In this document: positions 1 to 64,000 of the stretch, piece by piece
How the letters are laid out: each line of letters begins with the position of its first letter
How positions within the stretch are numbered: position 1 is the stretch's first letter
Assembly (NCBI GenBank): GCA_949282255.1
Contig: CASDPA010000003.1
Span: 1-64,000 of the forward strand
Length of the DNA: 64,000 nt
Direction: 5' to 3'
DNA from: an uncultured Spirochaetales bacterium
GTDB lineage: Bacteria > Spirochaetota > Spirochaetia > Sphaerochaetales > Sphaerochaetaceae
Translations under genes and position numbers: made by a program
The notes under the pieces: generated by a model
Database searches by the model: none
What the model was told of the DNA's origin: nothing
Seen by the model: only the letters and a program-made list of their open reading frames with translations

Positions 1-84
1 TGGATGTCAGACTTCTGCGTCTCCTATGAGGCATGGGAGCAGTCTGTGTTGAAACTGGAAGCTCCATCTTCAAGCGTAAGCTAA
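1..84 (+). CDS. 3' end of an unidentified gene
   Basis: The frame is open from the window edge to a TAA at 82-84 and reads as the last 27 residues of a protein (ending LKLEAPSSSVS). I do not recognise it. It lies where the opposite-strand GH2 gene loses its homology, so it may be the end of an element or gene that replaced the rest of that glycosidase. A short open frame at an edge can also be chance, so confidence is low. Confidence 0.3.
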   Translation, partial: WMSDFCVSYEAWEQSVLKLEAPSSSVS

Positions 85-996
85 GAGGGAGTAATTCACC
101 ATCTCATCATCGCTTGATGGTGTGGATAAACCATCAAGCCAATATCCCTGGTCCAGGATTCCATGATGAAAAATTGCCTCGTTGTTCAATGCAAGTCTTT
201 TTGTTCCGTCTGCTCCTTTCTCGATTGAAAATTTTCTCAACCCGAAATATGAGCTTATCTCATCATCCTTGTATCTGATGCTGAAACGGTACAGATACGG
301 ATTATCTGGAGTCCATGGCCTTTTTTCCTGAATGCTGAGAAAATTTCGTGTGTTTGTTCTTATTGTTGTCTTCCTGCCTTCAAAAAGGATTTCAGCATCC
401 TCGCTTTCCATACGGCTTGTCTTGACTGTGATCGTAACGCCGGTATTGTCAAAATCCGGACAGATGAAGAGATTCTCGATATGATCATCCGGGATTTGTT
501 CCATCCATACGCTCTGCCAGATTCCGGAAAACGGCGTATACCATATCCTTGAAGGCTTCAGGCGCTGCTTGCCCCTGGGCTGGCTGCCTGTGTCGCTGGG
601 ATCTGTGACGCGGACACGCAGCATGAAATCATCTCCACTGATATGATCGGTTATGTCCACAGAAAACGGCAGATACCCGCCTTCGTGATGTGCCAGGCGC
701 CTTTCATTTATGAACACGTCGCACGCATAATCGACTGCGGTGAAATGTATGATGAGACGGTGTGCTGGCTTTACTTTTATGTGTATGGGTCTTCTGTACC
801 AGAGAACCTCATCGGGGCCTGTGATCCTTTTTATCCCGCTATTAATGCTTTCGGGTGGAAAGGGGACGAGGATTTTCGTCCTGTAATCCTCTCTTCCATC
901 CTTGTTTACGGAAAAGTCCCAATATCCGTTTAAATTGATCCAGCTTTTTCTTTGCATCAGCGGGCGGGGATATTCGTCGAGTGGAGGTATTTCCAT
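70..996 (-). pseudogene. 3'-truncated glycoside hydrolase family 2 (beta-galactosidase/glucuronidase-like)
   Basis: The 308 residues cover the N-terminal half of a GH2 enzyme: the sugar-binding jelly roll (LNGYWDFSV near residue 22) and the immunoglobulin-like domain. They stop at the start of the TIM barrel (GILDQGYWLDGLSTP). Full-length members are usually 550-1000 residues and carry the two catalytic glutamates in the barrel, which is absent here. After SSDDEMV the frame drifts into unrelated residues and ends at TGA 70-72. None of the three reading frames beyond resumes GH2 sequence, so this is a truncation or rearrangement and not a simple frameshift. The 5' end is intact, with a good promoter (1004-1032) and an ATG 7 nt after the -10. 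The remnant probably lacks activity, although a transcript is likely. Confidence 0.75.
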
Positions 997-1003
997 AAAA
1001 AGG

Positions 1004-1032
1004 ATTTTATACCCGGGGCTCTCTGGTGTAAA
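1004..1032 (-). promoter_or_regulatory. Promoter of the GH2 gene, leaderless geometry
   Basis: On the minus strand, TTTACA (1027-1032), a 17 nt spacer and TAAAAT (1004-1009) are followed after 7 nt by the ATG at 996. There is no Shine-Dalgarno, so transcription should begin at or next to the start codon. Confidence 0.6.
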
Positions 1033-1084
1033 GGAAATGATGCGTTGGTATGAAAGGCGTTTCCATCAAAGCCTATTTTGATGT

Positions 1085-1099
1085 TATATTTTCTGTATG
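1085..1099 (+). promoter_or_regulatory. -10 element and leaderless start of the Crp/Fnr gene
   Basis: TATATT at 1085-1090 is followed by exactly 6 nt and the ATG at 1097. No Shine-Dalgarno is present. A -35 is not clear (TTCCAT at 1061-1066 is weak), which could mean activator dependence. Confidence 0.5.
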
Positions 1100-1765
1100 G
1101 TCGATCTGAACGAATACATTCCCTTTTATAAAGGGCTTGATGAGATGTCGAAAATCAAGGTGCGCTCCTCGGTGCGGAGCCTTTCTTTTTCCTCGGGGGA
1201 CGTTGTTCATACCGCAGATGAATGTAGTGGGCTTATTGTTGTCGTTTCCGGGCAGCTGAAGACTTCCGCTCTCAACGAAATGGGCAGGGAGATAAACCTT
1301 TTCCGTCTGTTTTCTTATGACTGCTGCATTTTCAGCGCATCCTGCATGATGAGGAATCTTGAATTTGATGTGCTTGTCAAAGCGGTGGAGGATACGGAAG
1401 TGCTTCTGCTTCCCACCAAGGTCTTTTCCGCACTTGCCGATGAGAATGTAAGTGTGCTCAAGTTTATGAATGACATCATTTCCTCCCGCATGAGCGATGT
1501 CATGTGGCTCATGGATCAGGTGTTGAACAAGAAGCTCGATACCCGTCTTGCAGCGCTTCTTATTGAAGAGGCAAGGATATCCGGCTGCAATACGGTGGAT
1601 GCCACACATGATGAGCTTGCAAAGCATTTGGGATCGGCCCGCGAGGTTGTCAGCAGGACGCTCGGTTATCTACAGAAGGAGGGGGAGGTGCGCCTTAACC
1701 GTGGAAAAATCGAGATAATCGATATGCCCCGGCTTGAAAGCAGGGCAAAAGAATCCTTGAGGTGA
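1097..1765 (+). CDS. Crp/Fnr-family transcriptional regulator
   Basis: A 222-residue protein of usual Crp/Fnr length. Residues about 15-115 form the cyclic-nucleotide-type beta barrel, including the family pattern FSASCMM after the barrel. A long dimerisation helix follows, and a winged helix-turn-helix lies at about 155-205 (HDELAKHLGSAREVVSRTL). The recognition helix carries R-E-x-x-S-R, which combines the Crp arginine/glutamate and the Fnr serine/arginine positions. There is no N-terminal cysteine cluster, so it is not a [4Fe-4S] Fnr; the effector is unknown. The next gene, trxA, starts 83 bp downstream and has a dyad resembling a Crp site in front of it, so redox or thiol control of trxA is a reasonable inference. 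The start is ATG 1097, 6 nt after a -10 hexamer and without Shine-Dalgarno. Confidence 0.88.
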   Translation: MVDLNEYIPFYKGLDEMSKIKVRSSVRSLSFSSGDVVHTADECSGLIVVVSGQLKTSALNEMGREINLFRLFSYDCCIFSASCMMRNLEFDVLVKAVEDTEVLLLPTKVFSALADENVSVLKFMNDIISSRMSDVMWLMDQVLNKKLDTRLAALLIEEARISGCNTVDATHDELAKHLGSAREVVSRTLGYLQKEGEVRLNRGKIEIIDMPRLESRAKESLR

Positions 1766-1771
1766 GTTTTT

Positions 1772-1829
1772 GTGACAAAATCACTGACCCGTACGTTTTT
1801 TGTTATTATATTGTTGGTATAACAAAAAA
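1772..1829 (+). promoter_or_regulatory. trxA promoter with Crp-like dyad and long inverted repeat
   Basis: The dyad GTGA-N5-TCAC (1772-1784) is centred at 1778. A promoter CTGACC (1784-1789), 17 nt spacer and TATATT (1807-1812) follows, which places the dyad near -41 relative to a start at about 1819. That is the class II activator position. A perfect 11-bp inverted repeat (arms 1796-1806 and 1819-1829, 12 nt apart) brackets the -10 and could be a second operator or a leader hairpin. Binding is inferred, not shown. Confidence 0.5.
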
Positions 1830-1848
1830 GAAATAAGGAGAATGCGTT

Positions 1849-2157
1849 ATGGCAGTAGAACATATTTCACAGGATCGTTTCAAAGAGGTTGTCCTAAATT
1901 CGGACAAGCCGGTGCTTGTTGATTTTTTTGCGACATGGTGCGGTCCATGCAGGCAACTTGCTCCGGTATTGGAGCAGGTGGCATCCGATCATCCGGAGGT
2001 CAGAATCGTCAAGATAGATGTGGATGAGAATCCTGCACTTGCCCAGCAGTACGGGGTCATGAGTATCCCGACGCTTGTGTATATCAAGAACGGAAATACC
2101 GTTTCGGTGACGGTGGGCGGAAGGCCCAAATCCGCAATTGAGGCGCTTTTGGTATAA
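1849..2157 (+). CDS. trxA: Thioredoxin
   Basis: A 102-residue single-domain thioredoxin of usual length. The active site is W30-C31-G32-P33-C34 and the conserved cis-proline lies in MSIPTLVYI. It acts as a cytoplasmic disulfide reductant; in an SDMH-carrying anaerobe it could also reduce enzymes of selenium metabolism, but nothing here shows that. The ATG at 1849 has a Shine-Dalgarno (AAGGAG near 1834). It has its own promoter after the Crp/Fnr gene and ends in a strong terminator at 2184-2220, so it is probably monocistronic. No thioredoxin reductase gene is adjacent. Confidence 0.97.
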   Translation: MAVEHISQDRFKEVVLNSDKPVLVDFFATWCGPCRQLAPVLEQVASDHPEVRIVKIDVDENPALAQQYGVMSIPTLVYIKNGNTVSVTVGGRPKSAIEALLV

Positions 2158-2183
2158 AAATTTTATCTCCCCTATAAAATTGG

Positions 2184-2220
2184 CCGGATGAAAAATATTT
2201 TCTCATCCGGTTTTTCTTTT
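2184..2220 (+). terminator. Intrinsic terminator of trxA
   Basis: An 8-bp stem CCGGATGA/TCATCCGG with an 11 nt loop is followed by a T-rich run (2211-2220). Confidence 0.88.
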
Positions 2221-2222
2221 TA

Positions 2223-2251
2223 TTAACAATGTCTGCACATTTGGCTATCAT
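2223..2251 (+). promoter_or_regulatory. avtA promoter, leaderless geometry
   Basis: TTAACA (2223-2228), a 17 nt spacer and TATCAT (2246-2251) are followed after 7 nt by ATG 2259. This fixes avtA translation at 2259 and not at the upstream ATGs (2229, 2250), which lie inside the promoter. The residue alignment with E. coli AvtA agrees. Confidence 0.65.
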
Positions 2252-2258
2252 GGAAGCT

Positions 2259-3536
2259 ATGGAACTTTCTGATTTCGGAAAAAAACTTACAAGTCGATCC
2301 GGCATACTTCTTTTGATGGACGATCTGGGCAAGCCCCTTGATGAAGGTGTGAAACCATATCCCTTGGGAGGAGGCAATCCTGCACGTGTGCCTCAGGTGG
2401 AGCAGGCATACCGTAAGGAAATGGAAAAGCTGCTTTCAAGCCAGGCTTTTGAGAATGTGATAAGCCATTATGACAGTCCGCAGGGAAGGATGTCCTTTAT
2501 CAAGATTCTGGCGGATTCGTTCAGAAAATGGTATGGCTGGGACATAAGCGCCGATAATATTGCGATTACAAACGGAAGCCAAAGTGCGATGTTCTACCTT
2601 TTCAATATGTTTTCAGGAAAGGCTGGGAAAATGAGAAAGACGCTTCTTTTTCCGTTGATGCCGGAATATGTAGGGTATGCCGACCAGGGGCTTGAAGAGG
2701 GAACTTTTGTCTCAATTCCTTCAAAATGCACGTATTTTGAGGATTGCACATTCAAATATTCCATGGATATGGATGCTGTATCCTCTTATCTTGCCGCCCA
2801 TCCTGAGGTCGGTGCCATCTGCGTTTCCAGACCCACCAATCCTTCGGGAAACGTACTTACCGACTCCGAGATCCACGAATTGGATGCTCTTTCAAAAAAA
2901 TACCGGATCCCTTTGATAGTCGATAATGCCTACGGGCTTCCTTTTCCTGATATAGTTTTCATCGATGAGGCCTCTCCGATATGGGATGAGAACATAATCC
3001 TTTCGATGAGCCTGTCCAAAATAGGGCTTCCTTCGATACGCACCGGAATAATAATCGCCTCTAAGGAGGTTATCTCCGCACTCTCGGGAATAAATGCCAT
3101 CGCATCTCTTGCCTCCGGCTCGATGGGCCAGGCTTTAGCTGAGAGCCTGATAGCAAATGGCAGTCTTGTCTCCATGGCCAGGGAATATGTCATGCCTTTT
3201 TATAAAAAAAAGAAGGCTCTTTGTGAAAGCTGGATAAAAAAGTACTTCGAAGGTACAAAGTATATGTATCATAAGATAGAGGGATCGATTTTCTGCTGGA
3301 TTTATCTTCCCGATCTTAGCATACCTTCGAGAGATTTTTATCAGGAGCTCAAGAAGAAAGGGGTAATAACCGTTCCTGGAGAGTATTTCTTTTTCGGCTC
3401 AAAAGAGCAGCACGAAGGATTTGATTATCCCCATCCACATTATGACAAATGCCTGCGTCTCAATTATTCGGCGGACGAGGAAACCGTGGAAGAAGGGATA
3501 AAAAGGATAGCGTCGCTTTACCGTGTTTTCAGTTGA
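2259..3536 (+). CDS. avtA: Valine-pyruvate aminotransferase
   Basis: A 425-residue fold-type I PLP aminotransferase. It follows E. coli AvtA from the first residues (MELSDFGKKLTSRSGI against the recalled MTFSLFGDKFTRHSGI) and keeps LGGGNPA, NGSQSAFFYLFN-like, SRPTNPSGN and VDNAYGLPFP blocks. The PLP lysine is in SMSLSKIGLPS at about residue 260. It interconverts valine and pyruvate with 2-oxoisovalerate and alanine in the cytoplasm. The start at 2259 rests on homology and on the -10 placed 7 nt upstream. It lies between terminator-bounded trxA and rpsD and is probably transcribed alone. Confidence 0.9.
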   Translation: MELSDFGKKLTSRSGILLLMDDLGKPLDEGVKPYPLGGGNPARVPQVEQAYRKEMEKLLSSQAFENVISHYDSPQGRMSFIKILADSFRKWYGWDISADNIAITNGSQSAMFYLFNMFSGKAGKMRKTLLFPLMPEYVGYADQGLEEGTFVSIPSKCTYFEDCTFKYSMDMDAVSSYLAAHPEVGAICVSRPTNPSGNVLTDSEIHELDALSKKYRIPLIVDNAYGLPFPDIVFIDEASPIWDENIILSMSLSKIGLPSIRTGIIIASKEVISALSGINAIASLASGSMGQALAESLIANGSLVSMAREYVMPFYKKKKALCESWIKKYFEGTKYMYHKIEGSIFCWIYLPDLSIPSRDFYQELKKKGVITVPGEYFFFGSKEQHEGFDYPHPHYDKCLRLNYSADEETVEEGIKRIASLYRVFS

Positions 3537-3592
3537 GCCTCTTTTATTGCTGTTTTTTTCACTTATAAGGAATTAATGGGGCTGAATTGTTA

Positions 3593-3622
3593 TTGACACG
3601 AAGCCCCGTAAAGCGTTATTTT
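3593..3622 (+). promoter_or_regulatory. Probable rpsD promoter
   Basis: A perfect TTGACA (3593-3598), an 18 nt spacer and TATTTT (3617-3622) lie upstream of rpsD, giving a leader of about 60 nt with a Shine-Dalgarno (GGAGGG near 3671). Confidence 0.55.
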
Positions 3623-3686
3623 GAACAAGCCGGCTTTATGTCGGAGAATCCTGAAGCACACTAATGTTACTGGAGGGTAAAAATCT

Positions 3687-4280
3687 ATGGCAAGAAACAT
3701 GGGTCCTAGATTCAAACAGTGCAGAAGGCTTGGGGTCAATTTCTGTGGACACCCCAAAGCAATGAACAGAGCAGGAAGTCCTGCATTCGCAAAGAGGAAG
3801 AAGCCTACCGACTATTCCAGACAGCTTACCGAAAAGCAGAAGCTTAAGGCGTACTATGGAGTTCTCGAGAAGCAGCTCCACCGTTACTACGAGAAGGCCC
3901 TCAAAAGCAATTTGATGACAGGTGATGCACTTGTTATTTCGCTCGAGAGAAGACTTGACAATGTCGTATACCGCATTGGTTTCGGCAATTCAATCCGTCT
4001 TGCCCGCCAGCTGGTTTCGCATGGACACATCCTTGTGAACGGAAAGAAGATTGATATTCCTTCTTACCAGGTCCAGGTCGGCGATGTGATCAGCCTCAAG
4101 GAAGCCTCAAGGAAGAACGAACAGTTCAGAAACTGTTTCCTCGGCCATCCCGCTTTCAACCTTCCTTATTTTGAAAGGAACGAAGAGGAATTCTCTGGAA
4201 AGCTTGTAAGGTTGCCTGAACGCAGTGAGATTCCTGTACAGGTGAACGACCAGCTCGTCGTCGAGTTCTACTCGAAGTAA
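3687..4280 (+). CDS. rpsD: 30S ribosomal protein S4
   Basis: A 197-residue S4 of near-usual length. The N-terminal globular part is followed by the S4 RNA-binding domain at about 88-150 ([32 protein letters not shown]). S4 nucleates 16S rRNA folding and serves as a translational repressor in some bacteria. It stands alone here, outside the alpha operon. The N-terminus has only two scattered cysteines (C11, C20), so it is a zinc-free type. The start has a Shine-Dalgarno 9-15 nt upstream. An unusually structured 3' region follows before the terminator. Confidence 0.97.
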
Positions 4281-4416
4281 CCTCTCTTTCGGGATACGCC
4301 CGGTCCACACGGGAAATTGGGGCAAGGGATGTGCATTCCCTATCTGCATCCGTTGTTCAGGCTTTTCCTACGGCTGCCCTCAATATGGAAAAGTATGTAT
4401 CCCAATTTTTGAAATC
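4281..4416 (+). other. Structured region between rpsD and its terminator (possible 3' UTR RNA)
   Basis: This 136 nt region is non-coding. A long-range stem pairs ATTGGGGCA (4316-4324) with TGCCCTCAAT (4375-4384) with one bulge. It encloses a smaller hairpin (AGGGA/TCCCT around 4325-4341). A separate hairpin CCCG/CGGG is at 4299-4313. It is co-oriented with rpsD and ends in the strong terminator at 4417. I do not recognise it as 6S, 4.5S, tmRNA or RNase P. It could be a 3'-UTR-derived small RNA. Confidence 0.35.
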
Positions 4417-4441
4417 AAGCTTGCTTCGGCAAGCTTTTTTT
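4417..4441 (+). terminator. Strong intrinsic terminator after rpsD region
   Basis: An 8-bp stem AAGCTTGC/GCAAGCTT with a TTCG tetraloop is followed by T7 (4435-4441). Confidence 0.92.
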
Positions 4442-4578
4442 ATGTCAGCGCTATGATGGATCAAAGTGTTTATCCAGCTGTGTTGTATGAAAGGTCCTGA
4501 ATTGGCATGGAGTATGTAGCTATTGCTTATTGCCATGCATGATCATTCATCAAAGGGCAGGAAACAGAGATCCCGTTA

Positions 4579-5274
4579 TTATTGTATGTTTTCTTTCTTT
4601 TCCGGCCTCTTGTTCATTATAAGGCATGAGATTGCAACCAGGAGGGCAGAAATCCAAATCGCTTTCAATTTGGCAATACTGCAGAAAAGGGCTCCTAGTG
4701 CGGCTCCAAGAAAGAATGTGGATATTATCATAAGATACCCGTTCGCCTGTCTCAAAAAAACAGTGTTCCGGGAAAATAGGAATTTTGCATAATTGTCCAT
4801 TGCTGAGCGGATGTTTCCTATGCACATTGTGCTGGCATAGGCATGGCCCTTGAATTTCCTGAACGCCTGTACCTGCATCGCGCACGAAAAGGATATCATG
4901 GCATTGGCGAGGCTGTCACATCCTGCAGGAATGAATGCTACGGAAAAAAGCAGTATGACCTCCAGTATCGTCACGAGCTGCCTCCAATGTATTTTATGCA
5001 TTTTGCGGTATTTGAGGCGTATCAGCTCGGCGCAAAGTATTCCAAAAGAAAACGCCAGCAAAGGAATCATGTAATGGGGCAGTAATGAAATGTTCCCTTC
5101 TACAAGATTTGCAGCAAAAAGCACGATATTTCCTGTTTGTGCGTTCGCAAAAACATGATCCCGGATCATGTAGGAGTATGCGTCCTGAGCTCCACCGGAA
5201 AGGGTTAGGATCAATGTTGTCGGCAGCGCTTCCGATCTTTGCTGTATCTTATCATCCGTCTTTAATGTTTCCAT
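4579..5274 (-). CDS. YoaK/DUF1275 family membrane protein
   Basis: A 231-residue inner-membrane protein of the DUF1275 (YoaK) family. The N-terminal family signature is visible (LSGGAQDAYSYM, ANAQTGNIVLFA), with about six hydrophobic segments and a charged C-terminal tail. DUF1275 members have no firmly established function. The start is ATG 5274: a TACAAT -10 ends 7 nt before it, and the preceding in-frame GTG (5277) is less well placed. It is divergent from the response regulator. The 137 bp beyond its 3' end (4442-4578) show nothing recognisable. Confidence 0.85.
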   Translation of the reverse strand: METLKTDDKIQQRSEALPTTLILTLSGGAQDAYSYMIRDHVFANAQTGNIVLFAANLVEGNISLLPHYMIPLLAFSFGILCAELIRLKYRKMHKIHWRQLVTILEVILLFSVAFIPAGCDSLANAMISFSCAMQVQAFRKFKGHAYASTMCIGNIRSAMDNYAKFLFSRNTVFLRQANGYLMIISTFFLGAALGALFCSIAKLKAIWISALLVAISCLIMNKRPEKKENIQ

Positions 5275-5281
5275 CACGCAG

Positions 5282-5310
5282 ATTGTATCAGAAAAAAACT
5301 TGCCGGTTAA
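5282..5310 (-). promoter_or_regulatory. Promoter of the YoaK-family gene, leaderless geometry
   Basis: On the minus strand, TTAACC (5305-5310), a 17 nt spacer and TACAAT (5282-5287) are followed after 7 nt by ATG 5274, without Shine-Dalgarno. Confidence 0.5.
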
Positions 5311-5347
5311 TCCAAATTGGAGTTTTGATGTAGTTTCTCTTTTCCCT

Positions 5348-5376
5348 TTGAATTAAAGCCGTTTCATAACTAATAT
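5348..5376 (+). promoter_or_regulatory. Promoter of the two-component operon, leaderless geometry
   Basis: TTGAAT (5348-5353), a 17 nt spacer and TAATAT (5371-5376) are followed after 7 nt by ATG 5384. The 30 nt before the ATG hold no purine-rich ribosome site. Confidence 0.5.
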
Positions 5377-5383
5377 ATATTAT

Positions 5384-6079
5384 ATGAAGTTGATATATGT
5401 TGTCGAAGATCATGACGTGATCAGAAACGGAGTTGTCCAGTATCTTGGACTCTCGGGGTTTTCAGCCGAAGGCTGCGGAAATTTGGAAAGCGCAAGGGAA
5501 GCTTTTAAGAAGCAGGTTCCCGACATGCTGATCCAGGATGTGATGTTGCCGGATGGGGATGGGTTTAATTTTGTCAAGGAGATAAGGGCTAAATGGCCCA
5601 GACTCCCGATCATTTTCATGACTGCCCGTATCGACGAATCCGATAGGATATTGGGCTTTGAACTCGGTTGCGACGACTATATCACAAAACCTTTCAGCCC
5701 GAAGGAGCTCGTATTGCGGGTACAGGCTCTCTTTCGCCGTGTGGATGACAGTGGTAAGGATACCGAATGCAAGAGGTACATGCTCGGAAGTTCTGTTCTA
5801 GTCATAGATGAGGACGAGCATAAGCTGACAATAGACGATGAGGAGATTCAGCTCACAGCTGCAGAATGGCGTATTGTTGCATATCTTGCCACAAACAGCC
5901 CTAATCTCATCTCCAGGAGCCAGATTCTTGACGAGTGCTTCGATTACAGTTTTGAAAGCTATGAACGTGTTGTGGATACCCATATCAAAAATATCCGCGC
6001 AAAGCTCAAGGGTGACGGTTGGATAGAAACCGTCAGAGGGTACGGATACAGGTTTGCAGGAAAGAGAGCGGATAAGTGA
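5384..6079 (+). CDS. OmpR/PhoB-family response regulator
   Basis: A 231-residue two-domain regulator. The receiver domain (1-120) has the acidic pair E8-D9, phospho-acceptor D52 (IQDVMLPDGDG), T80 and K102. A winged-helix DNA-binding domain (about 130-228) ends with the family pattern VRGYGYRF. Its stop overlaps the start of the histidine kinase (TGATG), so the two are a cognate, translationally coupled pair. The target genes are not evident from the sequence. Confidence 0.95.
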   Translation: MKLIYVVEDHDVIRNGVVQYLGLSGFSAEGCGNLESAREAFKKQVPDMLIQDVMLPDGDGFNFVKEIRAKWPRLPIIFMTARIDESDRILGFELGCDDYITKPFSPKELVLRVQALFRRVDDSGKDTECKRYMLGSSVLVIDEDEHKLTIDDEEIQLTAAEWRIVAYLATNSPNLISRSQILDECFDYSFESYERVVDTHIKNIRAKLKGDGWIETVRGYGYRFAGKRADK

Positions 6080-7611
6080 TGAGAAACATTTATCTCAGGC
6101 TTCTTGTTTCTATTGTCTTGATAACCGTCTGCGTGATGGCCGCGCAGACGCTGATTCTTTTTGCTTCGGTGCTCTCGTTGCAAAGGACATGGAAGGAGAA
6201 TGTGTTTGAGAGTTATATGACTTCCCTGCAGGAGAATGTCTCTTCCTCGGAGAGCCTTTCGTTTGAAGGACTCATGTCAAGCCTGATTTCAAGTGCTCCT
6301 GACAGGGTATCCGGACTCCTGGTGCGTGATGATGTCGGGGACATAAGCATATCGATCGGATCCTCCAGCCGTGGAGAGTTCATACCACAGATGCAGAATC
6401 CAGGCAGTCTTGAGAATGTTTCTTCATTAAGCGGTAAAATAACTATTCCAAAACCTTTTTCCATTTCGGTCAATACGACACAAGAATACCATACCGAAAG
6501 CATCCGCAAGGCTTCTTATGATATTGATATGAGGAGCCATGTCGAAGGGCTGGAGATAGTTATAGATAGCTTCTCGGTAAAAAAGTCGGATGCTAGTGGC
6601 CATGAAGAGGTCAAGCTTCCATCTGTGATCAGGGAAAGCGATATCGCCGGAACCATAAGGTTCTTCAATAACGGAAAGATTTATGGTTATGTCGATATCC
6701 TGGTTTATGATCTGGATGTATACGGCCCGACGTATATGATCATCCATAGCACAACCAAGGTGTTTTTCTATTTCCTCCCGATTGCGATCCTGATAGCTCT
6801 TGTTTCCGGATATTTCATTTCCAAGCGCAACGCGCGGCATATAAGGAACATACAGAATGCCTTGAGCGCTCTTGCAAATGGAAAATATGATGTCAAGATG
6901 GGCAAGACCGATTTCAATATTGATGAGTTCAGGGTGATTTCCGAAAGTATCGTGCAGCTGGGAAAGGACCTTGAAAGGCACCAGCAGTCCAGGCGTGAAT
7001 GGTTTAAAAACATATCCCATGATCTCAATACTCCTGTAACAAGCATGAACATACTGCTTTCAGGAGCCGATGATGGGCTTTTCAATATTGATAAGGACCT
7101 TGTTGCCGCTCTTAAAAAGGAGAACGATACGCTTATGGAGCGTATAGCCGCAGTTTCTTATTATTCAAATCTCGTCGGCGACAAGCCCGATATACAGATG
7201 AGAAATGTAGATGTTTACGATTTGGCGGATGCTGTTTTGCAGGGAAAGGGCAATTGCAGCTTTGAATGCACATCGTCTGTGTCGGTTCATGTTGATTTCA
7301 ATCTTGCAAAGCGCGCGCTTACAGAAATCATCAACAATGCTGAAGAGTATTCGCCAAAAGGCAGCACCATAATCTGGAAGGTCATGGATGATGGGGATTA
7401 CATAACCATGTGCATCAGCAACAAGGGTAGGCTGCCTTCTCCGCGTCCTCAGTTTTTCGAGCCGTGGGCCAGAGGCGACAGTTCCAGGCACCAGGGCGGA
7501 TCCGGCTTGGGCCTCCCGATTGTCTACCAGATAATGGAGATTCATAAGGGATCTGTCCAGATAGATGAGAAATGTGGTTTTGTAACTGTTACGCTTTCAT
7601 TTCCGAAATGA
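6079..7611 (+). CDS. Sensor histidine kinase
   Basis: A 510-residue membrane sensor kinase. TM1 is at about 8-30, an extracytoplasmic sensor region follows to about 225, and TM2 is at about 228-248 (FLPIAILIALVSGYF). A HAMP-like linker leads to the dimerisation domain with phospho-accepting H314 in ISHDLNTP and the ATPase domain with N box (EIINNAEEYS) and G box (GGSGLGLPIV). The periplasmic sensor has no motif I can name, so the stimulus is unknown. ATG 6079 overlaps the regulator stop by one base. The 3' end overlaps yfcE on the other strand by 23 bp. Confidence 0.93.
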   Translation: MRNIYLRLLVSIVLITVCVMAAQTLILFASVLSLQRTWKENVFESYMTSLQENVSSSESLSFEGLMSSLISSAPDRVSGLLVRDDVGDISISIGSSSRGEFIPQMQNPGSLENVSSLSGKITIPKPFSISVNTTQEYHTESIRKASYDIDMRSHVEGLEIVIDSFSVKKSDASGHEEVKLPSVIRESDIAGTIRFFNNGKIYGYVDILVYDLDVYGPTYMIIHSTTKVFFYFLPIAILIALVSGYFISKRNARHIRNIQNALSALANGKYDVKMGKTDFNIDEFRVISESIVQLGKDLERHQQSRREWFKNISHDLNTPVTSMNILLSGADDGLFNIDKDLVAALKKENDTLMERIAAVSYYSNLVGDKPDIQMRNVDVYDLADAVLQGKGNCSFECTSSVSVHVDFNLAKRALTEIINNAEEYSPKGSTIIWKVMDDGDYITMCISNKGRLPSPRPQFFEPWARGDSSRHQGGSGLGLPIVYQIMEIHKGSVQIDEKCGFVTVTLSFPK

Positions 7612-8128
7612 TATTGCCGTTTATTGAGAAAATACTTATTGTACCATCGTCCCAATAGGCAAAGGATCTGTCTTGTCCCTGTTTCGGAATGGATATCGAT
7701 CCCGGATTAAGAAAGACTATCCCATCCTTTTTTTTCAAGCAGTTCAGATGTGTGTGCCCGTAAAAGAAATGGGTGTAGCCTGTTTCCGGGCGTTTTTCTG
7801 GATTGTATATGTGCCCGTGCGTCATGAAAATGGATGCACCGTCTGCAAATATCATGGCTTGCTCGCTCATGACGGGAAATGGAAGCACCATCTGATCGAC
7901 TTCTGCCTCGCAATTTCCTCTGACACAGATTATCTTGTCAGCCACCCGGCTCAGCTCTTTTATCACATATTGGGGATTGTAATGCATTGGCACATCGTTT
8001 CTAGGGCCGTGATAAAGAATATCACCTAAAAGCAATATCTTATCCGGCTTAAGCATGCAATCTTTTTCTACTATGAAAGAGGCGCTGTCGGCGCAACCGT
8101 GTATATCGGAAAAAATCAGAAATTTCAT
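7589..8128 (-). CDS. yfcE: YfcE-type metallophosphodiesterase
   Basis: A 179-residue calcineurin-like phosphoesterase close to E. coli YfcE in length. The metal ligands are visible in order: SDIHG (D8, H10), LGDILYHGPR, RGNCEAE, THGHIYN and GHTHLN. The family hydrolyses phosphodiesters in a metal-dependent way; the physiological substrate is not known. The start is taken at MKFLIFSDIHG (8128), because the TATAAT box on the minus strand lies exactly 6 nt before it and would be inside the gene if the upstream ATG at 8164 were used. Confidence 0.9.
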   Translation of the reverse strand: MKFLIFSDIHGCADSASFIVEKDCMLKPDKILLLGDILYHGPRNDVPMHYNPQYVIKELSRVADKIICVRGNCEAEVDQMVLPFPVMSEQAMIFADGASIFMTHGHIYNPEKRPETGYTHFFYGHTHLNCLKKKDGIVFLNPGSISIPKQGQDRSFAYWDDGTISIFSINGNIISEMKA

Positions 8129-8134
8129 ATGGCG

Positions 8135-8164
8135 ATTATATCCCTTCTTTACAAGCGCAATCAA
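8135..8164 (-). promoter_or_regulatory. yfcE promoter, leaderless geometry
   Basis: On the minus strand, TTGATT (8159-8164), an 18 nt spacer and a perfect TATAAT (8135-8140) are followed after 6 nt by ATG 8128. Confidence 0.6.
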
Positions 8165-8183
8165 TCATGGGAAACTCTTTCCA

Positions 8184-8951
8184 ATGGACATGTTGACTAA
8201 AAAGTTTGGAAAAGCGGAAGCTTATGCTGTCGCTTACAGGCATGAGAGCCTTTATAAGAAATTTGGCTGTGATGATGCGTACATCCGCCTACGTCCAGCA
8301 ATGCTGGTCATCCCCGGAGGTGGCTATAACCATGTTTCTCCCAGGGAAGCAGAGCCGGTTGCCATCCGCTATCTTGCTTTGGGATTCGATGTTTTCATAC
8401 TTTATTACTCCGTAGGCTTGGATATCGGAGTTTCAAATCCATTTGACGAGGCTGTGGACTGCATGAGATGGATCAGATCCCTTGAGGGAATCGATCCCGG
8501 CAAGGTCTCCTGCGTAGGGTTTTCCGCGGGCGGACATCTGGCTGCGCTGCTTTCGTGTTATGGAGGCTCCGATCGTCCTGATGCCTTGGTCCTGAGCTAT
8601 CCTGTGATTACAATGAAAGAGGGATGCCATGCAGGAAGCAGGGACATGATAACCATGGGGGATATATCCCTGAGAAATCATTACAGTGTTGAGGATCATG
8701 TTGATGGTGCTTTTCCTCCCACATATATTTGGACCACTGCCGATGATGCATCGGTAGACCCGGTCAATTCCATTCTGATGTTTCAAGCCCTGAAAAAGGC
8801 CGGTGTCTGCAGCAGCCTGCATATTTTTGCAAATGGCGTTCATGGCCTATCGGTTGCCAACCGTGAGAGCGGAAAGGAAAACCCGGCCGTATCCGTTTGG
8901 CTGGATGAGTCGGTCGGGTTTCTAAAGCACGTGCTTGATATCAGCTTTTAA
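8184..8951 (+). CDS. Alpha/beta hydrolase (esterase, BD-FAE/xylan-esterase-like)
   Basis: A 255-residue alpha/beta hydrolase. The oxyanion-hole segment is IPGGGYNHVSPRE and the nucleophile elbow is GFSAGGHLAALLS. The acid and histidine lie in ADDASVDPVNS and NGVHGLSV, so the triad is complete. The HGGG-type layout fits small-molecule or acetyl-xylan esterases; it lacks a signal peptide and should be cytoplasmic. The start is uncertain: ATG 8184 precedes the first conserved block, but no clear ribosome site or -10 is next to it. It converges with the flavoprotein gene, overlapping it by 4 bp. Confidence 0.82.
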   Translation: MDMLTKKFGKAEAYAVAYRHESLYKKFGCDDAYIRLRPAMLVIPGGGYNHVSPREAEPVAIRYLALGFDVFILYYSVGLDIGVSNPFDEAVDCMRWIRSLEGIDPGKVSCVGFSAGGHLAALLSCYGGSDRPDALVLSYPVITMKEGCHAGSRDMITMGDISLRNHYSVEDHVDGAFPPTYIWTTADDASVDPVNSILMFQALKKAGVCSSLHIFANGVHGLSVANRESGKENPAVSVWLDESVGFLKHVLDISF

Positions 8952-10231
8952 ATGTATTTGATCATCCCCTCGCTTGCCCTGATGCCGCTTGCCCAGGCGC
9001 CGGTGATACCGCGGCTGGTTCCTGCACCATCTCCGGCAAAGAATACCGAATCGGTGACCTGGAAATTATGGTCCTTATATTCCGGCTTGTTGGCATAAAG
9101 CTTTATCTCGGGGTAATACATTATGGTGGACGGATGGAGTATGCCTGGAACGATGGTATCCAGGTTCTTCATGGCTGACCAGATGTATCGTAGGATCTTG
9201 CTTGGCATGGCAAGGGAGATATCGGATGGGCAGCAATCCTTCAGGCTTGGTTCAAAATCATATAGATCTCCGGTGAAGGTGGCTTGCTTGCTCCTTCTTC
9301 CCAGACGGAAGTCGCCGACTCTCTGCATGAGAGGTTTTCCTCCTCCCATCAGTGCCGCAAGAAGTCCCAGATGTTCCGCAAACTCCTGTCCGGAAGCAAG
9401 CGGTTCCGTGAACCGGACGGTCTTGAGTATTGCAAAATTGACAAGGCCATTGTTTTTGTTTTCATCAGCTTTGAATGCATGTCCGTTGACGCTGTACCAC
9501 ACATCCCCGCGGGCGGTTGCATACTTCTCTTTCACTACGTGTGCATTGCCGCTGTTTGTGCAGAACGTCCTGACTTTTTCCTTGAAATAGAATTTTGGAT
9601 CGTAATAGTCCTTGACAATTGGATAATGCTCTATCCTGGTTTCAACGCGAACTCCGACATCGATGATGTTGTCCATGTAGGAGATCCCGAGCATTTTCAT
9701 CACATCCTGCAGGAAGTGGAATCCCTGACGTCCTGGGGCGATCAATATTGTCTTATATCCAATTTCCCTTTTTGTCGTTGTAATGAACTTCTTTTCATTG
9801 TCGATGCTGAGCATCTCCTCTCCCAAAGAGAGTGTCACACCTGCCTCTTCCAGCCGCTTCTGAAGCTCTTTGATGAGTTCAAGCCCTCCGTCCGTTCCCA
9901 GATGTGTCTGCTTGATTTCCAAAAGTGAGCATCCAAGCCGTTCGGCTCTCTGCTGGTATGTGGAGATATTGCTTTTGGGAAGAATAGTAGGCTTGAGGAA
10001 TTTTGTCACCTGGCCGAGATATTGATCAGCCACGTCCTCCTGCCAATATTCCAGTGGAAACCCGATGGGAAAGGTGAAATTCATTTTGCAGTCGTTTCTC
10101 ATGCCACCTGTGCTGAAAGGCTTTTTGTCAAGCATGAGTATTCTGGCATCTTTTTTCTTTTCTATCAGGGAGAACGCGGCTCCCATCCCTGCAGGGCCGC
10201 TGCCTACGATGATCACATCATAATTGTCCAT
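8948..10231 (-). CDS. FAD-dependent dehydrogenase (COG2509-like)
   Basis: A 427-residue flavoprotein with an N-terminal Rossmann fold (DVIIVGSGPAGMGAAFSL) and a C-terminal FAD closure (FFAGDGAGTSRGITGAWASG). The middle region carries APGRQGFHFL, matching the uncharacterised FAD-dependent dehydrogenases often annotated COG2509. The substrate is unknown. ATG 10231 is set by a strong Shine-Dalgarno (AGGAGGG) immediately upstream. It is divergent from the HTH-Fic-like gene with about 120 bp between. A role in the nearby catabolic island is possible but not supported by sequence. Confidence 0.82.
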   Translation of the reverse strand: MDNYDVIIVGSGPAGMGAAFSLIEKKKDARILMLDKKPFSTGGMRNDCKMNFTFPIGFPLEYWQEDVADQYLGQVTKFLKPTILPKSNISTYQQRAERLGCSLLEIKQTHLGTDGGLELIKELQKRLEEAGVTLSLGEEMLSIDNEKKFITTTKREIGYKTILIAPGRQGFHFLQDVMKMLGISYMDNIIDVGVRVETRIEHYPIVKDYYDPKFYFKEKVRTFCTNSGNAHVVKEKYATARGDVWYSVNGHAFKADENKNNGLVNFAILKTVRFTEPLASGQEFAEHLGLLAALMGGGKPLMQRVGDFRLGRRSKQATFTGDLYDFEPSLKDCCPSDISLAMPSKILRYIWSAMKNLDTIVPGILHPSTIMYYPEIKLYANKPEYKDHNFQVTDSVFFAGDGAGTSRGITGAWASGIRASEGMIKYI

Positions 10232-10316
10232 TTTTCCCTCCTGTACGATAGTACAGTAAATATCGAATTGGTTAAAGACCTGATTGGCCATAAAATAGTT
10301 AATAAAAAATATTCTA

Positions 10317-10345
10317 TTGTTATCAATCCAATTTCGGAGTATTAT
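10317..10345 (+). promoter_or_regulatory. Promoter of the HTH/Fic-like gene, leaderless geometry
   Basis: TTGTTA (10317-10322), a 17 nt spacer and TATTAT (10340-10345) are followed after 7 nt by ATG 10353. Confidence 0.55.
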
Positions 10346-10352
10346 TTACAAT

Positions 10353-11255
10353 ATGAAATACATGGATGTAAGTACTGCAAGCGCTCTTTGGGGCATAAGC
10401 GACAGAAGAATACGCTATCTTTGCAACGAAGGCAGGATAGACGGAGCAATAAAGACAGGCTGGTCCTGGACAATTCCATCCGATACCCCCAAGCCGAGGG
10501 ACGGAAGGGTTTTGAGACATTTTAAAAATCTCGATATACGTCCGGGAGGTGTCGATGTGGACCGGCTCTTGTCCCTTACGCTCATGCATCCCATCTCAGT
10601 ATCCTTAAAAAGCGATGCCCGTTTCCTTTCCATTGTCAAGAACAGTTTAATATATTTGCTGGAGAATGAGAAAGTGAAAATTTCAGAAAAGGATGTAAGC
10701 CATATCTTTTCAGGAAAACTTGTCACAACCCTTTCTTTGGAGACGCATTTGATAATAATAAATTTCCGCTCCGCAATGCTTTCCCTTTTTGACAGGAGAA
10801 AGGGGGAAAGCTGGTCAGACAAGGACATGCGGCTTTTATATTCCAAGCTTATGCAGGGCATTGATGACATTTCCAGTCTTCGTTACAGGGATGGCTTTTC
10901 CTTCCATGAGGTAAGAGGAAAGGAAAAGCTTAAGGTTGATGCGCAGATGGAGACTCTTCTTGCCCAGTATGAGGGATGGAAGGGCCTCAATGGAATGATG
11001 AGGGCGGTGATGCTTTATGGCGAGCTGGAGAGGATACGTCCGTTCAGCCGGTATTCGACACTGTTTTCTTATCTGGTGCTTTCCGGTGAGCTTATCTCTT
11101 CCGGCATCCTCCCTCCTTTGTTCATGATCGGCGATGAGGCTGATTTTGAGGCCTCCTATTTCATTGCACTCACCAGGGGGCGCTACAGGGATTTTACATC
11201 GTTTGTCGAAGGAAAGGTTTATAAGAGCTATAAGGAGCTTAACAAGGATGTATGA
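10353..11255 (+). CDS. HTH protein with degenerate Fic-like domain
   Basis: A 300-residue protein. Residues 1-50 form a MerR/excisionase-like helix-turn-helix (DVSTASALWGISDRRIRYLC), a module often found in front of Fic domains. The C-terminal half has the Fic helical layout, but the catalytic motif HPFxxGNGR is reduced to IRPFSRYST: the histidine is arginine and the GNGR loop is lost. It should therefore not AMPylate by the usual mechanism. It may act as a regulator. Its end overlaps the downstream amidohydrolase by 8 bp, so the two are co-translated. Confidence 0.6.
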   Translation: MKYMDVSTASALWGISDRRIRYLCNEGRIDGAIKTGWSWTIPSDTPKPRDGRVLRHFKNLDIRPGGVDVDRLLSLTLMHPISVSLKSDARFLSIVKNSLIYLLENEKVKISEKDVSHIFSGKLVTTLSLETHLIIINFRSAMLSLFDRRKGESWSDKDMRLLYSKLMQGIDDISSLRYRDGFSFHEVRGKEKLKVDAQMETLLAQYEGWKGLNGMMRAVMLYGELERIRPFSRYSTLFSYLVLSGELISSGILPPLFMIGDEADFEASYFIALTRGRYRDFTSFVEGKVYKSYKELNKDV

Positions 11256-12774
11256 CTACCTTTTCAAGGATGTGTGGATAGCCGATGGAACGGGAAATCC
11301 CCTTTTCAAGGGCAACGTTGCAGTCTTTTCCAAAGTGATATGCCTTGTTGGCAAAGCAAGCCCCGCAGCAAGAAGAGTCATCCAAAAGCCTGGGCTTGTT
11401 CTTTCCCCCGGTTTCATCGACATACATTCGCATGGGGATTTGGAAGTGCTGAGAAATCCTAGTATGCAGGCAAAACTGATGCAGGGGATTACGACGGATG
11501 TCAACGGCAATTGCGGAATCGGGATCTTTCCCTTATGCGAGTATGTCGAAGAGCTTGAGAATCTAACGAGAGATGTCCTTGGCCCTTATGACGGTCCATG
11601 GGATTGGAAGGATTTCTCTACTTTCAGATCGCTGGCGAATAAAAGTGCAGTCGGAATAAACATGGTGTTTTGTGCTTCCCATTCTGCATTACGGGTTTTT
11701 GCGATGGGAAAGGATCATTCCAGAATTGCAACCGATTATGAGATAGGGATCATGTGCCAGGCCCTAAGTGATATGCTGGAGCAAGGCTGCATAGGTTTTT
11801 CCACCGGTTTGTATTATGCTCCATGCATGTATGCGGACGAAAGGGAGCTTAAGGCCCTGCTTGGAGTGGTAAACAAGAAAGACGCCCTTTTTGCGGTGCA
11901 CCACAGATGCGAGGGTGATGGGTTTTTGCAGTCGCTGCAGGAGGTCCTGACCCTTGCAGAGGAGACGGGTGTGCGCCTGGAGATTTCCCATCTCAAGGCG
12001 ATAGGGACAAGAAATCAGGATAAGGTGGAAAGAGGACTTGAGCTTATAGAGGAGGCAAGGGCAAGAGGCCTTGATGTGGCGTTTGACCAATATCCGTACG
12101 AATATGGTTCCACAAGCCTGTTCAGCCTGCTTCCCCCTGACATACTCAAGCTTTCCCGGCTGGAGCAGCGGCTTGCAGTGAGCTTGGACAGCGGCAGGCA
12201 CGATATCAAGGCAGAAATGCTTAATCCCAATGGCTGGGACAGCATTTATTCGCTGGTCGGTCCAGAAAATTTGCGGATACTTCATATGGACAGCCATAAG
12301 GAATTGTCAGGATGCCTGCTTTCAAAAATAGCGGAGGAGAAAGCATGCGATCCTTTGGATATGCTGCTGGATCTGCTTGCAGATGAGACTGGAACAGCTT
12401 TGATGGTCGATGTCACGCAGAGCGAAGAGAATGTGGAGCGGATAATGGCTCATCCTTTGATGGGCTTCGGTACCGACAGCCTGTTTTCCTCCCCTCATCC
12501 GCATATAAGGACAAGGGATTCTTCCATGCATATAATGAGAGAGTATGTTTCAAGGCGGAAAACGCTTACGTTGGAGGAGGCTGTGAGTAAGATGAGCGGT
12601 GTCAATGCAAGGCGGCTCAAGCTTAAGGACCGCGGTTTCATCAAGGAAGGGCAGATGGCCGATATAGTCATCTTCGATCCTGTCGACGGGGTTATGGATA
12701 CAGTGATGGTCAACGGTGTGCTATGCATGGAAGAGGGAAAACTATGTGGATGTTACGCTGGACAGATACTTTGA
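11248..12774 (+). CDS. N-acyl-D-amino-acid deacylase-type amidohydrolase
   Basis: A 508-residue amidohydrolase-superfamily enzyme of D-aminoacylase length. Signatures in order: DGTGNPLFKGNV, PGFIDIHSHGD (metal HxH), GITTDVNGNCGIGIFP (with the family cysteine), ISHLKAIG and FGTDS, and a C-terminal ADIVIFDP strand. D-aminoacylases remove acyl groups from N-acyl-D-amino acids; related enzymes act on hydantoin or dihydroorotate-type rings. The start is ATG 11248 inside the end of the upstream gene, with AAGGAG 11 nt before it. It is followed by dtxR and HAD genes. It could supply a deacylase or ring-opening step near the purine-type island, but the substrate is not shown. Confidence 0.85.
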   Translation: MYDYLFKDVWIADGTGNPLFKGNVAVFSKVICLVGKASPAARRVIQKPGLVLSPGFIDIHSHGDLEVLRNPSMQAKLMQGITTDVNGNCGIGIFPLCEYVEELENLTRDVLGPYDGPWDWKDFSTFRSLANKSAVGINMVFCASHSALRVFAMGKDHSRIATDYEIGIMCQALSDMLEQGCIGFSTGLYYAPCMYADERELKALLGVVNKKDALFAVHHRCEGDGFLQSLQEVLTLAEETGVRLEISHLKAIGTRNQDKVERGLELIEEARARGLDVAFDQYPYEYGSTSLFSLLPPDILKLSRLEQRLAVSLDSGRHDIKAEMLNPNGWDSIYSLVGPENLRILHMDSHKELSGCLLSKIAEEKACDPLDMLLDLLADETGTALMVDVTQSEENVERIMAHPLMGFGTDSLFSSPHPHIRTRDSSMHIMREYVSRRKTLTLEEAVSKMSGVNARRLKLKDRGFIKEGQMADIVIFDPVDGVMDTVMVNGVLCMEEGKLCGCYAGQIL

Positions 12775-12798
12775 AAAACGATGAAGGTAGGTTAATAT
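12771..12798 (+). promoter_or_regulatory. Promoter of the DtxR-type gene, leaderless geometry
   Basis: TTGAAA (12771-12776), a 16 nt spacer and TAATAT (12793-12798) are followed after 7 nt by ATG 12806. No Shine-Dalgarno is present. Confidence 0.5.
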
Positions 12799-12805
12799 AT
12801 TACGT

Positions 12806-13186
12806 ATGTTGAGAGCTGGAGAAGATTATTTGGAAGCTGTATTGCAGCTTGAAGCCAAACAGAAGAATCCTGGAGTCAGGATAACCGATATCGCAAACAA
12901 GCTTTCTGTCACCAAGCCAAGCGTCATCAGGGCAATGAAGCAGCTTGGCGCAGAGGGCTATATCACGCAGGAATCTTATGGTGATATTTATCTTACGGAC
13001 AAGGGTCGTATGAAGGCCAGCCAGGTATATCACAGGCATTCCGTTCTTACCATGTTCTTTTCGGAAGTGCTTGGAGTGGAGCCCGTTCAGGCCGAGCGTG
13101 ATGCATGCCTTATCGAACATGATATCAGTGCGGAAAGCATGGAGAAGCTTTCCACATTCGTTTTTTCATACCTTAAGAAAGAGTGA
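12806..13186 (+). CDS. DtxR/MntR-family metal-dependent regulator
   Basis: A 126-residue regulator. The winged helix-turn-helix (about 1-65, ITDIANKLSVTKPSVIRAMKQL, then GDIYLTDKG) is followed by the dimerisation/metal-binding helices (about 66-126; HRHSVLTMFFSEVLGV, LIEHDIS). It lacks the SH3-like third domain, as in MntR. Members repress metal uptake genes when loaded with Mn or Fe. Candidate targets here are the ZIP, CDF and ABC genes 27-32 kb downstream, but no shared operator was recognised. It is 3 bp from the HAD gene. Confidence 0.85.
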   Translation: MLRAGEDYLEAVLQLEAKQKNPGVRITDIANKLSVTKPSVIRAMKQLGAEGYITQESYGDIYLTDKGRMKASQVYHRHSVLTMFFSEVLGVEPVQAERDACLIEHDISAESMEKLSTFVFSYLKKE

Positions 13187-13189
13187 GAT

Positions 13190-13768
13190 ATGTCCAGACT
13201 ATATATTTTCGATATGGGTGAAGTTGTTCTGCTGGGAGTAAGGACACTTGACCAGATGGCTGCGCAGTACGGCCTTGATTACGATTCTTTCAGAGACGAT
13301 TACGGATTGTATGACAAGCCGCTGATGGATGGTTATATGGAACCGGATAATTATTATCGCCATATGGAAAAGAAATATGGTATCAGAATAGACGAGGATC
13401 TGTTTGTGAAGTATTTCAATCCATCTTTGAATGAGGAATTGATCTCAATGGTCAAGAAGCTCAGGAAAAGGGGAGACCGCGTGGTGATAGGCTCCAATAC
13501 CTTCGCCCCACATTGGGAAGTCATTTTTGAGCGGTTTAAGGAAATCCCGGAAAATTTCGATGCCCTTTATGCCTCACACCTCATGCATATTTCAAAGCCT
13601 GAGGAGGCTTTCTGGCGCATCATATGCGAGAAAGAGAAAAAATCTTATTTTGATACCTTTTTCATAGACGACAGGGAAGAGAATATTTCAGCTGCAAGCG
13701 GTCTTGGCCTGCATGTTCATAGATATCTTGGGGACAACCGGGAGCTAGCCAGGTTTTTGGAAATTTGA
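13190..13768 (+). CDS. HAD-superfamily hydrolase (YihX-like)
   Basis: A 192-residue HAD phosphatase. Motif I is FDMGEVVL (nucleophile D10), motif II IGSNT, motif III KPEEAFW and motif IV FIDDREENISAA. Motif I has FDMG in place of DxD, as in YihX-type sugar-phosphate phosphatases. The cap is helical (C1). It begins 3 bp after the DtxR-type gene and is co-transcribed with it. The substrate is unknown. Confidence 0.85.
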   Translation: MSRLYIFDMGEVVLLGVRTLDQMAAQYGLDYDSFRDDYGLYDKPLMDGYMEPDNYYRHMEKKYGIRIDEDLFVKYFNPSLNEELISMVKKLRKRGDRVVIGSNTFAPHWEVIFERFKEIPENFDALYASHLMHISKPEEAFWRIICEKEKKSYFDTFFIDDREENISAASGLGLHVHRYLGDNRELARFLEI

Positions 13769-13783
13769 AATAGGCATTTTTTA

Positions 13784-13816
13784 AAAAGGTTCAACCCGGC
13801 ATTCACCGGGTTGAAA
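13784..13816 (-). terminator. Intrinsic terminator after the thrC-like gene
   Basis: A perfect 10-bp stem TTCAACCCGG/CCGGGTTGAA (13791-13800 and 13807-13816) is followed on the minus strand by T5 at 13784-13788. The hairpin may also stop plus-strand reading from the HAD gene. Confidence 0.85.
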
Positions 13817-13837
13817 TCGTATAGGAGGAATCAATTC

Positions 13838-15058
13838 CTAAAAGCTTAGTTTTCTTACAGCCTCCAAGGAATTTTCTATGGCTTCGGGAAGAGTGGCTCT
13901 TCCATCAAAAGCTTTCATATCTTTGAATCCCGTACCTGTTATCAGTACGACGACGCGGGCATTTTCTCCCAACGTATTTTTTATTTTCTCCACATCTTTT
14001 TTGTAGCATGCATATGATGTGGCTGCAGCAGGTTCTGCAAGAATTCCTGCAGTCCTGGCAAGCTCAAGCTGTGCATCAAGTATTTCCTCATCCTTTACTT
14101 TCACACACCAGCCATCGCTTTCTTTTATGTATTTTACGGCCATGCGTCCGTTTGCCGGAAGGTCGACGGAAATGCTGTCGGCTCTTGTCTCTGCCTTTAC
14201 AGGAAGGAATGCTCCTGTTTCAAAAGCTTTGGAAATGGCATCGGATTTTTCGCTTTGGCAGCAGACTATACGTGGCAGATGCCCGATGAGCCCCGCCTTT
14301 TTGAGATCGATGAAACCTTTCACCACTCCTGCTATTATGCATCCGTCTCCAACCGGCACATATACCGCATCCGGAGCTTTTCTACCCATCTGTTCAAATA
14401 ATTCTATGGAAATGCTCTTTTTACCTTCTATGGTCATGGGATTGTATGCTGTGTTCCGGTTTATTCCCCCGAAAAGCCTGGTATATTCTATGGAGAGCTT
14501 GAAGGCATCGTCATAGCTGCCTTTCACAGGAACCACATGGGCACCGTACAGCACGGACTGCATCAGCTTGTTTATTGGTGCGCTTTCAGGGACAAAGAGA
14601 ACGATATCAAGCCCGAGTGCGGCTCCAACTGCGCTCATTGCCGCTCCTGCATTTCCTGTGCTTGCCAAAGCTATCCTCTTTTCTCCGACGGCTTTTGCCT
14701 GTTCTGCCACAAGATAGCTTGCCCTGTCCTTGAACGATCCGGAAATCAGCTGGCTGTCAAGTTTGAAGAATGTGTTTTCCAGCCCATTGAGCCTGTTCAG
14801 CCGTTTTGCTTTCACCAGTGGCGTCACCCCCACGGGGAAGGCATCTTCCTCCGTGACGGGGTAGGGGTAGAAATCGGAAGGCTTGACATGCTTTTTTTCA
14901 GCTGCCGCTTTAAGCACGCTTTCATCGAGTTCCACTATAAGGTTGCCCTTATTGAAAGAGCTGCCATCGTTTTGTTTTGCGCATTCTGGGCATAAGTACA
15001 TCACATCTTCCGTTTCGTATGCCTTGCTGCAGTCGGAACAGATATATCTGAATCTCAT
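13838..15058 (-). CDS. thrC: Threonine synthase family PLP enzyme
   Basis: A 406-residue fold-type II PLP enzyme of the short ThrC class. An N-terminal zinc-ribbon (CSDC at about 8-11 and CPEC at 23-26) precedes the catalytic domain. The PLP lysine is in SGSFKDRAS, and ASTGNAGAAMSA and a C-terminal TGTGFKD motif are present. Classical ThrC makes threonine from O-phosphohomoserine. No other threonine genes are here; the gene follows a second PLP enzyme by 27 bp within the ygfK region, so a role as an amino acid lyase in that pathway is possible. Symbol given by homology only. Confidence 0.8.
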   Translation of the reverse strand: MRFRYICSDCSKAYETEDVMYLCPECAKQNDGSSFNKGNLIVELDESVLKAAAEKKHVKPSDFYPYPVTEEDAFPVGVTPLVKAKRLNRLNGLENTFFKLDSQLISGSFKDRASYLVAEQAKAVGEKRIALASTGNAGAAMSAVGAALGLDIVLFVPESAPINKLMQSVLYGAHVVPVKGSYDDAFKLSIEYTRLFGGINRNTAYNPMTIEGKKSISIELFEQMGRKAPDAVYVPVGDGCIIAGVVKGFIDLKKAGLIGHLPRIVCCQSEKSDAISKAFETGAFLPVKAETRADSISVDLPANGRMAVKYIKESDGWCVKVKDEEILDAQLELARTAGILAEPAAATSYACYKKDVEKIKNTLGENARVVVLITGTGFKDMKAFDGRATLPEAIENSLEAVRKLSF

Positions 15059-15085
15059 TTCGAAACCTTCCTGTCCTGTTTAACC

Positions 15086-16552
15086 TTATTTTCCATCGAT
15101 CATGGAATTGAATTCTTCTATGAGCTCGTCGATCTGGGCAGTCAGTTTTGGAAGGCTCTTCCAATAAGAGCGGTCATACCATTGCCTGTTGAGTTCCTCA
15201 TAGGTTTTGCCCTGCTGTTCAACCCATGTGTAATATTTGAGGTTGTGGATCCTGAGCCTGTCGTAGTAGTTAAGCTCAAGCGCATTATCGATTCCCTGAT
15301 GCCTTAGTGCCGCGGCATGCACCTTTGCCGCTTCTGTTTCATTGAACGCACCCTGCTGTTCAGCGAGTTCCGCAAGGCGGGATGTATACATGACGGAGCT
15401 GTCTGTGAGAATGGTGAATACAACATCGTCTTCCTCGAGCTCGTAGTATTTTGCCATTTTGATTGCAGAAAGCAGGTTTCCGATGCCTGAGATGCCAAAG
15501 AGTTTTAGATCCTGGAGCTGTTGGTCTGTAAGCCCTTCCTTCTTGAGGTAGGATAGTCCGCTTTCTTCATTGAACAGCCTATAGATGTCCATGCAGTCCT
15601 GATCGTCTATTGAAAGGACCATGTCCGTGTTCCTTACATTATGGATCCATGGCACATGCTTGTCTCCGATACCTTCGATCCTATGGGCTCCGAAGCCGTT
15701 TCTCAGCAGAGTGGGGCACTGCAGCGCTTCTCCTGCTCCGATCTTTATTTCCGGATACACATCCTTAAGATGATCTCCTGCCGCAAGAGTCCCGCCGGAA
15801 CCGGTGGATGAAACATAGCCTTTTACGTTCTCAGGCTTGATTCCGAGCTGCTTCAGCACTTCCAGGATTGCAGCACCTGTCACCTCATAATGCCAGAGAT
15901 AGTTTTCAAACTGCTCGAACTGGTTGAATATTACGATGTGTGCTCCTCTTTGTGCATCAAGCTCGTGGCACTTGTCAAAAATTTCCTTGACATTTGATTC
16001 GCAACCAGGTGTGGCAATGATTTCTCCAGCCACGGTCTTGAGCCAATTGAACCTTTCCTGGCTCATATCCTCTGGAAGTATGGCTATGCTTTTGCAACCA
16101 AGCAGTGCTGAATTATATGCACCACCCCTGCAGTAATTTCCTGTTGAGGGCCAGACTGCCTGCTGTTCCACCGCATCGAAATTTCCTGTGACCAAGGCTG
16201 GTGCCAGGCAGGCATAGGTCGCACCTACCTTGTGTACGCCGCATGGGAACCATTTTCCTGCAAGAGCGAGGATACGCGCCTTTGTCCCAGTTATCTGCTT
16301 GGGAATCTCAATGAAATTGACTCCACCGAAAAGGCCGCCGGATTCCTTGGATTCGTTATGCCAATTTATTCTATATAAGTTAATGGGATCGACATCCCAC
16401 AGCCCTGTGACCTTGAGCTTGTCCAGAACATCCTTGCCGATGAGGTTGGGATTGATCATCTGCTTGAAGGTAGGGAGTTTGATATGTTTTTCTCTGCACC
16501 TTGCAGCATTCTTTTTGATGATGTCGTTTTTCTTTTCAAGATTGATGAGCAT
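15086..16552 (-). CDS. Fold-type II PLP-dependent enzyme (possible ammonia-lyase)
   Basis: A 488-residue PLP enzyme related to cysteine synthase and threonine dehydratase. The Schiff-base lysine is likely in GVHKVGATYA, the asparagine/serine loop in PSTGNYCRGGAYNSA and the phosphate-binding loop in SSTGSGGTLAAG. It is longer than E. coli YgeX (diaminopropionate ammonia-lyase, about 400 residues) and not closely alike. The position, divergent from ygfK and upstream of a ThrC-like gene, suggests that it does an equivalent job. ATG 16552 is chosen because GGAGG lies just upstream; the in-frame extension to 16612 would run through the promoter. Confidence 0.75.
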   Translation of the reverse strand: MLINLEKKNDIIKKNAARCREKHIKLPTFKQMINPNLIGKDVLDKLKVTGLWDVDPINLYRINWHNESKESGGLFGGVNFIEIPKQITGTKARILALAGKWFPCGVHKVGATYACLAPALVTGNFDAVEQQAVWPSTGNYCRGGAYNSALLGCKSIAILPEDMSQERFNWLKTVAGEIIATPGCESNVKEIFDKCHELDAQRGAHIVIFNQFEQFENYLWHYEVTGAAILEVLKQLGIKPENVKGYVSSTGSGGTLAAGDHLKDVYPEIKIGAGEALQCPTLLRNGFGAHRIEGIGDKHVPWIHNVRNTDMVLSIDDQDCMDIYRLFNEESGLSYLKKEGLTDQQLQDLKLFGISGIGNLLSAIKMAKYYELEEDDVVFTILTDSSVMYTSRLAELAEQQGAFNETEAAKVHAAALRHQGIDNALELNYYDRLRIHNLKYYTWVEQQGKTYEELNRQWYDRSYWKSLPKLTAQIDELIEEFNSMIDGK

Positions 16553-16580
16553 TTGCGCCTCCACTAAAATACTGATTTTA

Positions 16581-16608
16581 AGTATAATGGAGAAAGATAA
16601 ATTGTAAA
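16581..16608 (-). promoter_or_regulatory. Promoter of the PLP-enzyme pair
   Basis: On the minus strand, TTTACA (16603-16608), a 16 nt spacer and TATACT (16581-16586) give a leader of about 22 nt with GGAGG before ATG 16552. Confidence 0.65.
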
Positions 16609-16641
16609 GCAAAAAGTTAACAGATTGATTATTTTTAATCG

Positions 16642-17232
16642 TTATTTTGCGTTAAAACTAAATTTTCCACTACTTTTTGTGATTATTACACCTCTTTTTT
16701 TTGCCTCGGCGAATGCCTTGTTGAAAAGGGCCGTTACTTGCGCCCCTTTCCTCAGGTAGCCCATTTCATGGGAAAAACAGTCCAATAGCTGCTTTTTTGA
16801 ATAGTTTGCCTTTTCTGAGGTCTCGAAAATATATGACAGGCAGCAGATGGCCTCGGTAACCGGGATTTGGTAGGAATACCTGATTTCCTCCGGATTGTCA
16901 GGAGTGGGACGGAAATAACAGCTGTCTCCTTGCTTGTGGTAAATGATCTGTCCTTGTACCTCCTCTCTTTCTGTAAGCCCCTGCACCGTCATATTTAAAA
17001 GTATTGAACTTTTAAGATAAAAATCGAGAGAAGAGCCCATTCTTTGGATAGAGAAGCTGTTAAGCAGACGCTTGCATAAAAGTTCTTCTGTTATCGGTGC
17101 CTCCCTGTCTATGATTGCCAAAATCCTTTCTTTTGTTTCATTTTCGTAATAACCTTTGAGGTAATCGTCGGATTTTACATCCAAAACTGCCAAATCCATC
17201 TTTTCATAGGCTCTTTTTTCTATCATGAGCAC
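16642..17232 (-). CDS. Stand-alone DUF3320-like protein
   Basis: A 196-residue protein that resembles the DUF3320 domain usually found at the C-terminus of large DUF4011-type helicases. Its winged-helix-like pattern is ILAIIDREAPITEELLCKRLLNSF. The C-terminal half is helical and ends AFAEAKKRGVIITKSSGKF. The helicase part is absent and no fragment of it is next to the gene. The start is GTG 17232 (AAGGGA 6 nt before) or ATG 17226. It sits between the PLP gene and ygfK, facing away from ygfK. Function unknown; it could be a small DNA-binding regulator. Confidence 0.6.
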   Translation of the reverse strand: MLMIEKRAYEKMDLAVLDVKSDDYLKGYYENETKERILAIIDREAPITEELLCKRLLNSFSIQRMGSSLDFYLKSSILLNMTVQGLTEREEVQGQIIYHKQGDSCYFRPTPDNPEEIRYSYQIPVTEAICCLSYIFETSEKANYSKKQLLDCFSHEMGYLRKGAQVTALFNKAFAEAKKRGVIITKSSGKFSFNAK

Positions 17233-17302
17233 AGTTTATCCCTTAATTTTCTGTCAAGCAAGTTTTTATTGGGATTGTGGTGGTGTATGGAGGATGATAT
17301 AG

Positions 17303-17354
17303 TGTTGCACTTTGTTGCAAATTATATTGACACTTCGTTTTTATGGTTTAGAAT
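17303..17354 (+). promoter_or_regulatory. ygfK promoter with TTGCA-N6-TGCAA operator
   Basis: A dyad TTGCA-N6-TGCAA (17305-17320) lies just upstream of a strong promoter: TTGACA (17327-17332), a 16 nt spacer and TAGAAT (17349-17354). The dyad centre is near -49 from the expected start at about 17361. The same 18-bp block, with two differences and inverted, is upstream of ygeW (38551-38568), also near -50. Confidence 0.68.
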
Positions 17355-17377
17355 TGGAAATGTAAAGGAGTGTGCTT

Positions 17378-20300
17378 ATGTCTGATATCATGAGACCAGT
17401 ACCGTTTTCCGAACTCTTGAACAGGATGGTGGGGGAGTTGAGGAACCACCACAGCGCTTTCGGGATTTCGGAGGAGTTGTTTTATAGAGGGGATGGCAAA
17501 AAAAAGATCAAGGTTTTTTCCCAGGAGTGCGAGACACCGCTCGGTCCGGCGGCGGGACCCCATACCCAGCTGGCACAGAACATCATCACCAGTTTTCTTG
17601 CCGGGGCAAGATTTATAGAGCTTAAAACCGTACAGGTGATGGATACCCTTGATATAGAAAAGCCTTGTATCGATGCAAGAGATGAAGGCTACAATGTGGA
17701 ATGGTCTACGGAATATACGCTCCCAAAAGCATTTGACGAGTATCTTAAGGCCTGGATAATTGTCCATATTCTAGATATGGCGATGAAGGATAAATGGGAA
17801 AGGCCGTCGTTCATTTTCAACATGTCCGTTGGCTATAATCTTGAAGGCATCAAGACAGAAAAGATGCAAAGATACATATCCTGCATGATGGATGCCAAAA
17901 AAGATGAGAAATTCGCTTCTTATATCGCAGAGGCCAAAGCCGCTTTGGAGGAGGGGCTTTTTGAAGGAACGATATTCGAAGGATGTGAAAAAAAGGTTGT
18001 CTCCAATCTTGATAAGATAAGTGCTTTCATAAGTCCTTCGGTCACCATATCGACAATGCATGGCTGCCCTCCCCATGAGATAGAAGCCATTTGTACCTAC
18101 ATGCTTACAGAAAAGAAGCTGGACACATTCGTCAAGCTCAATCCTACGCTGTTGGGCTACGATGAGGTCAGAAAGATATTGGATGATCTCGGTTACGGTT
18201 ATGTCGGCCTAAGGAGGGAGTCGTTTGAACACGATCTGCAGTATGAGGATGCTGTCGCCATGCTCAAGCGTCTTATTGCCCTTGCTAAAGAAAAGAGGAA
18301 GGGCTTTGGTGTGAAGCTGACCAATACGCTTGGATCTGTAAACGACCAAGGTGTTCTTCCAGGAGAAGAGATGTACATGTCTGGCCGTGCCCTTTTGCCG
18401 ATATCAACCACGGTTGCATACAGGCTTTCAAAGGAATTCGGCGGATCTCTTCCCGTTTCTTATTCCGGAGGTGCCAATGCTCTTACGATCAAGGATATCT
18501 TTGATACTGGAATAAGGCCGATCACGCTTGCAACCGATATGCTCAAGCCGGGCGGATATTCGAGAATGACGCAGATGGTGAAGATTCTTGATAATGATGA
18601 TTACTGGGACATGAAGTCGATAGACTGCGAGAAGCTCCATAGACTGACGGAAAAGGCAAGAGATAAGAAAAGCTATATTGCCAAGGATTTCCGTGGTACG
18701 AACAACACAAAGATCAAAAATCCTCTTCCTCTTTTTGATTGCTATGTAGCGCCTTGCGTGGAGGCTTGCCCCATTCATCAGATGATCCCCGATTATGTCG
18801 AGCTTGCCGGTGAAGGTAGGCTGGAGGAGGCTTTGGCTGTCATTTATCTTGATAATGCATTGCCGAACATGACTGGGTGGATATGTGACCATCAGTGTCA
18901 GAACCATTGTACAAGAATGGATTATGAGGGACCTGTCAAAATCAGGGAGGTAAAGCGTCAGTTGGCCGAAAAAGCTTTCGCTTCTTACAAAAAGGAGATA
19001 TGGGAAAAGCCTGAGGCGGAGGATGTCAAGGCTGCCGTGCTCGGTGCGGGGCCTGCAGGACTTGCAACCGCATTTTTCCTTGCACGCGCCGGTTTTGCCG
19101 TCGATGTTTTTGAGCGGGAAGCATGTGCTGGCGGAGTGGTCAAAAATGTGATACCTGATTTCAGGATTCCTTCCGAGGTTGTGGAAAAAGATGTGGCATT
19201 CATAGCTGATAACGGGGTTTCTTTCCATTTCTCGGCACAGAAGACCATTGCAGGACTCAAGGAGGAAGGTTTCAGCTTCATCTTTGTGGCTGTCGGAGCT
19301 GAAAAATCCTCGGATGCCAAGATTGCAGGAAATGGTGTGCGTGAAAGTGCGGTCAGCTATCTGAGAAGGACCAAAAAAGGTGAGAAGACCAATCTTGGAA
19401 AGCATGTGGTTGTCCTTGGAGGGGGAAACACGGCCATGGATGCATGCCGTCAGGCGATAAGAGCAGAAGGGGTCGAGGATGTGCGCATCGTATATAGGAG
19501 GAGCATTTCCGAGATGCCTGCCGATCATGAGGAGTATCAGGCGGCTTTGTCTGACGGGGTAGGCTTTGATTTTTTGGTAAACCCATACGAATTCAAAGAC
19601 GGAACGCTTTATCTTGATAAGATGGAGCTCGGAGAAAAGGATGCTTCAGGAAGAAGAAGGCCTGTGGCGACCGGTGAGAAATTATCAATTCCTTGCTCTT
19701 ATTTAATAACAGCGATTGGAGAAAAAGCCGATGATGAGAATCTCAGGACGCTCGGCTATCTGACTGAAGAGGATGGGGTTTACCTCGTAGGCGATGTATC
19801 CACAGGGCCCAGCACCGTCGTCAGATGCATTGCAGAAGCCCGTACGGCTGTGGAGGATGCGATAGACAAGATTTATTCATCCATGCTCGAGCAGGAAGAT
19901 GGGGATGAATGCTGCTGCGAGGATGAGCATGAGTGTTCATGTGGACATCATCACGAGGAAGGACATGAATGCTCTTGCGGCCATCATCATGATGATGAGG
20001 AAGAGGATGAGGAAGAAGAAAGCAGGGAGGAGATGACAAAGGCTGAGAATGCATATTTCAAGAATCTCAGGAAGAAGAAAAGCTCCATCACTTTCTCTGA
20101 AGACAAGGATTCCTCTTCATTCTTCAAGACTGAAGCCTCGAGATGTCTTGAATGCTCATATTACTGCAACAAGTGTGTGGAGGTTTGTCCGAACAGGGCT
20201 AACGTGGCTGTTGATATGAGAGCATGGGAAGCATTTGAGGATCCGTTCCAGATTGTTCATATCGATGCTTATTGCAACGAGTGTGGTAATTGCGAGACTT

Positions 20301-20560
20301 TCTGTCCTCACGATGGCGGTCCTTACAAGAAGAAATTCACTGTTTTCAGCCGCGGGGATGATTTTGAATCCAGTACCAACGATGGCTTCTTTGTCGATGA
20401 GGATAGAGCTCTTGTGGTAAGGGTTGCAGGAAAGGTTTATAAGGGAGGCTTTGACAAGGATGGTCTTGTCGTGGTCGATGGAGTCGCTCCCGAGGTATGT
20501 ATGCTGATGGATGAAATCTTTTTCAGCTATGATTATCTTCTCGGGGATGTGGAGGAGTGA
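17378..20560 (+). CDS. ygfK: YgfK, multidomain Fe-S flavoprotein (putative selenate reductase subunit)
   Basis: A 1060-residue YgfK. Domains: dihydroorotate-dehydrogenase-like barrel (1 to about 430, ETPLGPAAGPHTQLAQNI); an Fe-S helical domain as in dihydropyrimidine dehydrogenase (about 455-520; CVEACPIHQ, CDHQCQNHC); FAD domain (about 553, VLGAGPAGLATAF); NAD(P)H domain (about 677, VVLGGGNTAMDACR); C-terminal ferredoxin (about 922-978; CLECSYYCNKCVEVCP, CNECGNCETFCP). The name comes from selenate reduction work, but genomic context links it to anaerobic purine/pyrimidine-type catabolism. Residues 839-884 are an odd His/Cys/Glu/Asp-rich insertion with two HECSCGHHH repeats. ATG 17378 has AAGGAG 7 nt upstream. 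First gene of ygfK-ssnA-ygeY. Confidence 0.95.
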   Translation: MSDIMRPVPFSELLNRMVGELRNHHSAFGISEELFYRGDGKKKIKVFSQECETPLGPAAGPHTQLAQNIITSFLAGARFIELKTVQVMDTLDIEKPCIDARDEGYNVEWSTEYTLPKAFDEYLKAWIIVHILDMAMKDKWERPSFIFNMSVGYNLEGIKTEKMQRYISCMMDAKKDEKFASYIAEAKAALEEGLFEGTIFEGCEKKVVSNLDKISAFISPSVTISTMHGCPPHEIEAICTYMLTEKKLDTFVKLNPTLLGYDEVRKILDDLGYGYVGLRRESFEHDLQYEDAVAMLKRLIALAKEKRKGFGVKLTNTLGSVNDQGVLPGEEMYMSGRALLPISTTVAYRLSKEFGGSLPVSYSGGANALTIKDIFDTGIRPITLATDMLKPGGYSRMTQMVKILDNDDYWDMKSIDCEKLHRLTEKARDKKSYIAKDFRGTNNTKIKNPLPLFDCYVAPCVEACPIHQMIPDYVELAGEGRLEEALAVIYLDNALPNMTGWICDHQCQNHCTRMDYEGPVKIREVKRQLAEKAFASYKKEIWEKPEAEDVKAAVLGAGPAGLATAFFLARAGFAVDVFEREACAGGVVKNVIPDFRIPSEVVEKDVAFIADNGVSFHFSAQKTIAGLKEEGFSFIFVAVGAEKSSDAKIAGNGVRESAVSYLRRTKKGEKTNLGKHVVVLGGGNTAMDACRQAIRAEGVEDVRIVYRRSISEMPADHEEYQAALSDGVGFDFLVNPYEFKDGTLYLDKMELGEKDASGRRRPVATGEKLSIPCSYLITAIGEKADDENLRTLGYLTEEDGVYLVGDVSTGPSTVVRCIAEARTAVEDAIDKIYSSMLEQEDGDECCCEDEHECSCGHHHEEGHECSCGHHHDDEEEDEEEESREEMTKAENAYFKNLRKKKSSITFSEDKDSSSFFKTEASRCLECSYYCNKCVEVCPNRANVAVDMRAWEAFEDPFQIVHIDAYCNECGNCETFCPHDGGPYKKKFTVFSRGDDFESSTNDGFFVDEDRALVVRVAGKVYKGGFDKDGLVVVDGVAPEVCMLMDEIFFSYDYLLGDVEE

Positions 20561-21897
20561 TGGATATACTTATCAGGAATGTCCGTATCATGCAGACGGA
20601 ACCTCCGTTCGAGGTTTGTGAGGACATGGATGTCCTAATAAAGGGCACTGAGATAGCGGAAGTCGGAAAGGATCTTCCTGCGTCCGGATGCAAGGTGATC
20701 GAAGGGTCAGGTAAAACACTCATACCTGGAAACGTATGCTCCCATCACCACTATTATTCCGGCCTGTCTCGCGGAATGCTTATTTCCGCAGGGCCACAAA
20801 CCGATTTCATCCAGGTTTTGAAGGAATGGTGGTGGCGGCTTGACCGTGGTTTGGATGAGGAGGCCTGTTATTATTCCTCCCTCATCTGCAGCATGGATGC
20901 GATATTGAGCGGGACGACAGCTGCCATCGATCATCATGCATCACCTTCCTACATAGAAGGAAGCTTGGATACGATAGCTCGTGGTATGGAGGAAGTTGGT
21001 ATCCGTGGTGCCACCTGCTATGAAGTTACCGACCGCAATGAGGGTGAAAAGGAACTCAGACGTGGTGTGGATGAGAATATAGCCTTTGCAAAAAAAGTGG
21101 ATTCCAGGCTGAAAAGCGGGGAGGATGTGCTTGTGGAGGCCATGATAGGCGGCCATGCTCCGTTCACCATCCCTGAAAGCGGTATGGAAATGATGAAGGA
21201 AGCTGTGGATGAAACCGGAAGGGGAATGCATCTCCATATAGCCGAGGATAAGTATGATGTTGTCCATTCACATCATATTTACAATGAGGATATAATCGGC
21301 AGGTTGGACCGCCATGGCCTTTTGAGCAGTAAAACGCTTCTTGTCCATGGCATCCATATCAGCGGAAAAGAGGTGGATATCCTGAATGAGAGGGGCTGCT
21401 TCTTTGCTCATAACCCCCGAAGCAATATGAACAACCATGTCGGATACAACAGGCATTTGGCCGATATAAAGAAGCTTGTGCTTGGAACCGACGGCTGCGG
21501 CGGCAACATGTTCGAGGAGATAAAGATCGGATTTTTCAAGCATAAGGATGACGGTGGTCCGTGGTGGCCGTCCGATTTTCTTACCGCCCTTAATCGTGGC
21601 AACAGCCTGGTTGAGAGTGTTTTCTCAGGACGTGGAAAGTGGGGACGTGTGGAAAAAGGATATAAGGCCGACCTCGTGCTTCTTGATTATTATTCACCGA
21701 CTCCGCTGGTGAAAGAAAACGCCGCCACACATTTTGTATGGGGCATGAGTTCAAATGCGGTCAGGACTGTGATAGTCAATGGAAAAATAGTTCTTGAAGA
21801 CAGGGTGTTCCCGCATCTTGATGCGGATAAGATTTATGCAGAGGCCTCCCGTGTCGCGAAACGCGTCTGGGAGAAGGTGGATAAAATAAAATCATAG
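20560..21897 (+). CDS. ssnA: SsnA family aminohydrolase
   Basis: A 445-residue amidohydrolase-superfamily deaminase/chlorohydrolase of the SsnA family. Metal-site motifs in order: IPGNVCSHHHYYSGLSRG, HLHIAEDKYD, LLVHGIHIS and LGTDGCGGNMFEEI, with a C-terminal GYKADLVLLDY strand. It should hydrolyse a C-N bond of an imine or amino heterocycle, and is one of the genes required in the E. coli/Clostridium anaerobic urate pathway. Its ATG overlaps the ygfK stop (TGATG), with GGAGGAG inside the ygfK end, so translation is coupled. ygeY follows after 14 bp. Confidence 0.95.
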   Translation: MDILIRNVRIMQTEPPFEVCEDMDVLIKGTEIAEVGKDLPASGCKVIEGSGKTLIPGNVCSHHHYYSGLSRGMLISAGPQTDFIQVLKEWWWRLDRGLDEEACYYSSLICSMDAILSGTTAAIDHHASPSYIEGSLDTIARGMEEVGIRGATCYEVTDRNEGEKELRRGVDENIAFAKKVDSRLKSGEDVLVEAMIGGHAPFTIPESGMEMMKEAVDETGRGMHLHIAEDKYDVVHSHHIYNEDIIGRLDRHGLLSSKTLLVHGIHISGKEVDILNERGCFFAHNPRSNMNNHVGYNRHLADIKKLVLGTDGCGGNMFEEIKIGFFKHKDDGGPWWPSDFLTALNRGNSLVESVFSGRGKWGRVEKGYKADLVLLDYYSPTPLVKENAATHFVWGMSSNAVRTVIVNGKIVLEDRVFPHLDADKIYAEASRVAKRVWEKVDKIKS

Positions 21898-21911
21898 GAG
21901 AAGATAGGAGT

Positions 21912-23135
21912 ATGAGTATCACCAAACAGATTCAGCAGCTGGCTGAAAAGTATCGCGATTATACGGCGGAAAACCTTTCCAAACTGGTAAAGACGAAAAG
22001 CTATTCCTCCAAGGAAGAGGATGTATGCCGTCTTCTTGTCGAGCTTTGCAAGGAAGCGGGATTCGACGATGTAAGGATCGACGGGCTCGGATCGGTAATC
22101 GGAAGAATTGGAAACGGCCCGAAGAAAATCGCATTTGACGCACACATCGACACGGTCGAGGTTGGCAACATGAAGAACTGGAAGTTCGATCCGTTCTCAG
22201 GTGAAATCAAGGATGGTCTGGTTCTTGGTCGCGGCGCAAGCGATCAAAAGGGCGGGGCCGCCTCAATGATCACCGCAGGAAGGATTTTGAAAGAACTTGG
22301 ATATGGTGGGGAATATACGGTCTATTTCACATTCACCGTTATGGAAGAGGATTGTGATGGAATGTGCTGGAAGTATCTGATCGAGGAAGAAGGATTCAAG
22401 CCGGATCTCATCGTTTCCACGGAGCCAACCAGCTGCAGGATCTATCGCGGACATAGGGGAAGGATGGAGATCAGGATCATCTTGCGCGGCATATCCTGCC
22501 ACGGTTCTGCTCCGGAGCGTGGAGTGAGTGCCGCTTACAAGGCTGCACGTGCCGCTCTTGCAATTGAGAAGCTTAACCAGGATCTTCAGCCTGATGATGA
22601 TAATTTCCTTGGCAAGGGAACCATCACCGTAAGCCAGATGGATGTGAAAGGCCCAAGCCAGTGCGCGGTTGCGGATTATGCAATGATTTATTGTGATAGG
22701 CGTCTGACATGGGGAGAGGATGCCGATCTTGCAATTGCCCAGGTCAGAAAATATGTCTCTGAAGCAACAGGAGATGATCCTGATTCGATCATCGTCGAGA
22801 TGCCGGATTATGAGAAGGTTGGCTGGACGAACCGTCCTTATTCCCAGGAGCTTTATTTCCCAACTTGGAAGATTCCGCAGGAGCATCCTCTTGTGCAGGC
22901 TGCGATTGCCGATTACAAGGCTCTTTATGCGAAGGATCCGGTGGTCGACAAATGGACTTTCAGCACAAACTGTGTAGCTACCACAGGTAGACATAAGATT
23001 CCTGCCATCGGATTCGGTCCTGGAGATGAGGCCCAGGCACATGCTCCGAACGAGATCAACAGGGTTGAGGATCTTGTGATCTGCTCTGGATTCTATGCCC
23101 TGCTGCCTTATTCGCTTGAAAAGAAGATTGATTGA
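21912..23135 (+). CDS. ygeY: YgeY, M20-family selenium-metabolism-linked hydrolase
   Basis: A 407-residue M20 zinc amidohydrolase/peptidase of the YgeY family. Metal and catalytic motifs: FDAHIDTVE, GRGASDQKGGAAS (ligand Asp), VMEEDCDGM (catalytic and ligand Glu), STEPTSCR, and a late HAPNE histidine. The dimerisation domain is at about 185-300. It is thought to split an amide in the urate/diaminopropionate route. Shine-Dalgarno AGGAG precedes the ATG. It is the last gene of ygfK-ssnA-ygeY and is followed by a strong terminator. Confidence 0.95.
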   Translation: MSITKQIQQLAEKYRDYTAENLSKLVKTKSYSSKEEDVCRLLVELCKEAGFDDVRIDGLGSVIGRIGNGPKKIAFDAHIDTVEVGNMKNWKFDPFSGEIKDGLVLGRGASDQKGGAASMITAGRILKELGYGGEYTVYFTFTVMEEDCDGMCWKYLIEEEGFKPDLIVSTEPTSCRIYRGHRGRMEIRIILRGISCHGSAPERGVSAAYKAARAALAIEKLNQDLQPDDDNFLGKGTITVSQMDVKGPSQCAVADYAMIYCDRRLTWGEDADLAIAQVRKYVSEATGDDPDSIIVEMPDYEKVGWTNRPYSQELYFPTWKIPQEHPLVQAAIADYKALYAKDPVVDKWTFSTNCVATTGRHKIPAIGFGPGDEAQAHAPNEINRVEDLVICSGFYALLPYSLEKKID

Positions 23136-23162
23136 GAAATACAGGAAAGTCAGCTTATTTTG

Positions 23163-23195
23163 CCCGGCATTTTTTAATATGCCGGGTTTTTATTT
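23163..23195 (+). terminator. Terminator of the ygfK-ssnA-ygeY operon
   Basis: An 8-bp stem CCCGGCAT/ATGCCGGG (23163-23170, 23179-23186) is followed by TTTTTATTT. Confidence 0.92.
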
Positions 23196-23196
23196 G

Positions 23197-23225
23197 TTGT
23201 TTATCCTTTTTCCTTTTGATAAGCT
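23197..23225 (+). promoter_or_regulatory. Promoter of the acyltransferase gene, leaderless GTG start
   Basis: TTGTTT (23197-23202), a 17 nt spacer and TAAGCT (23220-23225) are followed after 6 nt by GTG 23232. Confidence 0.45.
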
Positions 23226-23231
23226 TTAGTT

Positions 23232-24458
23232 GTGAATGAACCTGAATGTCGTACAAAAAGTGCCAAGGCTGTTGCTTTTCCGCCTGCTATGCGTTTTTTG
23301 CTTTTGCCGTTTTATGGCAATTATTTGAAGCTTAAATACCATCTTGTGATCGAGAACCGTGATGCGGTCCTTCCTTTCCAAGGTCCTGCGGTGGTCTTCG
23401 CAAACCACGCCCACACCTTGGATCCTTTTTTTATCTCCGCAGTCTATCCCTATCATATAAGATGGGTTGCCGGATCCTATCTTTTCAAGATGAGGATGGT
23501 TGGATACCTTTTGCGGAAATGGGTGGGCTGTATTCCGAAAACCCAGGGCCGAAATGATCTGCAGACCATACGAAATATTTCGGAGGCGTTGAAAAAAGGC
23601 GATATAGTCGGAGTTTTCCCGGAAGGAACAAGAACATGGGATGGGGATATGATGGATATAGCATCAGGTACCGCCAAGCTTGTGAGATTGTTTAAGGTCC
23701 CTGTGGTGTTTATACATATCCGTGGAGGCTTTTCCTCCCGTCCACGTTGGGCTGCAAGGGAGAGGAAGGGGCCTGTCACTGTCGAGGTTTTCAAGACGTT
23801 CACTCCAGAAGAGATAAGTTCCATGGATAAGGCCGAGCTGGAAAAAGCAGTCTCAGAGTGTTTAAGCTTCTCGAATGACGGGTGGCAGGAGAAAGCTCAT
23901 GTTCCTTATCTGGGCAGGAAACGTGCCGAGGGGGTGGAAAGTCTTTTGTATCAATGCCCATCCTGCAAATCTTATTCCACAATCAAAGCAGAGGGGGATG
24001 TAATATCGTGCACGGCATGTGGCGCTTCTGTTGTGTTGGATGATTATGACAGACTTGTGGAGGGCAGGGGAATCGATTTTTCCAAGCTTTCAGAATGGCA
24101 TGGCTTTGAGAAGGAAAAGCTTGCAAGCCTTTTATCTTCGCATGAGAATGGATTGCTGTTTCCTCCTGACCGTGGCATCCTGTTCCAAAAAGGCTCTGCC
24201 GGCAGCTTGACTGACCTCTCGAAAGCCTTTGAGCTGTCATGCGATGCAAAGGGCCTTCATTTTTCCTTTCCAAAGCCTTTGGCAGGTTATGGGGACAGTC
24301 TGGATTTTGATTTTTCATCCATTTCCTCCATGGTCATCAATGCAAAACAGACCATTGAATTTTTTTATCAAGGCAATATGTTCCGCTTCCGCCTGAAAAG
24401 AGGGGCCAGCCCTTTGAAGATATGGGAGCTTTATAATCTTGTGCAGGCAAGGGGGTGA
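23232..24458 (+). CDS. PlsC-type acyltransferase with C-terminal zinc ribbon
   Basis: A 408-residue protein. Residues about 10-225 form a 1-acylglycerol-3-phosphate acyltransferase domain with the HxxxxD motif (NHAHTLD), a proline-glycine motif (FPEGTRTW) and a membrane-proximal hydrophobic start. Residues about 240-275 form a zinc ribbon (CPSC, then CTAC). The last 130 residues have no domain I recognise. PlsC enzymes acylate lysophosphatidic acid at the membrane; the ribbon-bearing tail is unusual. GTG 23232 lies 6 nt after a -10-like hexamer. The stop is 4 bp before the start of the GltS gene, so they share a transcript. Confidence 0.82.
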   Translation: MNEPECRTKSAKAVAFPPAMRFLLLPFYGNYLKLKYHLVIENRDAVLPFQGPAVVFANHAHTLDPFFISAVYPYHIRWVAGSYLFKMRMVGYLLRKWVGCIPKTQGRNDLQTIRNISEALKKGDIVGVFPEGTRTWDGDMMDIASGTAKLVRLFKVPVVFIHIRGGFSSRPRWAARERKGPVTVEVFKTFTPEEISSMDKAELEKAVSECLSFSNDGWQEKAHVPYLGRKRAEGVESLLYQCPSCKSYSTIKAEGDVISCTACGASVVLDDYDRLVEGRGIDFSKLSEWHGFEKEKLASLLSSHENGLLFPPDRGILFQKGSAGSLTDLSKAFELSCDAKGLHFSFPKPLAGYGDSLDFDFSSISSMVINAKQTIEFFYQGNMFRFRLKRGASPLKIWELYNLVQARG

Positions 24459-24462
24459 TGTT

Positions 24463-25872
24463 TTGAATTTCTCTTATATGATCCATTGCGGTATAGTTTC
24501 CGCAGCTCTTCTTCTTGGAGCCTTTTTAAGGGCGAGGGTGCGCTTTTTCCAGAAATACCTTATCCCTTCATCGATTCTTGGAGGAGTTTTTCTGTTGCTG
24601 TTTTATAATTATGTCTCTCCGCATTTCGATTTGAGCTCGGATTTTCTTGGGGATCTTGTATACCATTTATTGAACATATCATTCATAGCCATGGCTCTCA
24701 GGATTCCGGAGAAGGTCGAAGGCTCCAAATCTCAGAGAGCGCTCGGAGCGAACGTGATTGCGGTCGTGGCGCAGTACGGCCTGCAATGTCTTTTGGCTCT
24801 TGTTACGGTCTCGATAATGATTGCAACCGTGTTCCCAGATCTTTTTCCTGCGATTGCGCTGACGCTTCCCCTCGGGTTTGAGCTGGGCCCCGGCCAGGCA
24901 TATTCAATGACGCTGCCTTGGGAGGCCATGGGCTTTGAAGGCGGTACTTCTGTCGGATTGGCAATGGCCGCAATCGGGTTTATAGTTGGAAGTGTCGGAG
25001 GAGTAGCTCTTATAAACATCGGTATCCGCCAGGGCTGGGTGAGCAAGGAGGATGCGGCAAAGCTGGAAAGTGGTGGAGTCCGCTCGGGTTTTCTTCCTCG
25101 TGCCTTGCAGAAAGAAGGTGCGAAAAACACGACAGAAGGGGAATCCCTCGACTCTTTCAGCTATCATTTTGCCTTGATATTCTTCACTTATCTCATAAGT
25201 TGCGGACTGCTTTCATTTATAAGTTTCCTCTTGCATTTTGCAGGCAATCTGGGCGATGAGCTTGTGCAGAGCCTTTGGGGGATCAATTTCATTTTCAGCA
25301 TGTTCTGCGCGAATATCGTCAGAGTTTTCATGGACAGGATGAACTTGTCCCATACAATCGATAACAAGACATTCAATAGAATCAACGGGGTATCGGTGGA
25401 TTTTACCGTAATCTCATCCCTCGGCTCGATAAGTCTTGCCGCAGTGGCCTCGTATTGGCTTCCTGTGCTTGTGCTTGTTGCAGTAGGAATATTCATCACC
25501 TGCTTCATATTGCCTTGGTACTGCTCCAGGCTTTATGATGACCACCAGTTTAAAAGGATGCTGCTTCTTTTCGGAACGGCCACAGGAACGCTTCCGACGG
25601 GCCTGTCGCTGCTTCGTGTCGTCGATCCTGATTTCGAAACGCCTGTTGCCACGGATTACGTCTATGCCTCGGGAGTGGTATTTTTCCTGGTTATCCCGAT
25701 AATCCTGTGTGCCAATCTGCCTGCGGCAAGTTATGCACAGTCGAATCCTCTGCTCTATTGGATCATGGTTGCAATATCGTTTGTATATACTGTGGCGTGT
25801 ATTGTTGCCTACCGTATTTTTTCCGGTAAAAAGGCATTTGCCAAGCCTGGGACGCTGTTTTATACGGAATAA
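24463..25872 (+). CDS. GltS-like sodium-coupled carboxylate/glutamate symporter
   Basis: A 469-residue polytopic membrane protein resembling the sodium:glutamate symporter GltS family, with about 11 hydrophobic segments and a polar loop near 215-240. Conserved-looking glycine-rich stretches are TLPLGFELGPGQAY and GGTSVGLAMAAIGF in the first half and FGTATGTLPTGLSLL in the second, consistent with two inverted re-entrant repeats. It is longer than E. coli GltS (about 401). Its place between ygeY and the hydroxylases suggests uptake or release of an acidic substrate, possibly a purine product. The start is TTG 24463 with GGGGG 7 nt upstream; no ATG is suitably placed. Confidence 0.8.
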   Translation: MNFSYMIHCGIVSAALLLGAFLRARVRFFQKYLIPSSILGGVFLLLFYNYVSPHFDLSSDFLGDLVYHLLNISFIAMALRIPEKVEGSKSQRALGANVIAVVAQYGLQCLLALVTVSIMIATVFPDLFPAIALTLPLGFELGPGQAYSMTLPWEAMGFEGGTSVGLAMAAIGFIVGSVGGVALINIGIRQGWVSKEDAAKLESGGVRSGFLPRALQKEGAKNTTEGESLDSFSYHFALIFFTYLISCGLLSFISFLLHFAGNLGDELVQSLWGINFIFSMFCANIVRVFMDRMNLSHTIDNKTFNRINGVSVDFTVISSLGSISLAAVASYWLPVLVLVAVGIFITCFILPWYCSRLYDDHQFKRMLLLFGTATGTLPTGLSLLRVVDPDFETPVATDYVYASGVVFFLVIPIILCANLPAASYAQSNPLLYWIMVAISFVYTVACIVAYRIFSGKKAFAKPGTLFYTE

Positions 25873-25925
25873 ATCACGGTTTCTCGTTTTTTTTAAAAAG
25901 AAATTTATTTTTTTTACTCTTTTTA

Positions 25926-25971
25926 CCACCTGTTTTTATATATACATAAATTTCGCAGGTGGGTTTTCTTT
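25926..25971 (+). terminator. Possible terminator after the GltS-like gene
   Basis: A 7-bp stem CCACCTG/CAGGTGG (25926-25932, 25956-25962) with a 23 nt AT-rich loop is followed by TTTTCTTT. The long loop makes it only moderately convincing. Confidence 0.5.
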
Positions 25972-26011
25972 GAATTTTCAAATTGTTGAATATTGTGTTT
26001 GGGTGTATACT
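25969..26011 (+). promoter_or_regulatory. xdh operon promoter and adjacent palindrome
   Basis: TTGTTG (25983-25988), a 17 nt spacer and TATACT (26006-26011) give a leader of about 60 nt before xdhA. A dyad TTTGAA-N2-TTCAAA (25969-25982) touches the -35 and may be an operator. It differs from the TTGCA dyads at ygfK and ygeW. The leader is too short for a molybdenum cofactor riboswitch. Confidence 0.6.
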
Positions 26012-26077
26012 GTTCTCGGAGAATCATCAAGAAGGTAATTCTTCATTTTATAAAGAAAAAGATAATGGAGAGCACAA

Positions 26078-28219
26078 ATGGGTGTAACGCACATTGATGA
26101 CAAGATCAGAAGAAGCGACGCCATCCAAAAGGCCCGTGGAGAGGCGAAATATGCGTCGGATTATTTCTTCGATGACATGTTGTATGCCAGGATGCTGAGA
26201 AGCAGCGTGCCTAGGGCGGTGATAACGTCCATAACATATCCTCCTCTTCCGGAGGGTTATTATTTCATCAGCGCAAAGGATATCCCCGAGGGAGGGATGA
26301 ATTCACTGCATATGATAGGAGACGACTGGAGATGCTTTGCCGATGGCGATGTCAGGTACGTCGGCGAGACGATCGGCCTTTTTGTCGGTTCTTCCAGAGC
26401 AGTGCTTGAAAGCCTTGTGGAAAATACTGTGGTTGGTTATGAGGAGAAGGAGCCTGCCGTGACGATCGATGATGCGATAGCAGTCAAGGGCGGACCGATA
26501 CTCGAAAATGGAAGCGACGTGATGTGCCAGCTTTATTGTGAAAAAGGGCGCAGCATGGATGAGGTTTTCAAAGAGGCTGATGAAATATACGAAGAGACTT
26601 TGGAAACTGGTTTCCAGGAACATGTGCACCTTGAAACGAACGGTGCCGTCGTAACAAGAGAAGGGGAGGATTACGTCTTTTACATCTCTGCCCAGTGCCC
26701 GTTCTATGTGAGGAAGTCGGTCGCACAGGTTCTCGGCATACCTTTGGAGCATGTCGTAGTACGCCAGAGCACCACAGGAGGCGCTTTCGGCGGCAAGGAG
26801 CATTTTCCTGATGTTCTCGCAGGTCCGCTGCTTGTGGCGGAGAGTATCATCAACAAGCCAATAAAGCTTATCTTCGACAGGAAGGAGGATATGCTTTATT
26901 CTGTCAAAAGGCATCCGTCGAAAACGATATATAAAACTGCGATCAAGGATAAGAAAGTCATAGGTACGCAAGGCTGGGTTTATTACAATTGCGGAGCATA
27001 CCTGTCGGCTTCCTTTGTCGTATTGCAGCGCGGAGTCTTCCATGCAAATGGTGTTTATGATATTCCGAACACCTATGTTGAAGGATTCGGAATGGCTACC
27101 AACACATTCCCAAGCGATGCGTTCAGGGGTTTTGGGGCACCTCAGACACTTTATGCGATCGAGATGCATCTCAATCATGTGGCGCGCAGGATCGGGGTGG
27201 ATCCAGTGGAGCTGAAGAAAAGCATGTTCATAAAGCAGGGCGGGGAGACCATCACCAACGGCCATATAGTTGAAAAGGTCATGCTGGATGAGATGCTTGA
27301 TACGATTGCAAAGGCCTCCGATTATTGGAGGAAAAGCAAAGAATACGGGTATGGAAGCGGACGTGGTATCGGAATGAGCTTCTACAACCATGGAGGCGCT
27401 TTCACAGGAAATGGCGAGCAGGCCATAATCAAGGCTCATGCAAGGCTGGTCAAGGTTGGCGACAAGGTCAGGATCGAGGTGGGATCCACTGAGATGGGAC
27501 AAGGGTTCCAGACCATCTTGAGGAAGATTGCGGCCGCTGTTCTTGAAATATCCATCGATGATGTGGATTATCCGAATCCGGATACATCCATAGTACCTGA
27601 CAGCGGTCCTACCGCCGCTTCCAGATCGACCATGATCGTTGGAAAGCTTATAGAGCGCTGTGCACTTGAGATGAAGGAACGCTGGGATGAAGGTGATTTT
27701 TCTGTAGAAAAGGAATATGAGCATCCGGATGGACATCCCTGGGATCAGTCGGTTTTCCGTGGAGATGCATATCTCGGCTACGGCTGGGGGGCCTGCTGCG
27801 TGGAGCTTGAGGTTGACAAGCTTACAAACGAGGTGAAGGTGCTTGGCATCTGGTCCAGCCATGAGATAGGAAAGGCGATAGACGAGCTTATCGTGCATGG
27901 CCAGATAAATGGAGGTGTCATCCAATCTCTTGGATATGCTTCGATGGAGAAGATGGAGAACAAGGGAGGATATTTCCGTCAGGAAAGCATGTCCGATTAC
28001 GTTGTCCCGACAAGCATGGATTTCCCAAAACAGGAATACTTCATACAGGAAAACCCCTATGAATGGGGACCATTCGGTGCAAAGGGCATGGGAGAGCTTG
28101 TTTTCAATGGTGCTGATGCTGCGTATTGTGATGCACTTGAACGGGCATTGGGAGTGGAGACCCACAAGATTCCACTTCCACCGGAAGATATCGAGGAGGC
28201 TTTGAAGAATGGACGCTAA
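26078..28219 (+). CDS. xdhA: Molybdenum hydroxylase large subunit (xanthine dehydrogenase-like)
   Basis: A 713-residue molybdopterin subunit of the xanthine oxidase family, separate from its Fe-S and FAD subunits. Family motifs: QSTTGGAFGGKE (about 230-241, cofactor binding), DAFRGFGAPQ (about 347), EVGSTEMGQG (about 467) and the catalytic glutamate in PFGAKGMGEL (about 665-674). It is the hydroxylation site for purine-type heterocycles. The linked selD, yqeB, yqeC and XdhC genes suggest that it carries the labile selenium ligand of SDMH enzymes; the sequence alone cannot prove selenium over sulfur. First gene of xdhA-xdhC-xdhB-ygfM-xdhD. Confidence 0.93.
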   Translation: MGVTHIDDKIRRSDAIQKARGEAKYASDYFFDDMLYARMLRSSVPRAVITSITYPPLPEGYYFISAKDIPEGGMNSLHMIGDDWRCFADGDVRYVGETIGLFVGSSRAVLESLVENTVVGYEEKEPAVTIDDAIAVKGGPILENGSDVMCQLYCEKGRSMDEVFKEADEIYEETLETGFQEHVHLETNGAVVTREGEDYVFYISAQCPFYVRKSVAQVLGIPLEHVVVRQSTTGGAFGGKEHFPDVLAGPLLVAESIINKPIKLIFDRKEDMLYSVKRHPSKTIYKTAIKDKKVIGTQGWVYYNCGAYLSASFVVLQRGVFHANGVYDIPNTYVEGFGMATNTFPSDAFRGFGAPQTLYAIEMHLNHVARRIGVDPVELKKSMFIKQGGETITNGHIVEKVMLDEMLDTIAKASDYWRKSKEYGYGSGRGIGMSFYNHGGAFTGNGEQAIIKAHARLVKVGDKVRIEVGSTEMGQGFQTILRKIAAAVLEISIDDVDYPNPDTSIVPDSGPTAASRSTMIVGKLIERCALEMKERWDEGDFSVEKEYEHPDGHPWDQSVFRGDAYLGYGWGACCVELEVDKLTNEVKVLGIWSSHEIGKAIDELIVHGQINGGVIQSLGYASMEKMENKGGYFRQESMSDYVVPTSMDFPKQEYFIQENPYEWGPFGAKGMGELVFNGADAAYCDALERALGVETHKIPLPPEDIEEALKNGR

Positions 28220-28688
28220 AATCACTTTCAGACTGAACGGAAACCAAGCGGTTTTCGTAGGCAATCCTCTTGCACGCCTTGTCGATGTGCTCAGGGAGGA
28301 TTACGGCCTGGTTGGAGTCAAGGAAGGCTGTGGAGAAGGGGAATGCGGGGCCTGCTCCGTCCTTAAGGATGGCAAGCTTGTCACAAGCTGCATCATCCCC
28401 ATGGCCAGTGTTGACGGCTGTGAGATATACACTATAGAGGGAATAAGGGATACGGATAAGGGACGGTGCATAATCGATGCCTTTGCTGACGGAGGTGCCG
28501 TACAATGTGGCTTCTGCATTCCAGGTATGGTGCTTGCCTCCTATGCCCTCCTTTCGGAAAATCCGGATCCCAGCGAAGCTGATATAAGGCTTGCCCTCAG
28601 CGGGAATATCTGCAGATGCACGGGGTATGATTTGATAATCGAAAGCGTTAAGCTCGCAGCAAAAAGAGGAGGTGGGCTATGGCAGTAG
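28209..28688 (+). CDS. xdhC: Molybdenum hydroxylase [2Fe-2S] subunit
   Basis: A 159-residue two-cluster ferredoxin subunit with all ligands. The plant-type cluster uses GCGEGECGACSVL and a later Cys in LVTSCI; the helical cluster uses CGFCIPGM and CRCTGY. It passes electrons from the molybdenum centre to the FAD subunit. The start overlaps xdhA by 11 bp and the end overlaps xdhB by 10 bp, so stoichiometric translation is likely. The symbol follows the E. coli XdhABC naming; it is unrelated to the XdhC maturation factor at 33.7 kb. Confidence 0.94.
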   Translation: MDAKITFRLNGNQAVFVGNPLARLVDVLREDYGLVGVKEGCGEGECGACSVLKDGKLVTSCIIPMASVDGCEIYTIEGIRDTDKGRCIIDAFADGGAVQCGFCIPGMVLASYALLSENPDPSEADIRLALSGNICRCTGYDLIIESVKLAAKRGGGLWQ

Positions 28689-29542
28689 AAGCCTGTTACA
28701 TTCCCAAAACATTGCAGGAAGCCCTTGAAATAAGAAAGAAAACAGGGGCCAAGCCGCTTGCCGGAGGTACCGATCTCATGGTCCAAGCGGCAAAGGGGAC
28801 TGGGATTGCCCCTACATTCCCGTTTCCTGTGATGGTGATTTCAAACATCAAGGAACTCAAGGGGATAATGGTGGAGGATAAAGAGGTTGTCATAAAGGCA
28901 CTGTCGACTCCTGCAGAGATTTCTTGCTGCGATTTTGTCCCTTATAATGTGAGGGCCGCCGCATCACAAATGGGTGCGGTTGCATTGCGCAACAGTGCGA
29001 CGATTGGAGGGAATATCGGGAATGCTTCACCAAAGGGAGATCTTCCCCAGCCTCTCATCCTGCTGGATGCGAAGGTGGAACTGGCGAGTCTTGAGGGTGT
29101 GAGAACGGTTCTTCTCGATGATTTCATCAAAGGGAGCAAAAAGACCGTGCTGCGTGATGATGAGATCATAACGGCGGTAAGGATACCCGAGGTTGCATAC
29201 ACACATCTTTTCTATCATAAGATCGGCACTAGGAGAGCAAATGCCATAAGCAAGCTCAGCCTTTCCTGCCTGGCTTTTATAGAAGATGGTGTTGTAAAGG
29301 ATTTCAGGGCTTCTACAGGAGCAGCAGGTCCGAAGGTCAGAAGAAGCCGTGATGCGGAAAACATCATAATAGGTCTGAAAGTCGATGATATTGCTGATAA
29401 TATCGGACGTTTTACCGATGCATGGAATTCCATATTGAGTCCTCATGCAATGCCCGAATGGAGAAGGGCAAGCACGAGAAGGATGCTTACATATTTTCTG
29501 GAGAAGCTTTCTTCGGGTGCCGAGCCGGGGATCATCGTCTGA
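28679..29542 (+). CDS. xdhB: Molybdenum hydroxylase FAD subunit
   Basis: A 287-residue CO dehydrogenase flavoprotein-like subunit. The FAD-binding loops are KPLAGGTDLMVQAAKG (near residue 25) and ATIGGNIGNASPKGD (near 105); a C-terminal CODH-flavoprotein domain follows (FRASTGAAGPKVRRS). It oxidises the Fe-S subunit and reduces NAD(P) or another acceptor. Start ATG 28679, within the end of the Fe-S gene and preceded by AGAGGAGG. It completes the first hydroxylase; a second FAD subunit follows 22 bp later. Confidence 0.93.
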   Translation: MAVEACYIPKTLQEALEIRKKTGAKPLAGGTDLMVQAAKGTGIAPTFPFPVMVISNIKELKGIMVEDKEVVIKALSTPAEISCCDFVPYNVRAAASQMGAVALRNSATIGGNIGNASPKGDLPQPLILLDAKVELASLEGVRTVLLDDFIKGSKKTVLRDDEIITAVRIPEVAYTHLFYHKIGTRRANAISKLSLSCLAFIEDGVVKDFRASTGAAGPKVRRSRDAENIIIGLKVDDIADNIGRFTDAWNSILSPHAMPEWRRASTRRMLTYFLEKLSSGAEPGIIV

Positions 29543-29564
29543 TTTGGATTTGAAAGGAGGTCAT

Positions 29565-30242
29565 GTGAGGGAAATACTGAAACCTGCAACAGCAAAGGAT
29601 GCTGTGAAAATGGTTGACAAAGGGGCATATATGCTCGGAGGTACGGAGATTTTACGGTTGGGCTCATCCGTGGATGCGGATATTGCAATCATAGATGTGT
29701 CGGCTGTCGTCCCTTCCGGCATATCGGTTTTCTCCAATAAAGTTGAAATCGGAGCCAATGCAACGTTTTCTGATATTCTTGAAGCCAAAGAGATTCCTTC
29801 CTTTTTGAAGGATGCGGCATCTGAAATGAAATCGCCGCAGCTTAGGAATGCTGCAACAATAGGCGGAAACATTGCAGCCAAAAGGGATGATTCATATCTT
29901 ATTCCTGCTCTTGTTGCAGCTGATGCTCATCTTGTAGTTGTAAATAAGAAAGGGGAAATCCACGAATGCCCGCTAACAAAGTACATTTTTAAAGATTGTT
30001 CATGTCTTATTCTGAAGGTTGTTTTCAATGCAGACGTTTCTGTGTCTGTCAAACGATTTTCACTGACCAGCCATTCCCATGCGGTTTTGACATGCGCCTT
30101 CGGAATCAATGAATGTTATGCTGTGAAGGGAGGTGGCCTCGCCTTATCTATCGAGGATGCGGTTTTTGTTTCCGATATGTACGGTTCTTCGGAATATAAG
30201 AGATATCTTGCCGATGAGGCAAAGGCTGAAGCAGGGAGGTGA
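29565..30242 (+). CDS. ygfM: Second FAD-binding subunit, YgfM-like
   Basis: A 225-residue FAD subunit, shorter than xdhB. It keeps the binding loops (YMLGGTEILRLG near residue 21, AATIGGNIAAKRDD near 102), but its C-terminal domain is small and divergent. Paired with the following XdhD, it reproduces the E. coli ygfM-xdhD order. GTG 29565 is chosen because AAGGAGG lies 4 nt upstream; homology begins at this point (REILKPATAKDA). The xdhD start follows the stop by 3 bp. Confidence 0.85.
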   Translation: MREILKPATAKDAVKMVDKGAYMLGGTEILRLGSSVDADIAIIDVSAVVPSGISVFSNKVEIGANATFSDILEAKEIPSFLKDAASEMKSPQLRNAATIGGNIAAKRDDSYLIPALVAADAHLVVVNKKGEIHECPLTKYIFKDCSCLILKVVFNADVSVSVKRFSLTSHSHAVLTCAFGINECYAVKGGGLALSIEDAVFVSDMYGSSEYKRYLADEAKAEAGR

Positions 30243-30245
30243 TTT

Positions 30246-33122
30246 ATGGAAATCAGGACAGTAATAAACAATAAGAATGTCATCCTGAAAGCAGAAGCCT
30301 GGGAGGACCTGAGGACCGTGCTCTATAGGAGCGGCTTTACTTCGTTGCGCGACAGCGACGACAGGGAGGGGTTTTGCGGAAGCGATACGATCGTTTTCAA
30401 CGGAAAGCTCATGTACTCGAACCTTATTTTAGCCTATAAGGCGGAGGGCGCGAACATTAGGACGCCTGAATCCCTTTCCATCGGCAGGAAGCCAAATGAC
30501 GTGCAGAAGGCGATGATTGCATCCGGTGTCGTTCAAAGCGCTTACAATGCTCCGGAAGCAGCTCTTATACTCACATATCTGCTTGAAAAGAACCCTCATC
30601 CTTCAAAAGAGGAGATAAAGGACGCACTTTCCGGCATTTTCATACGCGATGCGGGCTATGAGCATTATTATCTTGCTGTCCGTCTTGTGGAGGAGGAAAG
30701 ACAATACGGCTGCTACAAGACTCCCGTATCCCCATCTTTCAGGGACAATCTCAAGTTCGTAGGAAAACCGACTGGAAAAATCGACGGAGAAGCTCTTGTA
30801 ATGGGCGAGAAGATGTTTGTCGAAGATAAGGTGCTTCCCGGCGCGTATGTGCTTCTCGTTCTCAGAAGCCCCTTTGCACATGCATACATAAAGAGCATTG
30901 ACATATCAAGAGCGGAGAAGCTTGACGGGGTTGAGACCGTGATAACCTGCGAGAACTGCCCGGATGTATATTACATGCAGGCAGGACAGGGAAATCCCGA
31001 GCCCAGTCCTCATGACAGGAGGCTTTTCAACCGCAAGGTGAGGCATGTCGGGGATCGGGTTGCGGCAGTTGTTGCAAAGGATTACGAAACAGCAGAAAAG
31101 GCTCTCAGCCTGATTAATGTGGAATACGAGCCCCTTTTGCCTGTATTCACGGTCGAAGAGGCAATGGCTGAAGGTGCTCCTCTTGTTCACAACGGTTTTG
31201 TCGAATACCGCTCCGGGGCTCCAGCCGATCTTGATGAATACAACAAAGAGTATGAGAAGAAGGATGGCAAGGTCATATACCAATTCCCTCTACACGGGGA
31301 TATCAGGCATAACATTGCAGCTGGGGCGCATGGCGGGATCGGCGATATAGAAAAAGGGTTTGAAGAAGCGGATGCAATAGTCGATGAGACCTATCAGACC
31401 AGCCAGGTACAGTGTACTCCCCTAGAGCCTCACGTATGCTATTCACGCATCGAAGGCGGACGTCTTGTCATTCACGCATCCACCCAGGTGCCATATCATG
31501 TGAGGCGTATCGTTTCCTGGGTTTGCGAGATACCTGAGCATAAGGTGCATGTCATTAAAGAAAGAGTTGGAGGCGGATATGGAAGCAAGCAGGATGTGCT
31601 TGTGGAGGATCTCTGCGGCTATGCCACATGGATTACGGGAAAACCAATATATTACCGTAATTCCAGAGCTGAGGAGTTTTATGCAAATTCCACACGCCAT
31701 CCGATGAGGGTCCGCGTCAAGATGGGTGCAAAAAAGGATGGTAGGATAACTGCGATCTACATGGATGTCAGGGCGAACACAGGTCCGTATGGTAATCACT
31801 GCCTGACCGTTCCGATGAATGCCTCAAGCAAAACACTGCCTATTTTTGCAGTGGACAACATGTATTACGACCTTACTACTTATTATACGAACATCCCTCC
31901 GACAGGTGCCTACCAGGGCTATGGGGCTCCCAAGGGGTATTTCGGTATAGTTTCTTGTATGGGACAGCTTGCCATGAAGCTTGGAATCGATCCGCTTGAA
32001 ATGGCTAAAAAGAATATAGTGGATGAAGGCTACATGCTTGAGATCCTGCGCGGTCTTGGCGAAGGAAGGGAAGGTGCTGTGGTTCCTGTAGGTTCCTGTG
32101 GTCTTCGTGAAGCCTTGGACAAGGGCGGAAAGATGATCGATTGGGGAAAGAAGGAAGTATCGGATGATCCCGATTGGAAAATCGGCAAGGGCTTTGCAAT
32201 GATACAGCAGGGCTCAGGGCTTCCTGGACTGGATCATTCGAATGCCCAGTGCAAGCTTGTTTCAGATGGTTCTTTCATCGTCTTAAGCGGAGGCGCCGAT
32301 CTTGGCACCGGTCTTGATACCATTTCAGCAAAGTGCTGTGCCGAGGTTTTGAAGTGCTGCCTTTCGGATGTTTCCGTAGTCAGTGGAGATACCGACAGCT
32401 GTTTGTTTGATACAGGCGCTTATGCATCAAGTGGAACATATTTTTCCGGCAATGCTTCTTTGAACGCTGCAAAGGATCTTCTCAAAAAAATCATTCATGA
32501 AGCTGCCTTGGAGCTTGATGAAAAAGAGGATGACCTGTTTGCCGCCGAACCGGGCAAGATAGTTTCCAAGAAGAGTGGAAAGGAGCTTACGTACGCCCAG
32601 ATAGCGCATGCTGTGTTAAGTGGTGATGGAAGGGGAGCGCTAATCGGAACCGGTACGTTTGTCACCCCGAATTTCGCAGTTCCGTATGGAGCGCATTTTG
32701 CGCAGGTGGCGGTCAATGTTAAGACGGGGCAGGTTAAGGTGATGAAATTCTACGCCCTTCAGGATGCGGGCACTCCGATCAATCCAGAGCTTGCTCTCTG
32801 CCAGATGTATGGTGCTGTCCAGAAGAGCATAGGGCACACGCTTTATGAGAACATGGTGCTTGATAAGGACGGCAGGTGCATAAATGCCAATCTGACCGAT
32901 TATGGAGCTCCGATGATAGGTGAGTCTCCTGATGATTTCAAGGCGGTTCTGATAGACGTCAACGACCAGTACGGTCCGTTCGGGGCAAAGTCGATAAGCG
33001 AGATTGCCACAAACGGTGCTGCCCCCGCGATTGCCATGGCGATTGCCGATGCAACAGGTGTATGGGTGAGGTCCTGGCCAATAACTCCTGAAAAGATACT
33101 CAAGGGGCTTGGACGGTTCTGA
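30246..33122 (+). CDS. xdhD: XdhD, fused hydroxylase with ligand-less ferredoxin domain
   Basis: A 958-residue XdhD, the same length as E. coli XdhD (956). Residues 1-150 are a ferredoxin fold without cluster ligands: the loop reads REGFCGSDTIVFNG, and the CGFC and CRCTGY sites are replaced by VVQSAYNAP and IRDAGY. From about 165 on is the molybdopterin part: RVGGGYGSKQD (about 442), AYQGYGAPKG (about 555), GGADLGTG (about 680) and the catalytic glutamate in GPFGAKSISEI. E. coli XdhD, as I recall it, also lacks these cysteines. XdhD is part of the anaerobic urate/purine pathway. Electron transfer must use another route, possibly YgfK. A bidirectional-looking terminator follows. Confidence 0.93.
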   Translation: MEIRTVINNKNVILKAEAWEDLRTVLYRSGFTSLRDSDDREGFCGSDTIVFNGKLMYSNLILAYKAEGANIRTPESLSIGRKPNDVQKAMIASGVVQSAYNAPEAALILTYLLEKNPHPSKEEIKDALSGIFIRDAGYEHYYLAVRLVEEERQYGCYKTPVSPSFRDNLKFVGKPTGKIDGEALVMGEKMFVEDKVLPGAYVLLVLRSPFAHAYIKSIDISRAEKLDGVETVITCENCPDVYYMQAGQGNPEPSPHDRRLFNRKVRHVGDRVAAVVAKDYETAEKALSLINVEYEPLLPVFTVEEAMAEGAPLVHNGFVEYRSGAPADLDEYNKEYEKKDGKVIYQFPLHGDIRHNIAAGAHGGIGDIEKGFEEADAIVDETYQTSQVQCTPLEPHVCYSRIEGGRLVIHASTQVPYHVRRIVSWVCEIPEHKVHVIKERVGGGYGSKQDVLVEDLCGYATWITGKPIYYRNSRAEEFYANSTRHPMRVRVKMGAKKDGRITAIYMDVRANTGPYGNHCLTVPMNASSKTLPIFAVDNMYYDLTTYYTNIPPTGAYQGYGAPKGYFGIVSCMGQLAMKLGIDPLEMAKKNIVDEGYMLEILRGLGEGREGAVVPVGSCGLREALDKGGKMIDWGKKEVSDDPDWKIGKGFAMIQQGSGLPGLDHSNAQCKLVSDGSFIVLSGGADLGTGLDTISAKCCAEVLKCCLSDVSVVSGDTDSCLFDTGAYASSGTYFSGNASLNAAKDLLKKIIHEAALELDEKEDDLFAAEPGKIVSKKSGKELTYAQIAHAVLSGDGRGALIGTGTFVTPNFAVPYGAHFAQVAVNVKTGQVKVMKFYALQDAGTPINPELALCQMYGAVQKSIGHTLYENMVLDKDGRCINANLTDYGAPMIGESPDDFKAVLIDVNDQYGPFGAKSISEIATNGAAPAIAMAIADATGVWVRSWPITPEKILKGLGRF

Positions 33123-33127
33123 AAAAT

Positions 33128-33163
33128 ATGCGGCTGGCTCTTTTAATCCGGCCGCATTTTTTT
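33128..33163 (+). terminator. Terminator of the xdh operon
   Basis: The stem ATGCGGC/GCCGCAT (33128-33134, 33151-33157) with inner pairs is followed by T7. The minus strand also ends in a T run (33122-33126), so it may serve the tetR gene as well. Confidence 0.88.
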
Positions 33164-33710
33164 AAGATAAGACTGCTTGGCTTTGCTGTAAAAGAAGCGT
33201 TATCTTGTCTATGTCCACGCTTAGAGGATTTGTGATATGCCTTTTCAAGACTTGGATCAAAAAAAGCGAATAGAAATCCAGCAAAAGCGGATCTGCATCC
33301 TTATCTCCATTTGCAAGCCTGGAAAAGAAAATGTAACGCAGTGCATCTCCAAGCTTTCTCTCAAACCGGATTCCTGGACGTTTCACTAAAAGCATCGAAA
33401 GGCTTTTTGAATCGTCGTCAGCAAAGTTTATTAGCCCTGCGAGAAATTTCTTTAGATCCTTTTCTTCTTCCAATTTCAGGAAACGGTATATCAGATCGTC
33501 CTCTATTTCCTCGTAAAGGTCTCTCACGTTATCATAGTAGGAATAGAATACGCTTCTTTCCACACCGGCCCTGTCGCTGACCATCCTTGCGCTTATCATA
33601 TCCTCGTCGTCTTCCGTCTCAAGAAGTTCCAAAAGGCTGTCCTGGAGCGCGAACTGCGCGCTGGTGAATGTGAGCTTTGATATTTTTGCAATGTATGAGT
33701 AAGGATTCAT
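33162..33710 (-). CDS. TetR/AcrR-family regulator
   Basis: A 182-residue TetR-type regulator. The N-terminal helix-turn-helix is at about 20-65 (SARMVSDRAGVERSVFYSYYDNVRDLYEEI); the C-terminal ligand domain is all-helical and unassigned. It is the last gene of the minus-strand set CSD, XdhC, TetR and converges on xdhD, so it is a candidate regulator of the island. The start has no Shine-Dalgarno; instead a TAGAAT box lies 6 nt upstream, inside the end of the preceding gene, so it can be made from its own leaderless transcript. Confidence 0.8.
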   Translation of the reverse strand: MNPYSYIAKISKLTFTSAQFALQDSLLELLETEDDEDMISARMVSDRAGVERSVFYSYYDNVRDLYEEIEDDLIYRFLKLEEEKDLKKFLAGLINFADDDSKSLSMLLVKRPGIRFERKLGDALRYIFFSRLANGDKDADPLLLDFYSLFLIQVLKRHITNPLSVDIDKITLLLQQSQAVLS

Positions 33711-33716
33711 ATAGTG

Positions 33717-33744
33717 ATTCTACCTTATTACGGAGCAGGGTGAA
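33717..33744 (-). promoter_or_regulatory. tetR promoter, leaderless geometry
   Basis: On the minus strand, TTCACC (33739-33744), a 16 nt spacer and TAGAAT (33717-33722) are followed after 6 nt by ATG 33710. Confidence 0.5.
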
Positions 33745-34685
33745 AGATATTTGAACATTACAGATGCCTGTCCCCCACAGGCCATGCCCAGCGCGCCCTT
33801 ATCGGTCAGATCAAAATCGGATATTATCGTTTTCCCCTTTGAGGAAAGCAGGTCGAGAGCCTTTCTCTTTGCTTCCTCTTCCAGCGCTCCTCCTCCAATG
33901 CTAGCAATGCATTTTGTGGATGTAACGAGCATTTCCGCACCTTTTCTTGCAGGTCCAGAGCCGGTTTTTTTTATTATGCGGCAAAGCACCGCTTCTTCTT
34001 TCAGTTCACAAAGAGCCTTCAGTATTGCCAGATCGGCTTCAATGGAATCTTTTTCCCCGCGGTATGTGCAAATGATTTCTGCCATTATTGCAACAGCGAT
34101 TTCTTCTGCAGTTGCGGCCTTGATTTCAAGACCTATCGGTGAATGCACTTTTTCAAGCTCTTTTCTGTCAAAGCCTTCATGCTCCAGCTCATTCCATGTC
34201 GCTGCTATCTTTTTTTTCGAACCTATCATGCCAATATAGGAAGAACTGTTTTTAAGGGCTTTGCGGATACAGATGCCATCAGCTTTATGTCCATGTGTGA
34301 ATATTATGAAATACGGGTTGTCGAAATGGTGTTTTTCAAGATCAATATCAGAAAACGGAAGAACATTCCTTTGGGCATTCATAAAACGCTCCTTGCTGCA
34401 GTATTCTTTTCTATCGTCGAACACCACAGTTTTGAGACCTACAATCTCGGCTATTTTATATAGCGCGGAAGCTATGTGCCCGGCTCCAAACATGACAAGT
34501 GTAGGCGGCAGGCATATCGGATCTTCCAGGTTGTCCTCCCTTTTTTCGAATGCACAGGTTGAATCGATCAGCTTTCCATTAAGAAAAAGCGCTTCCTCTC
34601 CCGCTATATCAGATGCCACACATAAGCTTCTTACAAGCTGCGCCATGCATAGTGTATCCTTCAGCCTCCTGTAATAGTTATCCAT
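33720..34685 (-). CDS. XdhC/CoxI-family hydroxylase maturation factor, permuted domain order
   Basis: A 321-residue XdhC-type protein that inserts the terminal sulfur or selenium ligand into molybdenum hydroxylases. The Rossmann domain comes first ([17 protein letters not shown] near 80, IGMIGSKKK near 160, [24 protein letters not shown]-type end). The XdhC_CoxI domain comes last ([40 protein letters not shown]). Usual XdhC proteins have the reverse order. ATG 34685 follows AAGGAGGAG and overlaps the CSD stop by 8 bp. A second, normally ordered XdhC domain is fused to YqeB at 48.7 kb. Confidence 0.85.
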
Positions 34686-35802
34686 TGATCTCCTCCTTGA
34701 TAGCGCATATGGTTTTATCGATCTCATCTTTTTTCGTGAACGGCCCAGGTGAGAGCCTCAGCGTTCCCCGTGGGTATGTGCCAAGGCTCACATGTTCGAT
34801 CGGTGCGCAGTGCAGACCCACCCGGCATTCTATTTTATGATTTTTATAAAGTCTGTCCGCAAGCAATGCCAGATCCATCTTCTCGGTTGAGATCGATACC
34901 GCACCTGTCCTCTTTTCCCCACTTCTTGGTCCTATCACCCTGATATTGTCAATGCTTTCCAGCTCTGAGACCAGATGGAAAATGTTTTGTTCATATTTCT
35001 TGCATAGGTCATCGAAATTGGAATTGATGTAGTCAAGCGCGGCTTTCAGTCCGAAAAGGCCAGGCAGATTCCTTGTTCCCGCTTCAAATTTGTCAGGCAG
35101 AATGTCCGGCATTTCGATGCTGTCGGAAAAAGAACCCGTTCCACCTGCAATCAGAGGTGATGTCTTTATTGCAATCTCCCTGTCCAGGATCATTCCCCCT
35201 GTTCCCTGCGGTCCCAACAACCCCTTGTGCCCGGTAAAGAAAACACCCGCAATCCCCATTTCCTTCATATTGATCCTTACAAACGGCGCTGCTTGGGCCG
35301 TATCTAAAAAAAGGGGTAGAAAGGCTTTTCTGCATAGCTGGGAAAGGACGGCAAGATCCTCTATCCTGCCTGAAACATTGCTTGAGGCGTTTGCAATGAC
35401 GGCTTTTACATTTTTTGAGACCAGATTTGGAAAACAGGAAAAATTTGTGATGCCGTTCTCATCCACAGGTATTCTCACACTTTTGACACCATGGCAGGTA
35501 AGAGCTCTTTCAACGGCGTTATGCTCGTGTGATGTGGTGATGACGATGTCATCCCTGTTAAAGTATCCATGCACGAATATGTTCACAGCTTCCGTGACGT
35601 TCTGCGTGAAAAAGACCGTATCTGCATCCTCATGTCCGAATAGCGATGCAATATCCTCCCGGAGGGCACAGATCGCATCTTCCTCCTGATATGCGTTTTC
35701 GCTGTGTGTCCTTGAGAGATTGCAGCCGAGCTCGTTCATGAAATATGATACGGCATTTGCCACTCCTGGGGCTTTTGGCCAGCTCGTGGCCGAATTATCC
35801 AT
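34678..35802 (-). CDS. Cysteine desulfurase / selenocysteine lyase-like enzyme
   Basis: A 374-residue class V aminotransferase-fold enzyme of the NifS/SufS/CsdB group. The family N-terminus is [12 protein letters not shown]; the PLP lysine is in [16 protein letters not shown] and the catalytic cysteine in [12 protein letters not shown]. Enzymes of this kind in SDMH clusters are believed to release selenium (or sulfur) from selenocysteine or cysteine for SelD and hydroxylase maturation. ATG 35802 has GGAAAGGA 5 nt upstream; two further in-frame ATGs (35817, 35841) are possible but lack a ribosome site. It is divergent from the selenium transporter yedE. Confidence 0.88.
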
Positions 35803-35890
35803 ATATGTCCTTTCCATGGGATAATTGTATATCTTTTCCATTGCGTATGCAAAAAGATAATGTTACCATCTTATCAATCAGGAGGGGCTG

Positions 35891-36958
35891 ATGATAGGTC
35901 AGAGAAAAAAATTGCTTGTTTCAGGAGCTCTGTTGGGGCTCTCGAGCATAATCCTTGTGGTATTGGGCAATCCCGGCAACATGGGACTTTGCATTGCCTG
36001 TTTTTTGAGGGATATCGTAGGTGCGTTGCATATCCATCCGGCACAGAATGTTTCGTACATGCGTCCGGAAATACTTGGCATAGTGCTTGCGGCCTTCATC
36101 GTTTCTGTCATGAAAAAAGAATTCCGTCCACGCGGAGGATCCAATCCGGTGCTGAGGTTTTTGCTTGGTGCTTTCATGATGATCGGAGCTCTTGTGTTCC
36201 TCGGCTGTCCTGTAAGGATGGTGCTGCGTCTTGCCGCAGGTGATATGAATGCGCTTGTGGCCCTTATAGGTTTTGCCCTCGGGGTCGCTGCCGGCTCGGC
36301 GTTTTTGAATCAAGGGTTTTCTCTTGGGCGCAGCAGGCGGCTTCATGTGGCCTTCGGCCTTGCCTCTCCCGTGCTGTTCATGATCTTCCTGTTCATTTTG
36401 CTCTTTTTCCCCGTGCTGCTTGTTTTCGGTGATGCTTCTCCTGCGGCAAACCACGCGCCGGTCATCGCATCACTCTTTTTTGGTGCGGTGGTGGGAGTTT
36501 CCAGCCAGAGATCGAGGATGTGTATGGCAGGAGGAATCAGGGATCTTATCCTTTTGAGGGACCCAGGACTCATAATGGCTCCTATTGCCATGTTTGTCGT
36601 GGCTCTTGTAGGAAATCTCGTGATTGGCAAGTTCAACTTGGGCTTTGCCTCGCAGCCCATAGCCCACACCGAAGGGGTATGGAACTTTTTGTCAATGTTC
36701 CTTGTAGGCCTCTGCGCTGTGATGCTGGGCGGCTGCCCTCTCAGACAGCTCATCCTCTCTTCGGAAGGGGATTTCGATGCATTCATAACGGTCATAGGCC
36801 TTATGGCGGGAGCTGCTGTTTCCCATAATTTCAGCGCGGCAAGCAGTGCGAATGGAACAACAGCAAATGGAAGACTGCTTGTAATTGTCGGACTTGTTTT
36901 CGCTTTTGCTGTGGCAGTGATCGTCACTATGAGAAACAGGAGGAAAGAAAATGGTTGA
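35891..36958 (+). CDS. yedE: YedE-type putative selenium transporter
   Basis: A 355-residue YeeE/YedE membrane protein with about ten hydrophobic segments. The family cysteine motifs recur twice: MGLCIACFLRD and FLGCPVRM in the first half, SRMCMAGGIRD and LGGCPLRQ in the second, as expected for a duplicated channel passing a thiol-reactive chalcogen species. Shine-Dalgarno AGGAGG lies before ATG 35891. The end overlaps yedF by 8 bp and yedF overlaps DUF3343, which overlaps selD, so four genes form one tight selenium module. Confidence 0.92.
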   Translation: MIGQRKKLLVSGALLGLSSIILVVLGNPGNMGLCIACFLRDIVGALHIHPAQNVSYMRPEILGIVLAAFIVSVMKKEFRPRGGSNPVLRFLLGAFMMIGALVFLGCPVRMVLRLAAGDMNALVALIGFALGVAAGSAFLNQGFSLGRSRRLHVAFGLASPVLFMIFLFILLFFPVLLVFGDASPAANHAPVIASLFFGAVVGVSSQRSRMCMAGGIRDLILLRDPGLIMAPIAMFVVALVGNLVIGKFNLGFASQPIAHTEGVWNFLSMFLVGLCAVMLGGCPLRQLILSSEGDFDAFITVIGLMAGAAVSHNFSAASSANGTTANGRLLVIVGLVFAFAVAVIVTMRNRRKENG

Positions 36959-37157
36959 TGCACGTGGACTCAGCTGTCCGGAGCCGGTAATCATGGTAAA
37001 AAAGTTTTTAAAAACGAATAGTAACCCCAAAAATGTGCATGTGCGTGTGGATAACGTTGCCAGTAAGGAAAATGTGACAAGGTATCTTGAAGCCATGGGA
37101 TACAAGGTTGAGATAATCAAGGAAGATGATGGATGGTCGCTGAAAGCAGGATTGTGA
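36951..37157 (+). CDS. yedF: TusA-like selenium/sulfur carrier (YedF N-terminal type)
   Basis: A 68-residue TusA-fold protein with the chalcogen-binding CPxP motif (DARGLSCPEPVIM, Cys at about 9). YedF proteins usually add a DsrE-like second domain (about 200 residues in total); here only the TusA half exists, and the next gene encodes a separate small DUF3343 protein. It probably carries persulfide or perselenide from the desulfurase to SelD or to YqeB/YqeC. Overlaps yedE and the DUF3343 gene. Confidence 0.85.
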   Translation: MVDARGLSCPEPVIMVKKFLKTNSNPKNVHVRVDNVASKENVTRYLEAMGYKVEIIKEDDGWSLKAGL

Positions 37158-37381
37158 TCCTGACATTTTCTTCCCATTATGAGGCGGTCAAGCTTAAGCG
37201 TGCCCTTGCGAAAAACGACATTGATTGCCGTCTTGTACCTGTGCCCAGAAGCCTTTCATCTTCCTGCGGCACAGCCATGGAAATAAATGAAAAAGATGTT
37301 ATTGCAGCCAAGGATCTTAAAATAGCGGAAGGTGCGTTCATCGGGGAGGAAGGAAAATGGTCAAGCTTACTAGGATGGTGA
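37133..37381 (+). CDS. DUF3343 small protein (putative Se/S carrier)
   Basis: An 82-residue DUF3343 protein. It has a short alpha/beta fold (VILTFSSHYEAVKLKRALAK) with cysteines in DCRLVP and SSSCGTAM. DUF3343 genes commonly neighbour selD and yedF, and are presumed to bind or pass selenium or sulfur; no biochemical role is firmly known to me. It overlaps yedF by 25 bp and selD by 25 bp, so its expression is tied to both. Confidence 0.8.
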   Translation: MVAESRIVILTFSSHYEAVKLKRALAKNDIDCRLVPVPRSLSSSCGTAMEINEKDVIAAKDLKIAEGAFIGEEGKWSSLLGW

Positions 37382-38379
37382 AGACAAGCGGATGTGCGGC
37401 AAAATTGGCTGCGAAAGATCTGCAGGAGGTTCTTTCCTCGCTGCCTAAAAAGGCTGATGAGAAACTTCTGGTTGGTTTCGAAGGCTCTGATGATGCTTTG
37501 GTGTATGATTTGGGAAATGGGGAGGTAATGATATCCACTGTGGATTTCTTTCCTCCTGTAGCTGACGATCCGTATACATTCGGTCAGATTGCGGCGGCAA
37601 ACGCACTTTCCGATGTGTATGCGATGGGAGGAAACCCAAAGGTCTGCATGAACCTGGTGTGCTTCCCGTCCTGCCAGGATCTTGATATTTTGAAGCAGAT
37701 ACTCACCGGAGGCTGCGACAAGGTGCACGAAGCGGGGGCTGTTGTCGCCGGAGGTCATACCATTGCAGATTCGGTGATAAAATATGGACTGTCTGTAACG
37801 GGCTTTGGAAAAAAGAATTCGTTTTGGACGAATGCCGGAGCAAAGGAAGGGGATGTCATAGTCATTACAAAGAAAATCGGGGTGGGGATAATCAATACCG
37901 CGGCAAAAGCTGACGAAGTTCCGGATGCTCTTCTTAATGAGGCCATTTATTCCATGAAAACACTCAACAAGAGGGCAAAGGAGGCTGCAGAAGGCCTTGA
38001 TGTGCATGCTGCGACCGACATAACGGGATTTTCTCTTATAGGCCACCTTTATGAGATGGCATCTTCCAGCAGGGTTTCAATAACCATAGATCATGGCAGT
38101 GTGCCGCTTTTTGACGATGTTGTCGACCTTGCACGGTTTGGCTTCTTGAGCGAGGGGGTTTACAACAACAGGGAATTCATCGGGGAAAGCGTTCATTTCG
38201 ATCCTTCTTTGAAAAGGGAGATTTGCGATGTCCTTTTCGATCCCCAAACATCCGGTGGCCTTGCCCTTGCCATGGGCGAACCAGATGCTGCAGAGTATCT
38301 GAAAAGGATGACCGACACCCCGGCAGCCATGATAGCGCGTGTCGGTAAGAAAGGGTATTATCCGGTTTATATCGTATGA
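37357..38379 (+). CDS. selD: Selenide, water dikinase (selenophosphate synthase)
   Basis: A 340-residue SelD of usual length. The N-terminal catalytic segment is KTSGCAAKL, with cysteine (C13) at the position that is selenocysteine in some homologues. The AIRS-type ATP fold follows (VGFEGSDDALVYDLG, MISTVDFFPPVADDPY, VVAGGHTIADS, ATDITGFSLIGHLYEM, FDPQTSGGLA). It makes selenophosphate from selenide and ATP. No selA, selB or tRNA-Sec is in the window, so its known outlet here is SDMH maturation. The start lies 25 bp inside the DUF3343 gene. Confidence 0.96.
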   Translation: MVKLTRMVKTSGCAAKLAAKDLQEVLSSLPKKADEKLLVGFEGSDDALVYDLGNGEVMISTVDFFPPVADDPYTFGQIAAANALSDVYAMGGNPKVCMNLVCFPSCQDLDILKQILTGGCDKVHEAGAVVAGGHTIADSVIKYGLSVTGFGKKNSFWTNAGAKEGDVIVITKKIGVGIINTAAKADEVPDALLNEAIYSMKTLNKRAKEAAEGLDVHAATDITGFSLIGHLYEMASSSRVSITIDHGSVPLFDDVVDLARFGFLSEGVYNNREFIGESVHFDPSLKREICDVLFDPQTSGGLALAMGEPDAAEYLKRMTDTPAAMIARVGKKGYYPVYIV

Positions 38380-38385
38380 TCGGGA

Positions 38386-38414
38386 CCGTCATAGGGCTTT
38401 TGTCCTTATGACGG
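38386..38414 (+). terminator. Hairpin after selD (weak terminator)
   Basis: The stem CCGTCATA/TATGACGG with inner GG/CC pairs lies 6 bp after the selD stop. The downstream sequence is only moderately T-rich, so termination may be partial. Confidence 0.5.
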
Positions 38415-38550
38415 CCTATATGTCTTTATTCATGTATCCTGTTGCCTGAATCAGAAATTCATGAGGCTTTTCCAGGTTTTTTTTCACAAAGATGATTTTT
38501 TTAGCAACCCTCATTTTTCAGGCTGTCGGAACAATTTTACACGGGTTGAT

Positions 38551-38604
38551 ATTGCAACAAAATGCAACATTTTTCTTGCCTTATCCATACTTCCATGATA
38601 TGCT
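38551..38604 (+). promoter_or_regulatory. ygeW promoter with TTGCA-N6-TGCAA operator
   Basis: The dyad TTGCA-N6-TGCAA (38552-38567) lies upstream of TTGCCT (38576-38581), a 17 nt spacer and TATGCT (38599-38604). The dyad centre is about 50 bp before the expected start. The reverse complement matches the ygfK operator at 16 of 18 positions. The rest of the 254 bp gap after selD shows no gene. Confidence 0.65.
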
Positions 38605-38633
38605 TAGCAAAGTATAGGATAGGAGGACCTGTA

Positions 38634-39836
38634 ATGGCCAAAGATAAAGCAGAAATCAAAGCTCTGATTGAAGAACTTAAGAAGCTTAAGACGGATAACA
38701 TGTATCTCAACGATTTCTATCATACCTGGAAGGAAACCGATGATGAGATCATGGCTGTGTTCAAGGTTGCTGAAATACTGCGCGGAATGAGGGAGAACAA
38801 CATCAGCACGAAGGTTTTCGATTCCGGGCTTGGAATCAGCATCTTCCGTGATAATTCCACCAGGACGCGTTTTTCATTCGCATCCGCATGTAATCTCTTA
38901 GGTCTCGAGGTCCAGGATCTTGATGAAAAGCTTTCTCAGATCGCCCATGGTGAGACTGTCAGGGAGACTGCAAACATGATTTCCTTCATGGCCGATGTGA
39001 TCGGAATCCGCGATGACATGTACATCGGAAAAGGGCATACATACATGAAGACCGTCAGTGAGGCGGTTCAGGAAGGTTTCAGGGACGGAGTTCTCGAGCA
39101 GAGGCCGACTCTGGTCAATCTCCAGTGCGATATCGACCATCCGACACAGTCGATGGCGGATCTTCTCCATGTGATCAATTATTTTGGAGGAGTGGAGAAT
39201 CTCAAAGGCAAGAAGGTTGCAATGACATGGGCATACAGCCCGTCATATGGAAAGCCCCTTTCTGTTCCCCAGGGCATCATCGGACTTTTCACAAGATTCG
39301 GAATGGATGTCGTCCTTGCCCATCCTGAGGGCTACAACGTGATGGAGGATGTGGAGAAGGTTGCCAGCGAGAATGCAAAGAAGTCTGGAGGCTCCTATAA
39401 GAGAGTCAATTCCATGGCCGAAGCTTTCAAGGATGCCGATATAGTATATCCGAAGTCATGGGCTCCGTTTGCCGTGATGGAAGAAAGGACCAAGCTTGTG
39501 GAAGAGGGCAAGTTCGACGAGCTCAAAGAACTTGAGAAGAGATGTCTTGCAAACAACGCAAAGTTCAAGGATTGGACATGCACCGAAGAGCTTATGAAAA
39601 CAACCAAGGATGGAAAGGCTCTTTACATGCACTGCCTGCCCGCTGATATAACCGGTGTTTCCTGCAAGGAAGGCGAGGTTGATGCTTCCGTGTTCGACCG
39701 CTATCTCGTACCGCTTTATAAGGAAGCAAGCTTCAAGCCGTATATCATCGCAGCAATGATCTTCCTTGCAAAATTCAAGGATCCTTCCAAGAAGCTTACC
39801 GAGCTTCTTGAGGCAGAGGTGAAGAGGATCAAGTAA
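38634..39836 (+). CDS. ygeW: YgeW, knotted carbamoyltransferase-family protein
   Basis: A 400-residue member of the aspartate/ornithine carbamoyltransferase fold. The carbamoyl-phosphate motif is DNSTRTRFSFASA (the family STRTR), then HPTQSMADLL and the amino-substrate-side HCLPADITG. YgeW is a knotted transcarbamylase whose natural substrate is not settled; in the urate pathway it is thought to phosphorolyse a carbamoylated intermediate, allowing ATP formation. ATG 38634 has AGGAGG 7-12 nt upstream. It has its own promoter and terminator, 11 kb from the other catabolic genes but with the same operator as ygfK. Confidence 0.94.
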   Translation: MAKDKAEIKALIEELKKLKTDNMYLNDFYHTWKETDDEIMAVFKVAEILRGMRENNISTKVFDSGLGISIFRDNSTRTRFSFASACNLLGLEVQDLDEKLSQIAHGETVRETANMISFMADVIGIRDDMYIGKGHTYMKTVSEAVQEGFRDGVLEQRPTLVNLQCDIDHPTQSMADLLHVINYFGGVENLKGKKVAMTWAYSPSYGKPLSVPQGIIGLFTRFGMDVVLAHPEGYNVMEDVEKVASENAKKSGGSYKRVNSMAEAFKDADIVYPKSWAPFAVMEERTKLVEEGKFDELKELEKRCLANNAKFKDWTCTEELMKTTKDGKALYMHCLPADITGVSCKEGEVDASVFDRYLVPLYKEASFKPYIIAAMIFLAKFKDPSKKLTELLEAEVKRIK

Positions 39837-39857
39837 CCTCAGACCCATAATAATGTT

Positions 39858-39884
39858 TCCCAGGGCTTGGCCCTGGGATTTTTA
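39858..39884 (+). terminator. ygeW terminator
   Basis: A perfect 9-bp stem TCCCAGGGC/GCCCTGGGA with a TTG loop is followed by TTTTTATTTT. Confidence 0.92.
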
Positions 39885-39970
39885 TTTTGCAATCTTCAGT
39901 ATTTCATCTATTTCAAAAAGCTTGCATGAAAAAAAGAGGGTGGAGGAGCAGGCTGACTTTCGTTTCCAAA

Positions 39971-40750
39971 TTATCCAAGTGCGACATCCAGGATCATCAT
40001 CACCACGAATCCTAACATCGTGGAGATCGCTCCTGCATGGGGATGTTCTTCAAGCTTGCTGTCCGGGATAAGATCCTCTGCAACAACAAAGATCATCGCT
40101 CCTGCGCTGAAAGATAGAAGATATGGCTGAAGTAGCGCAATATGGTTTGCAAGTACGAATCCGATAAGTGCCGCAACCGGTTCCACAGCTCCGCTGAATG
40201 ACCCGTATAAAAACGCTTTGGTCCTTGACATTCCGCTTCTCATCGGTAGGCTCACTGCAGCCCCTTCAGGGAAATTCTGTATTGCAATCCCTATCGCCAG
40301 CCCGAGTGCTGCATAAAAGGATACTGTAGGATTCAGCGAGGCTGCCGCACCGAGTGCAAAACCGACTGCAAGTCCTTCTGGAATATTGTGTATGGTTACC
40401 GCAAGAAACAGCCTTGTGGTTTTTTTCAAGGTGCTGCGCGGCCCTTCCTCCTCGCCGTTTTTATGGATGTGCGGGACAATGTGGTCGATGATGATGAGAA
40501 AGAGTCCTCCCAATAGAAATCCTACAGATGCCGGGATAAAGGATAATTTTCCAAGATGCTCCGACTGTTCTATGGCAGGGATTATCAGCGACCAGACGGA
40601 GGCCGCAATCATTATGCCTGAAGCGAAACCCAGAAATAGCGTCTGGGTACGTTCCTTTATCTCGTTTTTGAAAAGGAATACGAGTGCTGAGCCGAGAGTG
40701 GTTGCAAAAAAACCGATCAGCATCGCAAGCGTTAATGACAGTTTGCTCAT
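39971..40750 (-). CDS. ZIP-family metal transporter
   Basis: A 259-residue ZIP protein with eight hydrophobic segments. The TM4/TM5 metal motifs are present (TIHNIPEGLAVGFALG and IQNFPEGAAVS), and a histidine-containing loop (DHIVPHIHKNGEEEG) lies between TM3 and TM4. It is closest to the ZupT/GufA type, importing Zn or other divalent metals. It follows the ABC operon on the same strand, but a strong terminator lies between, so separate transcription is likely. Confidence 0.9.
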   Translation of the reverse strand: MSKLSLTLAMLIGFFATTLGSALVFLFKNEIKERTQTLFLGFASGIMIAASVWSLIIPAIEQSEHLGKLSFIPASVGFLLGGLFLIIIDHIVPHIHKNGEEEGPRSTLKKTTRLFLAVTIHNIPEGLAVGFALGAAASLNPTVSFYAALGLAIGIAIQNFPEGAAVSLPMRSGMSRTKAFLYGSFSGAVEPVAALIGFVLANHIALLQPYLLSFSAGAMIFVVAEDLIPDSKLEEHPHAGAISTMLGFVVMMILDVALG

Positions 40751-40780
40751 GCATTAAGCTTATCTGTTTTGTCATAAATG

Positions 40781-40807
40781 GAAAAGAGCCGGAGCCCGGC
40801 TCTTTTC
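40781..40807 (-). terminator. Terminator of the ABC-transporter operon
   Basis: A 12-bp stem GAAAAGAGCCGG/CCGGCTCTTTTC with an AGC loop lies 4 bp after the binding-protein stop (minus strand). T runs are built into both arms, so it may work in both directions. Confidence 0.9.
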
Positions 40808-40810
40808 TGT

Positions 40811-41884
40811 TCAAGGTCTTGTATTAAGCAGTTCTGAAAGCTCCTCGCTACTCAAGCTGTAGCTGTAGAAAAGATCGTAGAAGGTTGTAACCTCCTTTTC
40901 AAGATCGATATCGGAATAAAGCTCTGGATAAAGAATACTGCCCAGCCAGTATATTCCTATGATCCTGTTTACCCCAGGTGGTGTGTCGATGAAAGAATAG
41001 GGGCTGGAAGGTATCAGATAAATCTTGTTGTTCTTCACAGCAGAGAGCTCCGCCCATCTTGGATCCGTTGTTGCTGTTTTATATGCAGATTCCTCTGCTA
41101 GCAGAATAACATCCGGATCCCAGATGAAAAGCTGCTCGAGAGAGATTATGTTTCCTCCGCCGGAGTAGGTGGAAGGCACGACATTCTCAGCTCCGACAAG
41201 TTCTATCACCTCTCCATGGAAATTTCCGGTAGGAATCCCGTCCAGCCCTTCTGGAGAGGATGAATAGTATATGCTCACCGGTTTTTCAATCTGCTTTTTC
41301 GCCTCCTCTGCCTTGGCAAGGGCCTTTTCAGAGTATTGGGCGAGCTTTTCTGTTTTCTCCTCCTCTCCGATAAGCTTGCCGAGATTTCTATATGCTTCCG
41401 CAGTGTTTGTCAGGTAAGACTCTATGAAAACCACCGGGATGCCGATCTGATCCTCCAGCACGTCAAGATCCGTATCGATTCCGTCTTTTATTTCCCCCAT
41501 GTCGATGACGACCTCGGGTGCGGCGAATATCAGCGCTTCCTTGTTGAGGTTTGCCTTCTTTCCGTAGAAGGTGCCGAACTGGGGAAGATCCTGCATGCAC
41601 TCGGGCATATAGAACATCGCTTTGTCATTTATGGTCGAAGAAAGCCCAACCATCTTTTCTGGAGCTACGGTCGCGATGATCATCTGCGCAAGATTTCCAG
41701 AAGGGGCTATTTTTGTGATTTCTTTCTCAAATGTATGGCTTCTGCCCAGAGAATCGGTAAAACTGAATGAAGACAAGGCTTCATTTTGGCTGCTTGCCAC
41801 AGCTGTTTCTTTTGCCCCTTGGGAAAATACTGGGCAGAGTACAGCTAAGAGGACAGCCAGGATTGTCAGTGTTCTTTTCAACAT
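40811..41884 (-). CDS. Periplasmic binding protein of a FecBCD-type ABC transporter
   Basis: A 357-residue class III (TroA/FhuD-like) solute-binding protein. Residues 1-22 are a Sec signal peptide; C17 in LAVLCPVF could be lipidated but the lipobox is poor. The fold pattern includes TKIAPSGNLAQMI, PEVVIDMGEI, a long central helix rich in Glu/Lys and WDPDVILLAEESAY. The ligand is an iron chelate, cobamide or metal oxyanion; with molybdenum enzymes nearby, molybdate or tungstate is a candidate but cannot be told from the sequence. Last gene of permease, ATPase, methyltransferase, binding protein. Confidence 0.85.
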   Translation of the reverse strand: MLKRTLTILAVLLAVLCPVFSQGAKETAVASSQNEALSSFSFTDSLGRSHTFEKEITKIAPSGNLAQMIIATVAPEKMVGLSSTINDKAMFYMPECMQDLPQFGTFYGKKANLNKEALIFAAPEVVIDMGEIKDGIDTDLDVLEDQIGIPVVFIESYLTNTAEAYRNLGKLIGEEEKTEKLAQYSEKALAKAEEAKKQIEKPVSIYYSSSPEGLDGIPTGNFHGEVIELVGAENVVPSTYSGGGNIISLEQLFIWDPDVILLAEESAYKTATTDPRWAELSAVKNNKIYLIPSSPYSFIDTPPGVNRIIGIYWLGSILYPELYSDIDLEKEVTTFYDLFYSYSLSSEELSELLNTRP

Positions 41885-42552
41885 TGCTCTTTTCTCCTTT
41901 TAATTGTATACATGTAGATTTTTTTCCTGTTTCTGAAAAGCAGGGGATAATCCTTATCTTTGCTTTCTTCCAAAATAGGAAGCAACGTGCAGTTATAGCT
42001 TATTTGGAAAAACCTTTTTGCATCTTGCAGATTTCTCAGAGGCTGGTTGAATTCGCAGGATATCACGGCCTTTTCATAATCAATTCCCAATGAGTTGAAT
42101 AGTTCCTCGGTCTTTCCGCTTTTATCCTCTCTTTTTGATCCTTCATAGCCTGTATGGGCGCTTATGATGTATATGATTTTATTTGAAAGCCTGAAGAAGC
42201 GTTCAAGGCTTTCCTTTTTTGAAAGCCCTCCGAAAAAAAGCATTAAAAGAACATCTGCATTTTCCTCGAAGGTGAAGGCATCGGCGTATCCGATCAGATC
42301 GAATCCGACCCTTCTGTTGGCGCTTTTCACTGCAGATTCACAATTGTCGTAGGCTTTTATGTTGAAGCCATTGGCCTTAAGGATTGCAGTCACATATCCT
42401 AGCCCGGCTCCAAGCTCGATTATTTTCTCATCCTTTGACAGATGTTTTGCTATTTCGGAGGCGATCAGGGAATGGAAGGAGCAATCGCGTGATGCTATGT
42501 CATAATATGCTATCTTCTCATCGTCCCAGAAACCGTTTATTGGGGTATGCAT
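41878..42552 (-). CDS. SAM-dependent methyltransferase within the ABC operon
   Basis: A 224-residue class I methyltransferase. Motif I is IIELGAGLGYVTAIL, motif post-I IKAYDNCESAV, and an acidic ENADVLLMLFFGG motif follows. It overlaps the ATPase gene by 16 bp and the binding-protein gene by 7 bp, so it is translated with the transporter. The substrate is unknown. It could modify a chelator taken up by the system or act on the metal ligand complex. The C-terminus is basic (KRRKEQC). Confidence 0.8.
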   Translation of the reverse strand: MHTPINGFWDDEKIAYYDIASRDCSFHSLIASEIAKHLSKDEKIIELGAGLGYVTAILKANGFNIKAYDNCESAVKSANRRVGFDLIGYADAFTFEENADVLLMLFFGGLSKKESLERFFRLSNKIIYIISAHTGYEGSKREDKSGKTEELFNSLGIDYEKAVISCEFNQPLRNLQDAKRFFQISYNCTLLPILEESKDKDYPLLFRNRKKIYMYTIKRRKEQC

Positions 42553-43313
42553 ATGTACCTCCTATTTGCTCCGGTATCAACCTGGTCTATGAAAAGATTT
42601 CTTCCGTAAAGGCTTTCAAGAAGATGGGAAGATACAAGATTTTCCTTGCTGCCGGAAAAGACTATAGTACTATCATCCATCAAAAGTATCCTTGTTGCAT
42701 ACATCAGTGCCTGTTCGGGGTTATGGGTTGAGAACAACAGACCGGCTCCTCTTCTTCTCAGCTTTTCAAGCGTTTCGAGCACCAGTATCTGGTTGCCGTA
42801 ATCCAAGCTTGCCGTAGGCTCGTCAAGGATGATGAAGTCCGTATCCTGCATCAGTGCGCGTGCGATGAGCACCATCTGCCTTTCTCCTCCGGAGAGCTCT
42901 GTCATGTTTCTGTCACATAATCCATCCATATTGAATATCTGCAGGATTCCCAATGCTTTCCTCTTTTCCTTTTCTCCTGGCGCGCTGAAAAGAGGGATGT
43001 AATGGGCCGAACCCATAAGCACTGTCTCAAGCACCGTATAGCTGAATTCCTGTTTTGACATCTGCGGTATGTATGATATGTGCTTTGCTATATCATTCTT
43101 CTTAAAGCTGCAGATATCTTCGCCGTTTATAAGGAATTTCCCTTTTCCGCTTTTCAAAATACCGAGCATCAGGCGGAATAGGGTGGTTTTACCTGCTCCG
43201 TTCCTTCCTAAAAGGGCCACCGTCTCCCCACCTTCTATCTTGAAAGAAACGTTTTTGAGCACCGGACGGTTCCTTCTGTATCTGAATTCAAGGTCCTGAG
43301 CTTCAAGAATCAT
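42537..43313 (-). CDS. FecE-type ABC transporter ATPase
   Basis: A 258-residue ABC ATPase. Walker A is LLGRNGAGKTTLF, Q loop YIPQMSKQEFSYT, signature LSGGERQMVLIARAL, Walker B IILDEPTASLDYGNQ and switch histidine FSTHNPEQ. The layout is typical of iron-siderophore/cobalamin importers. It overlaps the permease gene by 11 bp and the methyltransferase by 16 bp. Confidence 0.93.
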   Translation of the reverse strand: MILEAQDLEFRYRRNRPVLKNVSFKIEGGETVALLGRNGAGKTTLFRLMLGILKSGKGKFLINGEDICSFKKNDIAKHISYIPQMSKQEFSYTVLETVLMGSAHYIPLFSAPGEKEKRKALGILQIFNMDGLCDRNMTELSGGERQMVLIARALMQDTDFIILDEPTASLDYGNQILVLETLEKLRRRGAGLLFSTHNPEQALMYATRILLMDDSTIVFSGSKENLVSSHLLESLYGRNLFIDQVDTGANRRYICIPQ

Positions 43314-44319
43314 TCCGCTTCGCCTCCCTTGAAATCAAAAACAAAAAGAATGGAGCTCCTACGAAGCTCGTGAGGATTCCCAATGGGATTTCTGTTGTGG
43401 TTGCAATCCTGCTTATGGTATCCACGACTGTTAGAAAGGATGCTCCCAAAAGCATCGACAGCGGTATCGTTGTTTTTGTGTCGTTTCCGACCATCATCCT
43501 TGTGAAATGCGGTATTACAAGTCCTATCCATCCGATCTGCCCGGAAACGGCGACCGCGGCTGCGGTAAGCAGCGTAGAAGAAAGGATGCAGATTATTCTC
43601 AGCTTCTTGGTGTCAACACCCAAGGAGACCGCTTCCTCTTCTTCCAGGCTCAGAAGATTTATCCTCCATGAAAGCAGCAGCAGGGGAATGAATGCGATCA
43701 GAGAGGCCGTTGAAAGCAGGTAAAGATCCGAGTTCCTGTATGAGGAGAGGGAGCCCATCAGCCAATAAGTGATTGTCGGAAGCGTATTCTCAGTATCCGC
43801 TACTAGCTTTACAAAACTTGTTGCGGAAGAAAACAGGCTGCTTATCATGATTCCACCAAGCACCAGGGCAAGCATACGGTTGTAGCGTATGTTCCGTGCG
43901 ATCAGCATCACAAGAAAGACTGCAAGAAGACCTGAAAGGAACGCAGAAAAGGATACTTCGAAGTAATTGGCGTTGTACAGCAATGCCAGAGAGGCTCCGA
44001 AAGCCGCTCCTGAGGAGGTCCCGAGCACATCCGGGCTGACAAGCGGGTTTTTGAACACGGTCTGCATCACAAGCCCGGAAAGCGCCAGGCCCGCACCTAT
44101 TAATGATGAAAGGAACAATCTTGGAAGTCTTATTTTGAAGACAATGGTCTCCTCCTGCGTGCTCCAGGTCTGTGTGATGTCGAAAACCTTTGATAACAGG
44201 ATTTTTATCAGATTTACGGGCCCTATAGCATAGCGCCCCACTGAAAAAGAGAACAGGATCGAGCAGATGAATATTATGAAAAATACGAAAACTGCATTTC
44301 TTTTGTTAAGTTTGTCCAT
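43303..44319 (-). CDS. FecCD-family ABC transporter permease
   Basis: A 338-residue BtuC/FecCD permease with about ten hydrophobic segments. Family blocks are RLPRLFLSSLIGAGLALSGL-type at about 50, NPLVSPDVLGTSSGAAFG at about 92 and GLVIPHFTRMMVGND at about 265, which binds the ATPase. It imports a chelated metal or corrinoid across the inner membrane. First gene of the operon, with AAAGGAC before ATG 44319 and a promoter at 44346-44373. Confidence 0.93.
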   Translation of the reverse strand: MDKLNKRNAVFVFFIIFICSILFSFSVGRYAIGPVNLIKILLSKVFDITQTWSTQEETIVFKIRLPRLFLSSLIGAGLALSGLVMQTVFKNPLVSPDVLGTSSGAAFGASLALLYNANYFEVSFSAFLSGLLAVFLVMLIARNIRYNRMLALVLGGIMISSLFSSATSFVKLVADTENTLPTITYWLMGSLSSYRNSDLYLLSTASLIAFIPLLLLSWRINLLSLEEEEAVSLGVDTKKLRIICILSSTLLTAAAVAVSGQIGWIGLVIPHFTRMMVGNDTKTTIPLSMLLGASFLTVVDTISRIATTTEIPLGILTSFVGAPFFLFLISREAKRNDS

Positions 44320-44345
44320 GACCTGTCCTTTATCGAATCACGTCT

Positions 44346-44373
44346 ATTTTACATTATATTTTTAAAAATGCAA
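44346..44373 (-). promoter_or_regulatory. Promoter of the ABC operon
   Basis: On the minus strand, TTGCAT (44368-44373), a 16 nt spacer containing TTTTTAAAAA, and TAAAAT (44346-44351) give a 20 nt leader with a Shine-Dalgarno. Confidence 0.6.
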
Positions 44374-44382
44374 TGGGGTTTC

Positions 44383-45498
44383 TTATGAATAGTCAGGGTC
44401 AATATTGAACTGGAAGGTATAGGTTGGAAACTCCTTTTCCAACGCGCTTTGGGCATTTTGCCGGAATTTTGCGACATCCTTTACCGAAAAGCCGATAACA
44501 ACATCGAAATGTACCCTGGAATCCTCGAAATGGACATGGAACGCATGGATTTCGACTATATCCTGTTCAACGGATTTCAGTACCTTCATCACCTCGCTTT
44601 TCATCAGAAGCACGGTAGGATTCGAATCGTTTACCGCATACATGCCGAAGGTGAAATAGATTCCGAGCTTGGACATTATCTCATTTTGGGCTCCTGTCAT
44701 CGCATCGAATATTTCTTCACCCTTTGCAGCCGCAGGAACTTCGACATTGATCGTGCCAATGCTTCTTGATGGACCGTAGTTATGGATCTGGACCTCGTAG
44801 CCTCCCTTGAGAGGAGGGTGCCTTGAGATGATGTTCCTGATTTCCAACACGGTCTCTTTTTCAGGACGTTCGCCGACTATTGCAGAAACAGTCTCCAAAA
44901 CAGCCTTTGTGCCTGCATATAATACGAAGATCGAAACGAAGATACCCGCATATGCATCCACGTTGAATTTTGTGAAAGAGGAGAGTATCACGGCCAAGAC
45001 CGTCACACTTGAGGAAAGCGCATCCGAAAGCGCATCGGTTCCGCTGATCTTCAGTGCATCGCTGTCGATTTCGATACCGTTTTTCCTATTCAGACGCCAT
45101 AGTGCCAGCTTGACCAGGATGGTGCAAAAAAGAGTGATGATCATAAGAGGGCTGGCCGATACCGATGCGGGGGAGAATATCTTCTCGATGCTGACTTTCA
45201 AAAAGTTCACGCCGGCATAAAGGACAATGAAGGAAACCAGCAGTGCGGAAATGTATTCGATCCTTCCGAAACCGAGAGGATGCGAATGGGTGGGTTTTCT
45301 TTTCGAGAGCCTGTAGCCCAGCATCGTCACAAGGCTTGAAAGCATGTCCGAGGCGTTGTTGAAAGCGTCGAATATTACAGCTACTGAACCGGATGCAAGG
45401 CCGACCAGTGCCTTTGCAGTGGCCAAAACGGCATTTGCGGCTATTCCGATGATGGAATTCCTTTGGATTATCCGGCTTCTGTTCTTTTCTTTGTCCAT
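44383..45498 (-). CDS. Cation diffusion facilitator (CDF) metal exporter
   Basis: A 371-residue CDF protein. Six transmembrane segments lie in the first 210 residues; the histidine-rich loop RKPTHSHPLGFGRIEYISALL and DALKISGTDALSDALSS (second metal-binding Asp) are visible. The soluble C-terminal part is longer than usual and seems to hold two ferredoxin-like modules (about 225-285 and 290-371). It exports Zn, Mn or Fe by proton exchange. It has its own promoter; a TTGCA-N6-TGCAA dyad lies 76-91 bp upstream of the start. Confidence 0.9.
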   Translation of the reverse strand: MDKEKNRSRIIQRNSIIGIAANAVLATAKALVGLASGSVAVIFDAFNNASDMLSSLVTMLGYRLSKRKPTHSHPLGFGRIEYISALLVSFIVLYAGVNFLKVSIEKIFSPASVSASPLMIITLFCTILVKLALWRLNRKNGIEIDSDALKISGTDALSDALSSSVTVLAVILSSFTKFNVDAYAGIFVSIFVLYAGTKAVLETVSAIVGERPEKETVLEIRNIISRHPPLKGGYEVQIHNYGPSRSIGTINVEVPAAAKGEEIFDAMTGAQNEIMSKLGIYFTFGMYAVNDSNPTVLLMKSEVMKVLKSVEQDIVEIHAFHVHFEDSRVHFDVVIGFSVKDVAKFRQNAQSALEKEFPTYTFQFNIDPDYS

Positions 45499-45669
45499 AT
45501 GACGATATTAGCTGAATCGCACATTTGTTTGCAACAGGCGCTGTTTGCTTATGCTATTGTGTTAATCCTTATATTGCAAAAGATTGCAAAAAGGCAAAAG
45601 ATTGATATGGCAAACATGGTGATAAAAAAACTGCAATTGGTACATTCTTTTTCCCTCTTAATCCGGATT
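45499..45669 (-). promoter_or_regulatory. CDF upstream region with TTGCAA elements
   Basis: The TAATAT box (45505-45510) lies 6 nt before ATG 45498, with TTGCAA (45529-45534) 18 nt upstream as -35. A dyad TTGCA-N6-TGCAA occurs at 45574-45589, inside a second possible promoter (TTGCCT-N18-TATAAG on the minus strand). A hairpin GCAACAG/CTGTTTGC is at 45531-45548. No gene lies here. Confidence 0.5.
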
Positions 45670-46581
45670 TTATTTTTCCTCATCGAAAAGAAAGGCTCTG
45701 ATGGTCCTGTAGGTTTCATCATTGGTTTCCCTGCTGCTGTTGAGACACTCATGGCGGGAAAGCGGTACATCGACAATTGTCAAAAAACGGTTGTCCAGGG
45801 CTTCAAACACTTTCTTGTCCACATAGCTGTCATCCTCTGCCCTGAGAAGCAATATCGGTATGCCTATCAGATTGAAGTTATCCCTTGCCCTGCGGCTGGC
45901 CTTTATCCCTTCGTTGAGCCACTTCCAGGTGGCTCCAGACTTTTGATATTCCTTATGCTTTTCCCTGTAGGATAAATTCTCCTCGAACCGTCCACGGTCA
46001 AAGCCCGCTGAGCTTTGAAACGTGTCGTTTGTCTTTTCCCAGATTCCTTGCCCGAATACGAAATTTTCCTTTCTTCTGTGGCGCACCATGATATCCGAAA
46101 GTCTGAATGCCGTGTTTTCATTGACCCCGTGGGTGTTTATTTTCAGCATCGGGGAGGACAACACAACCTTTTTAAAAGGGTTGTCCGGGTTCTCTTCCAG
46201 ATACAGCGATGCGGCACATCCTCCCATCGAGTGTGCAAACAAAAAACAATTTCCGTCAGATTCCATCTTATTGGCAAAGCTTTTTATCGTTTCCACATAC
46301 TCGTCGAAATCCTCTATGTGGATACGGTCAAAAAAAGCGGATCTGCTCATGCCGTGTCCCGGTAATTCGAATATGGTGCAGCTTATGCCCATTTTCAGGA
46401 AGTTGAAGATTATCTCCCTATATTTGTAAATCCCTTCACTGAAGCCGTGGACGATAAGCATGGACGCCCTCTGCCCATCCGCTTTAAAAAGGCATGCATT
46501 AATCCCTTCTTGGCTGATATCAGTCTTTCTATCCATGATATAGGGGATTATGTTTTCGGCCATGTAATTTGAAAAACTCAT
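45670..46581 (-). CDS. Alpha/beta hydrolase (lysophospholipase/monoacylglycerol lipase-like)
   Basis: A 303-residue alpha/beta hydrolase. The sequence has IVHGFSEGIYKYREI (oxyanion side), the nucleophile elbow LFAHSMGGCAAS, an Asp in LLRAEDDSYVD and the histidine in LSRHECLNS, so the triad is complete. The fold matches PldB/monoglyceride lipase proteins. No signal peptide. Its ATG overlaps the stop of the upstream MFS gene (ATGA), suggesting a transporter-hydrolase pair that takes up and splits the same compound. Confidence 0.85.
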   Translation of the reverse strand: MSFSNYMAENIIPYIMDRKTDISQEGINACLFKADGQRASMLIVHGFSEGIYKYREIIFNFLKMGISCTIFELPGHGMSRSAFFDRIHIEDFDEYVETIKSFANKMESDGNCFLFAHSMGGCAASLYLEENPDNPFKKVVLSSPMLKINTHGVNENTAFRLSDIMVRHRRKENFVFGQGIWEKTNDTFQSSAGFDRGRFEENLSYREKHKEYQKSGATWKWLNEGIKASRRARDNFNLIGIPILLLRAEDDSYVDKKVFEALDNRFLTIVDVPLSRHECLNSSRETNDETYRTIRAFLFDEEK

Positions 46582-47918
46582 TTTTCCTCCCCGATTTCAA
46601 AAATGATCTTTTTTTCATCATAAAATAGGAACAAGATCATTCCAAGCAGGCAAAAAAGACTTGAGACCATTGCGACCGCCCGGTAGCCGAAGGCTGTCGA
46701 AATCGAAGTGAAAAGCAGCATTGCCAAAGATTGTCCGAGCTTGAAAGCAAATGTCCGCGAAGCAAAAAACATGCCCTCCCTGTTTATTCCTGTCTTTTTG
46801 CTGTCTGCTTTTGCTATATCCGCCACCACCGCCTGCGGAAGAATTCCGAATATGGCCATGGCGCCTGAGGCGATAAACGAAAGAAGAAATCCCTGTGCGG
46901 TTGCAGATAGCCCAAGAAGCCCCAATAAGGATGTGAACAGATATGCAGCAAGGAAGATGACAAATCCTGCTATTATGAGCTTTTTCTTTCCAATTTTCCC
47001 AGCAACCCTGTTTATGGGAATATAAAAGAGCAGGGATAAAACGGTCATGAATACGAAAAATACGGTTGTCATCGATTCATCAAGATGCAGAAGCGATGTG
47101 ATGAAGAAGGAAAGCCCAGTCTGGAACATCGTGATTGCAATCCAATATGCGATATCGGAAAAGACAAACAGTCTGAAGTCCTTGTTTTTGTATGTGGCGG
47201 CAAGGGAAGAAAGGGATGATGGATCGCTTTTGGTCTTTTCGACATAATCCTTTTCTCTGATCGTGAACACAGGCACCAGAAGGCAGAAGAATGCGATCAG
47301 GGAAAGGAGTGTGAAGGTGATGCGCATCGAGAAAATCCTTTGTATTCCGGTTTTTTCGATCAGAGCCCAGATGACAGGAGCTGAATATGCCGTGGCGGTT
47401 CCCAATATGAATGTAAGGTTTATCGCGGTGGATATGTCCAGCCTCTGCTTGTCCGTATGACCGAGTTCTGGAATAAGGGCATTGAAGGGTGTGCAGTAGC
47501 AGGTTATGGCCAGGTAATAGCATAAAAGGGCAAAGAGAAGGAAAAATGCATTAACACTGCTTATTCCATCTACCGGGGAAAGGAATACCGCTATGGTTGA
47601 CAGTACCAAGGGTAGGGATGACCTTTTTAAGAAAGGTATCCTTCTTCCTGCTTTGTTTTTCAGCTTGTCCGACATGTCTGCAACAAGAGGATCCGTTATG
47701 GCATCAAAAATCCTGCTTATTGCGGTTATCGCTCCCACTACGGTGGCGATTTTGAATATTACAAGTCCCTGGGGAATGAACAGCTTATGCCCTTGCCCAA
47801 TCAATTCCTGTGTGGGCTGGTAGTAATAAACAAGCCAGTTTGAAATGAGTCCGGAGAGCATTGCCCAACCGAACTGTCCTGTTGCGTAGCACCAGATCTT
47901 GCCTTGCGATATTTCCAT
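46578..47918 (-). CDS. GPH-family sugar:cation symporter (MFS)
   Basis: A 446-residue, 12-segment transporter of the glycoside-pentoside-hexuronide:cation (MelB-like) family. Signs are FGWAMLSGLISNWLVYYY near the start, DAITDPLVADMSDK with the sodium-site aspartates, FNALIPELGHTDKQR and a central polar loop around 215-235. ATG 47918 is used because homology begins at EISQGKIWCYATGQFGW; the GGAGG before it is unusually close (1 nt), and a TTCAAT hexamer lies 6 nt upstream, so the start may be leaderless. The substrate is probably a sugar or glycoside. Confidence 0.85.
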   Translation of the reverse strand: MEISQGKIWCYATGQFGWAMLSGLISNWLVYYYQPTQELIGQGHKLFIPQGLVIFKIATVVGAITAISRIFDAITDPLVADMSDKLKNKAGRRIPFLKRSSLPLVLSTIAVFLSPVDGISSVNAFFLLFALLCYYLAITCYCTPFNALIPELGHTDKQRLDISTAINLTFILGTATAYSAPVIWALIEKTGIQRIFSMRITFTLLSLIAFFCLLVPVFTIREKDYVEKTKSDPSSLSSLAATYKNKDFRLFVFSDIAYWIAITMFQTGLSFFITSLLHLDESMTTVFFVFMTVLSLLFYIPINRVAGKIGKKKLIIAGFVIFLAAYLFTSLLGLLGLSATAQGFLLSFIASGAMAIFGILPQAVVADIAKADSKKTGINREGMFFASRTFAFKLGQSLAMLLFTSISTAFGYRAVAMVSSLFCLLGMILFLFYDEKKIIFEIGEEK

Positions 47919-47984
47919 GCCTCCATTGAACCATGTCAAAAAGGGAATTTGCAATAAAGAGGTTAATTTGAAGAAAAAACAATG

Positions 47985-48001
47985 TATAATTTGCCTTGAT
48001 G
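47985..48001 (+). promoter_or_regulatory. yqeC -10 element and leaderless start
   Basis: A perfect TATAAT (47985-47990) is followed after 8 nt by ATG 47999 (5 nt before an alternative TTG at 47996). There is no Shine-Dalgarno between. A -35 is weak. Confidence 0.55.
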
Positions 48002-48706
48002 CTTTATAAGACTTTGGAAGAAATGTTCATAAAGGATGGAAGATGCAATTTCATATCCATCACAGGAGGAGGGGGAAAGACCACATTGCTTTCCCTGTTC
48101 GGACAATATCTCAAGAACACGGGGCGCTCCGTACTCTTGACTACGACTACCAAGGTGCAGGCGCCGCGCTATCATGACTATCTGGCCGATCATGTTTTTC
48201 AGAGCGAGGCCTCGATCCTTTCTTATGAGGTGGAAAAAGGAAGCATGGTGTTTTATGCGGAGAAAAACAGCCTGGATGTGAAAAAGGCTTTTGCACCAAG
48301 GCCGGAGATTCTTGATGTCCTAGCCGACCGCTTTGACTGCATACTCTGTGAAGCCGACGGTTCAAGGGGGCTGCCGATGAAGATACACTCATCCCGGGAT
48401 CCTGTCATACACCCGAAAACCACTTCTGTGATCGCTGTAATGGGTGCGGGCGCACTTTTGGGAAAAATCTGTTATGTCGTATTCGGTGACGAAGGGGAGA
48501 CTTTTGTGGATGAAAAATACCTCAAAGGTTATTTTGATAATCCAGAGGCTGTTTTGAAGGGCATGGACGGCTATGAGGGGGCTGTGCTTGTAAACGCCGC
48601 TGAGGATATGGATGATAAGGGTTATGCCCTTTTTTCCTCGATATCAATACCTTATCCGATAATTTTCTGCTCGGAGAAGAAGGATGAGATTTATGCCCGG
48701 ATATGA
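47999..48706 (+). CDS. yqeC: YqeC, selenium-cofactor biosynthesis protein
   Basis: A 235-residue YqeC. It has an N-terminal P-loop-like nucleotide site (SITGGGGKTTLLSLFGQYL), DCILCEADGSRGLPMK and VIAVMGAGALLGK blocks typical of the family. YqeC and YqeB were linked by comparative genomics to the selenium-dependent molybdenum hydroxylases; the exact reaction is not established, but selenium insertion into the cofactor is supposed. It overlaps the XdhC-YqeB fusion gene by 23 bp and is divergent from the MFS gene. Confidence 0.9.
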   Translation: MLYKTLEEMFIKDGRCNFISITGGGGKTTLLSLFGQYLKNTGRSVLLTTTTKVQAPRYHDYLADHVFQSEASILSYEVEKGSMVFYAEKNSLDVKKAFAPRPEILDVLADRFDCILCEADGSRGLPMKIHSSRDPVIHPKTTSVIAVMGAGALLGKICYVVFGDEGETFVDEKYLKGYFDNPEAVLKGMDGYEGAVLVNAAEDMDDKGYALFSSISIPYPIIFCSEKKDEIYARI

Positions 48707-50183
48707 AAAATTATTGGATCTTTTTGGAAAAAACAGAGCTTATGCGATAGTCTCCATAATTTCCACTTCCGGCAGGACGAGCAGGACGACAGGACGCATG
48801 GTGGTGTCTTTGTCCGGGCTTGAGATGGGGACGATTGGCGGAGGTGTTTTGGAGCAAAAGGCGATTTTGCTTGCGCAAAAGCATATTTTGCTTGGTAAAA
48901 ATATCGAGACGGAAATTGGTAATGAAGCAGGAGGGAGGGTAAGAATATTGGTCGATGTTGTCAAAAAGGAAAGAAGGGTGGTCATTTTCGGCTCCGGCCA
49001 TGTAGGAATAAATACTGCAAGAATCTTATCCTACCTGTCGTTTGAGGTTTTTGTCATCGATGAAAGAATCAGATATGAGAAAGAGTCCGGAATCACTTTT
49101 TTGAATGAGTTGGACAGCAGTGTTGTTCTCGATGAAAGGACAGCGGTGTTGATTTTCAGTCCACGGAAAGCTGAAAGTATATATTCGGATATCAAGGACA
49201 CTCCTGTGTTCTTTATCGGAATAATGGGTTCCCGCGGATTTGACAGATGTTTTGATTCCAGGGTCCATTCCCCGCTTGGACTTGAGCTCGGAGGTGAGAG
49301 CCCTGAAGAAATTGCCATATCTGTTTCTTCACAGCTGCTTGCCGCTTTTAATGGGGCCGATGCCTCTCCTTGTTCCTCATACCTTGATGATGTTGTCGTT
49401 GTAAGGGGGGCAGGCGATCTTGCAAGCGGCGTGATCCTTCGTCTATTCAATGCCGGCTATCGCGTGATAGCGCTTGAATGTGCCAAGCCTCTTGTGATCA
49501 GGCGCACTGTTTCGTTTGCAGAGGCGGTTTATGAGAAAAAAGCGGCTGTGGAAGGGGTTCAGGCCCAGCTTGTAAAAGATAATGCGGAAATTTGGCGTAC
49601 CCTTGATGCAGGCATCGTCCCCATCCTCATCGATCCTGATGCTACAATACTTGACAGCATACGTCCTCTTGTACTTGTTGACGCGATAATGGCGAAAAAA
49701 AATCTTGGAACAAAAAAGGGCATGGCGGGAATCACAATAGCCCTGGGGCCGGGATTCTCTGCCCCAGATGATGTGGATGCCGTGATAGAGACTAGAAGAG
49801 GCCACAATCTGGGAAGGATAATAAAAGAAGGAAGCGCAGAGGAGAATACCGGAATTCCCGGACTTGTGATGGGGTATGGAAAGGAAAGGGTGATACATAG
49901 TCCCGCTTCCGGAGTGGTGCGCCATGTCCGTTCTATCGGCGATATTGTCAAAAAGGGAGAGATCATCTGTTATGTCGGCTCCTCTGCTGTCCTTGCTTCC
50001 ATCGATGGAATGCTCCGTGGACTTATCCGGCAGGATCTGGAGGTGGAAGAGGGGTTGAAGATTGCGGACATAGACCCCAGAGGAAGGGATGCAAGCTTCA
50101 TGACCGTCTCGGACAAGGCCATGGCTATTGCCGGAGGCGTGCTGGAGGCTGTCGATTGCTATAAAAAGCTGCTTGGAAGATAG
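48684..50183 (+). CDS. yqeB: XdhC-YqeB fusion protein (SDMH maturation)
   Basis: A 499-residue fusion. Residues 1-215 form a complete XdhC in normal order: XdhC_CoxI part (STSGRTSRTTGRMVV, MGTIGGGVLEQKA) then Rossmann part (VVIFGSGHVGINTARIL, HSPLGLELGGESPEEIA). Residues about 233-499 are YqeB/EF2563: VVVRGAGDLASGVILRLF, RRTVSFAEAVYEKKA, VDAIMAKKNLGT, RRGHNLGRII and a C-terminal lipoyl-like part with HSPASGVVRHVRSIGD and DIDPRGR. In the systems I know, these are separate genes. The fusion suggests that the chalcogen-inserting XdhC and YqeB act in one complex. Overlaps yqeC by 23 bp. Confidence 0.88.
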   Translation: MRFMPGYEKLLDLFGKNRAYAIVSIISTSGRTSRTTGRMVVSLSGLEMGTIGGGVLEQKAILLAQKHILLGKNIETEIGNEAGGRVRILVDVVKKERRVVIFGSGHVGINTARILSYLSFEVFVIDERIRYEKESGITFLNELDSSVVLDERTAVLIFSPRKAESIYSDIKDTPVFFIGIMGSRGFDRCFDSRVHSPLGLELGGESPEEIAISVSSQLLAAFNGADASPCSSYLDDVVVVRGAGDLASGVILRLFNAGYRVIALECAKPLVIRRTVSFAEAVYEKKAAVEGVQAQLVKDNAEIWRTLDAGIVPILIDPDATILDSIRPLVLVDAIMAKKNLGTKKGMAGITIALGPGFSAPDDVDAVIETRRGHNLGRIIKEGSAEENTGIPGLVMGYGKERVIHSPASGVVRHVRSIGDIVKKGEIICYVGSSAVLASIDGMLRGLIRQDLEVEEGLKIADIDPRGRDASFMTVSDKAMAIAGGVLEAVDCYKKLLGR

Positions 50184-50203
50184 GAATTCCAGGTTTGTCG
50201 ATG

Positions 50204-50232
50204 TTGCCCGCGGCTTCTTAAAGAATTATAAT
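50204..50232 (+). promoter_or_regulatory. proAB promoter
   Basis: TTGCCC (50204-50209), a 17 nt spacer and a perfect TATAAT (50227-50232) give a short leader with GGTGG before ATG 50253. Confidence 0.7.
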
Positions 50233-50252
50233 GCCGTTTAGTTGGTGGTTTT

Positions 50253-51545
50253 ATGAGTGTTTTAGATAATCTGGATGTTCAGCTCGGATATTTGAAGGAA
50301 AGCAGAAGCATCCTGGCTTCCTCCAGCCTTGAAGAGAGGAACGATGCTTTGAGGCTTGTTGCGGGTGCGCTTGAGAAGAACAAGCAGTTCTTATTTGATG
50401 AAAACAATAAGGATCTTGAGGAAGCGGAGGGAAAAATTTCTACTCAGATCCTTCATAGGCTTGCCTTCACCCAGGATAAGCTTGATTCTGTTGTCTGCGG
50501 CTTGATGGATCTCATCAAGCTTCCGGATCCGGTTGCAAAGACGTTGGAAAAGAGACAGCTTGATGACGGCTTTATCTTGGAGCGCAGGAGTTTTCCGATC
50601 GGAACGATCGCAATGATCTTCGAGGCCCGTCCTGATGCTCTTGTCCAGATGGTCGGCTTGGCTCTTAAAAGCGGGAATGCCATCGTCTTGAAAGGAGGCA
50701 GCGAAGCGAAGAATTCCAACCGTGCATTGGTTCGTGTAATTAAAGAGGCCTTGAAGGACTCTGCTGTGCAAAACGGATGGATACTGCAGATAGAGAGCCA
50801 TGGGGATGTTGAAGCGATTCTTAAAAAGGATGATTACATAGATCTCATAATCCCCCGAGGATCCAACGCTTTTGTGCGCCATGTCATGGATAATACCACG
50901 ATACCCGTTTTAGGACATGCTGACGGACTTTGCTCGGTATATATACATGAGGATGCAGATATCGATCTGGCCGTTAAAGTGTGCGTGGATTCCAAGGTGC
51001 AGTATCCCGCAGCCTGCAATGCTGCTGAGACGGTACTTGTAAACAGCCGCATCGCCAAAGCTTTCTTGCCAGGATTCAAGAAAGCTCTCGAACCCTATTC
51101 GGTGGTAATCCATGGAGATGAGAGGACAAGAGATATCATTTCATGCCTCAAGGCTGAAGAAAAGGATTATCATACGGAATTCCTTGCTTTGGAACTTGCG
51201 ATAAAGGTTGTGGATTCCATTGATGAGGCGATCGAGCATATCCGTATCCATGGTTCTGGTCATACGGACTGCATCATCACTGAAAGCCCGGTTGCCCGAG
51301 ATAAGTTCTTCAAGCTGGTTGACAGTGCCGATGTGTTCTGCAATTGTTCCACACGTTTTGCCGATGGTTTCAGGTTCGGTCTTGGAGCGGAAGTCGGCAT
51401 ATCCACTGGCAAAATCCACGCCAGGGGTCCGGTTGGACTTGCTGGACTGATGAGTTACAAGTGGCTTTTGACAGGCCATGGGGAGATTGTGGCGGAGTAT
51501 TCCGGAAAAAACGGAAAGAAATTCAAGCACAAGGATATTCTATGA
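50253..51545 (+). CDS. proA: Gamma-glutamyl phosphate reductase
   Basis: A 430-residue ALDH-superfamily ProA. Motifs: IGTIAMIFEARPDALVQM (family signature, near 115), IVLKGGSEAKNSN, the catalytic cysteine in YPAACNAAETVLVN (about 251) and GLGAEVGISTGKIHARGPVG near the end. It reduces glutamyl-5-phosphate to the semialdehyde in proline synthesis. Order is proA then proB, with ATGA overlap at 51542; proC is 8 kb away at 59.4 kb. Confidence 0.97.
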   Translation: MSVLDNLDVQLGYLKESRSILASSSLEERNDALRLVAGALEKNKQFLFDENNKDLEEAEGKISTQILHRLAFTQDKLDSVVCGLMDLIKLPDPVAKTLEKRQLDDGFILERRSFPIGTIAMIFEARPDALVQMVGLALKSGNAIVLKGGSEAKNSNRALVRVIKEALKDSAVQNGWILQIESHGDVEAILKKDDYIDLIIPRGSNAFVRHVMDNTTIPVLGHADGLCSVYIHEDADIDLAVKVCVDSKVQYPAACNAAETVLVNSRIAKAFLPGFKKALEPYSVVIHGDERTRDIISCLKAEEKDYHTEFLALELAIKVVDSIDEAIEHIRIHGSGHTDCIITESPVARDKFFKLVDSADVFCNCSTRFADGFRFGLGAEVGISTGKIHARGPVGLAGLMSYKWLLTGHGEIVAEYSGKNGKKFKHKDIL

Positions 51546-52663
51546 GGGATTTTTCCAAAATCAAAAGGATTGTAATAAAAGTTGGTACCAATCTCCTTAC
51601 GAAGGACAACGGCATAGATGAGGAACGCATAGGAGATATCGCACGCCAGATTGCCGAATTGAAGAACATGGGCATGCAGGTCCTTCTGGTTTCATCCGGA
51701 GCCATAGGGATGGGAGCAAAGCAGCTTAAGCATTTTTCTCCTGTCGTGCATGTCGCAATGAGACAGGCCTGCGCTGCAATCGGACAGCCCGTGCTGATGA
51801 GTGCTTATCAGAAGGAATTCGAAAAGCATAATCTTCTCTGCGCCCAGGTGCTTATAACCCGGAGCATCCTCAACAACCGTAAAAGTTATAACAACCTGCG
51901 TGCTAGTGTTTCCACATTACTTGCGCTCGGGGTGGTTCCTATTTTCAATGAGAACGACGTTGTATCCACAAGCGAGATTGGCAATGTGTTCGGGGACAAT
52001 GACAGGATGAGCGCCCTTGTTGCATCGAAGATCGATGCGGGGCTTCTGATACTCTTGACGGATATCGATGGAGTGTATACCGGCAATCCCAAAAAGGACA
52101 AGGATGTGGTTATGCTCAAAACCATCGAAAAGCTCACTCCTGAAATCTTTTCTTATGCAAGAGGAAAGGGCTCGATGTTCTCCACAGGTGGAATGAAGAC
52201 CAAGCTTCTTGCAGCCCAGATTGCAAAGGATGGGGGATGCGGCACCGTGATCGCTTCCGGCTATGAAAAGGATTCTCTCATACGGATCATCGAAGGAGAG
52301 GAGCTTGGTTCTTACATCCTTCCTGACAAACGTATGAGCCAGCGGGAGAGATGGATCATGAACACCTCGACTGCAGGGGAGATTGTTGTGGATGACGGGG
52401 CGGCTGCGGCCTTGATGAACCATAAATCCCTTCTTCCCTCTGGTATTGTTGCAATCAGGGGGACTTTCGAAAAAGGGGAGGTCGTGCTTGTAACAAACAA
52501 AGAGGGAACCGGTTTATTAAAAGCGGTGCCGAATTTCGATTCAACCGAACTCAAGGCTCTTATCGGCCATAGGAGCTGCGATATAGACACCATCTTAGGA
52601 AAAGGTAGGAGGGATGTTGTCTTCAGGCCGGAAGACACGAGTCCCGTGGAGCACAATGTCTGA
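51542..52663 (+). CDS. proB: Glutamate 5-kinase
   Basis: A 373-residue ProB with the amino acid kinase domain (1 to about 265; VIKVGTNLL, VSSGAIGMGAKQL, FNENDVVSTSEIG, LLTDIDGVYTGNP, GTGGMKTKL-like FSTGGMKTKLLAAQ) and a C-terminal PUA domain (about 280-370). It phosphorylates glutamate for ProA and is the usual point of proline feedback control. ATG 51542 overlaps the proA stop (ATGA). Its 3' end overlaps the next gene by 8 bp. Confidence 0.97.
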   Translation: MRDFSKIKRIVIKVGTNLLTKDNGIDEERIGDIARQIAELKNMGMQVLLVSSGAIGMGAKQLKHFSPVVHVAMRQACAAIGQPVLMSAYQKEFEKHNLLCAQVLITRSILNNRKSYNNLRASVSTLLALGVVPIFNENDVVSTSEIGNVFGDNDRMSALVASKIDAGLLILLTDIDGVYTGNPKKDKDVVMLKTIEKLTPEIFSYARGKGSMFSTGGMKTKLLAAQIAKDGGCGTVIASGYEKDSLIRIIEGEELGSYILPDKRMSQRERWIMNTSTAGEIVVDDGAAAALMNHKSLLPSGIVAIRGTFEKGEVVLVTNKEGTGLLKAVPNFDSTELKALIGHRSCDIDTILGKGRRDVVFRPEDTSPVEHNV

Positions 52664-53576
52664 TTACAGGACCATACATAGAAAACAGGATCTGGAGATG
52701 AAGATCTCCTCTCTGTACCGTCAGGTGCAGCTTGCCATCGGACTGTTGGATGTTTCCAGCAAGGAGGATCTCATATCCTCGCTGAACTGGTTCAGGGAGA
52801 ACATGAATTTCTGTCTCCACCTTGTTACAACCCAAGACCGGGCGGAGGAAATGGATCTTATGGACAAATATCCAGAGGTCACTTTCATACTCTTCAAGAA
52901 TCCGACCACCACCGGAGAATATATAAATGCCTTTGCAGATGAATGCTACACCACATATTTCCTGGTTCTCAGGACCGATACGGTTCTCATAGAGTACCAG
53001 GGGCAGACTCTGATGGAGGTGCTGCAGGAGAAAAACCATCCGGCTCTCATAACCCCTGTGATGATCTCCAGCGAAGCTGAGATCCTTCCGACCCTGAGAG
53101 CCCCCCATTTGAGTGGCAAGGATTTCGATCCATTAAGCTTCACACCTTCAATAGAAGAGGCTGGCCTGGAGGAGAACCTTTATCCTGTTATGGGGCTTGG
53201 GCTGTATGACAGGGCGCTTTTTCAGCGTCTCAGGGCGTTTGATGAGCTTATCACCGGAGAATTCTACCAGATGGCTGATTTCGGTCTGAGATGTTATCTG
53301 CTCGGCTATTCGATATATACCACCAGAAGCCTTGCAATCCAGTTCCCGCAAAGAATGACCGTTGTTGAGGATAGAAGTGCCTGTGAGGGGATGAACAGGT
53401 TTTATACCAAGGCCATGAGCATCAGAAGAATCGCAGGAAAGAATGTGGTTGAGAAATGGAAGCCTTATGTCGACAAACCACTTTTGAACGATGAGATAAA
53501 AAGAAAGCAGGTTGTCATACAAAAGACAGATTTCTTTTCTCTGATGGAGAACTGGAAGGTCGGAAAAGAAGGTTGA
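52656..53576 (+). CDS. Glycosyltransferase-like protein (GT2-type fold)
   Basis: A 306-residue protein weakly resembling family 2 glycosyltransferases. It has a sugar-nucleotide-like strand FILFKNPTTTGEYINAFADE, a possible DxD equivalent at LRTDTVLIEY, and MADFGLRCYLLGY near 205, like the acceptor-site ED/FxxR region. It has no membrane segment or signal peptide. I cannot assign a substrate. It overlaps proB by 8 bp and so is in the proline operon. Confidence 0.55.
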   Translation: MSDYRTIHRKQDLEMKISSLYRQVQLAIGLLDVSSKEDLISSLNWFRENMNFCLHLVTTQDRAEEMDLMDKYPEVTFILFKNPTTTGEYINAFADECYTTYFLVLRTDTVLIEYQGQTLMEVLQEKNHPALITPVMISSEAEILPTLRAPHLSGKDFDPLSFTPSIEEAGLEENLYPVMGLGLYDRALFQRLRAFDELITGEFYQMADFGLRCYLLGYSIYTTRSLAIQFPQRMTVVEDRSACEGMNRFYTKAMSIRRIAGKNVVEKWKPYVDKPLLNDEIKRKQVVIQKTDFFSLMENWKVGKEG

Positions 53577-53598
53577 ATCCTCTTGATAGGAGATTGGA

Positions 53599-54000
53599 AT
53601 GTGGCAATGCCCCATATGCGGCAGAAGCTTTGAGAGAAAAGATCAGTCGCATTATTGCTCTGATAAGGTCTGCAATGTCGATGAATATATCAGCAGAACG
53701 CCTGAAAAGGTTCAAAAATATCTGAGCCTTGTTCGGCGGATACTTTCTGATACCCTTACTTCTGCCGATGAGACGATTTCCTGGTCTATGCCGACATTTA
53801 GAGAAAAACGCATAATAATACAGTATGCCGCATTCAAAGACCACCTGAGCCTTTTTCCCGGCCCGGATGCGGTAAAAGCGTTCGAATCGAGACTTTCTCC
53901 ATACAAATACAGCAAGGGAACCATACAATTTCCTTTTGATGCGCCTTTGGATGAAGATTTGATAAGGGATATCGCACTCTGGTGCCGTGATCATCGATAA
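53599..54000 (+). CDS. DUF1801 protein with N-terminal zinc ribbon
   Basis: A 133-residue protein. Residues 1-26 hold a zinc-ribbon-like motif (CPICGRSFERKDQSHYC). The rest is a DUF1801/YdhG-like domain (DETISWSMPTFREKRIIIQYAAFKDHLSLFPG). YdhG-type proteins have been called iron chaperones, but the function is not settled. ATG 53599 follows GATAGGAG. A stem-loop lies directly after the stop. Confidence 0.78.
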   Translation: MWQCPICGRSFERKDQSHYCSDKVCNVDEYISRTPEKVQKYLSLVRRILSDTLTSADETISWSMPTFREKRIIIQYAAFKDHLSLFPGPDAVKAFESRLSPYKYSKGTIQFPFDAPLDEDLIRDIALWCRDHR

Positions 54001-54002
54001 AA

Positions 54003-54024
54003 AAAGGGAGGATGTCCTCCCTTT
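54003..54024 (+). terminator. Stem-loop after the DUF1801 gene
   Basis: Arms AAAGGGAGGA and TCCTCCCTTT form a tight hairpin. The T run is short on the plus strand and stronger on the minus strand, so it is a moderate terminator candidate. Confidence 0.55.
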
Positions 54025-54282
54025 GCCGGACTATTTGCCAAATGGGAGATAAAAAGCCGGAAGAATGTCATGAATAACGGATGAGTGAAACCGATTGCCG
54101 AATGGTCGGTATCTTTTTCCAGCTTTAAGTCGGCTTGAGTCCTGACTTGATTTATAATAACCGCATCCAGCCTTAATTCGACATTAACAAATCTTAAGAA
54201 TTCTTAACTGAAAAGAATATCATTTGTTATTTCTTCCTTTTTACGGTGTTTATATTTTTACACTGTTTTCTGGAGGTATTGC
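54025..54282 (+). other. Intergenic region upstream of the YwqG-like gene
   Basis: There is no open frame of note in these 258 bp. A perfect 14-bp palindrome TTAAGAATTCTTAA (54194-54207) lies 76 bp before the next gene, followed by a very AT-rich stretch and a strong Shine-Dalgarno (TGGAGGT, 54270). The palindrome may be an operator; no clear promoter hexamer pair was found. Confidence 0.4.
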
Positions 54283-55104
54283 ATGGATGCTTCATGCATA
54301 GAAAAGCTTAAGAGCCTGAAAAGGGATTCCCTGATGCTTGAGATAGGAGATCCAGCCGCTTATGAAAAAGGAGGAACGAGGTTTGGTGGAAACCCTGATG
54401 TCCCGGCGGATTTTGATTGGCCGTTTGGTAAAAATAGGAACAAGAGCGGCACTCATCCCTTGAGCTTCATAGCTCAGTTCGATTGTTCTGATTTGTCACG
54501 ATATGAATCGGCCGGCCTTTTACCCGAAAAGGGAGTGCTGTCGTTTTTTTATGACAAGATGGATCAGCCCTGGGGGATTTCTCCTGATGAGTTTTCGGGG
54601 GCCAGGGTATATTGGTTTCCCGACAGCAGCCTTCTCAATCCCGCACCATTTCCATCCTGCCTTGATGATTACTTCAGGTTTCCGTCTTTGAAGATAAGAG
54701 TGGAAGAGCATTGCTCATATCCGTCCTTGGAAGATTTCTTGACCTTGTTTCCAAATGAAAGCGAGAACGGATATTTCGAGGCTTTGGCAAAGCTTAGCAA
54801 AGGATGCAGTTCTCTTTCTTCAAAACTTCTTGGTTGGCCTGATGTCATACAGGATTCCATGGCGGTTAGTTGCGAGCTGGTCAGAAATGGTCTTTCCTTG
54901 AGGGACATACCTTATGAAAAGCGAAAGGAGTTTATCGATTCGGCCCTCGGATCCTGGCTGCTGCTGTTTCAGCTGGATATGGTGGAAAGCGGTGATTTTT
55001 CTTTCATGCTGGGCGATTGCGGAATGCTTTATTATCTCATAAGAAAAGAGGATCTGCTTTCATTTCGCTTTGAAAATGCTCATGCCATCGTACAATGCTA
55101 TTGA
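54283..55104 (+). CDS. YwqG/DUF1963 family protein
   Basis: A 273-residue DUF1963 (YwqG-like) protein. Typical pieces are GGTRFGGNPDVPADFDWP near 30-48, LSFIAQFDCSDL near 62 and LSFFYDKMDQPWG near 85, with a C-terminal LLFQLDMVESGDFSFMLGDCGMLYYLI. The family function is unknown, and it often occurs in polymorphic-toxin immunity settings; no toxin gene is adjacent here. A Shine-Dalgarno lies 6 nt before the ATG. Confidence 0.82.
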   Translation: MDASCIEKLKSLKRDSLMLEIGDPAAYEKGGTRFGGNPDVPADFDWPFGKNRNKSGTHPLSFIAQFDCSDLSRYESAGLLPEKGVLSFFYDKMDQPWGISPDEFSGARVYWFPDSSLLNPAPFPSCLDDYFRFPSLKIRVEEHCSYPSLEDFLTLFPNESENGYFEALAKLSKGCSSLSSKLLGWPDVIQDSMAVSCELVRNGLSLRDIPYEKRKEFIDSALGSWLLLFQLDMVESGDFSFMLGDCGMLYYLIRKEDLLSFRFENAHAIVQCY

Positions 55105-55364
55105 TGGAAGATTCATTCAATTTTGCATTGAAGCGGTTTTATGAGAGTTTTGGAACACCAAGGATGATGGGCGTGGTGTGCACCGGGAATGCTTTCTGTT
55201 TTCAGAAAGTATTCCTGTTCTTGGTATGAGTCTTTAAAGCAGGAGTTTTCCTTTTAAGCTATTTTATATTCATGCTTTTGGAAGCGGAGTGTTCAACATG
55301 AAAAGGAGACCTTATAGGAAAATACCTTTGATGGCACAATAGGATTTTCCTACGGTGATGTTCT
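55105..55364 (+). other. Intergenic region with a strong hairpin
   Basis: The main feature in these 260 bp is a 13-bp stem with one wobble pair, arms 55186-55198 and 55203-55215, with a TTTT loop and moderately T-rich downstream sequence. It could terminate the YwqG-like gene, 82 bp away, or be part of a small RNA. No gene was seen in either strand. Confidence 0.4.
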
Positions 55365-55906
55365 ATGAAAGATTTTTCGCGAAGCTTGAAGATGTTTTCC
55401 ATATGCGGCCTGAATTGCGGGCTATGTCCCATGAACATTGGAAAATATTGTCCCGGATGCGGAGGAGGAAATGGAAACCAAAGCTGCGCCATCGCCCGGT
55501 GCAGCCTTTTGCATGGAAAGATTGAATTCTGTTTCCTTTGCAATGATTATCCCTGTTATCTGTTTGATGATTTCGATTCCTTCATTACACATTGCCGGAG
55601 GAAGGAGGATATAAGTTGGGCGCTCGAAATCGGTATTGATAATTACGTAAAAGAGATCATGCGTAAAAGGCATTGCTTGAACTTCTTATAGCTGAATATG
55701 ATGATGGGAGAAGTAAGACATTGTTCTCTCTTGCCGCATATCTTCTGGATATGAATGAGCTTGAAGAGGTGATCCTGGAAGAAAAGAAGGGGGAAAGTCC
55801 CGGTGAAGATAAGAAGGTGAGGACAAAGCGGATCTGCCGTCTGTTGAAGGAAAAAGCCGATAACAAGGGTATTGTCCTGAAATTGAGGAAAAAGAGCAAC
55901 TCATAG
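55365..55906 (+). pseudogene. DUF3795 protein gene interrupted by a frameshift
   Basis: The first frame (55365-55691, 108 codons) has the cysteine-rich DUF3795 start (ICGLNCGLCPMN, YCPGCGGG, CFLCNDYPC). It ends RKRHCLNFL at a TAG. The domain continues in the -1 frame from about 55673: LLELLIAEYDDGRSKTLFSLAAYLL to the stop at 55906. The junction AAAGGCATTGCTTG looks like the loss of one base, and no classic slippery heptamer is present, so a mutation or sequencing error is more likely than programmed frameshifting. DUF3795 function is unknown; the cysteines suggest metal or Fe-S binding. Confidence 0.7.
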
Positions 55907-55934
55907 TGACAATCCTTTGCGATTATCTTAATCT
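55906..55934 (+). promoter_or_regulatory. Promoter of the HAD gene, leaderless geometry
   Basis: GTGACA (55906-55911), a 17 nt spacer and TAATCT (55929-55934) are followed by exactly 6 nt (all T) and ATG 55941. No Shine-Dalgarno. Confidence 0.5.
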
Positions 55935-55940
55935 TTTTTT

Positions 55941-56639
55941 ATGGAAGTCATACTTTTTGACCTTGATGGAACCCTCCTTCCTATGGAACAGGAGGTTTTT
56001 ATAAAGACATATTTCTCTCTCTTATGTAAAAAGTTGGCCCCTTTTGGCTATGAGCCTGATTCTCTGATTAAGGCGCTTTGGCTTGGGACTTCCAAGATGG
56101 TGCAAAATGATGGAAGGATGAGCAATAAGGATGTTTTTTGGCATTGCTTTTCATCCGTTTTCGGAGAAAGGGTTTTTTCCGATATGCCGATAATCGATTC
56201 TTTCTACGAAAACGAATTCAATCAGGCCTCATCTGTTTGCCATAAAAACCCGCAGGTTCACAAACTGATAAAAAAGCTGAAGGATGCAGGGTATGTCCTT
56301 TTCCTTGCAACGAATCCGGTCTTTCCAAGGGTTGCCACGCTTTCGAGAATGAGATGGGCAGGCTTGGAGGAATCCGATTTCATTGGAATAACAACATATG
56401 AGAATTCGTTTTTCTGCAAGCCTTGTCTGAAGTATTACGAGCAGATACTTGAAAGGCTTGGAGTGGGAGCCTCTGATTGCCTGATGGTTGGGAACGATAC
56501 TTCGGAAGATATGGTTGCCAGGAATCTTGGAATGGATGTTTTCCTGCTCACGGACTTTCTAATCAATTTATCTGGAGAGGATATTTCAAATTATCCCAAC
56601 GGCGGGTTTGCAGATCTTGAAGGGTATATTTTCAGATAA
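55941..56639 (+). CDS. HAD-superfamily hydrolase
   Basis: A 232-residue HAD phosphatase with motif I ILFDLDGTLL (nucleophile D7, acid D9), motif II ATNPVFP, a lysine in FFCKPCLKYY and motif IV MVGNDTSEDMVA. The C1 cap is helical. It resembles YjjG/phosphoglycolate phosphatase-like enzymes; the substrate is not evident. It is followed by a strong terminator and converges on pncB. Confidence 0.88.
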   Translation: MEVILFDLDGTLLPMEQEVFIKTYFSLLCKKLAPFGYEPDSLIKALWLGTSKMVQNDGRMSNKDVFWHCFSSVFGERVFSDMPIIDSFYENEFNQASSVCHKNPQVHKLIKKLKDAGYVLFLATNPVFPRVATLSRMRWAGLEESDFIGITTYENSFFCKPCLKYYEQILERLGVGASDCLMVGNDTSEDMVARNLGMDVFLLTDFLINLSGEDISNYPNGGFADLEGYIFR

Positions 56640-56660
56640 TGTTTTCCATTATGGAATTGA

Positions 56661-56692
56661 CAAATCCTCCATTGCCTGGAGGATTTGTTTTT
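56661..56692 (+). terminator. Terminator after the HAD gene
   Basis: A 10-bp stem CAAATCCTCC/GGAGGATTTG with a 7 nt loop is followed by T5. The hairpin may also act for pncB on the minus strand. Confidence 0.88.
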
Positions 56693-56702
56693 ATCGGCTT
56701 TA

Positions 56703-58151
56703 TCAACCGTTTTGGTCGTCCTTTGCTTTTGTTTCCATTATGAGCCTGGTCTTCAGTTCCCTGAGCCTGCTTGAAAGGGAGACCTTGTAGATGTGCGGAT
56801 TGATCTGTCTCTTGTAGCTCTTGTCGAACTCCGTCAGCATCTCCATGCTGCGGCGCTGGATTTCATGGATGTTGATTTCGGGATATAACCTTTTACCCTG
56901 TTCCATTTTCTTTAAAAGAAGCGGTTTGAAGGTGGCATAGTTCTTCTTTTTCATCATGAAGAAATCCTGCGTGCTGAACGGGTGATAAAATGGTATGTTT
57001 GTTCCCATCTCCAAATCCTCGTCTGCAAGCGTGACGAGGTCCGCAAGCGCCGAGCCGTACATGTCGAAGAATCTCCAAACCTGTTTTATTCCGGGATTTG
57101 TGGTCTTCTCATAGCTGTTTGATACCTTCAGCGTCGGGATGAACACTCCGTCCTCCTCTTTTGCGGCAAGCTTGTAAACACCATTGAGCGAGCTTTGTGT
57201 GCCTCCTGTGACAAGATGGGTTCCTATACCCCAGCTGTCTATGGGTGCGTTGTCGTTTACGAGGTTGAGTATGATCTCTTCGGTAAGATCGTTTGAAATC
57301 GTGATCGTGGCATCGGTCAGTCCTGCTTCATCAAGCCTTCTCCTGATTACCTTCGGCAGATACGAAAGGTCTCCTGAATCGATCCTTACCCCGATTTTCT
57401 TTCCTTTCTTCTTTTGCTCGAGCCCGACTGTGATCGCAGCATCGATGCCGCTTCCCAATGTGTCATAAGTATCTATCAGAAGGATCGCGTTGTCTGGATA
57501 AAGCTCTGCAAACGCCCTGAATGCCTCAACCTCGCTATCAAAGCTCATTATCCATGAATGCGCCATTGTCCCTGCAACCGGAATGCCGTATTTTTTTCCT
57601 GCATATGCGTTGCTGGTGACCTTGGTTCCTCCGATGAAAGAGGCCCTGGAGGCCGAATGTGCACCATCCTCACCTTGGGCCCTTCTGAGGCCGAATTCCA
57701 TGATAGCTCCACGACCCTTGGTTGCAAGGGTCATCCTTGAAGCCTTTGTGGCAATGAGGGACTGGAAGTTTACCGTGTTGAGAAGAATGGATTCCACGAT
57801 CTGTGCATCGATAAGATCTGTTTCGACCCTTATGAGCGGTTCGCCGGGGAAGGCCGGAGTACCTTCGTCAAAGGCGTATATGTCTCCATGGAAATGATAG
57901 TCTTTCAAGAAATCGAGGAAAGGTTTTTTAAAAGCTCCTAATCCGGCCAGATATTCGATGTCTTCCTGGCTGAAGCGGAAATTCTCAAGCTTTGTCAAAA
58001 GCTCTTCGATCCCTGTGAAGATGATATATCCGCCGTTGAAAGGATTTGTGCGGTAAAACATGTCGAACACCACGCGGGGGTTGTGTTTTTTCAGATAATA
58101 CCCCTGGGCCATGGTCAATTCGTAAAAATCGGTTATGAGCGCACTTTTCAT
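56703..58151 (-). CDS. pncB: Nicotinate phosphoribosyltransferase
   Basis: A 482-residue NAPRTase of the long bacterial type. Family blocks are ALITDFYELTMAQGYY at the start, FDMFYRTNPFNGGY, EFGLRRAQGEDGAHSASRASFIGGT, IDTYDTLGSGIDAAI and GVRIDSGDLSYLPK. It makes nicotinate mononucleotide in NAD salvage. It is the last gene of trmL-proC-serS-pncB, overlapping serS by 4 bp. Confidence 0.96.
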   Translation of the reverse strand: MKSALITDFYELTMAQGYYLKKHNPRVVFDMFYRTNPFNGGYIIFTGIEELLTKLENFRFSQEDIEYLAGLGAFKKPFLDFLKDYHFHGDIYAFDEGTPAFPGEPLIRVETDLIDAQIVESILLNTVNFQSLIATKASRMTLATKGRGAIMEFGLRRAQGEDGAHSASRASFIGGTKVTSNAYAGKKYGIPVAGTMAHSWIMSFDSEVEAFRAFAELYPDNAILLIDTYDTLGSGIDAAITVGLEQKKKGKKIGVRIDSGDLSYLPKVIRRRLDEAGLTDATITISNDLTEEIILNLVNDNAPIDSWGIGTHLVTGGTQSSLNGVYKLAAKEEDGVFIPTLKVSNSYEKTTNPGIKQVWRFFDMYGSALADLVTLADEDLEMGTNIPFYHPFSTQDFFMMKKKNYATFKPLLLKKMEQGKRLYPEINIHEIQRRSMEMLTEFDKSYKRQINPHIYKVSLSSRLRELKTRLIMETKAKDDQNG

Positions 58152-59422
58152 TTTTCAATCCTGTCAAAGCCGCAGTAGGGGATCAAGGCCTTTGGAATGT
58201 CGATGGAACCGTCCTCCCTCTGGTAGTTCTCCATGATGGCGACCATGGCTCTTGAAAGCGCAACCGCAGTTCCGTTGAGCATGTGCACGAACCGTGTCTT
58301 GCCGTCATCGTCCTTATATCTGATATTCAGGCTGCGTGCCTGATAATCGGTGCAGTTGCTCGTACTTGTGACTTCTCCATATTCTCCGTTTTCACCTCTG
58401 CCGGGCATCCATGCCTCAATATCGAATTTTCTGTAAGCGGGGGCGCCAAGATCTCCTGTAGCGGTATCGACGATGCGGTATGCGATATTAAGACCGGAAA
58501 ATATCTCTTCCTCAATGGAAAGGATTTCCTGATGGAATTTCTCACTCTCTTCAGGGGTGCAGAAGATAAACATCTCCAGTTTTGAGAACTGATGTACACG
58601 GTAAAGGCCCTTGGAGTATTGTCCGGCTCCACCTGCTTCCCTTCTGAAGCAGTGGGAAAGTCCTGTCATTTTTATAGGAAGCTTTTCCTTTGGGATTATC
58701 ATGTTGGAATAGTATCCGCCGAGTGTGATCTCTGCAGTTCCCACAAGGCATGTGCCTGTTCCCTCTATGGTGTAGATGTTGGATTCCTCACCTCTGGGAT
58801 TGAATCCGATACCGTTCAGGATTTCCTCCTTTGCTATATCGGGAGTGATGAACGGTGTGAAGCCATGCTTTACGACGATATCCATAGCATAGCGCTCAAG
58901 AGCCATCTGAAGTATGACAGCCTTGTTTTTGATATAATAGAACTTCTGTCCGCTCACCTTGGCTCCACTGTCGAAATCCAGAAGGTCGAGCGATTCTCCA
59001 AGCTCTACATGGTCTTTCACCTTGAAATTGAATTTTGGAGGTTCACCAACGAATTTTATTGCAAGGCTGTCCTTGTCCTCCTTCCCGACCGGGGCAGCAG
59101 GGCTGGCATAGTTCGGAATCGTCCTTGCCGCTTCATTGAATTGCTGGTCAAGCACGCTCAGCCGGGCTTCTTTGTCTGCCAATTCTGTTTTTATGTTCTT
59201 TCCTTCCTCGATAAGGGCTGCTCTGGTCTCTGCATCGAGTTTGCCCTTCATTTTGGCTGCAGTCTCGTTCCTTTTAGCTCTGAGGGCTTCAGTTTCCTGC
59301 AATACCTTGTATCTTTCGTCCTGGATTGCGATTATGGCATCCAAGTCGACGTTCATATAGCGGTCGGCGATGTTTTTCTTTATTTCGTCGTATCTGCTTT
59401 TAAGCTCTCTCGTATCTATCAT
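58148..59422 (-). CDS. serS: Seryl-tRNA synthetase
   Basis: A 424-residue class II SerRS. An N-terminal coiled-coil arm (about 30-100) precedes the catalytic core: motif 2 FRREAGGAGQYSKGLYRVHQF-type, TGDLGAPAYRKFDIEAWMP, STSNCTDYQARSLNIRY and motif 3 LNGTAVALSRAMVAIMENYQ. It also serylates tRNA-Sec where that exists. Overlaps both neighbours by 4 bp. Confidence 0.98.
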   Translation of the reverse strand: MIDTRELKSRYDEIKKNIADRYMNVDLDAIIAIQDERYKVLQETEALRAKRNETAAKMKGKLDAETRAALIEEGKNIKTELADKEARLSVLDQQFNEAARTIPNYASPAAPVGKEDKDSLAIKFVGEPPKFNFKVKDHVELGESLDLLDFDSGAKVSGQKFYYIKNKAVILQMALERYAMDIVVKHGFTPFITPDIAKEEILNGIGFNPRGEESNIYTIEGTGTCLVGTAEITLGGYYSNMIIPKEKLPIKMTGLSHCFRREAGGAGQYSKGLYRVHQFSKLEMFIFCTPEESEKFHQEILSIEEEIFSGLNIAYRIVDTATGDLGAPAYRKFDIEAWMPGRGENGEYGEVTSTSNCTDYQARSLNIRYKDDDGKTRFVHMLNGTAVALSRAMVAIMENYQREDGSIDIPKALIPYCGFDRIEK

Positions 59423-60216
59423 CCTAATCTCTCCTTAGCATTTTCTTCCAATTCCTGTGATCTATCGCTTGCAGCTTTCACTGCTTTATATAACGAGTTT
59501 GAAAATCCATTTTCTGCCAGCGCCTCCATTGCCTTGATTGTTGTTCCCGATGCCGAGCATATCGAAGGAATCAGATCTGCCGGGCTTTTCTTTGTGATAT
59601 CCAAAAGCGCGCATGAGGAAATGAGCGTATCCTTGACGATCTGTGTGCAGATAGGATAGGGGATGCCGACGTTTGTCCCTGCCATAGCCGAGGCATTGAT
59701 GAATTCGAGCGCATATGCGATCAGAGATCCGGAAATTCCGATGAATGCAGAAAAATTGCTTTCATCAAGCTCGAAGGCCGAACCGAAAGAGGAGGCGATT
59801 TCCATTGCTGTTTTCTTGAAATCTTCCTCCGCCTCCAAGGGGAATGCGACGGCTGTAACGGCCTTCTTGGCCTTTGCCGCCATGTTAGGCATGAATCTGG
59901 CTATATTGTCCGTTGCAAGATTGCCGCATAGGGAAGAAAGCGGAATCCCTGCGGCGATCGAAATATACTTCAGCCCTGGCCTTCTGATTGAATAAAGGAA
60001 ATCCTTTGTCAGATATTGGGGTTTGATTGCAATTATGAGGATGTCTGCAGAATCCCGGGCCTCTTGAAGGCTTTTTGCCGTTGATGCTCCAAGCACATTG
60101 CATTTTTCAGGAACGTTGTCATAAACAGTAACCTTGAAATCCTTGTTCTCGGCAAGAGCCGAGGCGATCGAGGATCCCATATTGCCGCAGCCGATAATGG
60201 AAATTCCTATCATCAT
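59419..60216 (-). CDS. proC: Pyrroline-5-carboxylate reductase
   Basis: A 265-residue ProC. The NAD(P) fold is SIIGCGNMGSSIASAL and the C-terminal dimerisation region has IPYPICTQIVKDTLISS and a SICSASGTTIKAMEAL segment, matching the family signature. It finishes proline synthesis begun by proB/proA at 50-52.6 kb. The start is ATG 60216 because it overlaps the trmL stop as ATGA and GGGAGGG lies just upstream. Confidence 0.95.
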   Translation of the reverse strand: MMIGISIIGCGNMGSSIASALAENKDFKVTVYDNVPEKCNVLGASTAKSLQEARDSADILIIAIKPQYLTKDFLYSIRRPGLKYISIAAGIPLSSLCGNLATDNIARFMPNMAAKAKKAVTAVAFPLEAEEDFKKTAMEIASSFGSAFELDESNFSAFIGISGSLIAYALEFINASAMAGTNVGIPYPICTQIVKDTLISSCALLDITKKSPADLIPSICSASGTTIKAMEALAENGFSNSLYKAVKAASDRSQELEENAKERLG

Positions 60217-60716
60217 CCCTCCCATGTAAGACGGTGCAGGTTTCCGGAGAGCCTGAAATTCGAAAATCCGGTCTGCCTGAGCACTTCATATACGGCGATA
60301 GCCACAGAATTGGAAAGATTAAGGCTTCTTATGTCATTGAGCATGGGGATGCGCACAACATCCTCCTTGTGTCTGACAAGAATCTCTTCTTCGATCCCGC
60401 GGCTTTCCTTGCCGAAGATCAGATATATCTCCCGATCTTTTGGATATTCTACATCAGTGTAGACTTTTTGTCCTTTGGTTGAAAAGAAAAAGAGCCTGTC
60501 TTTGCCGTGTTTTTCGAGAAAACTGCCGACATTGTCATATTCGGTTATTTCCACATCCTTCCAATAGTCCAATCCGGCATGCCGCACGGCTTTTTCAGAT
60601 ATGTCGAAGCCCAAAGGATGCACGAGATGGAGTTTTGCCCCTGTAGCCGCGCAGGTCCTGGCTATGTTGCCGGTATTCTGGGGAATTTCCGGTTCGAAAA
60701 GACAGACATTCAGCAT
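60213..60716 (-). CDS. trmL: tRNA (cytidine(34)-2'-O)-methyltransferase
   Basis: A 167-residue SPOUT methyltransferase of TrmL size. Motif 1 is EPEIPQNTGNIARTCA, motif 2 LIFGKESRGIEEEIL and motif 3 IPMLNDIRSLNLSNSVAIAVYE, which forms the knot. It methylates the wobble base of tRNA-Leu. It is the first gene of a four-gene minus-strand operon and starts 6 nt after a TATATT box without Shine-Dalgarno. Confidence 0.95.
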   Translation of the reverse strand: MLNVCLFEPEIPQNTGNIARTCAATGAKLHLVHPLGFDISEKAVRHAGLDYWKDVEITEYDNVGSFLEKHGKDRLFFFSTKGQKVYTDVEYPKDREIYLIFGKESRGIEEEILVRHKEDVVRIPMLNDIRSLNLSNSVAIAVYEVLRQTGFSNFRLSGNLHRLTWEG

Positions 60717-60722
60717 GTGGAC

Positions 60723-60772
60723 AATATACTACTTTAAGCCCTCTTGCTCAAGTTTCGCCCCTTTGATAGATT
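60723..60772. promoter_or_regulatory. Interleaved divergent promoters of trmL and uppP, both leaderless
   Basis: Minus strand: TTGAGC (60746-60751), 17 nt, TATATT (60723-60728), 6 nt, ATG 60716. Plus strand: TTGCTC (60744-60749), 17 nt, TAGATT (60767-60772), 6 nt, ATG 60779. The two -35 boxes overlap, so the promoters should compete for polymerase. Confidence 0.6.
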
Positions 60773-60778
60773 TTTAAC

Positions 60779-61582
60779 ATGGAATTTCTGAAAGTAGCGG
60801 TATTAGGTTTGATCCAAGGGATCACGGAATGGCTGCCGATAAGCAGCACCGGGCATCTGCTTCTTGCCGATGAATTCATAAAACTGGCGGGTAGTGAGGA
60901 TTTCAAATCGGTCTTTTGGGTTGTCGTCCAGCTTGGTTCCGTTTTGGCAGTTCTGGTCCTTTATTGGGATGTTTTGAGCCCTTTCAAGCAGGATAGGATT
61001 GAAAGAAACAGGGCATTCTCCTTATGGGCTAAAGTCCTGGTTGCCACCATACCGGCAGGAATTGCAGGCCTTTTTCTTGATGACCTGATTGATTCCAAGC
61101 TGTCGGTTTGGCCTGTCATTTCTGCCGCTTTATTCATTTATGGTGTTCTATATATCGTATTCGAAAGGAAAATAAAGATAAAAATACGGATAAAAGATAT
61201 CGATGATGTGGGATACAAGGATGCCTTTAAGCTTGGAGTGTTTCAAATGCTTGCCTTGATTCCCGGAACAAGCCGTAGCGGTTCGACCATTTTGGGAGGA
61301 ATGCTTTTAGGCTTCGATAGGACCGTGGCCGCCAAGTTTTCTTTTTTCATGGCCCTGCCTGTTATGGCTGGAGCTTCGATGTTACGTCTTTTGAAGCATG
61401 GTTTTGGCTTTTCCTCATACGAATGGACTTTGATCGGCTTTGGGACCCTGGTTTCTTTCATGGTTTCCATGGTCGTGATCAAAAAGCTTGTCGATTATGT
61501 AAGAAATCATGATTTCGCTCCGTTTGGTGTTTACAGGATCATCCTCTCATTTCTTGTCGTCCTTTATTTCGGAGTCTTCTAG
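60779..61582 (+). CDS. uppP: Undecaprenyl-diphosphatase
   Basis: A 267-residue BacA/UppP membrane enzyme with about eight hydrophobic segments. Motif 1 is QGITEWLPISSTGHL (catalytic Glu and Ser) and motif 2 PGTSRSGSTILGGML (Arg). It recycles the lipid carrier for peptidoglycan synthesis and gives bacitracin tolerance. The 3' end runs 36 bp into dinB on the opposite strand. No Shine-Dalgarno; the -10 ends 6 nt before ATG. Confidence 0.96.
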   Translation: MEFLKVAVLGLIQGITEWLPISSTGHLLLADEFIKLAGSEDFKSVFWVVVQLGSVLAVLVLYWDVLSPFKQDRIERNRAFSLWAKVLVATIPAGIAGLFLDDLIDSKLSVWPVISAALFIYGVLYIVFERKIKIKIRIKDIDDVGYKDAFKLGVFQMLALIPGTSRSGSTILGGMLLGFDRTVAAKFSFFMALPVMAGASMLRLLKHGFGFSSYEWTLIGFGTLVSFMVSMVVIKKLVDYVRNHDFAPFGVYRIILSFLVVLYFGVF

Positions 61583-62725
61583 GCTTCTTGCCTTGACAAG
61601 ATGGGAGCCCTTCTTGTTGAGCTCCAGAATCGTTTTTTCCAGTTTCCTTTCCTTTTCCTTCTTTTGTGCAAACAATTCCGGCTGCTCCACTTCTTCCGCC
61701 TCGTAAACACTTGAGAGCACCAATCCAAGAAGGCGTACTCCGTTATTGTTGTATTTTTCCCTCAGAAGCTTTTTTGCTATTTTGAAAATATCGTTGGAGC
61801 TATAGATCGCTTCCTCGGGGGTTGTCTGGAAAGTGAAGGTTGAGAAATCGCCATATCTGAGCTTTATCCCGATCGTCCTGGGGATGACCTTTTCCTCCAA
61901 AGCCCTGAAAGAGAGCTCCTGGGACATTTCAAAAAGGAAATCCTCAAGTGCATCGATGCTGTACAAATCGGGATAGTATGTGCTTTCCGTGGATATGGAA
62001 TGGCTTTTTACTTCTCCCTGGTAGATTCCCGGATCCTTTGCTCTTGCAACGGAATAAAGATATTCCGAGAGGCTTTCCCCAAACAGGTGCTTCAGCTTTT
62101 CTTTTGAAACCTGCCTCAGCAGGCTTGTGCTTGTTATTCCTTTTTTCAAGAGTCTGCCGTATGTCCTGTCTCCGATCCCCCAAAGCTTTTTCAAGCCAAC
62201 TTTGTCTATGAATTCGATTTCCCTTGCTGGGGGAACAATCGTGAGTCCATCCGGTTTATGATAGTCCGATGCCATTTTTGCAAGAAAACGGGATGATGCG
62301 ACTCCGATCGATACCGTCAGTCCGGTCTTATCGAGTATTTCATTTTTTAATTTCCTCGCTCCTTTTCCAGGAAGACCATGAATGTTCTCCATTCCGCTTA
62401 TGTCCAGGAATGCCTCATCGATGGAAACCTGCAGGAAACCGGGGGCAAAGGCCCTGATTATATTCATCACCTCGACGCTTTTCTCATGGTATCTTTTTCC
62501 TCTTGGTGAAACGATTATGGCATTTGGACAGAGCTTGAGCGCCGTGACCATGGGCATCGCCGAATGGACACCATATTTTCTGGCCTCGTAAGAACAGGTG
62601 GAGACTACGCTTCTCGGTCCTTCGTGCCCGATTATCAGCGGTTTTCCGGCATAACCGGGATTGTCAAGGATTTCCACGGAAGCAAAAAAAGCATCTAGAT
62701 CTATGTGGAGGAATACCTGTGACAT
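61547..62725 (-). CDS. dinB: DNA polymerase IV (Y-family)
   Basis: A 392-residue Y-family polymerase. The catalytic acids are in FLHIDLDAFFASVE and SIDEAFLDISG; the sequence also shows YEARKYGVHSAMP, the helix-hairpin-helix LKKLWGIGDRTYGRLLKKGI and the little-finger domain (about 235-345). The C-terminus ends in a Lys/Glu-rich tail without a clear QL(S/D)LF clamp motif, although QPELFAQKK near 355 may serve. Translesion synthesis. No LexA box was recognised upstream. Confidence 0.95.
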   Translation of the reverse strand: MSQVFLHIDLDAFFASVEILDNPGYAGKPLIIGHEGPRSVVSTCSYEARKYGVHSAMPMVTALKLCPNAIIVSPRGKRYHEKSVEVMNIIRAFAPGFLQVSIDEAFLDISGMENIHGLPGKGARKLKNEILDKTGLTVSIGVASSRFLAKMASDYHKPDGLTIVPPAREIEFIDKVGLKKLWGIGDRTYGRLLKKGITSTSLLRQVSKEKLKHLFGESLSEYLYSVARAKDPGIYQGEVKSHSISTESTYYPDLYSIDALEDFLFEMSQELSFRALEEKVIPRTIGIKLRYGDFSTFTFQTTPEEAIYSSNDIFKIAKKLLREKYNNNGVRLLGLVLSSVYEAEEVEQPELFAQKKEKERKLEKTILELNKKGSHLVKARSLEDSEIKDDKK

Positions 62726-62731
62726 GGCTTA

Positions 62732-62764
62732 ATGATACCACAAAGGCGCTTTTTCTGTTATATT
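62732..62764. promoter_or_regulatory. Divergent promoter region of dinB and the outer-membrane-like gene
   Basis: Minus strand: ATAACA (62756-62761), 18 nt, TATCAT (62732-62737), 6 nt, dinB ATG 62725. Plus strand: TATATT (62759-62764), 7 nt, ATG 62772; its -35 is poor. The plus -10 overlaps the minus -35. Neither gene has a Shine-Dalgarno. Confidence 0.5.
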
Positions 62765-62771
62765 CTTTCAT

Positions 62772-63794
62772 ATGAGGAAGATTCTTGCACTAGCCGTTCT
62801 ATCTTTCGCTTTCCTGTCACCCCTTTCTGCAAAGGCGTACGGTTACGATAATTTTTCCAACTCGGCTTTGTATGTTCCTTCCTACTCGGACAGGTTTTTC
62901 GATTCATTGATCAATCCTGCAGCTCTGAGCCGTGTCGAGAGTGACAACATCTTCTATTTCACAACCATAATCTCCGAAGACTGGGATATAAATGAATTCA
63001 AGTCAGGCAGTCCTCTTTCTTATCTGCAGAATCTGAATACGGAGATGATAGTCTCCTTTGTCGGAAACAATCTCAGTTTGAGCGCTGTTGCAAATACCTA
63101 TTTCGGCTCCCGCAATGTTGAAGACGGCAAGCTGAGCATGAATGTTTATAATACATTTGGAATAGATCTGAATTGGTCTTACGGGTTTCCTTACGTTTCT
63201 TTAGGCATGAGGATCAAGGGAGGAAACACCCTTATAAGACGCAATAAGAGCATTAGCAGCATCTTCAATGCCATTGAGAACGCCTATTTTTCCCAATTTG
63301 AAAACACGAGCGGAATGGAGTATTTCTCGATAGGTGCATCAGTGGCGGTTGAGATAGGTTTTTTTGAATCTACGGTAATGTTTGAAGATATCGTTTCGTT
63401 GAAGGATTCGGATCTTTATTTCGGCTGGGATTCTTTTTTGGATTCCATGGTCCTCTCTTTTTCCCTGCGATATCCGGAATTCACCAAGCGTGGCAACCTG
63501 AATCTCTGCCGTCCCAGGATCGGATTTGCCGTCAAGGGAAATCCTGCTGATAAGATGGAGATCACAGCAAATGCGGAGCTGCAATTCCAGCTGCTCCCTG
63601 ATTTTGATTTGAATGTCGCTTTCGGCTATAAGGAGATTGAGCACGATCTTTTTGATTTCGATGCTGCCAACGGCCTTCTCATGTTTGCTTTGGAACTGCA
63701 GGGGGCTTCCTATTCCGTAAGAACCATGTGCAATGTGGATACCGCCACGTTCAACCATGTTTTCCCAACCATATCATTCACTCTTGCAAGATGA
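62772..63794 (+). CDS. Predicted outer-membrane beta-barrel protein
   Basis: A 340-residue protein with a Sec signal peptide (1-22, ending PLSAKA). The mature part alternates hydrophobic and polar residues in many short strands and ends with an aromatic-containing final strand (VFPTISFTLAR). This fits an outer-membrane barrel of the type common in spirochaetes. I recognise no named family. It stands alone between dinB and a sensor kinase gene; the stop is directly against the kinase stop on the other strand. Confidence 0.6.
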   Translation: MRKILALAVLSFAFLSPLSAKAYGYDNFSNSALYVPSYSDRFFDSLINPAALSRVESDNIFYFTTIISEDWDINEFKSGSPLSYLQNLNTEMIVSFVGNNLSLSAVANTYFGSRNVEDGKLSMNVYNTFGIDLNWSYGFPYVSLGMRIKGGNTLIRRNKSISSIFNAIENAYFSQFENTSGMEYFSIGASVAVEIGFFESTVMFEDIVSLKDSDLYFGWDSFLDSMVLSFSLRYPEFTKRGNLNLCRPRIGFAVKGNPADKMEITANAELQFQLLPDFDLNVAFGYKEIEHDLFDFDAANGLLMFALELQGASYSVRTMCNVDTATFNHVFPTISFTLAR

Positions 63795-64000
63795 TCATTT
63801 GAGAGGAAGCCTGAGCGTGAACACCGCTCCTTTTCCAAGCTCGCTTTCGACCGTTATTGTTCCTCCGTGCAGTATTGCGATGTGTCTGACTATGGCCAGA
63901 CCGAGTCCTGTGCCACCGCTTGCGCGGCTTCTGGCCTTGTCGACCCTGTAAAAGCGTTCAAATATCCTCACCTGGTCCTCATGGGCTATTCCGCATCCCT
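63795..64000 (-). CDS. Sensor histidine kinase, C-terminal end (partial)
   Basis: The last 67 residues of a PhoR-type kinase are visible, running off the window: [20 protein letters not shown] is the F/G-box region, [21 protein letters not shown] follows, and it ends TLRLPLK with TGA at 63795-63797. The N-terminal sensor and the phospho-accepting histidine lie outside the window. Confidence 0.92.

Follow-up and report, generated by a model that had tools for sequence, protein, structure and literature searches.

In SlyD (C-terminal His/Cys tail) and in HypB and UreE (His stretches), a disordered, metal-binding Cys/His stretch is appended to an enzyme as a tail or end with a link to nickel. 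In ZnuA/AdcA an acidic His loop lies inside a folded, extracytoplasmic transport protein, and bacterial metallothioneins are small, stand-alone folded proteins with CxC-rich runs. The COG0523 zinc GTPases (ZigA/ZagA/YeiR type) are cytosolic proteins with an acidic, His-rich insertion and a CxCC site; members outside cobalamin synthesis have been tied to zinc limitation (PMC2770081), and zinc was preferred by the two members tested (PMC7895991). E. coli YgfK has been demonstrated to act as a flavin-dependent yanthine reductase and not as a selenate reductase; it reduces yanthine (2,8-dioxopurine) only when combined with SsnA, the assay containing 1 mM ZnCl2 (PMC12507026).

The window (the whole 64,000-nucleotide stretch of DNA analysed here) belongs to a 2.35 Mb metagenome-assembled genome of Spirochaetota (G000), a near relative of which is Candidatus Ornithospirochaeta avicola. 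Its ygfK open reading frame opens at GTG 17372 (17372-20560), and the ATG at 17378 is most likely the true start, by match to E. coli MGDIMRP. The predicted protein of 1060 residues was assigned to the YgfK family on a full-length match to TIGR03315 (1291.7 bits, curated cut-off 835.3, residues 1-1054). As in E. coli, the domain order is the same, identity is 50% along the whole length, ssnA lies next door and reductive urate genes are present; by this likeness the protein, predicted to be cytosolic, is probably a yanthine reductase (PMC12507026). AlphaFold2 models of this YgfK and four relatives had a mean pLDDT of 39.5, too low for use.

The models for ssnA, ygeY and xdhD scored above their cut-offs (Table 1), and the core genes for reductive urate degradation are predicted within the window. 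The ssnA start codon (ATG) shares one base with the ygfK stop, and the two genes adjoin in almost every locus in which the flank is present. Two adjacent ygeX-like genes for PLP-dependent lyase/synthase-like proteins (13838-15058 and 15086-16612) also lie in the urate cluster. Beside xdhD, an XdhC-like gene, a class V aminotransferase and a YeeE/YedE-like transporter (33720-36958) resemble a selenium/sulfur supply set.

Table 1. Features of ygfK and its neighbours in the window; YgfK residue numbers leave out the start Met.
Feature	Position	Strand	Basis or remark
ygfK CDS	17378..20560	+	TIGR03315 match; 50% identity to E. coli YgfK
FAD/NAD(P)H part (Pyr_redox_2), residues 551-819	19031..19837	+	Pfam PF07992, E 1.1e-20
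Acidic His/Cys linker, residues 837-884 (48)	19889..20032	+	Absent from YgfK outside this group
CCC, degenerate first unit	19910..19918	+	
HECSCGHHH copy 1	19928..19954	+	CxCGHHH core 19934-19954
HECSCGHHH copy 2	19964..19990	+	CxCGHHH core 19970-19990
Acidic tail DDEEEDEEEESREE of linker	19991..20032	+	
C-terminal 2x[4Fe-4S] ferredoxin, residues 922-984	20144..20332	+	Weak Pfam Fer4_9/Fer4_7; conserved C..C..Y.C..C..VCP
ssnA, amidohydrolase partner of YgfK	20560..21897	+	TIGR03314 539.6 bits, cut-off 455.5
ygeY, M20 metallopeptidase family, urate pathway	21912..23135	+	TIGR03526/NF009555 above cut-off
XdhA/B/C-like set	26078-30242		
xdhD, molybdenum hydroxylase, first reductive urate degradation step	30246..33122	+	TIGR03313 1214.6 bits, cut-off 1101.9

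The first-pass annotation had reported a His/Cys/acid-rich segment in YgfK, with CCC and two HECSCGHHH copies in different codons, and this description held. The linker (EQEDGDECCCEDEHECSCGHHHEEGHECSCGHHHDDEEEDEEEESREE), which separates the FAD/NAD(P)H part from the C-terminal ferredoxin, contains 24 Asp/Glu (E18 H8 C7 D6 G4 S3 Q1 R1); the two copies start 12 residues apart and differ in 6/9 codons, six synonymously and none non-synonymously. The annotation took the insertion not to be known from E. coli YgfK, and the YgfK of strain MG1655 indeed has a short linker with no such run at that place, where the spirochaete protein adds the acidic CxCGHxH segment. A search of the G000 genome with the linker peptide and motif gave matches at the YgfK site only. 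The linker segment alone had no meaningful match among PDB sequences and no metallothionein match, and no earlier description of the insertion was found in a literature search.

The segment shares features with the COG0523, SlyD/HypB/UreE, ZnuA/AdcA and metallothionein systems described above and differs from each. A profile search found no CobW match among the YgfK families, and, unlike COG0523 proteins, the YgfK segment has neither a GTPase nor the CxCC site and sits in a redox enzyme. Compared with SlyD, HypB and UreE, it is an internal linker of a flavoenzyme with repeated acidic CxCGHxH units and a zinc-linked distribution, and YgfK gave no PPIase match. The acidic His loop of ZnuA/AdcA is the likeness within a folded protein, although YgfK is predicted to be cytosolic. 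Metallothioneins share the CxC-rich runs, but this segment forms part of a 1060-residue enzyme and, like most YgfK linkers, is dominated by acid and His.

Homologues were compared in 139 genomes from 22 genera of the family, from which about 128 YgfK linkers were read. An acidic, Cys/His-rich linker was present at exactly the same point in most genera. The comparison did not return the random low-complexity linker without a conserved His/Cys pattern against which the first-pass annotation had set its claim. Within the genus (some 40 species), acid and CxC were present in every linker, and one to five CxCGHxH-like units in nearly all. Across genera it took the form of CxCGHxH, CxCGHDH, CxCGCHDH, CHCHDH, HEHVHDEHC or metallothionein-like Cys runs; several genera had many His with only 0-2 Cys (HEHVHDEHCDHDH), and the linker cores of L139 (G497) and L142 (G445) had 19 Cys plus 8-11 His. 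It was reduced to acid only or lost in a few lineages (L101, L111-L114, L122, L123, L145), of which L111-L114 have purely acidic spacers without Cys/His, and some His-less linkers retain CxC. YgfK of deeper Spirochaetota, Enterococcus and Collinsella, as of E. coli, had a short linker with no Cys/His run in the comparison of homologues. Between close species the linker usually changed faster than the body, mainly by gain and loss of units, and units persisted; the number of unit copies, the precise motif and the proportion of Cys to His turned over quickly across the family. Acid and Cys/His are kept and the motif is freely exchanged, which fits a buffer without one fixed geometry.

To relate the linker to metal genes, a His linker was defined as at least 2 His, and genomes of at least 80% completeness were compared (98 with, 19 without); these are mostly metagenome-assembled, and absences can be assembly gaps. 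ZnuA-family proteins were found in 92/98 genomes with a His linker vs. 6/19 without (Fisher P = 8e-9, Pagel P = 0.007), and a ZigA-like COG0523 GTPase in 3/98 vs. 14/19 (Fisher P = 1.5e-11, Pagel P about 2e-5), where the Pagel correlated-evolution test was a home-made implementation run on a FastTree gene tree of YgfK minus the linker and not on a species tree. ZnuA-family proteins can carry Mn or Fe. The GTPase (375-449 residues, GCICC, own acidic His loop) had ZigA as its best NCBIfam match, with a score below the ZigA cut-off, and in this family it occurs mostly where YgfK is without a His linker. In independent pairs, linker and COG0523 differed in opposite ways in about 4.8 of 8 and in the same way in 0.0, for which the sign test is marginal when taken alone (median P = 0.0625). 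The direction of the association was the same at His thresholds from 1 to 6. Exceptions were five genomes with neither His linker nor COG0523, three with both, and some linkers without ZnuA. The FecCD control was uninformative (136/138 genomes). These data suggest that the His linker and the ZigA-like GTPase solve the same zinc-distribution problem in alternative ways; the complementarity could also stem from shared ecology. A nickel or cobalt reading was rejected on distribution: CbiM was found in 1/138 genomes and the window's genome had no match to a G3E GTPase (HypB/UreG type included). With CbiM taken as the uptake gene, the co-occurrence expected of a nickel storage or delivery protein was not seen.

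On this distribution and the zinc literature for COG0523 (PMC2770081, PMC7895991), the linker metal is taken to be zinc. The favoured reading, to which a probability of about 0.55 was given, is that the segment is a presumably disordered, cytosolic zinc-binding linker that serves as a buffer or store within YgfK. Lying between the FAD/NAD(P)H part and the ferredoxin, an acidic chain with 1-5 CxCGHxH-type units would hold several labile Zn(II) in mixed Cys/His/carboxylate sites, so that a catabolic enzyme, which we infer to be abundant, would carry the zinc. Motif and distribution suggest that the linker may, as a zinc store or buffer would, bind several Zn(II) reversibly. Because YgfK acts with SsnA, whose gene comes next and overlaps ygfK, the linker may supply zinc locally to SsnA, and possibly to other metallohydrolases of the pathway; gene order and partnership are the basis for this. 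Counted in favour of the store were also that the partner of YgfK and the downstream enzymes are metallohydrolases, that ZnCl2 was present in the published YgfK-SsnA assay (PMC12507026), and that the units recur in a TPR tail and in the loop of a zinc-binding ZnuA/AdcA-type protein (see below). Where the first-pass annotation had offered a metal sensor, a store or a selenium-handling site, the store fits best.

The same ligands could instead form a general sink for soft or borderline metals (Cu, Cd, excess Zn), whose role in YgfK would be to shield its Fe-S clusters and thiols and not to supply metal. The linker does adjoin two [4Fe-4S] clusters, some linkers are metallothionein-like with 19 Cys (L139, L142) and the high turnover would fit, but many linkers are His-rich with 0-2 Cys, and the link to a zinc importer and a GTPase of the zinc-limitation type points to scarcity and not excess; protection was accordingly judged rather unlikely.

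The linker stands just where the FAD/NAD part meets the ferredoxin, a place that would also suit a regulatory hinge which metal folds, coupling or uncoupling the two so that YgfK activity reads metal status. However, length, copy number and ligand type differ between close species (linker identity to the nearest relative was 69% vs. 96% for the YgfK body), several relatives lost the linker and kept YgfK, and a switch should be more constrained. Such a hinge is improbable, and the same fast turnover makes the dedicated metal sensor of the first-pass annotation unlikely.

Fast length change, and the purely acidic spacers without Cys/His in some relatives (L111-L114), are what a neutral, easily expanding acidic low-complexity spacer without metal function would show. 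Against this, CxCGHxH was counted 65 times in 37 distinct linkers of the genus, where 1000 residue shuffles gave a mean of 0.0 and a maximum of 1, and 20 times in 66 linkers of other genera (shuffle maximum 2). When units of the same protein were compared in 58 pairs from the genus, 162 differences were synonymous and 118 non-synonymous, which gave a dN/dS-like ratio of 0.14, a crude count in which pairs are not independent and about five times more sites are non-synonymous. With the synonymous-only codon differences between the window's two copies, these results bear out the first-pass view that the peptide repeat is kept by selection: the Cys/His/acid linker is conserved, under selection and fast-turning. 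Conserved CxCGHxH units in an acidic context are naturally read as binding metal, and this part of the first-pass interpretation is supported. The motif also recurs in a TPR tail and one ZnuA loop, described below, and with the zinc-gene association these observations leave the neutral spacer with quite a small probability.

When the family was scanned for the pattern, YgfK accounted for most CxCGHxH matches from the genus, and the others lay mainly in a cytosolic TPR protein, within its C-terminal tail (L153-L165, L168). The window's own genome encodes a TPR protein (L173, G000:C28:5217-6488) with four tandem HCCHNHEH units in its C-terminal tail. In 28 genomes the YgfK linker and the TPR tail covaried weakly, a trend that is at most suggestive (rho = 0.36, P = 0.06). 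In G365 the TPR tail has 34 His and 14 Cys, and the YgfK linker is lost. In G422 the YgfK linker has lost Cys and His, and a ZnuA/AdcA-like zinc-binding protein (L169, G422:C19:5382-6461) has a loop made of a HECCGHDH-type repeat array, that is, CGHxH-type units. Elsewhere in the phylum, the motif sits in proteins identified by eye as COG0523 GTPases and a P-type metal ATPase. A protein family unrelated to YgfK, from another family of the phylum (L051 in G158, L052 in G144), has an internal CSCGHHH-rich insertion near the N-terminal half. In other Spirochaetota, most six-frame CxCGHHH matches that lay outside genes were due to chance frames, and these were discarded.

A selenium-handling site for the surrounding cluster, as the selenium-related names of TIGR03315/03313/03314 and the nearby YedE/YeeE-like transporter and aminotransferase might imply, is very improbable, given linkers with 0-2 Cys, the association with zinc genes, the absence of the linker from YgfK of other phyla and a yanthine reductase function shown without selenium (PMC12507026).

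A zinc buffer or store of this kind would bear on the question of where spare zinc is held in bacteria and which enzymes have first call on it, and a family-wide Cys/His store in a urate redox enzyme, mostly exclusive with a zinc-delivery GTPase, would be a concrete and testable case. We tentatively propose that in Sphaerochaetaceae-like spirochaetes YgfK may be a genetically encoded zinc bank, that this bank and the ZigA-type GTPase may replace each other in evolution, and that intracellular zinc distribution may thereby be built into urate catabolism. Metal supply would then be linked to the degradation of uric acid in the gut, a pathway of medical interest (gout).
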